From positions 1-34,717 of the forward strand of contig SBGE01000305.1 in NCBI GenBank assembly GCA_006226755.1: a DNA stretch of 34,717 nucleotides. The letters run 5' to 3'. The stretch comes from Deltaproteobacteria bacterium. Its GTDB lineage: Bacteria; Bdellovibrionota; Bacteriovoracia; Bacteriovoracales; Bacteriovoracaceae. Each line of letters opens with the position of its first letter. The first letter of the stretch is position 1. Of this stretch, positions 1 through 34,717 are shown piece by piece. The translations under genes and the position numbers were made by a program. The notes below the pieces were generated by a model. It worked only from the letters and a program-made list of their open reading frames with translations, was not told where the DNA came from and ran no database searches.

Positions 1-2
1 TG

Positions 3-33
3 TTGACTTTAATTCTTTATCAGGCAATATAGT
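3..33 (+). promoter_or_regulatory. candidate sigma70-like promoter for the peptide/ABC operon
   Basis: TTGACT (3-8) resembles a -35 box and TATAGT (28-33) a -10 box. The 19-nt spacer is longer than ideal. An alternative -10, AATATA at 26-31, gives a 17-nt spacer. Transcription would start near 40, about 30 nt before the 45-aa peptide gene. This is pattern matching only. Confidence 0.4.
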
Positions 34-72
34 CAATAAGTTTAACTATCAAATCTCTAAAGGGAGGTAATG

Positions 73-210
73 ATGAACATTCAAAAACAGACATTCATCA
101 TTCTTGGGTCAGCCAAGCTCAGAAGAACCTCCATCAATGATCCGAGGTTCCAAAAGTTTGGGACTGATACCATGGGCACTCTGGCAGTAGGTTGTAACTA
201 CCTCGCTTAA
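73..210 (+). CDS. 45-aa peptide, candidate exported or precursor peptide
   Basis: This small ORF has one of the strongest ribosome binding sites in the window (GGGAGG at 62-67, 5 nt before ATG 73). An in-frame ATG at 70 is too close to that site. The product is polar and basic in the middle (AKLRRTS), rich in Ser/Thr/Gly, and ends in a small hydrophobic segment with a single Cys (LAVGCNYLA). I recognise no family, no Gly-Gly leader and no signal peptide. It is the first gene before a hairpin terminator and an ABC exporter operon, the usual position of a peptide substrate gene. It begins MNIQKQ, close to the MNIQEQ start of the ABC protein, which is probably coincidence. That it is translated is well supported by the ribosome binding site; its function is inference. 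Confidence 0.55.
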   Translation: MNIQKQTFIILGSAKLRRTSINDPRFQKFGTDTMGTLAVGCNYLA

Positions 211-254
211 CGCCCAAAAAAGCAATTTTTTACATTTTATTTTAAGAACTTAGG

Positions 255-286
255 AAAAAGTCGTCGCATTCGTGCGCCGTCTTTTT
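255..286 (+). terminator. UUCG-capped hairpin, terminator or attenuator
   Basis: AAAAAGTCGTCGCA (255-268), loop TTCG (269-272) and TGCGCCGTCTTTTT (273-286) form a stem with two internal mismatches closed by a stable TTCG tetraloop. The 3' arm supplies a T-tract. It lies between the 45-aa peptide gene and the rest of the operon. It could terminate most transcripts after the peptide gene and let a fraction read through to the exporter. Confidence 0.7.
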
Positions 287-371
287 AAAACTTTTTCCTT
301 TGACCATCAACCAATCGGCCGTTCGGGCGATGGGCAAAGGAACTACAACGATTACAACATTGGAGAATTAT

Positions 372-632
372 ATGTTTGCTGAACTAGTATTTTTTGAACA
401 CTTCCTTCGGGAAGTAAATTCCCTCGCCAAAGGAATGAAATTGGCAGGGAGAAGTTTTTTGAGACTTGGAAAAATGATGGCTGAACCGCCATTGAAACTA
501 CTTTCTTGGTTTGTCGTCCCACCAAATTTGGTCAGACGAGTGAATCCAGGAAAAAGTGAACGGGTAGAATCCCCTGAAAGCAGATGGATGTCCCACAACG
601 TACACCCCCCAAGTCGGGTTTGGAATTTTTAA
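372..632 (+). CDS. 86-aa basic protein of unknown function
   Basis: The ATG at 372 is preceded by TTGGAGA; an upstream TTG at 300 would extend the frame by 24 residues with no ribosome binding site. The N-terminal half is hydrophobic/amphipathic and rich in Phe, Leu and Lys (FFEHFLREVNSLAKGMKLAG). The C-terminal half is basic and polar, ending in an aromatic SRVWNF. I recognise no family. It stops 15 nt before the ABC exporter gene, so it is probably co-transcribed. It may be an accessory, immunity or second substrate protein, but nothing in the sequence decides this. Confidence 0.5.
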   Translation: MFAELVFFEHFLREVNSLAKGMKLAGRSFLRLGKMMAEPPLKLLSWFVVPPNLVRRVNPGKSERVESPESRWMSHNVHPPSRVWNF

Positions 633-647
633 CAAAGAAGGTGATTT

Positions 648-2921
648 ATGAACATACAGGAACAATTTATTGACAAGTATTACGGACAAAGCAGTCGCTT
701 GCCGGAAGAGCTCAAAAAGATGCTCGGATCCAAAAGGATCGAACTCTACGGGATGGCGGATTTGAATGAAAACTTCGAATTCGCCAACACCTGGGTTGTT
801 TTGGCAGAGGACACACTGACTGCTTTCAGTGATCAAAAAGGGAAACTGATTAAGCTTTGTGAATTTGAGATTTCGAAAATCTCAAGCATTAAAGAAAAGA
901 ACTCACAAAGTGCAACCATTTACGAATTTTTGACAGCTGATGATATGCCACCTCTTTTGACTTTGGTCTTTTCTGGTAGGCAGAAGATCATCATGGGTCA
1001 CTTGAAGTATTTGGTTGAGTTGAAGATGGAAGGTGTCGAACACAACAAGCCAGATGAATGGAACCCGGATGATGAGTACCAAAAGGCGATTTTGAAGCCG
1101 CTACTTGATGCTCAAAACGGACTCACTGACAAGAAAGCAACAACGCTGATCCGTTTGCTTTCCTACCTGCTGCCTTATAAGAAGCAGCTGATTGTTGGAG
1201 CCCTCGGTGCCGTAGCCGCCACAACAGTAGCCCTGATTCCTGCATACTTGTCGGGGTATCTGATCGATCACGTGGTAAAGCCCTTCCAAAAGGGAGGCCT
1301 AGACCAAGAACGTGCCATGATGATGGCTTGGATACTGATTGGTGGTTTGTTCGCAACATACGTTTCACGTGAGTTTTTCGTATGGGTGCGACTAAGTAAG
1401 ATGTCCATTCTGGGTGAGTATGTTGCTCTCGATCTTCGTAAGCAACTATACACACACTTACAATCACTGGGATTGGACTTTTACTCTAGAAAACAAACCG
1501 GATCCATCATTTCAAGGGTGAGCTCCGACACCGACAGGATCTGGGACTTTGTGGCCTTTGGTGTTGTTGAAGTGGGTATCGCCCTGGTGACCATTGTAGG
1601 TTTGAGTAGTGTCTTGATCTCACTCGATTGGCGACTGGGATTGATTATGGCAGTACCGGTACCTTTGTTTTTGCTCGCGATCTATCTTCATGGTGAAAAG
1701 ATGCAAAAACTTTTCATCAAGGCCTGGAGAAAATGGTCTAACCTGACTGCGGTTCTTGCGGACACTGTTCCAGGAATCCAAGTAGTGAAGGCCTTTAACC
1801 AGGAGAAAAAAGAGATCAAACGTTTCAATAAAAGAAACGAGGTCGTGACAGTTGAGTTCAACAATATCCACCGTGCGTGGACAAGATTCTGGCCTCTTTT
1901 GATGCTTGGAATCCAGTTGGTTTTGCTATCTGTTTGGACAATGGCAATTCCTAGGTTGATCTCTGATGAGAGCGAAGTTGGTCACCTAACAGCAGGTACG
2001 TTTGTTTCATTCCTGCTCTATATGACCATGTTCAGTCAGCCAATTGAGGTGATTGGTCAGATGGCCAGAATGTTAAACAGGGCTTTGAGCTCTGCTTATA
2101 GGATCTTCGAGATCCTTGACACCAAGCCATCGATCACCAAGGGTGATCGAATCTTGAGTGATGATGAAATGAAAGGTGAAGTTGAATTCAGGGATGTGAC
2201 TTTTTCTTATGACGGAGTCAGAAGCATTCTAAAAGGAGTCAACTTCAAAGTTAAGCCAGGTGAGATGATTGGTCTGGTCGGTTCAAGTGGTGGTGGTAAA
2301 TCCACAATCACAAAATTGATTGCCAGATTTTATGACGTCACATCCGGTAGTGTGAAAATTGATGGGCATGATCTACGTGAGCTTCAAGCCGGTGCCTTTA
2401 GGAAGAAAGTAGGTATGGTTCTTCAAGAGCCTTACCTCTTCCACGGGACTATTTTCGAAAACATCTGCTACGGCTTACCGAAAGCAGATATGAAGAAAGT
2501 GATTGATGCCGCGAAAATCGCAAATGCGCACGACTTCATCACAAGTCTGCCACAAGGTTACGAAACTGTTGTGGGAGAAAGAGGACATACTTTGTCTGGT
2601 GGTGAAAGACAGCGTGTTTCTATTGCACGGGCCATCCTCCACGATCCGAAGATTTTGATTCTGGACGAGGCAACAAGTGCAGTGGATACAGAGACTGAAC
2701 GGAAAATCCAGGATGCTCTCGACAAGTTGATTGAAGGTCGTACAGTGTTTGCAGTTGCCCACAGGCTGAGCACACTTCGTAAAGCAGACAGAATCTTTGT
2801 CATCGACAAAGGTCAAATCGCTGAAGAAGGAACTCATGCCGAGCTGTTGGATAAAGAAGATGGAAAATACGCCACTCTTCATAAGATGCAACAGGAAATG
2901 AGTGAATCGTTTGTACTCTAA
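648..2921 (+). CDS. ABC exporter (fused membrane and ATPase domains) with DUF1854-associated N-terminal domain
   Basis: This is a 757-aa half-transporter expected to act as a homodimer in the inner membrane. Residues 1-150 are a soluble N-terminal domain absent from ordinary MsbA-type exporters. Residues about 165-480 hold the type I exporter membrane domain with six predicted helices. The ATPase domain is complete: Walker A GSSGGGKST (545-553), signature LSGGE (649-653), Walker B ILILDE ending at D673/E674, and the switch His at 705 (AHRLS). It has no C39 peptidase domain, so it would not cleave a Gly-Gly leader itself. Pairing with a DUF1854 protein matches a family I recall being annotated in other proteobacteria as cyanophycin-metabolism associated. 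No cyanophycin synthetase is present here. The start is fixed by GAAGGTG upstream of ATG 648. Transporter class is certain; substrate is unknown. Confidence 0.93.
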   Translation: MNIQEQFIDKYYGQSSRLPEELKKMLGSKRIELYGMADLNENFEFANTWVVLAEDTLTAFSDQKGKLIKLCEFEISKISSIKEKNSQSATIYEFLTADDMPPLLTLVFSGRQKIIMGHLKYLVELKMEGVEHNKPDEWNPDDEYQKAILKPLLDAQNGLTDKKATTLIRLLSYLLPYKKQLIVGALGAVAATTVALIPAYLSGYLIDHVVKPFQKGGLDQERAMMMAWILIGGLFATYVSREFFVWVRLSKMSILGEYVALDLRKQLYTHLQSLGLDFYSRKQTGSIISRVSSDTDRIWDFVAFGVVEVGIALVTIVGLSSVLISLDWRLGLIMAVPVPLFLLAIYLHGEKMQKLFIKAWRKWSNLTAVLADTVPGIQVVKAFNQEKKEIKRFNKRNEVVTVEFNNIHRAWTRFWPLLMLGIQLVLLSVWTMAIPRLISDESEVGHLTAGTFVSFLLYMTMFSQPIEVIGQMARMLNRALSSAYRIFEILDTKPSITKGDRILSDDEMKGEVEFRDVTFSYDGVRSILKGVNFKVKPGEMIGLVGSSGGGKSTITKLIARFYDVTSGSVKIDGHDLRELQAGAFRKKVGMVLQEPYLFHGTIFENICYGLPKADMKKVIDAAKIANAHDFITSLPQGYETVVGERGHTLSGGERQRVSIARAILHDPKILILDEATSAVDTETERKIQDALDKLIEGRTVFAVAHRLSTLRKADRIFVIDKGQIAEEGTHAELLDKEDGKYATLHKMQQEMSESFVL

Positions 2922-2930
2922 GGAGGTTAT

Positions 2931-3392
2931 ATGAGTGAAGTGAAGATTTACTACAAACAGAACAGGCAGCTCTACCTCCAAAAAGGAGAGGATGAGTATG
3001 AAATCCAGGTGAAAAAATGCTTTCCTTGGACTCACCCACTTGAGTACCTGTCCCTAAGAGATGTTGAGGACACAGAAGTCTACTTGGTTGAAAATTTCAC
3101 CCAGCTAGATCCTGAATCCAGGAAAAACCTGGCCTCATATCTGGACAAGAGCGATTACATCCACGAAATCGTAAAAGTCGTCGATGTGATTGAGGATGTT
3201 GAATTGCGCAATTACAAAATCGCCACTAAGGGTGGTGAGCGCTCCATCCAAACACGTCTGGATGATTGGCCGAGTCTCCAGGATGACGGCGGGGTCATCA
3301 TTCAAGATTTGAATGGTGACCTTTTTCGGATCCCGATACCGGAAGAACTGGATGAAAATTCCCGAGAGCTTCTGTCGACTTACATCTCCTAA
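2931..3392 (+). CDS. DUF1854 family protein
   Basis: This 153-aa soluble protein follows the exporter by 9 nt, with AGGAGG overlapping the exporter stop codon, so it is translated at a high rate in the same operon. The central FPWTHPLEYLSLRD stretch and the following acidic/hydrophobic pattern match my memory of the DUF1854 family (PF08909), which is typically encoded beside an exporter of the type seen here. The molecular function of the family is not known to me. A cytoplasmic partner of the exporter's N-terminal domain is a reasonable inference. It is the last gene of the operon; a terminator follows within 10 nt. Confidence 0.8.
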   Translation: MSEVKIYYKQNRQLYLQKGEDEYEIQVKKCFPWTHPLEYLSLRDVEDTEVYLVENFTQLDPESRKNLASYLDKSDYIHEIVKVVDVIEDVELRNYKIATKGGERSIQTRLDDWPSLQDDGGVIIQDLNGDLFRIPIPEELDENSRELLSTYIS

Positions 3393-3398
3393 TCCCTT

Positions 3399-3431
3399 GT
3401 GCCCCTACTCTCCTGGTAGGGGCACTTTTTT
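3399..3431 (+). terminator. intrinsic terminator of the ABC/DUF1854 operon
   Basis: A perfect 10-bp stem, GTGCCCCTAC (3399-3408) with GTAGGGGCAC (3416-3425), encloses a 7-nt loop and is followed by six T. It begins 6 nt after the stop codon of the DUF1854 gene. Confidence 0.95.
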
Positions 3432-3496
3432 GTATCATTATACGTCTTTTCATCAGGCAAATTCTCCCCTCTCATAACTGTAGTTCAAGTGCGCGA

Positions 3497-3502
3497 TATA
3501 AT
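3497..3502 (+). promoter_or_regulatory. consensus -10 box just upstream of the GT-C gene
   Basis: TATAAT at 3497-3502 lies only 9 nt before ATG 3512, and no Shine-Dalgarno sequence lies between them. Transcription would begin at or within 3 nt of the start codon, giving a nearly leaderless mRNA. No good -35 box is visible at the expected place. Confidence 0.4.
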
Positions 3503-3511
3503 TAGATTTAT

Positions 3512-5302
3512 ATGGAAAGAAACCATGGTTGGCTAAAGCCGGGTTGGCCGTTAGTGGCCATCTTTATTATCCTCTCTTACGCTGTGTATGGTCATACACT
3601 TCACTTTCCTTTTTTTGTTTTCGATGATGGCGGTTACATTCTAGTCAATGAACTAGTTAAAGAATTCAGTTTCAAAAATTTTTTTGGGTTCTGGATAAAT
3701 TCAAAAATTCCAGTTCCTTATAATATTTGGCAAGTCACGTACGCCATATTCGGAGAAACACCAGGTCCTTTCCGATTCACCAATATTCTTTTCCATGGTG
3801 CTACTTCCTACATGATTTTTAAAGTTCTCTACAATCTATCGAGTGAAGAGAACAGATCCAAATATTCACTCATCATTTTTACATCAGTTATTTTCTTCCT
3901 CATTCATCCTATGAATGTCGAGTCAGTTGTTTGGATCTCTTCCCTCAATGGAATACTCAGTCTCTTTTTTGGCCTGCTCGCATATGATAATTATTTAAAC
4001 ATCAAAGGCATCTCAGACAAAGAAAGCCTGAAACCAATTACATTTTCTATCGTTTTCTACACACTTTCTCTCCTGAGCAAACCCTCTTCAGCCGTGTTTC
4101 CTGTGATTTTCATTATGACAGACTTGCTCATATTGAATCGAAACATCAAAGAAAAGTGGTGGCTATATGTGTATTATTTTTCACTGACATTTGCTCTTTC
4201 TTTGCTCCATGTCGGTGGAATTGAAACGGTATCTTTCAAAAATATTGGTTGGTTTGAAAAGATCTTTGTTGCCAGTAATGCCATGATCTTCTACGTCTCA
4301 AAAGTTCTACTTCCATTCAAATTACATGTCATTTATCCAAATGGAATTTTTGATGTTATTGCACAAATGAAAGGAAATCAGAAATTCATGATGCCTGTTT
4401 TGAACTTTTCAATCTTTTGCTTCCTGGTAGCATTACTCAGCAAGAAGGAGTATCGAAAAATTTCATGTGGCTTAGCGTTTTTCTTTATTTTACTCATACC
4501 CACATCAGGAATTATTCCTTTTGAATTTCAAAAAATGAGTTATGTAGCTGATCGATATATCTATCATGCTCTATTTGGAATAGTCTTTTCAATTGTATTT
4601 TTAAGCTACCTTCTCCTAGAAAGATTTCACAGGATTGAAAAAATAATCAAGGTTGGAGCACTCTCGTTTCTCGCACTATTTTTCATTAAGAATTTTTCAT
4701 ACTCCGCAAATTGGGTTTCAAACTCTAGTATCCTTGGTGACTCTTACAAGAATGCTTCACATAATCCACACCTAGGACTAGCCTATGCAAACAGCAAGTC
4801 CAATGATTATGAGCTTGATGAATCTCTTTCGATATTAAGTGGAATCTACGAGAGGGAGCCTGGCTTCAATGAAGCACTGAGCACGATAGTTAATACATTC
4901 GCATTTCGTTGTGACTCTCAAAGAACCCAAAAAATACTGAATCTCTTCAGCCGATTGAATGCGACACTCCCTCTCGAAACATTATTAAACAAAGCACAGA
5001 TGCATGTTTCTGTGGGGGAATTGGATAAGGCATATACCATTTTACTCTATATTGAATCCAGTCATCTTAATCTTTCTGATATGGCGGCGACACTTCTAGA
5101 TGAGGTAAAAAGAGGAATTGATTCACTAGAAACAAACAGCTATTTCAACATTGGATATATGAACTTTAGAAGATACAAATTTCAACAAGCTTTGGACTAC
5201 TTCACCAAAGGTAGGAGCATCTCCAGAGACAATAATCAAATCGAAATGTTTGATAATTGGATAAATCAAGCAAAGGACAAGCTACTTGATCCAGAAGACT
5301 AA
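3512..5302 (+). CDS. TMTC/PMT-like GT-C glycosyltransferase with C-terminal TPR repeats
   Basis: This is a 596-aa polytopic inner-membrane protein. The first periplasmic loop carries FVFDDGGYIL (about residues 32-41), the acidic Asp pair typical of GT-C enzymes. The stretch HPMNVESVVWISSLNGILSLFF (shortened motif HPxxVExVxWI) is characteristic of TMTC-like and related bacterial TPR glycosyltransferases. About ten hydrophobic helices span residues 15-395. The last 190 residues are helical with TPR-like periodicity. Family members transfer sugars from a polyprenyl-phosphate donor on the periplasmic face. It opens the plus-strand part of the glycan locus, and its 3' end overlaps the next gene by 17 nt. 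The acceptor could be a glycan or a protein; I cannot tell which. Confidence 0.7.
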   Translation: MERNHGWLKPGWPLVAIFIILSYAVYGHTLHFPFFVFDDGGYILVNELVKEFSFKNFFGFWINSKIPVPYNIWQVTYAIFGETPGPFRFTNILFHGATSYMIFKVLYNLSSEENRSKYSLIIFTSVIFFLIHPMNVESVVWISSLNGILSLFFGLLAYDNYLNIKGISDKESLKPITFSIVFYTLSLLSKPSSAVFPVIFIMTDLLILNRNIKEKWWLYVYYFSLTFALSLLHVGGIETVSFKNIGWFEKIFVASNAMIFYVSKVLLPFKLHVIYPNGIFDVIAQMKGNQKFMMPVLNFSIFCFLVALLSKKEYRKISCGLAFFFILLIPTSGIIPFEFQKMSYVADRYIYHALFGIVFSIVFLSYLLLERFHRIEKIIKVGALSFLALFFIKNFSYSANWVSNSSILGDSYKNASHNPHLGLAYANSKSNDYELDESLSILSGIYEREPGFNEALSTIVNTFAFRCDSQRTQKILNLFSRLNATLPLETLLNKAQMHVSVGELDKAYTILLYIESSHLNLSDMAATLLDEVKRGIDSLETNSYFNIGYMNFRRYKFQQALDYFTKGRSISRDNNQIEMFDNWINQAKDKLLDPED

Positions 5303-5744
5303 CCCCCTCCCATTCTTCCTTACGATTTCAATCGTAGTCATTCTTGTGATTGGATCATGGGCGAGATTAGATAATGACATAGACAAAGTAGATGCAATAT
5401 ATCAATGGATCGATAAGAAACCTGCCTCATTAAAACAGAGCTCAATTCCTTTCGACATCCCTCTTTGTTCAATGTCAGGAAGAAGAATAACATTTTGGAA
5501 ATCTAAATCTTTTAGAGTAGATTTCTTCGCTGAGAAATGGTCTGAAGCCCATTACGGAGTCTATGCACTTACGAAGTCAGGAATAGATTTTATGTGGCAT
5601 AACAAACAGAACTTCATGGAAGAAGATCTTCCTCTCCCAGACAAGGGAAGACATTGGAAATCTCCTTCAAAAAATTTCTTCGTCTATTATTTTGGAAATT
5701 ATTATTCGAATCTATACTGCAGACATTTTCAAACTTTGAATTAG
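5286..5744 (+). CDS. 152-aa membrane-anchored protein of unknown function
   Basis: The TTG start at 5286 overlaps the GT-C gene by 17 nt, which suggests translational coupling. Residues 8-24 form one hydrophobic helix (PFFLTISIVVILVIGSW). The rest is a soluble, probably periplasmic domain rich in aromatic residues, with two Cys (CSM and YCRHF). I recognise no family. The last 33 nt overlap the end of the convergent radical SAM gene. It is probably a partner of the GT-C enzyme, judging only from the overlap. Confidence 0.5.
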   Translation: MIQKTNPLPFFLTISIVVILVIGSWARLDNDIDKVDAIYQWIDKKPASLKQSSIPFDIPLCSMSGRRITFWKSKSFRVDFFAEKWSEAHYGVYALTKSGIDFMWHNKQNFMEEDLPLPDKGRHWKSPSKNFFVYYFGNYYSNLYCRHFQTLN

Positions 5745-6827
5745 TGAAAGAACTTCTGCTCGATCTATCCCTGAGAGACTATCTACCATTGGCCGAATAA
5801 CACGCCCCGCTTTTGCTAATGTTTGATAATCCATATCTCCCAACCAAGAGCGTATAATTCTCATTCTCTCATCGTCAGATAAATCAAGTAATGAATGCTC
5901 AGAAGGAATGTGACAAAAAGTAATAAATGGTGAGATTTCTCTATCTTCGCAAAACTGGATCATATTCTTAATTTCTCTCCAATTATCCTTTTGAATAAGG
6001 AAATTGACTTTTATAGAGAGTGAACTGAGTCCGTTTTCCATTCTTTCTTTTTGATAGGAAAGAAAATCATTTAATGTCTCTCGGACAGTTTTTAACTGTC
6101 CCCTTTTTCTGATTTTCGCATAAGTTTCATCATCCAAACTATCCATACTGATAATCAAATTTTTGAATGATATTTTATTTAACTCATTTTTCATTTTCTC
6201 TGAAAGCTGATAGTGAGCATTCGTTGTAATTGTCCATTTGCAATCAGGATTAATGGAGCTTACTTCATCGATTAGCTTCCATGTATCATTTTGCAGGAAT
6301 GGTTCACCACTCAACATATCGATTTCATGAAGACCTGGAAATAGATCCTTTCTAGCAAAACTCCAAAAATTCTCTTCCGTATAAAAGCCGTTTGGCATTT
6401 CCCAAACGTCGCACATTTGGCAACGCAAATTACAAAAACCATTAAAATTAGCCGTTAACTTGATTGGTAAATTACTTTGAACTTCACTATATTCAACATA
6501 ATCAAGAAGCTGATTATTTTGAGGACACAAATTACATTTTTTATATTTTATTTCGGACGAACAGTTACTGACTTTATTATCCAGAAACTCTCTTCTCCAT
6601 TTTCTTATTGTCTCACCATTCCAGACTTCTTCAAGAGTATTTTCCCTTAAATTACCTACAGTAAATTCCGTTCCCTTTTGACGACAAACCCCAACATCAC
6701 CGTTTGGTTCAAGAATGATGTTAGTAAAAGGCACAAGACAAAAACCTTGTGTATCAAGTCCCTTGGATTCAAAATCCTTTATCGTATTTTGTGTTTCAAG
6801 AAATGTAGAAAGCTGATCTTTTTTCAT
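5712..6827 (-). CDS. twitch-type radical SAM protein
   Basis: This 371-aa enzyme carries the radical SAM 4Fe-4S motif CNLRCQMC (C132, C136, C139) and a GEP motif at 174-176. Before the core is a small SPASM/twitch-like segment with C30, C48, C89, C98 and C101 around PNGDVGVC and WNGETIRKW, which probably binds an auxiliary Fe-S cluster. The order (twitch first, core second) matches the twitch-domain radical SAM family rather than classical SPASM maturases, which have the extra domain at the C terminus. The ATG follows directly on the T-run of an upstream terminator with no Shine-Dalgarno. The substrate is unknown. A second member of the family is at 13179-14540. Confidence 0.85.
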   Translation of the reverse strand: MKKDQLSTFLETQNTIKDFESKGLDTQGFCLVPFTNIILEPNGDVGVCRQKGTEFTVGNLRENTLEEVWNGETIRKWRREFLDNKVSNCSSEIKYKKCNLCPQNNQLLDYVEYSEVQSNLPIKLTANFNGFCNLRCQMCDVWEMPNGFYTEENFWSFARKDLFPGLHEIDMLSGEPFLQNDTWKLIDEVSSINPDCKWTITTNAHYQLSEKMKNELNKISFKNLIISMDSLDDETYAKIRKRGQLKTVRETLNDFLSYQKERMENGLSSLSIKVNFLIQKDNWREIKNMIQFCEDREISPFITFCHIPSEHSLLDLSDDERMRIIRSWLGDMDYQTLAKAGRVIRPMVDSLSGIDRAEVLSLIQSLKMSAV

Positions 6828-6860
6828 AAAAAAAACCAGCTTGTTTTTAGCAAGCTGGTT
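6826..6860 (-). terminator. intrinsic terminator after the S74 gene
   Basis: AACCAGCTTG (6834-6843) and CAAGCTGGTT (6851-6860) form a perfect 10-bp stem. Read on the minus strand it is followed by eight T that run into the ATG of the radical SAM gene at 6827. It ends transcripts of the S74 gene at 6891-7340. Confidence 0.93.
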
Positions 6861-6890
6861 CCCTTTTTAACATTATCAAAATAATTTTTC

Positions 6891-7340
6891 TTATTTCTTA
6901 GACTCTAAGTCTTCGATTTTCTTCTCCAGCATTTCAATTTTCTTAGTGAGCTGTTTAACAGCATCGGCAAGAACTGGAGTAAGGTGAGCATAGTTGATGG
7001 CCTTATAACCATCGTTATCAGTAGCTACCAATTCAGGAAGAACTTTTTCAACTGATTGGGCCATCAATCCAATTTGCTTTCTTGTTGAGAAATTCTTATT
7101 TGGAAAGCTTGTGGCCTTATAATCATATTTCATTGCTGTAAGCGCCATGATCTTTTCAATGGAATCTTCCAATGGCTCTACATTTTCTTTAAATCTGATA
7201 TCTGAGCCGGCGAAAACATCCAGATAAACACTGTCGTTAAGAACTTCAGCTTCAATCTCTTCAAGATTAAATTCTTTGATTCCACCAAAGTAATATCCAT
7301 TTTCTTTATTTTCGGATTTTTTATTTTTCTCGTCGCTCAT
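6891..7340 (-). CDS. stand-alone peptidase S74 (intramolecular chaperone) domain protein
   Basis: This 149-aa protein is almost only an S74 domain, the self-cleaving trimerisation chaperone of phage tail fibres, endosialidases and MYRF. It shows GSDIRFKENV with the catalytic Ser46 and Lys51 at the expected +5 spacing, then KQIGLMAQSVEKVLPELV and INYAHLTPVLADAV. A C-terminal coiled coil follows at about 120-149. Normally the domain sits at the end of a long fibre and cuts itself off; here there is no fibre, only about 40 polar residues before it. AAAGGG 7 nt before the ATG supports the start. It has its own promoter (7369-7398) and terminator. Its role beside a glycan locus is unknown. Confidence 0.88.
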   Translation of the reverse strand: MSDEKNKKSENKENGYYFGGIKEFNLEEIEAEVLNDSVYLDVFAGSDIRFKENVEPLEDSIEKIMALTAMKYDYKATSFPNKNFSTRKQIGLMAQSVEKVLPELVATDNDGYKAINYAHLTPVLADAVKQLTKKIEMLEKKIEDLESKK

Positions 7341-7368
7341 ATGCTAACCCTTTGAATACAGTTAACTC

Positions 7369-7398
7369 ATTATATCATTACTCTCAAAATCATTTCAA
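7369..7398 (-). promoter_or_regulatory. sigma70-like promoter of the S74 gene
   Basis: On the minus strand TTGAAA (7398-7393) and TATAAT (7374-7369) are separated by 18 nt. The start point would fall near 7362, about 20 nt before the start codon at 7340. Confidence 0.6.
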
Positions 7399-7476
7399 TA
7401 AGGTGAAAGCTTTATATCCTACTGAAATCATTGATTTTTTCGAGGTATATTTGAAAGAAACAGACTAATGCTGTCA

Positions 7477-7499
7477 GATTAGCCAAAGAATGGCTGATC
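7477..7499. promoter_or_regulatory. inverted repeat, candidate operator
   Basis: GATTAGCCA (7477-7485) and TGGCTGATC (7491-7499) are an almost perfect 9-bp inverted repeat around AAGAA, with one G-T pair. It has no T-run, so a terminator is unlikely. It covers the -35 zone of the promoter of the peptidase gene at 7530. Confidence 0.4.
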
Positions 7500-7512
7500 G
7501 AGCTCCACATAG

Positions 7513-7521
7513 TGCTAAAAT
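7513..7521 (+). promoter_or_regulatory. extended -10 promoter of the S26-like peptidase gene
   Basis: TGCTAAAAT is an extended -10 (TGn plus TAAAAT at 7516-7521) placed 8 nt before ATG 7530. There is no Shine-Dalgarno, so a leaderless transcript is likely. The GTG at 7512, in frame upstream, would lie in the promoter itself. Confidence 0.45.
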
Positions 7522-7529
7522 ATCAAAAT

Positions 7530-7952
7530 ATGGAAGATCGACAATATTCGGGGCCTTATCATGACCAAACCAGCTTTGATTCTTTAAAAGAGAGAATCAA
7601 AAAGCAAGGTTTCATGGGAATCAGAATCATTTCGGATTCAATGGACCCATTTATCCAAGTTGGGGAAGAAGTCACTGTCAGTGAATTCGTGAATAACAAA
7701 CAGCTGCAGCGGTTCACCCCAATTCTCTACTGGGATGGGAAAAAACTTGTCTGCCACTATTTTTGGAATCAAAGCAGAATTCCAAATGCTGATGGGAAAC
7801 AAACAATTGTTACCAGAAGCCTCAAACAAACCAAAAGCAATGACGTTCCTGTTCCTATAGAGAACATTCTGGGGATTGTTGTTGGCCGTAAGTTGTCAGC
7901 CATGAAAAGGATCTCAATTCTTCTCAGTAATATCTTTTCATCTACAGGATGA
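7530..7952 (+). CDS. S24/S26-family (signal-peptidase-like) peptidase
   Basis: This is a 140-aa protein. IISDSMDPFIQVGEEV contains the catalytic S-M-x-P motif with Ser37 before Met38. Further on, KKLVCHYF places His76 where ER/archaeal-type (Sec11-like) signal peptidases have their catalytic His, and VTRSLK...NDVPVPIENILGIVVG matches the conserved C-terminal box of the family. There is no clear N-terminal anchor; the last 20 residues are only mildly hydrophobic. GTG 7512 is an alternative start. It is 40 nt before an exporter pair, so it may process a peptide or protein handled by that exporter or by the PqqD/radical SAM enzymes. The target is unknown. Confidence 0.75.
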   Translation: MEDRQYSGPYHDQTSFDSLKERIKKQGFMGIRIISDSMDPFIQVGEEVTVSEFVNNKQLQRFTPILYWDGKKLVCHYFWNQSRIPNADGKQTIVTRSLKQTKSNDVPVPIENILGIVVGRKLSAMKRISILLSNIFSSTG

Positions 7953-7992
7953 ATAATCGATAAAAGTGAATGTTTACAGTAGAATATAAAGA

Positions 7993-8769
7993 ATGAATGA
8001 AAAAATCTTTCAACGACTATATTGGGAGCAGGTAAAAAATCTTACTATTGCCAATATGAAATCCCGCTATCGTAAAACTTTTGCGGGTTTTCTATGGGTA
8101 GTGATGAGCCCTATTTTGATTTATGGTGTTCAATCACTTGTATTCAAGCATTTTCTAAAAATAGATATCCAGAACTATTCACTTTTTCTTCTCGGTGGTC
8201 TCTTGCCATGGATATTCATTACACAAAGTATAGACATGTGTACCCCCCTCTTTTTGACCAACAGAGATCTTTTGCTTGGTTTTAAAATTAATCCACTGGT
8301 TATCTTACTAAGTCAGATATTGGACAATTTTTTCAATTTCCTATTTGCCTTCATGCTATTGCTGATACCTTTCTGGATCATTCTGGGGGATAACATTGGA
8401 GGATTACCGTATTTATTCTTTGCCTTGGTTAATCTGATCCTGGGTCTGATTGGTGTCGCGTGGCTTCTCTCTATCTTGCAAGTTTTCTACCGAGATACCA
8501 GATTCGTCTTGCCCTTTATTACCAACGTCGCACTTTTTTTAACGCCAATTTTTTATCCACCAGAATTTGTACCAGAAAATCTAAGACCAATTATTGAAGC
8601 AAATCCACTCTATCTTCTGATAGTACCTGTCAGAACTTGTATTTATAGTTTCACATCAGATTTGTTTCTGAAGCAGATATTAGTGGGAAGCTTGGTCACT
8701 GTGACAACATTATCACTTGCATATTTTTATTGGAGAAAGAAGAGAAATGAATTCTATATCCATCTCTGA
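7993..8769 (+). CDS. ABC-2 type polysaccharide export permease (Wzm-like)
   Basis: This 258-aa inner-membrane protein has about six helices. The N-terminal amphipathic segment [20 protein letters not shown] is a hallmark of O-antigen and teichoic-acid export permeases. The C-terminal region [11 protein letters not shown]...[12 protein letters not shown] is the other conserved block of the family. With the overlapping ATPase gene it would move lipid-linked glycan across the inner membrane. It starts 40 nt after the peptidase gene. TAGAAT lies just before the ATG and could be a further promoter. Confidence 0.92.
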
Positions 8770-9535
8770 AAAACATATTGCAACAGTCAAAGAACTACGC
8801 TTGGCTTATAATCTCGATTATTTTGAAGCAAATAATTTGAGAGATTTTTTCGTCAAGGGTCTAAAAGCTCCGATTGATTTCTTACTAAAGCCAAAAGAGA
8901 CATACCTTGCTCTTGATGATGTCAATTTAACCATCAATAGAGGCGATCGGATTGGTGTCCTTGGACACAACGGAAGCGGTAAGACCACCTTATGTAGATG
9001 TCTTTCCGGTATGCTTGTTCCTACAGAGGGAACGGTTGAAACACATGGAGAAGTTCGACCGATTTTCAATACGACAATTTCAGTTTTGCCAGAATTGACA
9101 GGAAGAGAAAATGCTCAAATGTTGGCCCTTCTGCTTTTTCCAGAAATGACTGAAGAAGAAAGGGAAAACCTTGTAAAAGAAGGTCTTGAGTTTGCGGAGC
9201 TGGGCAAATTCTTGGATGTTCCATTCAAGAGCTACAGTCGTGGCATGCAAGCAAGACTTTGCCTTTCAATTATTACGGCCAAACCTTGCGACCTTTTGAT
9301 TCTAGACGAAGTCTTCGAAGGCGCAGACCAAGCATTTCAAAAGAAAATTTCCAAGAGAACACTCGGCCTGATCGAAGACTCAGGCGCGGTTGTCCTTGTC
9401 AGTCACTTTCCAGAGCATGTAGAGATGTCCTGTAACAGAGTCATCATTATGGAAAAGTCGAAAATTGTTTTTGATGGTGGAGTTGAAGAAGGGGTGAAAA
9501 TCTACCGAAAAATGTCCAATCTAGGTCAACTTTGA
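8747..9535 (+). CDS. ABC export ATPase (Wzt-like, short form)
   Basis: This is a 262-aa ATPase with Walker A GHNGSGKT (73-80), the YSRGMQAR signature typical of polysaccharide exporters, Walker [11 protein letters not shown] and the switch region VLVSH. It lacks the C-terminal carbohydrate-binding domain of E. coli O8/O9a Wzt, so export probably does not depend on recognising a chain-end modification through this subunit. ATG 8747 has purine-rich GGAGAAAGAAG upstream; a TTG at 8717 would add 10 residues. It overlaps the permease gene by 23 nt and converges with the nucleotidyltransferase gene with a 10-nt overlap. Confidence 0.93.
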
Positions 9536-10500
9536 AGAGTGATCAATTTTTTGAAACCTTCGCTCAATTCCGGAGAATCACTCAATTTCCTTGCTAAGAG
9601 GATAAAGTTTTCTATGTGTCGTATCAAACCTTGTTTATCCTTGATCTGATGATATTGAGTAAAAAGACCCCAGATCTCCCACTCAATTTGCGCCTTTAAC
9701 AAGTTTCTTTCTATCAGAGAAAAATTTTGAATCAATGAAAGATCTTCTTCCATTTTACAGTGATGTAATGTAGCCCCAAGCCACCTGTTAGGAGCCAACA
9801 TTAGAAAATCTCTTACAGGGGCAGTGGAATAGAATCTATTCCAAGCATTGATATCTTGATAATGATTTTGAATCAGCTTACCTAGAAAACCTTTCTGATA
9901 AGATGGTAAGTTGGAGACGAGTAGACGCTCTTCACAGAATTCAAAAATTTCTGAAGGTGTATTGAATTTATTGCAATACTCTGAGAACCCTAGATCTAAT
10001 AAATGACGATTCCACTTTCTTCTTCTTGTCGAAAAATCAGTACGAATGCCGTATGTATCTGATGCAAGACAACGAAGAAAGAAACAGATTTTCTCTTCGA
10101 TAGTGATCTCTCTATTGTATTTTAATCGCTCTCTAAGGATTGGATCACGCCGAGCTTCAAGGGGATTCAAATATATTTTAAAGTTTTCAACTTCATCATT
10201 CTCAATCCAATTCACTTCCCCCAAAAAAGGGAGAAAATATTTTAGTTTTACGTACAGTCGAATGAAATCTTGGTATGTCTTATCGTCAATGGATTTTGAA
10301 AATACTGTCAGATCGAGATCTGAAGCTCCGGGAGTCAGAGTTTTAAGAGCATGACCATTTCTAGACCAAATTTCCAAATCAAAATGAGAAAAATAGGCCC
10401 TAACTATTTCCAAGCCATAATCATAAGGTAATGTTGCAATAGGGTAAGGCAACAATTTGAGAAATTTACTAACTCCTACCCCGATGTCTTTTGTTTTCAA
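9526..10500 (-). CDS. nucleotidyltransferase-fold protein
   Basis: This is a 324-aa protein. [10 protein letters not shown] (58-67) gives the G-x-S-D-x-D metal site of polymerase-beta-like nucleotidyltransferases (D61, D63). The remaining 200 residues are mostly helical, as in the uncharacterised nucleotidyltransferases that often accompany PqqD-type and glycan genes. It could nucleotidylate a sugar, small molecule or protein. The TTG start overlaps the stop of the upstream gene (TTGA), so it depends on translational coupling; I see no ribosome binding site. It is the last gene of operon B. Fold assignment is fair, substrate unknown. Confidence 0.6.
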
Positions 10501-11444
10501 ATTGAGTAGACCCAGTTTACATAAGAATACAATTCAGAATTGAAAAAGACTGGGACAATTTCTGATGCACGTTCATTTTCCAATAAAAAGCTTTGATCTT
10601 CCTTAAGTAGTTCTTCTACTTTAGAACGTATTTTTTGATAGTCTGATGGCCACGAGTCTGTAACCTGCAGATGTAAATTCGAACCAACTTGAATAGTATC
10701 CGAACTCAAACCGACCTCTCCATCAATTCGTATACAACCTTTAGATGAAAATAGATGATCCACATAACTTTCAGAAAATACGATCTTGCGAGGATTGAGA
10801 TTCAAACATCTTGCACCGGTCAGATTCATTAATGAAAGCTTTTCGAGTGAAGTGAAGATCGTTTCATTCTGATAGTTATTACTTATTGAGGCTATAATCT
10901 CTGCTAGATATGAATCTCCGGACTGTTGAGTTTCAAGGCCTCGAATTGACAATGACATCGGTAGCACAATTAAACGTGCTGGATTATATTCGGCCTTAAT
11001 GTTTTCAATATTCATTTTAAGATCATCTAAACTGACGATGCACTCATGACCAGTTACTGCTAAGACAAAATCTGAGCTTTTCTCGTTTTCCGCAATTTTA
11101 TGCTGAAAAAGTAACACATTATTTTTCCAAGATTCTGGCACCAAACGGTAATGAACTCTATCAATGAGAATTTTTGTATGAATCCCTGAGGGCTCCGGAA
11201 AAACTGAAAAGAAGCGCGCGAGTCCCATTGCCCCATCTTTAGCCAGGACATAATCAAAGAAACCTAGTTTTTGAATATTTTTAATATAGAACAACCACAT
11301 CGGTCTTAAGCGATTAGTAAAAATTTTAGTATGGGGTTTAAGTGTTTCTTCAAATTCTTCATCTATCTCTTCGAGATCCAACCACATCTCACTTCTATTG
11401 AACTGAAACTCTTGCTCTTTATCATTTACATTAAAAATTTCCAT
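10497..11444 (-). CDS. 315-aa protein of unknown function in operon B
   Basis: I recognise no family. The protein is soluble, without signal peptide or membrane helix, acidic at its N terminus (LDLEEIDEEFEETL) and mixed alpha/beta in appearance. Segments such as FVLAVTGHECIVSLDD and RLIVLPMSLSIRG look like strand-loop-helix units of a Rossmann-like enzyme. It begins 2 nt after the GT4 stop codon and shares TTGA with the nucleotidyltransferase gene, so the two are probably made together and may form a complex or act in consecutive steps. Confidence 0.65.
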   Translation of the reverse strand: MEIFNVNDKEQEFQFNRSEMWLDLEEIDEEFEETLKPHTKIFTNRLRPMWLFYIKNIQKLGFFDYVLAKDGAMGLARFFSVFPEPSGIHTKILIDRVHYRLVPESWKNNVLLFQHKIAENEKSSDFVLAVTGHECIVSLDDLKMNIENIKAEYNPARLIVLPMSLSIRGLETQQSGDSYLAEIIASISNNYQNETIFTSLEKLSLMNLTGARCLNLNPRKIVFSESYVDHLFSSKGCIRIDGEVGLSSDTIQVGSNLHLQVTDSWPSDYQKIRSKVEELLKEDQSFLLENERASEIVPVFFNSELYSYVNWVYSI

Positions 11445-11446
11445 TT

Positions 11447-12694
11447 TCAGACTTCCTGATAACTCTTGTATATTTCTCTATACAATTTTGAATAACCACC
11501 GAGACCACTTCTGAATGGAGCTTTGGGATTGAGTTCATAACATGCAGAGAACTTTTTAAATTGAGGAGTAAATCCGTCAAAAGACTTGATCAACGGCAGG
11601 ATACCATCGACAAGCTCTCCTGTTCGCTTGCTACCTAACACTCTACGTCCTTCAGTACTAAGTGCTTCACGATCCAATTCATTCAAAACACCAGTTCCTA
11701 ACATTATTTTTCTGAACTGTAGAAGATCTGGGCTTACGGTATCGTTATCAACGTTTATGCTCACAAGAGAAACTCTATTGGAAAAGTATGAATGGAATGA
11801 ATTGAATCCTCCCCATGATGAAAGTACACATGGTAAACCACAACATATGGCCTCAGCAGGAGACATTCCATAATCTTCATCATTATGAGTGCTCAAGCTT
11901 ACAAAAGCATCGGCAGCACAATATAATGCTCTCAACTCTTCATGCCGTTTACTTCCCAAGTAAATCACACTCTCTGTCATTTTGAGTTCATTTAAAAACA
12001 AACTCTCATAATGACCATCTGGCATGACTTTGCCCAGATAAGGGACCCCAAGATCATCGAAGTCACCACATATCAATAATTTCGCATTTACATTCATTTG
12101 CTTAACCGACGACTCAAATGATCTCATCAGATCGATCACATTCTTTTGAACAGAAAGTCTTCCACTGTAGATAAAAACTTGTTCGTCTTTCAAGCCGAGC
12201 ATTTCTCTTGTGGTATTTCTCAATTCTTTACTATATGAAAAGTTATCGGACACAGGAAAGGGCACAACTGAAAGATTCTCAGAGTTTATAAAGTGCGCAA
12301 GTAGATTCCGTTGAGAGTCAGATGCTGTAATAAAATGGCATGGCCTTTTTTTCAATATCACTTCCACTGAATTCCATTCAGGTGAAAAAAGTGTGAAATC
12401 ACCAAAAACATGAAAAACGACTTGAGGTGAGTAATCTTTAAAAGCTTTGTCCATCGACTGAACTAACTTCAGTGGTGTTGGCTTATGGTCAATAAAAATA
12501 ACTCTTTCTATTTTTCTTCGCTTGATCTCATTGAATATTTGAAAATATTTGAATTTATCAACAACCTCAGGGACGCAGAATGTTGTAACATCCTCACCAT
12601 ATCTTTTTCGATACATCTGTTCCAAGTTTTGGGTAATTGATCGACAACTCACCCACTCAGACAATTCCTCTTTTTTGATTAATGCAATTTTCAC
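11447..12694 (-). CDS. GT4-family glycosyltransferase
   Basis: This 415-aa GT-B fold enzyme is predicted to be cytoplasmic. The C-terminal domain begins with VFIYSGRLSVQKNVIDLMRSF (donor-binding entry), includes VIYLGSKRHEELRALYCAADAFV, and has the complete EX7E motif EDYGMSPAE followed by GLPCVLSSWGG. These are typical of retaining GT4 transferases using a nucleotide sugar. It overlaps the anchored protein gene by 4 nt (ATGA). It is related in layout to the GT at 16116-17459 but keeps the second Glu. Sugar and acceptor are unknown. Confidence 0.9.
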   Translation of the reverse strand: MKIALIKKEELSEWVSCRSITQNLEQMYRKRYGEDVTTFCVPEVVDKFKYFQIFNEIKRRKIERVIFIDHKPTPLKLVQSMDKAFKDYSPQVVFHVFGDFTLFSPEWNSVEVILKKRPCHFITASDSQRNLLAHFINSENLSVVPFPVSDNFSYSKELRNTTREMLGLKDEQVFIYSGRLSVQKNVIDLMRSFESSVKQMNVNAKLLICGDFDDLGVPYLGKVMPDGHYESLFLNELKMTESVIYLGSKRHEELRALYCAADAFVSLSTHNDEDYGMSPAEAICCGLPCVLSSWGGFNSFHSYFSNRVSLVSINVDNDTVSPDLLQFRKIMLGTGVLNELDREALSTEGRRVLGSKRTGELVDGILPLIKSFDGFTPQFKKFSACYELNPKAPFRSGLGGYSKLYREIYKSYQEV

Positions 12695-13182
12695 TTTTTA
12701 CCCTCGTCACAATAATCTGAGTTGAAATTTTCCTCTCGTGTTTCAATTCCTTTAACAAGCCCAACCTTATCCCAATCATAGATATAGCCAAAATAGCGCA
12801 ATTCGAATTTGTCTTTATTTTTCACATAAAATCTAAGTTTCCTATTTTCAATATTTACTCTACCAACATAATCTGGTTGTTTTTTATTATCTATTTCAGT
12901 AGCTATTTCATAATTGTCGAAATATTTAAAATTTTTATTCTCATCTATCATGAGCACTCTTGGCACAGCTCCCTTATTGCATAATTTCTGTTCAGAAAAA
13001 GAGAGCATCATATTAGCTGGAACCTCTTTTTCATCAACTAGACTTCTGTCGAGAATTTTTTGAAGTTGCTCAACTTTAGATCTCAATTCAGAGACTTTTT
13101 TGCGATTGCTTATCTCCATCCCGAAAACGAATATCACCAGCACTGCCATAATCACATAAATCCACTTCATATCTATCTTCAT
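12691..13182 (-). CDS. 163-aa membrane-anchored protein with coiled coil
   Basis: Residues 6-23 form a single membrane helix, 28-50 a short coiled coil (KKVSELRSKVEQLQKIL), and the remainder a small beta-rich domain that begins QKLCNKG and ends with a second Cys (DYCDEG). The pair of Cys may form a disulfide in the periplasm. The same plan, down to an LC..G box and a final C-x-E-G, is seen in the protein at 23880-24488. I recognise no family. ATGA overlaps on both sides couple it to the radical SAM and GT4 genes, so it probably scaffolds or anchors operon B products. Confidence 0.65.
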   Translation of the reverse strand: MKIDMKWIYVIMAVLVIFVFGMEISNRKKVSELRSKVEQLQKILDRSLVDEKEVPANMMLSFSEQKLCNKGAVPRVLMIDENKNFKYFDNYEIATEIDNKKQPDYVGRVNIENRKLRFYVKNKDKFELRYFGYIYDWDKVGLVKGIETREENFNSDYCDEGKK

Positions 13183-14540
13183 GTTTGTTCAACTCCAAAC
13201 TTACTTAGAAATTTACTCTTTTTGGCCTCGACATAAAATTCTTTCATCTCTGGAAAAGTTTCCACGAAAGAAGATCCATATCTTTTGTCATATTCATTTA
13301 CGAATGAGAAAAAGTCCCCCCGTAAAGATACATTTTCCTCATCTGCATGAGAGGAAATCATCCAATTTAGAATGCGCGCTAATTTATTTACTTCGTGACT
13401 ACTGAATCCATCACCTTTTTCACTTTGATGCTGCTTCATCCAATGTAAATCTTCTTTAACAATCTCGATAAGGGATTCTCCCACCAAATTTGCTCGCAAA
13501 TAATCAGGGTCTTTCAAATAACTCAAATCCAGGATAACGTTTCCTGTATCTTTTTTAATTTCATATATCTCTTGAAGTAATTTTCTAAATCCTGTGATGG
13601 ACATAACTCCAAATGTCCCCATAATTATGACCCTGGCTTCGGGTAATTCTTTGGCAAATTTTTTGATATTTGAGACAAACTTCTGATAATCAAGACCTCT
13701 TCTTATATATTCAGCTTGTTTGCCGGAGGAATCGACTGAGGCAAAGAGATCGAAGCTCTTTATCTTTTTATTTTCCAACAAGCTCTTAACTTTTTTAATG
13801 AATTTATCAATTATTTGATCAGGAATGATCAAATTCGAGTTAAATGAAAGTGAAAGTTTTTTAAAGCTGCCTTCATCAATTTTTTCCAAAAGTGTTTCTG
13901 TTTCAGAAGACAATAGTGGTTCTCCACCAGTAATCCGTAGGACCTCCAGGTCACTTTCCAAATCTGGTAGCCACTTCCAAAAAGCCTTAATATATGGATT
14001 TTCATTTTGTGGATATTTTTTCAATGGTCCTTGATACATCCGATGATCTTTAGATTTGACCGGATAAGGACCGAATTTTTTCATTTCAGAATATATACTT
14101 GAACTGATTGGAGCCAAGCAATATGAACAACTTAAATTGCATGTATTATCAAACATCACTTCCAGATAAGTTGGATTGATATTTTGATCCCACTCCAACT
14201 TTTTTACTTTTTCTAAATGTGGCCATGCCCAATCATCTGAAGACTTGATCAAGCGATCACTATAATGATCCCCTGGGGTATCTTCTATCTTCCAACAGTA
14301 TTCACACTCTGGAGGACGCACGCCTTCAAGCATCAGTTTTCTTTGTTCTTTTTTGAATGGAGTATTGTGTAATTGAGATGGATTTTCATCTAATCCTTCA
14401 ATTGGAATGTCATGCCTTTTTGGATGGTGACAACTATGTGTGGTTCCATTAACCAAGTCAATTGTCACCTGTAACCATTTCGCAAGACAAAATGACGGGG
14501 AAACATTGTTAATTTGCTTTGCGATTTCAGCTTTATCCAT
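13179..14540 (-). CDS. twitch-type radical SAM protein, first gene of operon B
   Basis: This is a 453-aa enzyme. The radical SAM motif is CNLSCSYC (C134, C138, C141), followed by RITGGEPLL. The N-terminal twitch segment has C18, C37 (HSCHHP), C79 and C82 (ECEYCWKIED), likely ligands of an auxiliary cluster. ATG 14540 is chosen because the longer open frame to 14810 runs through the PqqD gene on the other strand and has no family-like sequence. It shares its regulatory region with the divergent PqqD-like gene, the partner expected for a peptide-modifying radical SAM enzyme. The substrate could be a peptide or a sugar-linked intermediate. It is a second family member besides 5712-6827. Confidence 0.85.
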   Translation of the reverse strand: MDKAEIAKQINNVSPSFCLAKWLQVTIDLVNGTTHSCHHPKRHDIPIEGLDENPSQLHNTPFKKEQRKLMLEGVRPPECEYCWKIEDTPGDHYSDRLIKSSDDWAWPHLEKVKKLEWDQNINPTYLEVMFDNTCNLSCSYCLAPISSSIYSEMKKFGPYPVKSKDHRMYQGPLKKYPQNENPYIKAFWKWLPDLESDLEVLRITGGEPLLSSETETLLEKIDEGSFKKLSLSFNSNLIIPDQIIDKFIKKVKSLLENKKIKSFDLFASVDSSGKQAEYIRRGLDYQKFVSNIKKFAKELPEARVIIMGTFGVMSITGFRKLLQEIYEIKKDTGNVILDLSYLKDPDYLRANLVGESLIEIVKEDLHWMKQHQSEKGDGFSSHEVNKLARILNWMISSHADEENVSLRGDFFSFVNEYDKRYGSSFVETFPEMKEFYVEAKKSKFLSKFGVEQT

Positions 14541-14565
14541 TGCATAAATTTTACCTTTCCCCTGT

Positions 14566-14588
14566 ATTATAGGCAAATTACCTTGCCT
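14566..14588 (-). promoter_or_regulatory. operon B promoter -10 with overlapping inverted repeat
   Basis: TATAAT is read on the minus strand at 14571-14566, 25 nt before the radical SAM start codon. It touches a perfect inverted repeat AGGCAA-N6-TTGCCT (14571-14588). A protein bound there could control operon B and perhaps the divergent PqqD gene. No clear -35 box is seen. Confidence 0.45.
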
Positions 14589-14646
14589 CAGAATCATCAA
14601 CTTTGTTAACATTGATGCTAGTTGGCAAATTGAATCGGAGGATACT

Positions 14647-14940
14647 GTGAGCAGTTCAACAGACATACTCAATGACACTTTTAAAGTTGCTGAAGATATA
14701 ATCTCGAGAACCAACCAAGATGGTACTTGTGTACTTATGCGTATGGATGACTCTTCTGTCTTTTTTAAAATTGACGGCGTGGCAGCAGAAATCTGGCAAG
14801 AAATAGCCAAAGGCCAGAAGGCCAGTGAAATTCTTGACCAGTTGGCTCAGAAACATTCCGTTGAAAAGTCCATTATTGAACAGGACACAAAAAAGTTTCT
14901 CGAAGAGATCTTGGGCAAGAACTTTATCGCAAAAGCATGA
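14647..14940 (+). CDS. PqqD-like protein (RiPP recognition element fold)
   Basis: This 97-aa protein carries a pattern typical of PqqD: an MDDSSVFFKIDGVAAEIWQE segment (strand, then the xVGxxIWxxL helix), KASEILDQLAQ, a QDTKKFLEEI helix and a final hydrophobic strand. PqqD proteins hold a precursor peptide and deliver it to a radical SAM enzyme; PqqD-like proteins also occur in glycan clusters without a known peptide. GTG 14647 is fixed by GGAGG at 14637-14641. It is divergent from the radical SAM operon and is the only plus-strand gene within 9526-22343. Its stop codon abuts that of the aminotransferase with no gap. No precursor peptide is visible nearby. Confidence 0.82.
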   Translation: MSSSTDILNDTFKVAEDIISRTNQDGTCVLMRMDDSSVFFKIDGVAAEIWQEIAKGQKASEILDQLAQKHSVEKSIIEQDTKKFLEEILGKNFIAKA

Positions 14941-16107
14941 TCATAAGAGGCTGGCCAAAAGGTCGGCCTTTTTTTCAAACTCTGATTCTGATCCTTCCAA
15001 ATCCAGAAAAATCTTAACTGTAGAACTTAGTATTTCAACCGACTTTAAAAAATCAGTTTTTTTATACTCAATATCAAGGGACTTAAAGGGATTCATTTCA
15101 GGATGATGAAATCTTGCTTTATTAAATTGTTCCATCCACTGCCAACAAACATGTGCAGGTCTTCCAGTGACAGGCATAGCGATAATATTATTGGCCAATA
15201 GATTTTTCACAAGACTCATCATTTCTAGCGGATCATTTAATTTAATATGGACTGAAGTTCCACAATCTCCGGCTTCACAATTGCCACCAATGACAGACCT
15301 ATGAGCTGATTCTATTTTCTTCTTCATGACAGACTTTCTCTGTCGTAAATCTTCAAGAATCTTATCAAGACGATCAAGCTGCACATCCAACATCGCGGCT
15401 TTAATATTATCAAATCTCATTGAATGTCCCACTAAGAGATCTTCTTCTGAAAACATGTCTTTTTTGGTATCACCAAACTGGCAGGGAGCATCATGAAAAG
15501 AGAAAGCTTTTTTATATTTCTTCTCATTATTGGTAACGAATGCCCCACCTTCTCCACAAGAGATAATCTTATCGACATTAAAGCTGAAACAGCCCATTTC
15601 TCCGATCGTTCCTAATCGGTGTCCCTTATAGCTGCCACCTACTGCTTGAGCGGCATCTTCAATCACAACAATATTTTTCTTTTTAGCAATCTCACAAATT
15701 TTATCCATATCACAGGCCAGACCATCCATGTGAACAGGAATAACTGCTTTTGTTTTTCCAGTAATTTTTGATTCAAACTCTTCAGTATCTAAGCAAAGTG
15801 TTTCATCAATATTAACGATGACAGGTATAGCTCCGACCTGAGTAATCGCGGTTGCAGTTGCGACAAAAGTAAACGAAGGTATGATGACTTCATCACCTGG
15901 TCCAATACCGGAAGCAGCAAGAGCGCAAACCAATGCGTTAGTTCCACTTGTCAGCATTATTGAATGTTTAACTCCAAATAGTTTAGAAAACTTGGCTTCG
16001 AGTTGATCAACCAAAGAACTTCTTTCCCTACCTTCGTAGCGGAAGTATTTTTTAGATAAAATAACTCTTGATACGGCGTCAGCCTCTTCCTGTCCTACTC
16101 TGTACAT
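14941..16107 (-). CDS. DegT/DnrJ/EryC1/StrS-family PLP aminotransferase
   Basis: This 388-aa enzyme is expected to aminate a keto-sugar or keto-cyclitol. FSFNVDKIISCGEGG places the PLP Lys at residue 180, with the usual GEGG following. SGTNALVCAL binds the cofactor phosphate and VIEDAAQAVG holds the Asp that contacts the pyridine nitrogen. ATG 16107 has AGGA 6 nt upstream; the TTG at 16128 would overlap the preceding GT gene. It is the last gene of operon A. Beside aroB-type and carbamoyltransferase genes it recalls aminocyclitol pathways, but nucleotide-sugar amination is equally possible. Confidence 0.93.
   Translation of the reverse strand: MYRVGQEEADAVSRVILSKKYFRYEGRERSSLVDQLEAKFSKLFGVKHSIMLTSGTNALVCALAASGIGPGDEVIIPSFTFVATATAITQVGAIPVIVNIDETLCLDTEEFESKITGKTKAVIPVHMDGLACDMDKICEIAKKKNIVVIEDAAQAVGGSYKGHRLGTIGEMGCFSFNVDKIISCGEGGAFVTNNEKKYKKAFSFHDAPCQFGDTKKDMFSEEDLLVGHSMRFDNIKAAMLDVQLDRLDKILEDLRQRKSVMKKKIESAHRSVIGGNCEAGDCGTSVHIKLNDPLEMMSLVKNLLANNIIAMPVTGRPAHVCWQWMEQFNKARFHHPEMNPFKSLDIEYKKTDFLKSVEILSSTVKIFLDLEGSESEFEKKADLLASLL
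14948..14975 (+). terminator. terminator of the PqqD-like gene, inside the aminotransferase 3' end
   Basis: AGGCTGGCC (14948-14956) pairs with GGTCGGCCT (14961-14969) through nine pairs including two G-U, with an AAAA loop and a run of seven T. It works for plus-strand transcripts but lies wholly in codons of the convergent aminotransferase gene. Confidence 0.85.
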
Positions 16108-16115
16108 GGACTGTC

Positions 16116-17459
16116 CTAATACACCCAACCATTGGTCAGTAATTCGTTTCTTTTAATATTTTCCACTTTTCCCTTGTGCGGGTCAACAAAACCACTATCT
16201 TTTACCCAAGGGGCCAATTCTCCAGAGATCTCTGATCGCACTATTTGATCAGACATACCATAAGCTCTAAAAAAATCTTGAGCCATTTCATCGCTATAAG
16301 ACTCAAAGCAATGACATTGTCGTTTTCCTATAAGCTTGTTTCGTTTGGACTGAACGTCAAACGAAAGCGTACTTCTCATTAGATCCTCTGAAGATCCCCT
16401 ATCTTGTTGGGACAAAATTTCTTCGTATTTTGAAACAACAGTCTCAAATGTATAATTATCGGTTGAGATAGTATTTATAGAATAATTTTCAAGCTTATCC
16501 ACAATTGCATTTTTAAGCTCTAGTGGATCAAGACATGGTCCGTAAGACCCCTCTTTTACAGAGATTAAAGAGACAGCATTTTTAAACTCCGATTTGAAAT
16601 CTGTATGCCCCCCCCAATCAGAGAGAATAGCTGTTGATCCTGCCATCAAACTTTTCAAAGCAGCCATTCCGAAATTTTCATCTGAATGAAGACTCGGAGA
16701 AATGAACACATGTTCGTTTTCGATAATCCATTGATCTAATTTATTTCTTTCTACGAAACCTTCTAGTGAGACATTTTTGAGATTTAGATCTTCGATCTCT
16801 TTTTTCAGAAAATTCAAGTAATCAATAGGTGGGATGTCCATATTAGGGCTACCTAAGTCATCACCTTTTCCAAATAACTTGAGCCTGTATTTCAAATTGG
16901 AATGCTCTTTATTAACTAGAGCGCAAACCCACAAAAGTTGGTGAAGATTTTTTTGTTCAGCCAATCTCCCAACATAAACTAATGTTGTGACATCACTCTT
17001 CACTCTATTTGAGGATTTTATAGTTAATGAGTGAAAGGGTACAATTTCACATCTGGCATTTTCGAATGTCAGTTTAAAGGCAACGGCATCACGTTTACAT
17101 GTCGAATAAAAAACATCACTTTTCTTTAACAGCCTTCCAATACCGAATTCAAAAAGAGGCCAGCACCCGACAGAAGCCAGGCCATGGAGATGAAAATGGA
17201 TTCTTGCGTCTACCCCGAGTTTTTCCCGTATCAAAACAACGGCATTAGATATTTTAATATTGAACGAGGTGACAATAAGATTCTGACATTTCAGCAATGA
17301 AGGCATGTGAGACTTGAGATCATCAGCATCTAAGTTCAGCAGAAGAACTTCTTCTCCACGTCTCTTTGAAACCTCTTTCCAGCAATCCACCAAACCAGGA
17401 ATAATCTCCTGCATCGATGTCCAAATAAAATTGTCTTCACTGTATAAAATTACATTCAT
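16116..17459 (-). CDS. GT4-like glycosyltransferase with altered EX7E motif
   Basis: This 447-aa GT-B protein has the usual VYVGRLAEQKNLHQLLW entry to the donor domain and VSLEGFVERNKLDQWI further on. The motif region reads DENFGMAALKSLMAG, so the second Glu of EX7E is replaced by Lys. In GT4 enzymes that Glu contacts the donor sugar, so the protein may use an unusual donor or be inactive. A C-terminal extension of about 90 residues follows the GT domain and contains CHCFESYSDEMAQDF. It is joined to the carbamoyltransferase gene by an ATGA overlap and leads into the aminotransferase gene after 8 nt. Confidence 0.87.
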   Translation of the reverse strand: MNVILYSEDNFIWTSMQEIIPGLVDCWKEVSKRRGEEVLLLNLDADDLKSHMPSLLKCQNLIVTSFNIKISNAVVLIREKLGVDARIHFHLHGLASVGCWPLFEFGIGRLLKKSDVFYSTCKRDAVAFKLTFENARCEIVPFHSLTIKSSNRVKSDVTTLVYVGRLAEQKNLHQLLWVCALVNKEHSNLKYRLKLFGKGDDLGSPNMDIPPIDYLNFLKKEIEDLNLKNVSLEGFVERNKLDQWIIENEHVFISPSLHSDENFGMAALKSLMAGSTAILSDWGGHTDFKSEFKNAVSLISVKEGSYGPCLDPLELKNAIVDKLENYSINTISTDNYTFETVVSKYEEILSQQDRGSSEDLMRSTLSFDVQSKRNKLIGKRQCHCFESYSDEMAQDFFRAYGMSDQIVRSEISGELAPWVKDSGFVDPHKGKVENIKRNELLTNGWVY

Positions 17460-19141
17460 TTCTTACTTATTATAAAGTCACCTGCGATGACATAATCTAC
17501 CTTGGACTGCCTGTAAAAACTTTCCAAATCATTTAATGACTCAACAATGGGCTCTCCCATTATATTTAAACTTGTATTGAGAAGAATTTCATCGCCACTC
17601 AACCGACCAAACTCAGTCAGTAAACAATGATATCTTTTATTTTGTCCTCTTCGCACTGTCTGCATTCGAGACGTTCCATCAACATGAGATACTTCTTTTA
17701 AAAAATCAAGCATCTGATTTTTCACAGGAACAGCGAAAGACATGTATGGTGTCTCAAAATTTTCTGGAAACTCAAAATACTTTCCAGCTGTTTCAAATGT
17801 TACTGAACAGCCATATGGTCTGAAACTTTCTCTAAATTTGATATTTTCATTTAAATAATTTTTCAAATCAGGAAAATCGACTCTGGCCAATATGCTCCTA
17901 TTTCCCAAAGCGCGAGGGCCTGATTCTGAGCGACCTTGAAACCAAGCAATCACATTATTTTCGTACAATAGCTTCGCAGTATCTTTTTCGACTTGATCAC
18001 TTTTTTCCAAATGATAGTTTGAAAAGACAGTTCGAACATTTTCTTCAGTAGGAACTGATTGTACTGGCCCGAAATATCCATGCTGATCTTTTTTATTAAA
18101 CACTTTCCAAGAGTTATCCTGATGATACTTATAAGAGGCGCAACCCAATGAAATCGAACTGTCTCCAGGAAAAGGAGTTACATATATATCTTTGAAACTA
18201 CTCCATTCATATACTTTCATGTTGGATGTACAATTCAGTGCACACCCTCCAGTTAAAATCAAATTTTGCGAATGGCCTTCTACATCATGAATGACAGCTC
18301 TGAAAAATTTCTCAAACTCAAACTGAGCCGTAGCTGCTAAATCCTGATAAAGCTTCATATTGGGTGAGTTTTCCCAATCTTTTTTACTCCCCCCTTTCCA
18401 GGCCTGATCTTCCCAATTCAATTTCTCTAAGAAAGACCAGTAATCTTCTACTGGCAACGGCTTACCAAAAGGAGCCAATCCCATAACTTTTCCAGCAGCT
18501 TGATTGGAGTTAAATATAAACTCTGCAATATTCTCGTAAAAAATTCCAACGCCAGTAGAAAAACTCTTTTTCGAATGCTTTTCACTTTCACGAAAGCGTT
18601 GCCAATACTTACGTTTAAATTCCAGTTTACCTTTTTTAAATGAATAAATCGTACACATTTCGAGATCATTCATTGTCACAGCGGGTGATACTGTCAGCTC
18701 ATCATGGCCATAAGGAAAATCTTTAATATTGGTTCCTGCTCCATCGAATACAATCACAACAGCCTCTTCGAATGGACTCATAAGGGCTGCCGCCCAAGCA
18801 TGTGCTTGATGATGCGGAATAAACTCAATTTCTGGATTTAATAGAGTCGAATATTTCTCTAGATTTTTATTTTTAGCATAGACCTCAAAAGGGAACCTCT
18901 CATCCATCATCTGTTCTTTGACCTTAGGATGGATAACATCTCTATTCTCAACTATATTTTGCTCAATATTACCAAATCGATCCCTAAGGTTGAGGATTGC
19001 TTTTTCTGGCCATAACCCACAAGCCTTTTCACGTGTAAGTCTCTCCATTAGTTGAATTTCAATTTCTCTACTAAGAAATTTCTTAGAAATGACAGCTGCT
19101 GACGAATTATAAAGGGTTTTTCCAAGCCCTAAATAGTTCAT
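17456..19141 (-). CDS. NodU/CmcH-type O-carbamoyltransferase
   Basis: This 561-aa enzyme transfers a carbamoyl group from carbamoyl phosphate, through carbamoyl-AMP, to a hydroxyl. The Kae1-like domain shows HHQAHAWAA (H110, H111, H114), VFDGAG (D133) and LTGGCALNC. The C-terminal domain shows ESGPRALGNRSIL and NTSLNIMGEPIV, both near-consensus. Length is normal. Known relatives decorate Nod factors, antibiotics such as novobiocin, and LPS sugars. It shares ATGA overlaps with both neighbours, so its product stoichiometry is tied to aroA and the GT. The acceptor is probably the sugar or cyclohexene unit built by the operon. Confidence 0.95.
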   Translation of the reverse strand: MNYLGLGKTLYNSSAAVISKKFLSREIEIQLMERLTREKACGLWPEKAILNLRDRFGNIEQNIVENRDVIHPKVKEQMMDERFPFEVYAKNKNLEKYSTLLNPEIEFIPHHQAHAWAAALMSPFEEAVVIVFDGAGTNIKDFPYGHDELTVSPAVTMNDLEMCTIYSFKKGKLEFKRKYWQRFRESEKHSKKSFSTGVGIFYENIAEFIFNSNQAAGKVMGLAPFGKPLPVEDYWSFLEKLNWEDQAWKGGSKKDWENSPNMKLYQDLAATAQFEFEKFFRAVIHDVEGHSQNLILTGGCALNCTSNMKVYEWSSFKDIYVTPFPGDSSISLGCASYKYHQDNSWKVFNKKDQHGYFGPVQSVPTEENVRTVFSNYHLEKSDQVEKDTAKLLYENNVIAWFQGRSESGPRALGNRSILARVDFPDLKNYLNENIKFRESFRPYGCSVTFETAGKYFEFPENFETPYMSFAVPVKNQMLDFLKEVSHVDGTSRMQTVRRGQNKRYHCLLTEFGRLSGDEILLNTSLNIMGEPIVESLNDLESFYRQSKVDYVIAGDFIISKK

Positions 19142-20352
19142 CTAAACTCCTGGAAAAAATCAGGAAAACTTTTACTCACATGTTTCCAGTTCTCTATTTT
19201 TCCCCCAGAGTTTCTCATCATATGAAGAGCCGTCGTCATGATCATTCGATGATCATCTGGAGCTTGATAAGTTACAGCTGGACGCTTTTCTTTTGAGCCA
19301 TGAATGGAAAGAGTAAAGCCACTTTCATCAAATTGAATGCCAAAGAGTTTTAATTGTTTTTTTATCTCAAGGAACCGATCACTTTCTTTATGTGTTAGAA
19401 CTTCTAGATTCGACAAGACACTTGTTCCCTCAGCATAGCTTGCCAGATAAGCAAGTGTAGGAACCAGATCAGGAAAGTCTCCACAATCAGCCTTGAAGGA
19501 TTTCAATTTTTCTGGGGGCCAAACCTCCAGCATGCCATGATTGAAAGAATAATTCCCTTCCATTTGTTCAAGAATATCAAAGATTGCACTATCAGCTTGA
19601 TAATGATCAATCTCCTTACATACCGGAACAATGATCTTCTTCAGTGTTAGTCCCGCCGCGACAGCATACCCCAAAGAGCTTGCATCAACAGGAACATGAA
19701 ATTCATGAACATTTTTAAATTGCTCTATTAAATCTTCAGTCATTCTGAAATATTTTTCAGAATATTGGATATTTTTTGCTTTGATTTGATAGCCTTCAAT
19801 ATCTGAAACTCCCATCAAAATTCCAGAGGCAAATTGAGTTGATTTCTCACTTTCAACCTCATAGGATCCAGGTTTTTGGTATGGCCCCTGAACCGAATAA
19901 CCTTCAGCATTTTTTTCAATATTAATTCCCATGGCTACTAAAGGATTTGTCAGATCATCCATTGGTCGAACCCGCATGGGCTCGGCCATATTCATCTGAT
20001 ATTTCTTTTTCCCTCTAGCAAGCAGTGGCATAAGAAACCTATTTGTTGTCCCCCCATCTCCTGTCACCAAACTTATAATGTTTTCCCCTTTTTCGCATTC
20101 AGGAAAGGAGTTCAATACATCAACAGACTCTTCGCTGATCTTTAATTTCAACCCAATATCTTGCAAGCACCTGAGCATGGTTTGGACGTCTGTACTTTTT
20201 GGAAGATTGTGTATTGTAACTGGATTTTTACTTATAGAGGCCAACACCAACATTCTGTTAGCATGTGATTTTGATGTCGGTACGTTAATTGAAATATTGG
20301 ACAGACCTTGATGAATCTCAATGGAGTCTGAACGTTCTGAGTTCTTCTGCAT
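19138..20352 (-). CDS. aroA: EPSP synthase family protein (AroA-like), divergent
   Basis: This 404-aa enolpyruvyl transferase is slightly shorter than the usual 430. The conserved motifs are recognisable though altered: SKSHANR, GDGGTTNRFL for GNAGTxxR, RPMDDL, STQFASG, DASS, GDFPDLVPTLA, HKESDR and DHRM. The Lys, Arg, Gln, Asp and Glu residues that bind shikimate-3-phosphate and PEP all appear to be present, so activity is likely. The start is uncertain: TTG 20361 and ATG 20352 both overlap aroB. It follows aroB and precedes the carbamoyltransferase with a 4-nt overlap. It could be the only aroA of the genome or a specialised copy; the window cannot tell. Confidence 0.9.
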   Translation of the reverse strand: MQKNSERSDSIEIHQGLSNISINVPTSKSHANRMLVLASISKNPVTIHNLPKSTDVQTMLRCLQDIGLKLKISEESVDVLNSFPECEKGENIISLVTGDGGTTNRFLMPLLARGKKKYQMNMAEPMRVRPMDDLTNPLVAMGINIEKNAEGYSVQGPYQKPGSYEVESEKSTQFASGILMGVSDIEGYQIKAKNIQYSEKYFRMTEDLIEQFKNVHEFHVPVDASSLGYAVAAGLTLKKIIVPVCKEIDHYQADSAIFDILEQMEGNYSFNHGMLEVWPPEKLKSFKADCGDFPDLVPTLAYLASYAEGTSVLSNLEVLTHKESDRFLEIKKQLKLFGIQFDESGFTLSIHGSKEKRPAVTYQAPDDHRMIMTTALHMMRNSGGKIENWKHVSKSFPDFFQEFR

Positions 20353-21343
20353 TCTTTGCAAGATCCTCGTTTATTTCGTCAAACGTCCTTGCTTTGACGA
20401 CTATTTCATTTTTGCTATCAGGCACTACGAGATCAACTTTATTGGTACTCTGTGCTTTTTTATCCTTCGTCAGATAATTCATAATTTCTGCCGTCTGAAA
20501 AGTTTTGTTATACCATGGTGGCAAATCCAGCTTTAATCCTAGAAGAGCAATGAATTCTTTCATCTTTGAAATCAGATCTTCGGAGCCATACATCTTCATG
20601 ATGAGGACAATTCCCCAGACGACAGCGATGCCGTGCTTAAGATCATATATCTTTTCAATGGCATGACCAAATGTGTGTCCTAAATTTAAAAGCTTTCTTT
20701 TTCCATTTTCTTTCAAATCTTCTTCGACAATTTTGTGCTTATACGCCATACAGTCATCTATAAGATTTTTATGATTTGAAGTTTCTTTTAGTTTATTTCC
20801 AATTTCCTGATCCAAGAAACAGTATTTCAACATTTCCCCAAGCCCACTTTGATACTCATCTTCAGGCAAAGTTTTCAAGAATTCATCAGCAACAATAATT
20901 CTCTTTGGTAAATGGAATTGACCAACAAGATTTTTTCCAAACTGGGAATTGATTCCCACTTTTCCGCCAATCGAAGCATCAATCATTGATAGAAGTGTTG
21001 TTGGAACAACAGACCAAGACACCCCTCTTAAAACAGTTGAAGCGACAAATCCTGCGAAGTCAGAAGTTGCTCCACCACCGATGGCCACGACATGACTTTT
21101 ACGATGAATTCCTTTCTCAATGACAAATTCAATACAGCGCTCATACTCTTCAAAGTTCTTGGCATTCTCCCCTGGAGGAGCTTTCCAAAGAGTGACTTTT
21201 TTGCCTTTAACATTGAGTAGATCTAATTGTTTTGAATAAAGGTTTTGAACATTTAGATCAACAATAATAACCAAAGAGTCAGTCTCTAAAGACTCAAGTA
21301 TGTCTTTGATTCCTGAAAGAGAGGTATGAAGTACTTCACTCAT
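20318..21343 (-). CDS. aroB: 3-dehydroquinate synthase (AroB)
   Basis: This 341-aa enzyme makes 3-dehydroquinate from DAHP. GGGATSDFAGFVAS binds NAD, VPTTLLSMIDASIGGKVGIN and GKNLVGQFHLP form the substrate site, and the metal ligands are the Glu of GEMLKY and the His of LGHTFGHA and KHG. RKLLNLGHTFGHAIE keeps the Arg, Asn and His pattern of true dehydroquinate synthases, which argues against a sedoheptulose-phosphate cyclase. ATG 21343 overlaps the aroC stop as ATGAGTGA; an upstream ATG at 21367 lies inside aroC. Confidence 0.93.
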   Translation of the reverse strand: MSEVLHTSLSGIKDILESLETDSLVIIVDLNVQNLYSKQLDLLNVKGKKVTLWKAPPGENAKNFEEYERCIEFVIEKGIHRKSHVVAIGGGATSDFAGFVASTVLRGVSWSVVPTTLLSMIDASIGGKVGINSQFGKNLVGQFHLPKRIIVADEFLKTLPEDEYQSGLGEMLKYCFLDQEIGNKLKETSNHKNLIDDCMAYKHKIVEEDLKENGKRKLLNLGHTFGHAIEKIYDLKHGIAVVWGIVLIMKMYGSEDLISKMKEFIALLGLKLDLPPWYNKTFQTAEIMNYLTKDKKAQSTNKVDLVVPDSKNEIVVKARTFDEINEDLAKNAEELRTFRLH

Positions 21344-22343
21344 CCCACATTCCATTGCTATAAGCATTTTGTCGTAGATAATGATCGGCCAATACCAGTT
21401 TGACCATGGACTCGATCACAGGAATCGCGCGCGGAATGATACATGGATCATGCCTGCCCTCTTTCGCCTTTTCTCCAACAGTAGAAGTAGGTTTAAAAGT
21501 TACATTCAATATTATTCGGGAACCATTGCTGATTCCACCTTCAATTCCACCAAAATTATCTCGAGAAGAACTCGCTACTGACCCATCGATATCTGCAAAT
21601 TCTTCTCCTAGTCCGTAACTATAAGCAACGACAGCACCAATAGACATTAAGGCCTTGGCAAAATCAGCTTTGAGTTTATCAAAGGAAGGTTCACCTAAAC
21701 CCTTTGGACAAGCATCTATAATAATTCTTGCTTGCCCTCCGCGAGACTCACCATTCTTTTTTAAATCCACTAAGTATTTTTCAATATCTTTATTCTTAGA
21801 TGCATCTGGATATCCATAAGGAGCAAAATCAGTGTCGAGATTTGCTGGGATGTCTTTATGAACAAAAGGCCCTAGCTTACTGATGAAACCTTTTACTTTA
21901 ACTTTTGGAATAACTAAGCTTGCAAAATAGCCACCTATAACTCTAGCGATCGTTTCACGTCCACTACTTCTCCCCCCCCCACGATGGTCTCGAATCCCAT
22001 ATTTATCCATATAAGTTTCATCTGCATGACCAGGTCGGTACTCTTCTTTAAGCTTGTCGTAATCTTTTGAACGTTGATTTGTATTTCTAATAAAGACAGC
22101 GATCGGTGTACCAAGAGTTTTACCTTCAAAAACTCCAGACAAAACTTCCGCCGTATCTGGCTCTTTTCTACTGGTGGTTCCTTTCACTTGACCAGGAGCT
22201 CGTCTGTCCAACTCATTTTGAAGCTCTTCTAAAGAGAACTCTAATCCGGGTGGAACTCCGTCGACAACGACGCCAATTCCTGGCCCATGGGACTCCCCGA
22301 AGGAAGTGATACTAAGCATTTTTCCGAATGAATTTCCTCTCAA
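21336..22343 (-). CDS. aroC: chorismate synthase (AroC)
   Basis: This 335-aa enzyme converts EPSP to chorismate with reduced FMN. The N terminus GNSFGKML...FGESHGPGIG, then DRRAPGQ, RPGHADETY, DHRGGGRSSGRETIARV and the C-terminal RHDPCIIPRAIPVIE are all diagnostic. The TTG start at 22343 is preceded by GAGG at a 5-nt distance and is needed for the complete RGNSFG start of the family. It opens operon A. No shikimate kinase or dehydrogenase gene is in the operon, so shikimate-3-phosphate must come from elsewhere. Confidence 0.96.
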   Translation of the reverse strand: MRGNSFGKMLSITSFGESHGPGIGVVVDGVPPGLEFSLEELQNELDRRAPGQVKGTTSRKEPDTAEVLSGVFEGKTLGTPIAVFIRNTNQRSKDYDKLKEEYRPGHADETYMDKYGIRDHRGGGRSSGRETIARVIGGYFASLVIPKVKVKGFISKLGPFVHKDIPANLDTDFAPYGYPDASKNKDIEKYLVDLKKNGESRGGQARIIIDACPKGLGEPSFDKLKADFAKALMSIGAVVAYSYGLGEEFADIDGSVASSSRDNFGGIEGGISNGSRIILNVTFKPTSTVGEKAKEGRHDPCIIPRAIPVIESMVKLVLADHYLRQNAYSNGMWDE

Positions 22344-22363
22344 AACTGCCTCATTTCAACGAG

Positions 22364-22393
22364 TTAGCAAGAATCATTTTTTTCTGCTACAAT
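22364..22393 (+). promoter_or_regulatory. candidate promoter of the PilZ gene
   Basis: TTAGCA (22364-22369) and TACAAT (22388-22393) are 18 nt apart, roughly 100 nt upstream of ATG 22492 in the divergent gap with aroC. The -10 is good, the -35 weak. Confidence 0.35.
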
Positions 22394-22491
22394 ATGTGCG
22401 ACGCGAAAATACCAGATTTCAGACGCCCAATCATTATCTCTCTAATCTGAACGTGTGTACAGTATTTGGGCCAATTGCTACGGAGCTTCTC

Positions 22492-23178
22492 ATGGATTCC
22501 CTCGTCGTTAACGATGGTGCTTCAATCCTGAAGATCTGCGAAAATTCATACGCACATAAAACACCACTCATTCTTCATCAACCTGGCCTCAAATTTAAGG
22601 CCGTGATTGTAGCAGTCAACTTGAACGCTCAGGAACTGGTCATCAGACCTGCGGACCCATCGACTGATTTTAGTGTATTGGATCCGAATACTGATTTATT
22701 TATTAATAATGCTCCGAACAGTATTTTGTTCAGAACTAATTTCCGAGGAAAAGTCAGACCATTTTTTGCCATAATAAAGATTCCAGACTCACTATTGATA
22801 AGAAATCATAGAGAAACACAAAGAACTAACTTTAATCATATCAAGCTACCAGTTCATTTTAAGAATTTTACTATTTTCGATTACCAGCTTCGCAATCAGC
22901 AAATAGAAGCTGATATTTTTGATCTCTCCGAATCAGGGATTGCACTTAAAACCGAAGTCGAAACGATTCAAAGATTCAAAGAAAATGACAAAATCATTTT
23001 CACTCTAGTGAATGGCTACTCTTTTACACGTAAAGTTGAAGGAAGACTCATCTACGTCAAAGAATATGAAAACTTTATGCACGAGAGTTATTACAAAATG
23101 GGAATTGCCTTTTCAGATGACTCTTGTGGAGTTACATTCAAGAGGTTTATAGATAATCAGATATATATTCAGAGCTGA
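22492..23178 (+). CDS. YcgR-like PilZ-domain protein, c-di-GMP receptor
   Basis: This is a 228-aa protein. The PilZ c-di-GMP motifs are RETQR (107-111, R-x3-R) and DLSESG (144-149). The first 100 residues resemble the YcgR-type N-terminal beta domain. Such proteins act as flagellar brakes or regulate exopolysaccharide and motility machinery when c-di-GMP rises. ATG 22492 with GGAG 6 nt upstream is preferred to the longer frame from 22306, which would run into aroC. The zinc-ribbon gene follows after 4 nt, so the two form an operon. Confidence 0.85.
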   Translation: MDSLVVNDGASILKICENSYAHKTPLILHQPGLKFKAVIVAVNLNAQELVIRPADPSTDFSVLDPNTDLFINNAPNSILFRTNFRGKVRPFFAIIKIPDSLLIRNHRETQRTNFNHIKLPVHFKNFTIFDYQLRNQQIEADIFDLSESGIALKTEVETIQRFKENDKIIFTLVNGYSFTRKVEGRLIYVKEYENFMHESYYKMGIAFSDDSCGVTFKRFIDNQIYIQS

Positions 23179-23182
23179 AAAA

Positions 23183-23887
23183 ATGGTTTCAAATGACTTT
23201 CGACTTCTTAAAGAAATAAAATTTCACTTGGATGAAATTCTCCTTCTCAAGCGTCAGATAAAAGAAGAAGAGTCCCGGATAACGGTCATTCAAAAGCAAA
23301 TTGACGGCAAAGAGGTACAACTTGAAGACCTCCTTGCTCAACAAAAAGAAATTCACTCTGTAATTGCCTCAAAAGAAAAAGAACTATTCGCGCTAGAAAA
23401 AAAACTCGAGACTTCTCAAAGTCATTCAAACATGGCCCACAATCAAAAAGAAGCTGAAGCACTCGAACATGAACAATCGACACTTGGTAAAGCAGTTGAA
23501 GAGCTCCAGGAGAATCTTCTTAACTTAATGGATGAAGAAGAAACCGCATCAACTGATATTTCAAAGGTAAATACATTTCTTGAAGGAAGTAGACAATCTT
23601 TGAAGGAAATTTCTGAAGAGGTTGAGTCAAAAAGAAATGAATACCAAAATCAAATAGATGATCATGATAAAGAATGGAAAGAGCACGCAAGAGCTCTTGG
23701 TGATGCGAATAAAACAATTTTCAAAAATGGATATAACAAGTTCAAAGAAAGCACGCCTTTTGCAGAACTTAATGGTCAATCCTGTAAACGTTGTGGCTAT
23801 GGGCTGGACAGTACCCTCCACAGAGCTGTTTTGGCACAAACAGCTCTAGAGATTTGCCCTGGCTGTAATAGAATCTTTCTTATTTGA
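23183..23887 (+). CDS. coiled-coil protein with C4 zinc ribbon (zf-RING_7 type)
   Basis: This is a 234-aa protein. Residues 5-175 are a long antiparallel-looking coiled coil rich in Glu, Lys and Leu. The C terminus has two Cys pairs, CKRCG and CPGC, 20-odd residues apart, forming a zinc ribbon. This plan is that of the widespread DUF164/CT398 family, linked in the literature to secretion or nucleic-acid functions without a settled role. It overlaps the end of the convergent anchored-protein gene by 8 nt. Confidence 0.85.
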   Translation: MVSNDFRLLKEIKFHLDEILLLKRQIKEEESRITVIQKQIDGKEVQLEDLLAQQKEIHSVIASKEKELFALEKKLETSQSHSNMAHNQKEAEALEHEQSTLGKAVEELQENLLNLMDEEETASTDISKVNTFLEGSRQSLKEISEEVESKRNEYQNQIDDHDKEWKEHARALGDANKTIFKNGYNKFKESTPFAELNGQSCKRCGYGLDSTLHRAVLAQTALEICPGCNRIFLI

Positions 23888-24488
23888 ATTTTGTAATGAC
23901 ACCTTCATTACAAAGAGCTGTTGTATAAACAGCATTATCGAGATTAACTCCTGCAACTTTTGAATCTTCCTGATGAGTAATCATCGCTCTACCAGATATT
24001 TTCTTTTGTCTTCCCTTTTCATCTTTGATGAATCCAGAGTAGACGAAAAAAGGTCCACTGAAATTATAAGTACCTTTCCCCGTAGAATTGGTCACTGCCT
24101 GAGTCGCACTTTCATAGAATTCAAATTTTCCTGATTCGTATAACTTGATGACCCCGTCCTGACCACCTTCACACAGCATGGTGTTGGATTTTTTCAAATT
24201 TTGACCAAAAGACATCGCCTCAACTTTCTTTTTAAGCTCATCCAGATCTTTTTGATCAATATTGATTTCTTTCTCTTTCATATTTTTCAAACTGGCAGTT
24301 GCATCTTTAAGAAGCTTGAGTTCATTCTTCATGACAAATGTAATTTCCTGCACGGCAGTTTTCATGGAAGAAACATCTGCTGCCATGATGTCGATTTGTT
24401 TTTGAGCAGCACTATGTCTGAAGTGAAAAAAAACAGTGACGGCCATTATGAGCACCAAAGGAATAATTGAATCTTTATTAAACTTCAT
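23880..24488 (-). CDS. 202-aa membrane-anchored protein with coiled coil
   Basis: One membrane helix (about 8-24) is followed by a coiled coil to residue 95 and a C-terminal beta-rich domain that starts TMLCEGGQDG and ends ALCNEGV. I recognise no family. The domain plan, including the two Cys in matching boxes, resembles the shorter protein at 12691-13182, so the two may be distant paralogues. It lies 46 nt after the RND stop codon and is transcribed away from it, with AGG upstream of its ATG. It is probably periplasmic. Confidence 0.6.
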   Translation of the reverse strand: MKFNKDSIIPLVLIMAVTVFFHFRHSAAQKQIDIMAADVSSMKTAVQEITFVMKNELKLLKDATASLKNMKEKEINIDQKDLDELKKKVEAMSFGQNLKKSNTMLCEGGQDGVIKLYESGKFEFYESATQAVTNSTGKGTYNFSGPFFVYSGFIKDEKGRQKKISGRAMITHQEDSKVAGVNLDNAVYTTALCNEGVITKFK

Positions 24489-24534
24489 AACTAATACCTG
24501 ATTAATTGCGTAGGGATATTAAAATTTATTCAGT

Positions 24535-27500
24535 TTATTTTACAGCCAAACCATCATCAGCTGAATTTTTTTTTCTAGATATAAAAGTAGTCATCCAATC
24601 CAGGACTTTAACATAGCTAAAATAGGAACAAGGTACAAAAATTAATGTAACCGCAGTTGAAAAGAGTAATCCCCAAGCAAAACTCATCGCCATAGGTTTG
24701 ATAAAAGGATCTCCCCCTGGTGTGTGAGCAACCGGAAGAAGACCAGCGACAGTTGTAAAAGTTGTAAGAATTACTGGTCTGAATCTTGAGCGACAACCAG
24801 AAACAATTGCTTCAAACACATCAGCAGTGTTATTTCTTTGCTGATTAATGAATGTAACTAATACAATTGAATCGTTAACAACTACACCGACAAGTCCGAC
24901 AACACCAAGCATGGCCATAAAACCAAGACTCGCCCCAAAGAGTTTGAAAGTAAAAATGACTCCAATCATTCCAAGAGGAATAGCTGACATGACAACCAAA
25001 GGTTGTGCCAAACTTCCAAACATAATTACAAGAATCATAAAGATGCAAAGCATGGCCATAACAAATGACTTAATCAGACGCTGCATGGATTCTTTAGTAT
25101 CTTTATTTTCTCCACCGAAGGTGTAAGTCACTGATTCATGATCTTTAAGAATCTTTTCTACTTCAGGCTTCATAATCTCAGTCATTTTTTTGGGGCTGGT
25201 CACATTATTATCAAGAGTAGCTGAGACTGAAAAAATTCTTTTGCGATCATAACGACGAATAACAAAGGCTCCAGGTTGCTCTTCAAAATTAACAACTCGA
25301 GAGATGGAAATTCTATTTCCTAGATTATTCATCAGATGAATGGCCTTCAAAGATTCAACCCTTCCTTTGGCTTTTTCATCAAGAAGAATTTTTATCTCTA
25401 TATCTTCATCATTTTCTCTGATCTCTGAAAGAGCATCTCCTGCTAGTGCGGTTCTGATTTCGAAAGCAATTTGACGTGTATTTACGCCGAGCCTTCTCGC
25501 CTCTTGATCATTAACTGAGACTACTATTTGTTTCTTACCTTCTTCAAAGTCAATCTCAGTGGACGTCACTCCTTCTTTGACTTTAAGGACATTTTCTACT
25601 TTTTGACTGACAATTTTCAGCTCTTCGATACTATCACTTCTAAGTTCAATATCGACCGGTTTACCTCGAGGTGGTCCTCCCTGCATTTTCTTGGTGGTTA
25701 CCACATAGTCAGAACCGATCAGGGACTCAGCTTGTTTAGTCAATGAAGAGAGAATTTCATCCGTTGATCTTTCTCTATCAGCGGGATCTGTAAGATAAGC
25801 AACCAAAGATCCATAATGTGTTCCTGTTTTTGTACCTTGATCTCCACGAAGATTTCCTACCGTAGACTTGATTTGCTCATATTCTTCTTTTTTAAGTTCA
25901 GCCAAGGCCATCTTCTCTAGCATTTTCATGGCCTGATCAGTTTTATCGAGAGGAGTCCCTACTTTGCCTTTAACTTGTAGAAAAATTACTCTGACATCAT
26001 CTCCAGGAAAGAGTTCGAATCTCATGCCTTTGGCGACAAAAATAGAAACGATAAAGACCAACAAGAATGCAAATTGAGTCAAAAATGGAAAACCTAAAAA
26101 TTTACGCACTGACTTTTCATAGAAATCCACTAGTGGATGATACCATCGTCCTTCTTTACGTTTATTTTTAAGGCGAACAAAGTCATTTAAGTGACTTGGA
26201 AGAATAAAAAAGCACTCAAGCCATGAAGCCAATAGACATATGATAACCATGGCCGGAACCATCCATAGGAATTTTCCCATGATTCCACCCATAAAAAAGA
26301 GCGCTCCGAAAGCGACTACGGTAGTAAGAATTGTGGCCGTAACCGGTTTAACAGTTTCATAGGCTGCTTTTCTTGCCGCATCTTTGGGCTTCATTCCTGC
26401 TTCTAAATTTTGATAGTACTGTTCGGCGACAATAATCGAGTCATCCACCAACATACCGAGAACAATAATCAAACCAAACATGGAGATCAGGTTGATGGAA
26501 AGCCCAAATGCATCCATGATCACAAAAGATGTAAAGAAAGCTATTGGCGCACCTAAGCTTGTGATCACTGATGTTGAAAAGTTCAAGAAAAGAAGAAGAC
26601 AACCAAGGACTAGGGCAATTCCCATAATACCGTTGTTTTTCAAAACATTAAGTCTACGCTTTACATAAAAGCTTAAATCATCGGTGTATCGATAATTGAT
26701 CCCAACTGGATTCTTTTTGAAATAATCATCAGTCGTTTGTTGGACCATTTCAACAGTTTTAAGAATGTCAGCGGTTTCTTTTGCGTTGACTTCCATGAAG
26801 ACAGCTTCTTCACCCTGACTTCGAAGTAGTGTTGTCCCTTCAATTGGTCTTCTTTCAACCTGAGCGACGTCTTTAATCAAGACAGCAACACCATTGGAGT
26901 TGGATCTAATAACAACATTTTCAATCTGTTCTGTGTTAGAAAACTCCGAAATAGTTCGGACTAAAATGTCTCCACCAGGAGTTTCCAATTTTCCTGCTGA
27001 GAGATTCAAATTTCGATTTTTTACAGCGTTAGCGATTTCACTAGGAGTAACTTCGTACTCATTCAGTTTTTCAGGGTTAATCTTTATGACAATCTCATCA
27101 ACTCTATAACCATCCATGCTAACTCTTGCAACCGGAGACAAGGCCTCAAGTTTTTCTTGAAGTCTCTTGGCATGCTTTCTAAGTACAGGATAAGGCTGAC
27201 CAGTCAGAGGAATTTTAATGACGGCTCGGGTTGAGTTATCTAGAGAGATGACTCGAGGAACTTTAGCCTCATCTGGTAAGTCATCAACTGCGTCGACAGC
27301 ATTTTTTACATCATCAAGAACTTTTTCTAGTTCTGCATCAGGCTCAACTGTAAGATAGATAATTGAGCTCCCCTCAGCAGAGAGAGCATTCATTTCTTTG
27401 ATCCCATCGACGGCTTTAATTTCTCTCTCAAGAGAAAGAGTCACTAGCTTTTCAACATCTTCTGAGCTTGAACCTGGATAGGCTGTAGTAATCAGGATGA

Positions 27501-27633
27501 CGTCAAATTCGACTTTGGGAAACATCTCTTTCTTTAGTGTTATGGCACTAACTATCCCAACAATCACAATCATTACTGATATCAGATTGACGATTAGAGG
27601 TCGGTCTAAAAAGAAATCGATGGCTTTTTTCAT
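24535..27633 (-). CDS. RND efflux permease (AcrB/HAE1-like)
   Basis: This 1032-aa inner-membrane protein has the full RND plan: helix 1 at the N terminus, two large periplasmic loops and twelve helices. GMLVDDSIIVAE in the fourth helix carries the Asp pair that relays protons, and GVVVNDSIVLV is the repeat counterpart. FELFPGDD and RPVILTTFTTVAGLLP are classic family blocks. It would export drugs, lipophilic compounds or envelope lipids through an outer-membrane channel. It starts 6 nt after the TolC-like gene. The adaptor protein that normally joins the two is not encoded here. Confidence 0.96.
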   Translation of the reverse strand: MKKAIDFFLDRPLIVNLISVMIVIVGIVSAITLKKEMFPKVEFDVILITTAYPGSSSEDVEKLVTLSLEREIKAVDGIKEMNALSAEGSSIIYLTVEPDAELEKVLDDVKNAVDAVDDLPDEAKVPRVISLDNSTRAVIKIPLTGQPYPVLRKHAKRLQEKLEALSPVARVSMDGYRVDEIVIKINPEKLNEYEVTPSEIANAVKNRNLNLSAGKLETPGGDILVRTISEFSNTEQIENVVIRSNSNGVAVLIKDVAQVERRPIEGTTLLRSQGEEAVFMEVNAKETADILKTVEMVQQTTDDYFKKNPVGINYRYTDDLSFYVKRRLNVLKNNGIMGIALVLGCLLLFLNFSTSVITSLGAPIAFFTSFVIMDAFGLSINLISMFGLIIVLGMLVDDSIIVAEQYYQNLEAGMKPKDAARKAAYETVKPVTATILTTVVAFGALFFMGGIMGKFLWMVPAMVIICLLASWLECFFILPSHLNDFVRLKNKRKEGRWYHPLVDFYEKSVRKFLGFPFLTQFAFLLVFIVSIFVAKGMRFELFPGDDVRVIFLQVKGKVGTPLDKTDQAMKMLEKMALAELKKEEYEQIKSTVGNLRGDQGTKTGTHYGSLVAYLTDPADRERSTDEILSSLTKQAESLIGSDYVVTTKKMQGGPPRGKPVDIELRSDSIEELKIVSQKVENVLKVKEGVTSTEIDFEEGKKQIVVSVNDQEARRLGVNTRQIAFEIRTALAGDALSEIRENDEDIEIKILLDEKAKGRVESLKAIHLMNNLGNRISISRVVNFEEQPGAFVIRRYDRKRIFSVSATLDNNVTSPKKMTEIMKPEVEKILKDHESVTYTFGGENKDTKESMQRLIKSFVMAMLCIFMILVIMFGSLAQPLVVMSAIPLGMIGVIFTFKLFGASLGFMAMLGVVGLVGVVVNDSIVLVTFINQQRNNTADVFEAIVSGCRSRFRPVILTTFTTVAGLLPVAHTPGGDPFIKPMAMSFAWGLLFSTAVTLIFVPCSYFSYVKVLDWMTTFISRKKNSADDGLAVK

Positions 27634-27639
27634 GAGTTC

Positions 27640-29067
27640 TTATTCACCAATTTTCATAACGTACTCACCTAGGGAGCCGTAAAGATAAGCCAATTGAAAA
27701 AGTACTTTACTTCTTCCGGCCATGGATTGAACAAACTGCTTCTCAGTATTGATCAAAGCTTCTTCTGCTCTGATGACCTGATCCAAGTCTGCTCGACCTC
27801 TATTGTATAGCTTGTTGTATTCTGAGAGTGCTTTTTGGGCCAAGCCTCTTCTTCTCTTTCCTGAAACCAGATTTTCTTCAACAAGAGAAATCTGTCTTTT
27901 CAAAAACTGCTCTGTAATTTCAACATTCTTCTCTAGCTTTTCTTTTCGCTTCTGAGTGTATGTCTTTTCAATATTTGTTTTTGATTTTTCAAGTTCTGCT
28001 GGCTTCGATCCAATTGGCCAAGTAATACTAATGCCAATACTTGTTTCTTTGGTGTCACTTCCAATCATACCATTGGATAGCGCTTCGCTGTTGGTCGGAT
28101 CATAATCATTTGAAGTATAACTTCCCGTGAGTGAAATATCTGGACGGAGAAGATTATCTTTTCGATCAAGTGTGGATTTTAAAATTTCCATTCTGGTTTG
28201 AAGAGCTTTGATCTCGTTATTTGTAGCTAACTGCCCATCCGGCATCATACTTTTAATAATTGGATTAAAATTAAAAGCAGCGACTTCTTCTTTTGAAACA
28301 GGACGGTGAAGTTCTTCACCAAGGGTTTCAAGTGATCGCCTCAAAGCAATTTCAGCATTACGAAGTTCTTCAATTTGTTGCTCACGACTTCCTTGTGCCT
28401 GATAGAGATCCACTTTTTCTTTCAGTCCGTCGCGGACCCTTTTAGATACCAGGTTCTCTCTTCTACGAGCTCTATCCAATGCCTCATTTTGAAGATTCAA
28501 GAGGGCCAAGGCAAGTTTGGCGTCAACCCATGCTGAAGTCAGCCTAAGAAGACCTTTCTCTTTTTCAGTTGTCAGTAAAGTTTTCTGAAGTTCATGTCCA
28601 AGTTCAGCTTCTTTAATTTCTCTTCTGTCGTTTGCCCCAAAAAAGTTTTGACTAATGTCCTGGGTATAAGAAAGTGTCTGGGAAAAACCATAAGTTTTTC
28701 CATTTAATGTTCCAAAGAAGTTGCTCCCTTCAAGAGAAGTCATTGAATTTGAAAAACTAAAGTTTCCGCCCCAATCAAAATCTTTAGTCAAACCAATAGT
28801 GTGGCTAAGTGTTTTGACCGGATTGGATCTAAGTGACGTGGAAGATTCAAGACTGTTGTCATCTAAAGAACCTTGATAGAAAACACTCCAAGTACGATAA
28901 GCATCAATCAATTCCACATTAATCTCAGCCTGCTTTGTATTGATGATTTGCTGATCTATATTTTGGTTGATCCCAAGAAATTCTTTGGAAAAATCTGAAA
29001 GCTTGGTTGCTGATTCAGCAACCGATAGAGCAAGAAATAGCGACACGATTAGCGTGATTCTTTTCAA
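27640..29067 (-). CDS. TolC-family outer membrane efflux protein
   Basis: This 475-aa protein has a signal peptide (about 1-20, SLFLALSVAESA) and two repeats of long helices with the OEP pattern, including QAQGSREQQIEELRNAEIAL and its second-half match YNKLYNRGRADLDQVIRAEEAL. It should trimerise into an outer-membrane and periplasmic tunnel. The TTG start at 29067 has GGGAG 6 nt upstream. It is the first gene of a two-gene operon with the RND permease. Confidence 0.92.
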   Translation of the reverse strand: MKRITLIVSLFLALSVAESATKLSDFSKEFLGINQNIDQQIINTKQAEINVELIDAYRTWSVFYQGSLDDNSLESSTSLRSNPVKTLSHTIGLTKDFDWGGNFSFSNSMTSLEGSNFFGTLNGKTYGFSQTLSYTQDISQNFFGANDRREIKEAELGHELQKTLLTTEKEKGLLRLTSAWVDAKLALALLNLQNEALDRARRRENLVSKRVRDGLKEKVDLYQAQGSREQQIEELRNAEIALRRSLETLGEELHRPVSKEEVAAFNFNPIIKSMMPDGQLATNNEIKALQTRMEILKSTLDRKDNLLRPDISLTGSYTSNDYDPTNSEALSNGMIGSDTKETSIGISITWPIGSKPAELEKSKTNIEKTYTQKRKEKLEKNVEITEQFLKRQISLVEENLVSGKRRRGLAQKALSEYNKLYNRGRADLDQVIRAEEALINTEKQFVQSMAGRSKVLFQLAYLYGSLGEYVMKIGE

Positions 29068-29158
29068 GTTTGACTCCCTTAAAAAACTGCATTTTATTTA
29101 ACATGGTGATGGGATTTTGACTATTTTCTGCTCTAGGCAATGACTAGTTATTCAAGCG

Positions 29159-29187
29159 TTGACACAACGGGCAATCGAAGGCATAAA
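29159..29187 (+). promoter_or_regulatory. promoter of rnpB
   Basis: A perfect -35 TTGACA (29159-29164), a 17-nt spacer and CATAAA (29182-29187) lie 10 nt upstream of the predicted 5' end of RNase P RNA. This is the best-spaced promoter in the window. Confidence 0.8.
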
Positions 29188-29196
29188 ACCTCATTA

Positions 29197-29551
29197 GTCG
29201 AGATGGGGGAATTGCCGCCGGTGGATCTTCGGGTTCACGGGAGGAAAGTCCGGACACCATATGGCAGCGTAGCGGATAACGTCCGTCCACCGTGAGGTGA
29301 GGACCAGTGCAACAGAGAGAATGTACGGGCTATGATCCTGGATACGGGAACGGGAGTTCCAGGGGAGTCGCAGTAGTGAAAGCAGGTAAACTCTACGCGG
29401 TGCAAGTCCAAATAGGCCTGTGCTAACTTCGGTTTGAAGGGCGGCCAGTCCAAGCAGGCGGGTAGGACGCTTGAGCCCAAGGGTAATCTTGGGCCTAGAC
29501 GAATGGCAATTTAACGACAGGATCCGGCTTACACCCTGTCTCGGCTTTTTT
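29197..29551 (+). ncRNA. rnpB: RNase P RNA, bacterial type A
   Basis: This is the catalytic RNA that removes 5' leaders from tRNA precursors. The universally conserved GAGGAAAGTCCGG (CR-I), CAGTGCAACAGAGAG, GCAGGTAAACTC, GTGCAAGTCCAAATAGG and the 3' ACGACAGGATCCGGCTTA box are all present in order. P1 forms between GTCGAGAT...GGG at the 5' end and CCCTGTCTCGGC at the 3' end, which sets the limits at about 29197-29545. The GACAGG/CCTGTC hairpin and the following T-run (29546-29551) serve as terminator. The ends are estimates within a few bases. The T-run touches the stop codon of the convergent hydrolase gene. Confidence 0.97.
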
Positions 29552-30704
29552 ATTCAACTGTAGCAGATACACCAAAGTGATCTGATATGTGTGAAGTCAC
29601 ATACTCATCTCTTCCAACCTTCACCTGAACTTTTTCTTTAAGCACTACTGAAGTTGAAGTGGCCTGTGCATTTTTCACGAAGATGTGATCAATCAAAAGG
29701 TTGTCATATTCTTTTGGATCATTTCCTTCATTCACAAGGTTGTTTGAATTACAGTATGAACACTCTGGACTCATGCTTGATACAGGATCAGAATATCCGG
29801 CAGTCAAAAATTTCTGACAAGACTCTTCGAATTCATCTTCAAGTCCATTAGCTTCATCTTTAAATCCACAGTTGAAGTCACCCATCAGATATGTTGGCTT
29901 TTCAGATTCAGTTTCTTTGATAAGCTTTTCAACCTGAGCTATGTTTTCTTGTGACCAACTATCAAATCTTCCAGCGTATGGAGCTGTTCCATCCAGGTTA
30001 GCAGTCAGGTGCGTACATACTACCTTGTGGTCTTTACCTTCGTACTCAACATCAGCAACAAGAGCAGCTCTTCTGTTTAAAAAAGAGATTTCTGAAAAGT
30101 CTATGACTTTTGTATTTTTCAAAGGCTTCTTCGATAGAATTAAAAGTCCAGTGCTTCCCTTGTAAGCATATTGTCCTGCAGGAACAAATGGGTTCAAAAC
30201 TGACCAAAGTGAAGCAATTGTTGAACGACCAACTTGGGCCATCAAACCTTGAGCACATTCTCTATTTGAATTCTTAAGATTTTCAAGAGCTGTTCCACAA
30301 TCATTGATGATACATTGGGTGAACTCATCACCTTCTTTACCACCACATTTGTCTTTCATACACTGAACAAACTTTCCTTCTCCAAAAAGATCCTTCACTT
30401 TACATGTTGGTCTTCTTTCAGATCTTGTTTGTTTGATCTTCATAGAGAAATTATGTGGATATGCCTTTTCTAATTTCTTAATAATCTCTTTCTTATCTTT
30501 TTTGGTCCAAACTTCTTGAAGACAGATTACATCTGAATCTTGTCTTTTAAGTCCTTCGATCACATGTGGAATTCTTTCTTCGGCATACATGACAAATGTA
30601 TGGGCAAGACCAGCATTATAACTTGTTAATCTCAAGTTTGCTTTTGGTGCAGCAAAAGTTGTTGCAGAAATGACAAGAGCTGCCATTGCGATTAAAGATT
30701 TCAT
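29550..30704 (-). CDS. secreted endonuclease/exonuclease/phosphatase (EEP) family hydrolase
   Basis: This is a 384-aa protein. Residues 1-18 are a signal peptide. The EEP active site is visible as CLQEVW (Glu64), LMGDFNCG, IDHIFV and the C-terminal SDHFG. The architecture is close to neutral sphingomyelinase-like and secreted DNase-like enzymes, so the target is either a phospholipid or nucleic acid. An insertion at residues 100-150 contains six Cys, including two copies of a QCxxxxCG unit (111-121 and 127-137). It is the last gene of the XRE-VWA-mutY operon, with GAGGGGA before its ATG. Confidence 0.85.
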   Translation of the reverse strand: MKSLIAMAALVISATTFAAPKANLRLTSYNAGLAHTFVMYAEERIPHVIEGLKRQDSDVICLQEVWTKKDKKEIIKKLEKAYPHNFSMKIKQTRSERRPTCKVKDLFGEGKFVQCMKDKCGGKEGDEFTQCIINDCGTALENLKNSNRECAQGLMAQVGRSTIASLWSVLNPFVPAGQYAYKGSTGLLILSKKPLKNTKVIDFSEISFLNRRAALVADVEYEGKDHKVVCTHLTANLDGTAPYAGRFDSWSQENIAQVEKLIKETESEKPTYLMGDFNCGFKDEANGLEDEFEESCQKFLTAGYSDPVSSMSPECSYCNSNNLVNEGNDPKEYDNLLIDHIFVKNAQATSTSVVLKEKVQVKVGRDEYVTSHISDHFGVSATVE

Positions 30705-30726
30705 TTGTCCCCTCGACGTTATGAAT

Positions 30727-31779
30727 TTATTTTAAGTTTTTAAAAACTTTTAATGTGCTTGTAGCGTGATTCGTAATCCCTGGATCAATAGACTTGAATT
30801 TGAAGTCACCTTTAAACTTCAAGTCTTTGAATTCTTTCTCGCCAAGGACCAGAATCCGGTTCGTGATCTTATACTTGGTAATCGCCGTTTTAAAGGTTTT
30901 TAAATTTTTTACATTTATTTTCTTTGACAGTTTGGGGGCCAAACTAAGAGTAGGATATTGGCTAAGTGCCTGATCTGAGGTGGAAAGAACGAAAGTAGGA
31001 AGTTCCCATTGACCAGCCAGCCATTCAGAGTCCTTTTTTTGGTAACTTAGGACCTTATCGTCTTTCAAAACCACTACTCTTAAAAGATCCAGCTCATGGC
31101 TTTCTTTGACGGTTTCTTTGACTATTGGATAATTCAAAGGTCTGGACTTTTGGAAAGCATGACAGCCAGACCTGACAGGACACAAATCACAGTCCGCCTT
31201 TCTGGCTTGGCAATAGACTCTGCCTAAATCCATCAAAGCTTCATTAAGGGCCCTGGGCCCCAATTTATTCATATCGGGAAAGATTTCTCCTTCTCCATAC
31301 ATAGTTTGAATTGCTTTTAGAAGTTTTGGTCCCTTCTCGATTTTCACTCCATAAATTCTGGCCAATACTCTTTCAAGATTGGCATCCACAGCAAGTGCTG
31401 GTTTGTTATTTCCAATCGCAATCAGTGCAGAGGCAGTATAAGGGCCAACACCATTAATAGTGAGAAGGCTTTCCATCGTTGTAGGAATTTTGCCTTTGAA
31501 ATTTTCCTGGATATCAATAGCTGCTTTTCTAAGATTCCTCGCTCGGCGATAGTAACCCAAACCTTTCCAAGACATGGTAATTTGTTCTTCACTGGCAGAT
31601 GCAAGTGTTTCAATATCTGGATACTCTGAAACAAAACGCTCGAAGTGATTCAAGACAGTCGAGACAGTTGTTTGTTGCAACATGATTTCACTAACCAATG
31701 TGCGATACAAACTTCTCTTCTTCCGCCAAGGAAGATGAGAGAATTCTTTCTCTGACCATGTTATGAGTTTCTTGAACAT
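30727..31779 (-). CDS. mutY: A/G-specific adenine glycosylase MutY
   Basis: This 350-aa base-excision repair enzyme removes adenine mispaired with 8-oxoguanine. SEIMLQQT holds the catalytic Glu31, INGVGPYTASAL is the helix-hairpin-helix, and Asp132 in AVDANLERVLAR is the second catalytic residue. The 4Fe-4S cluster ligands C190, C197, C200 and C206 keep the x6-x2-x5 spacing. The C-terminal 120 residues are the NUDIX-like 8-oxoG recognition domain. It is in the same operon as the secreted neighbours, 22 nt from the next gene. Confidence 0.95.
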   Translation of the reverse strand: MFKKLITWSEKEFSHLPWRKKRSLYRTLVSEIMLQQTTVSTVLNHFERFVSEYPDIETLASASEEQITMSWKGLGYYRRARNLRKAAIDIQENFKGKIPTTMESLLTINGVGPYTASALIAIGNNKPALAVDANLERVLARIYGVKIEKGPKLLKAIQTMYGEGEIFPDMNKLGPRALNEALMDLGRVYCQARKADCDLCPVRSGCHAFQKSRPLNYPIVKETVKESHELDLLRVVVLKDDKVLSYQKKDSEWLAGQWELPTFVLSTSDQALSQYPTLSLAPKLSKKINVKNLKTFKTAITKYKITNRILVLGEKEFKDLKFKGDFKFKSIDPGITNHATSTLKVFKNLK

Positions 31780-31826
31780 GAGTTGAAACTATCCCAACCC
31801 GAAAAATGGTGTCAATTGAACAGGGA

Positions 31827-32621
31827 TTATTTGTAGCAGCTACTGAGGTTTTTCTTGGCCCAATCCTGAAGATCGGTTGAATAAAATGGTTTGACTCCAA
31901 CCCCAACGATATTAGCGCCGATCATATCGAGGTAATCCTTGAGCTGTCCTGACATTTCATCAATATCCGTAATCACGACTAGATGTTTCGCTTGAGAATT
32001 ATCGATCCACTGAGTGAGACGTTTGGAGTCATTATCTCCCTTAGAGGTACAAATAGTACTTAGCTGGGAAATTTGCTTGATCGAAGTGTTGTAAACAGAA
32101 AAAGAAATTCCAGCTTTGCAATCGCGTTCCAACTTGGTTGCAAACTGCTGCCGATGGCACATGGGATCTTTATGATTCCAATCGACTTTCCTCATGGAAG
32201 TACTGATATCAAACCAGATCTCGACATCTCCAGGCTTGCTGTCTTTTTTACTCTTGCCACAAAAAATATCGAAATGATTTCCTTCTTCACATTCAATCAT
32301 ATTCGTTTCAAGTGAATTTATGGTTCGAACTTTCGAAGCTTCTGAAGGTGCTTCTTCTTTGGGAGGTTTTTTTGACTCATCTTTTTCAAGATCAGCATTG
32401 GGAATAAAACCATATTGTGGATGAAAACATCCATCACCCATAGGTGCACAATCTTTAGGAGTATTGGCTTCGGCCAAGAGACCACCAAAAGGAACATGAT
32501 TAATCAGATCAAGTGCAGACTTGGCTACTTCTTCAGTTAAAAAAACAAACGTCAGCTTTTCCGGTGAAGCTTTTGTCACAGGAGAAAAGATGAGAAGAAT
32601 AAAAAGAAGAGCAATCCTCAA
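31827..32621 (-). CDS. secreted VWA-like (MIDAS) protein
   Basis: This is a 264-aa protein with a signal peptide (1-18). The central segment (about 80-100) is a Lys/Glu/Pro-rich linker. WFDISTSMR (D138, S140, S142) matches the metal-binding D-x-S-x-S of von Willebrand A domains, and VVITDIDEM supplies a later acidic strand end. Several Cys suggest disulfides. VWA domains bind proteins through a metal ion; the partner is unknown. The gene shares ATGA with the XRE regulator gene, so it may be under that regulator's control. Confidence 0.75.
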   Translation of the reverse strand: MRIALLFILLIFSPVTKASPEKLTFVFLTEEVAKSALDLINHVPFGGLLAEANTPKDCAPMGDGCFHPQYGFIPNADLEKDESKKPPKEEAPSEASKVRTINSLETNMIECEEGNHFDIFCGKSKKDSKPGDVEIWFDISTSMRKVDWNHKDPMCHRQQFATKLERDCKAGISFSVYNTSIKQISQLSTICTSKGDNDSKRLTQWIDNSQAKHLVVITDIDEMSGQLKDYLDMIGANIVGVGVKPFYSTDLQDWAKKNLSSCYK

Positions 32622-33271
32622 ATCTCGAGACCTTTTTGGCGGAAGTAACGAAACAGGTTGTTTCCGATATCAACGATCACATCCCGTCCTTCCATATCCA
32701 AATTGAGAAAGTCCATCATATAAGCTTTCTGTCTTGGCGAGAGTGATTTGATCTTTTCGCTGATCGAATCAATACCACCATTATCAGGCTGAAAGCTCAT
32801 GGTCTGGGTTCTTCCTCCGACATTTACCCGTGCGGTGGCTCCTCGCTGTGCTGTACCTCCACCCGTTCTTCCTTCTAGTGCATCTTCCAGTTCATGATCG
32901 AAATCCTCTTCAGGTTCTTCAATGTCTGTTGCACGACGATTCTGGGTCTGAGCACCGGCCTCATATTGAGAAACATCGGTTTCACCGCCTTCCGCTTTGT
33001 AGAATTTAACGAGTCTCACAAAGCGATCCGTATAATCCTCATCGACAAAATCGATGATCTCATGAAGTGGGATATTCAATTTAGCTACGATCTTAGCGAT
33101 TAATTGCGGATTGAGATCTGCTGTCTTCTTATTAAGAAAGCGAGACATAGTGGAAACTCCCACCTCAGTAAGCTCAGCTAAGTCCTTTTGAGACATTGGT
33201 CCACGTACTTGCATATACTTACGTACAGCCCCTAGGAACATCTCAAGCTCATTTTCTTTAAATTCAGCCAT
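32618..33271 (-). CDS. XRE-family transcriptional regulator
   Basis: This 217-aa protein has a Cro/C1-type helix-turn-helix at about 12-70 (MSQKDLAELTEVGVSTMSRFLN). The remainder is acidic, then Gly/Thr-rich (TGGGTAQRG), and ends in a short helical domain (SPRQKAYMMDFLNLD) that may serve dimerisation or ligand sensing. GGGGG is 4-8 nt before ATG 33271. It is divergent from the pentapeptide gene, and repeats in the shared region are the obvious candidate binding sites. Confidence 0.87.
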   Translation of the reverse strand: MAEFKENELEMFLGAVRKYMQVRGPMSQKDLAELTEVGVSTMSRFLNKKTADLNPQLIAKIVAKLNIPLHEIIDFVDEDYTDRFVRLVKFYKAEGGETDVSQYEAGAQTQNRRATDIEEPEEDFDHELEDALEGRTGGGTAQRGATARVNVGGRTQTMSFQPDNGGIDSISEKIKSLSPRQKAYMMDFLNLDMEGRDVIVDIGNNLFRYFRQKGLEI

Positions 33272-33280
33272 GGTAACCCC

Positions 33281-33373
33281 CTATTATTGCTTATCGGAAT
33301 GAAAAAATATTTCTTGATGCAATTTTCTTTCTTGACGCAAAGCATCAAGTATTCTATTATTGCATTAGGCAAT
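33281..33373 (+). promoter_or_regulatory. pentapeptide-gene promoter with overlapping repeats, candidate XRE operators
   Basis: TTGACG (33332-33337), a 17-nt spacer and TATTAT (33355-33360) make a good promoter. Around it are CTTGATGC (33313-33320) and CTTGACGC (33331-33338), both able to pair with GCATCAAG (33342-33349). There is also an inverted repeat ATTGC-N5-GCAAT (33359-33373). CTATTATTGC occurs twice (33281-33290 and 33354-33363). These sites cover the promoter and could bind the divergent XRE protein. Confidence 0.55.
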
Positions 33374-33413
33374 GAAACATCATTGCTAAGAACACAGGCT
33401 CGGGGGATACAAG

Positions 33414-33974
33414 ATGAACACACTGACAAAATTCTTCAATCCTTTTTGGAAAAACCCTAACACCAGCTCTAGTTATGAAGTTATTGAAAACGAAGTAATA
33501 AAAGCTAGTGATCTCAAGGGTTTGACCATCTCAGGTTCACTCTTTTCTCTCACTACCTTTAAGAATGTAACCTTCGAGTCCTGTGTTTTCTTTGGTTCTA
33601 GGATGGAAAATTGCACATTTGAAGATTGCAAGTTCATTAATTGCGAATTCCAATTCACAACGCTTGAGCATTGCAATTTTGCCTCTGTGAGCTTTTCAAA
33701 TTGCAAATGGGACATTAGCCCAATCAGGAAGAATCGCTTTGAAAATTGCAGATTTGACGACAAGACGTCTTACTTTGCCACGAAGGCATGCAATTTCAAC
33801 AAGTTAACCTCTTGCATGACGCACAGAGAAGCCTTTAGAAGACAAGAAGGTCTTCGTCAGGACGAGATCATGGAAAAACAAGAAGTTACGGCCACGATTC
33901 TGCCACCGATCCCTTCGGAAGCAGAACTGGCCTCGATCTCAACCTCCATGGAGGGCCAGAAACTGGCAGCCTAA
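33414..33974 (+). CDS. pentapeptide-repeat protein
   Basis: This is a 186-aa protein. Residues about 28-105 show the five-residue period A(D/N)LxF in a Cys/Asn/Phe version (NVTFESCVFFGSRMENCTF), which folds into a right-handed quadrilateral beta helix. The C-terminal 70 residues are helical and end in a Pro/Glu-rich tail. Some family members mimic DNA and bind gyrase; most have no known role. GGGGGA 6 nt before ATG 33414 supports the start. The many Cys in the repeats suggest a cytoplasmic location. Confidence 0.85.
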   Translation: MNTLTKFFNPFWKNPNTSSSYEVIENEVIKASDLKGLTISGSLFSLTTFKNVTFESCVFFGSRMENCTFEDCKFINCEFQFTTLEHCNFASVSFSNCKWDISPIRKNRFENCRFDDKTSYFATKACNFNKLTSCMTHREAFRRQEGLRQDEIMEKQEVTATILPPIPSEAELASISTSMEGQKLAA

Positions 33975-34000
33975 AACAAAATTTAATTAACAACCGGCGA

Positions 34001-34070
34001 CGAATAACCATTCGTGTAGCTTCAAGGAATATTTATGCCGGAGACCATTCATGATGAATACTGAAGCTAC
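34001..34070 (+). other. hairpin-rich non-coding segment downstream of the pentapeptide gene
   Basis: CGAAT-aacc-ATTCG (34001-34014) is followed by GTAGCTTCA (34016-34024), which pairs perfectly with TGAAGCTAC (34062-34070). Inside that loop is the 13-nt palindrome ATTCATGATGAAT (34047-34059). No T-run follows. It may be a 3' UTR structure, a regulatory RNA or a protein-binding site. Confidence 0.4.
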
Positions 34071-34218
34071 TTATCTTTTACCAGGTTGGAATCAAGGATT
34101 GATTCTCTGGTCACTTCAAAAGACACATCTTTATTCCGGGGAGGGTATAATCCCCTTCCCGGAACCCCACCTTCTCACTTCAATGATGTTTCAAGAATTT
34201 TTCGAGTTGCCTTGCTAA
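34051..34218 (+). CDS. possible 55-aa small ORF
   Basis: ATG 34051 has GGAG 7 nt upstream and opens a 55-codon frame of mixed composition that runs through the 34134-34164 hairpin and overlaps the 3' end of the minus-strand gene by 44 nt. No family or signal is recognised. The position between structured elements argues that it may be chance. Confidence 0.2.
   Translation: MMNTEATYLLPGWNQGLILWSLQKTHLYSGEGIIPFPEPHLLTSMMFQEFFELPC
34134..34164. terminator. strong GC-rich hairpin, possible bidirectional terminator
   Basis: TTCCGGGGAGGG (34134-34145) pairs with CCCTTCCCGGAA (34153-34164) through 12 pairs with one G-U. It lies between convergent genes, where a terminator is expected, but neither side has a T-run, so Rho-independent activity is uncertain. 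Confidence 0.4.
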
Positions 34219-34717
34219 GTGCAACTGCTTCTGATGGCTTGATTTTAGGTTTCACATTCTTGATCAATGTCTCAAGCATCAATGTGTAATTGTGATGCTT
34301 CTTCTTTCCTGTAGAAATTAATTTTAAAAGAGTCAGAGGCTTCGAATCTGTACTGATCCAAAATTCTACATTTTGACCATTGTTAGAAATTTTATATCTA
34401 TTGGCCTTGACCTTGCCGGCAGGAACTTCAACTTCTTCAGTATTGATCAAATGTTTGTTGATTTCATCAAAGCTTCCAAAAAGAAAGTCCGTCATCTGGA
34501 CTCCGTCTGAACCCTTCAAGTGTTTAGACTCCATCTTCTCAGGCTTAGTCATATTGTCTGAGAGAATATAACCTTGGCTCAGCTTTAATGGACCGCTCGA
34601 TCCTTTCTCCAATTTGAATTGCTGCCAAAGCTCTTGCTTCAAAAAACTATTTTGTGACTGAATATAGTATTCAATATTTAGAGAATTACTTTCAACACTG
34701 GCCGTATAAATGGAAAC
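34175..34717 (-). CDS. envelope-type beta protein, 5' end outside the window
   Basis: The frame stays open to the window edge, so the first TTG at 34642 is not necessarily the start and the N terminus is missing. The visible 180 residues include EVPAGKVKANRYKI...VEFWISTDSKPLTLLKLIS, the strand pattern of DUF3108/LolA-like periplasmic proteins that convert a precursor length measured as 'x-V-P-A-G' strands into an open beta sheet. The family is a guess from this pattern. The C terminus is helical (SEAVALSKATRKILETSL). Confidence 0.5.
   Translation of the reverse strand, partial: VSIYTASVESNSLNIEYYIQSQNSFLKQELWQQFKLEKGSSGPLKLSQGYILSDNMTKPEKMESKHLKGSDGVQMTDFLFGSFDEINKHLINTEEVEVPAGKVKANRYKISNNGQNVEFWISTDSKPLTLLKLISTGKKKHHNYTLMLETLIKNVKPKIKPSEAVALSKATRKILETSLK

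Follow-up and report, generated by a model that had tools for sequence, protein, structure and literature searches.

Mycofactocin formation relies on the precursor MftA, the RRE MftB, the radical SAM enzyme MftC, the peptidase MftE and the glycosyltransferase MftF. Among RiPPs, a near-invariant core is unusual in antibiotics and usual in cofactors, and the S74 domain is, in known cases, active as a trimer. Mycofactocin is oligoglycosylated by MftF (PMC7491314), and PsmN, a nucleotidyltransferase-like enzyme, attaches hexoses to a lasso peptide (PMC9266682). The RREs of lasso systems recognise a YxxP motif in the leader (PMC12710340). In MyRF, an S74 autoprotease that is a solved relative of the S74 domain described below, the equivalent Ser and Lys lie five residues apart and the chain is cut just before the Ser (PMC8326128).

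The analysed stretch of DNA (the window), a contig of 34.7 kb, comes from a member of the Bacteriovoracaceae, a relative of predatory bacteria. Its glycan locus, spanning 5.7 to 19 kb, encodes on the sugar side two GT4 glycosyltransferases, a DegT aminotransferase, a NodU-type carbamoyltransferase and a Wzm/Wzt-like ABC pair, together with a nucleotidyltransferase-fold protein, two radical SAM enzymes, an S24/S26-like peptidase and one PqqD. An initial annotation of this interval had described RiPP-like maturation parts inside a glycan locus and found no obvious precursor next to them. The list of parts is right apart from two corrections, on the class of the radical SAM enzymes and on the peptidase, and the RiPP-like reading stands, but the claim of a missing precursor does not, as the interval holds a small S74 protein whose leader-like N-terminus tracks PqqD. 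The other genes considered are the following:

3512..5302, plus strand: large membrane-type protein with a TPR-like end, possible GT-C glycosyltransferase (sequence character only)
5712..6827, minus strand: radical SAM enzyme with an N-terminal SPASM domain (PF04055, PF13186)
7512..7952, plus strand: soluble S24/S26-like peptidase, candidate leader peptidase (TIGR02228, E 3e-5)
7993..8769, plus strand: ABC-2 permease, Wzm-like (PF01061; NF050109 49 bits, below cut-off)
8717..9535, plus strand: ABC ATPase, Wzt-like, without C-terminal glycan domain (PF00005; NF050108 159 bits, below cut-off)
9526..10500, minus strand: nucleotidyltransferase-fold protein (AlphaFold2 pLDDT 88)
10497..11444, minus strand: 315-aa protein, partner of the GT4 and nucleotidyltransferase genes (family in 24/36 loci)
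11447..12694, minus strand: GT4 glycosyltransferase, paired with the 315-aa protein (PF00534)
13179..14540, minus strand: N_Twi radical SAM enzyme, 453 aa (NF033640 320 bits, cut-off 170)
14647..14940, plus strand: PqqD-family RRE protein, 97 aa (PF05402), GTG start behind GGAGGA
14941..16128, minus strand: DegT-type sugar aminotransferase (PF01041)
16116..17459, minus strand: second GT4 glycosyltransferase (PF00534)
17456..19141, minus strand: NodU-type carbamoyltransferase (PF16861, PF02543; present in 22/36 loci)

The TPR match of the membrane-type protein is weak and its family is found in 13/36 loci. Two further features of the window were noted. At 17456-22343, the genes for chorismate synthase, DHQ synthase and EPSP synthase continue, with short overlaps, into those of the carbamoyltransferase and GT4, an order conserved in the nearest relative (L025), and at 648-3392 an ABC transporter and DUF1854 pair is similar to the cyanophycin-metabolism-associated pair, with NF052233 and NF052234 below their cut-offs.

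As in mycofactocin, a PqqD-like RRE, a radical SAM/SPASM enzyme, a peptidase and a glycosyltransferase are combined with a proposed short peptide bearing a conserved Tyr. Unlike in mycofactocin, the precursor would carry an S74 autoprotease, the locus adds an N_Twi radical SAM enzyme, a nucleotidyltransferase, a carbamoyltransferase and a Wzm/Wzt-like exporter, and the radical SAM maturase model TIGR03962 reaches 34.8 bits against a cut-off of 265. The glycosylated or phosphorylated lasso peptides paeninodin and pseudomycoidin offer the closest PqqD-type protein by profile (B1, through TbiB1) and a nucleotidyltransferase-like enzyme, theirs decorating the peptide with hexoses (PMC9266682). However, the leader here reads YxFG[GE][IL] and not YxxP, the resemblance being one of +3/+5 spacing only, and among the window proteins scanned there was no Pfam match to the lasso B2 protease or to the asparagine-synthetase-like cyclase. 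The exporter pair already named in the initial annotation consists of an ABC-2 permease and an ATPase and leans to Wzm/Wzt, whose polysaccharide exporters likewise lie amid glycosyltransferases. It differs from these in its scores below the family cut-offs, in a short ATPase without a glycan-binding tail and in its steady position beside PqqD and a peptide precursor.

The 97-aa protein was correctly described at the outset as a PqqD-like recognition protein. It matches PF05402 with 43.9 bits (cut-off 23.4), the only match to this family in the whole genome, and its top profile match is TbiB1, a lasso-peptide RRE of solved structure (E 1.6e-12), so that both comparisons assign it to the PqqD fold family. 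The PqqD tree, in which 22/85 branches are well supported, is poorly resolved and does not discriminate between one and several origins of the S74-type PqqD.

Inspection of the neighbourhoods of PqqD relatives revealed a small S74 protein as a recurrent companion. In the window it has the following parts:

6891..7340, minus strand: S74 protein, 149 aa, proposed precursor made of leader, core and self-cleaving trimeric chaperone domain (PF13884 58.5 bits)
7239..7295, minus strand: leader motif YYFGGIKEFNLEEIEAEVL, residues 16-34, proposed PqqD-binding segment (conservation, leader HMM)
7206..7238, minus strand: proposed core NDSVYLDVFAG, residues 35-45, with predicted release by a cut between G45 and S46
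6894..7205, minus strand: S74 intramolecular chaperone/autoprotease domain with a Ser46-Lys51 dyad and a C-terminal coiled coil

The 149-aa protein is probably the missing precursor of the peptide-maturation system. Of 369 Bdellovibrionota genomes, 31 encode the S74 protein with its leader, 35 encode the PqqD type and 30 encode both (Fisher 9e-38, our co-occurrence tests ignoring phylogeny), a distribution that is patchy within genera, yet joint. The S74 gene is often adjacent to pqqD, 15-200 bp apart, and in three genomes (G201, G341, G337) PqqD, leader, core and S74 domain form a single ORF with PqqD first. Against this count a distance of 6-17 kb between the two genes in some loci, including the present one, an S74 protein without a clear PqqD (G075) and two genomes with PqqD but neither the S74 protein nor a found peptide (G111, G240). 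On these genomic comparisons the pairing is well supported, no other gene being as tightly linked to PqqD as that of the S74 protein. The locus has what characterises an RRE-dependent RiPP system, a genetically linked candidate precursor with a conserved leader (30/31 co-occurrence, three fusions).

The 45 residues ahead of the S74 domain, which starts at residue 46, are MSDEKNKKSENKENGYYFGGIKEFNLEEIEAEVLNDSVYLDVFAG, and the family shares the N-terminal pattern YxFGGIkEFNLEEIEaEVLNDSVYLDVFAG/SD...K, where the slash marks the predicted cut. Over 31 genomes the mean entropy of residues 15-44 is 0.83 bits versus 1.67 bits for the S74 domain (p 4e-5), the N-terminus being the more conserved part. 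G19, L26, I29, E30 and L34 of the leader are invariant in the 31 sequences, as are Y39 and D41-G45 of the core, and YLDVFAG[S/C]D is nearly fixed; such a near-invariant core, atypical of an antibiotic RiPP though typical of a cofactor one, is a point against the precursor reading. The Ser-Lys dyad is kept in 31/31 relatives, Cys replacing Ser once and Lys51 being invariant, and the spacing of Ser46 and Lys51 equals that of S587 and K592 in MyRF. The protein thus resembles endosialidase tailspikes and MyRF in its domain match, in a dyad with +5 spacing and in its C-terminal coiled coil, but here the S74 domain stands nearly alone behind 45 residues of leader and core and is not part of a fibre or transcription factor. 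In the three fibre S74 proteins that we examined the core is not conserved and the residues preceding the Ser are quite different.

No relative of the S74-leader protein was found in the viral contigs searched, nor its N-terminus in the phage records searched, and plasmid matches were rejected because they are fibre S74 domains of the usual kind, in which the leader motif is missing. One S74 precursor of the phylum (L032:10240-10749) has its leader motif partly repeated (YYFGGIE, YDFGGIE). An S74-containing RiPP precursor, including the RRE-fused form, was absent from the literature searched, which covers few subscription journals. Other small ORFs were also considered as precursors. The 163-aa and 152-aa proteins, small anchored proteins that had been suggested as substrates, lack the leader motif in our scan and do not pair with PqqD, and the 45-aa ORFs, contained within genes but in different reading frames, show neither leader motif nor PqqD pairing.

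Both radical SAM enzymes had been called twitch-type. This is loose, because only the 13179-14540 enzyme passes the NF033640 cut-off, the SPASM-type enzyme reaching 88 bits on this model. The true start of the N_Twi enzyme is at 14540, the longer ORF being a false extension over pqqD. Its orthologues were found in 24 genomes, all with PqqD (24/24), and those of the SPASM-type enzyme in 34 genomes, PqqD being present in 30/34; the score limits for both families were placed at gaps in the match lists, after viewing these lists. The initial annotation had made its reading depend on a constant linkage of pqqD with the radical SAM genes, and since both families are tied to PqqD across the phylum, that reading holds on this point. 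A point against the RiPP-type reading is that tandem arrays of Twi-type enzymes also exist where PqqD is absent, as in L022:3095-15091, where eight N_Twi-type radical SAM genes are arrayed in one glycan locus.

The S26-like peptidase of the initial annotation is weak when judged on its own TIGR02228 match but is upheld by its relatives, 6/16 family members matching Peptidase_S24 (best E 3e-6), with invariant Ser, Met, Pro and His. Its family adjoins PqqD in the distant loci L123, L133 and L137. A Pfam scan of the 9526-10500 protein gave no match; its AlphaFold2 model has a nucleotidyltransferase core with an SDLDL motif, and aligned to structures with VIA-align its best chains were nucleotidyltransferases, with a modest Z of 6.9 over about residues 15-130. 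S60, D61, D63 and E95 are invariant in the family, consistent with the SD-x-D signature, and these results agree with the fold originally assigned. The model of the 315-aa protein is poor (pLDDT 59), and its structural matches, glycosyltransferase-like, are weak. The GT4 and 315-aa pair adjoins PqqD in L126, L128, L130 and L131, and is also found in sister loci.

The sister loci L015, L016, L017 and L019 combine N_Twi, GT4 and nucleotidyltransferase genes with a more distant PqqD. L017 is the only one of the four to lack Wzm/Wzt genes; members of the 315-aa family were matched in L015 and L017, and weakly in L016. Each of the four encodes, no more than 40 bp from pqqD, a peptide of 53-63 aa with the motif ...FGSLxPLTxxQI..., e.g. 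...VSFGSLTPLTTAQIITLLVGTTGSNSSYGGY. Near other PqqD genes, the S74-leader HMM identified a precursor-like 39-aa ORF in L148, ...SYDFGGIEEFEPSIDDELVVHGSGY (E 7e-4). Its further precursor-like matches, in L128, L136, L125 and L130, are weaker, and most of the matches outside L148 are individually insignificant. The FGSL peptides were not recovered by this HMM, and the kinship proposed for them is based on the short motif and on gene context. The bare leader motif was counted 11 times against a mean of 4 and a maximum of 9 in shuffles, which is modestly above chance, and the precursor argument was therefore not built on this count. Leader homology is thus supported, not proven, because the FGSL peptides escape the HMM and the motif count exceeds the shuffled counts only moderately.

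Near other PqqD genes, in several genomes of the phylum, we observed a further family of likely precursors, ...YxxPEIxxExLxxFGAxCNGxxSGGRKSxxxxPNFCNAxKLxS (L149:2902-3150, L154:6790-6975, L156:2876-3046, L159:5010-5195, L161:6659-6832). At L130:5198-5455 and L131:2800-3063, adjoining PqqD, GT4 and the 315-aa family, are ORFs that resemble precursors: their leader reads YFFGELKKIEL, and a long tail rich in Gly, Pro and Ser closes with RPAPMY.

Given the co-occurrence of S74 and PqqD, their fusions, the conservation of the leader, the sister peptides and the tracking of PqqD by radical SAM enzymes, we propose, with a probability of about 60%, that the glycan locus contains an RRE-dependent RiPP-type system in which an S74 precursor would have its core modified and would cut itself. 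Much as lasso RREs recognise YxxP, PqqD would bind the N-terminal leader of the S74 protein (YxFGGIxEFNLEEIE) and would present the adjoining core, NDSVYLDVFAG, to the candidate modifying enzymes, which are the two radical SAM enzymes and those of the GT4/nucleotidyltransferase module. The S74 domain would trimerise and cut between Gly45 and Ser46, leaving the core with a free C-terminus, which the short sister precursors possess without any cut. The S24/S26-like peptidase is a candidate for removal of the leader, and the Wzm/Wzt-like pair a candidate exporter of a glycosylated peptide or of a glycan built on the peptide. By our own judgement, it is very likely that the S74 protein is the substrate of PqqD and likely that it cuts itself as predicted; the balance tips slightly towards a modification of its core, and a glycan sitting on the peptide is suggested tentatively.

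A different role for the same proteins would be that of a trimeric scaffold, in which the S74 N-terminus docks PqqD and PqqD gathers the glycan enzymes at the ABC exporter, with no peptide product. Such a role would suit the trimers formed by all solved S74 relatives, the C-terminal coiled coil, the fusions holding PqqD and S74 in one chain and a locus dominated by glycan enzymes, but a pure scaffold would not need the self-cleavage dyad found in 31/31 relatives. Moreover, the invariant residues extend beyond the leader up to the cut, and free short peptides take the place of S74 at related PqqD loci, so that we regard the scaffold as unlikely. The absence of a fibre region ahead of the S74 domain, with only 45 residues there, and of a signal peptide in the sequence also makes it improbable that the S74 protein acts as a minimal surface fibre, displayed in glycosylated form and served by PqqD as its glycosylation chaperone. 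Large fibre proteins of the phylum commonly end in an S74 domain, and Bdellovibrio fibre adhesins reportedly use such trimers (PMC10769870), yet the leader is missing from the fibre S74 proteins, and the other S74 matches of the phylum start near position 44 and belong mostly to proteins of at least 500 residues.

The initial annotation had also offered PqqD as serving a carrier-bound sugar intermediate, which would make the S74 gene a passive neighbour. A glycan locus with a Wzm/Wzt-like exporter is a natural setting for this role, but the S74-PqqD fusions, the near-perfect co-occurrence and the short leader peptides adjoining related PqqD genes disfavour it as the sole function, and we consider it highly improbable.

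Beyond the RRE-dependent RiPP-type system that we favour, a ribosomal peptide recognised by PqqD and released by the S74 autoprotease might prime a surface glycan for Wzm/Wzt-type export, in a peptide-primed polysaccharide pathway; we regard this extension as rather doubtful. An S74-type RiPP precursor would escape genome miners seeking short precursors, and the system suggests a novel type of sugar-decorated peptide. If the core anchors the glycan, the logic of RiPPs would also apply to the way in which predatory bacteria assemble surface polysaccharides.
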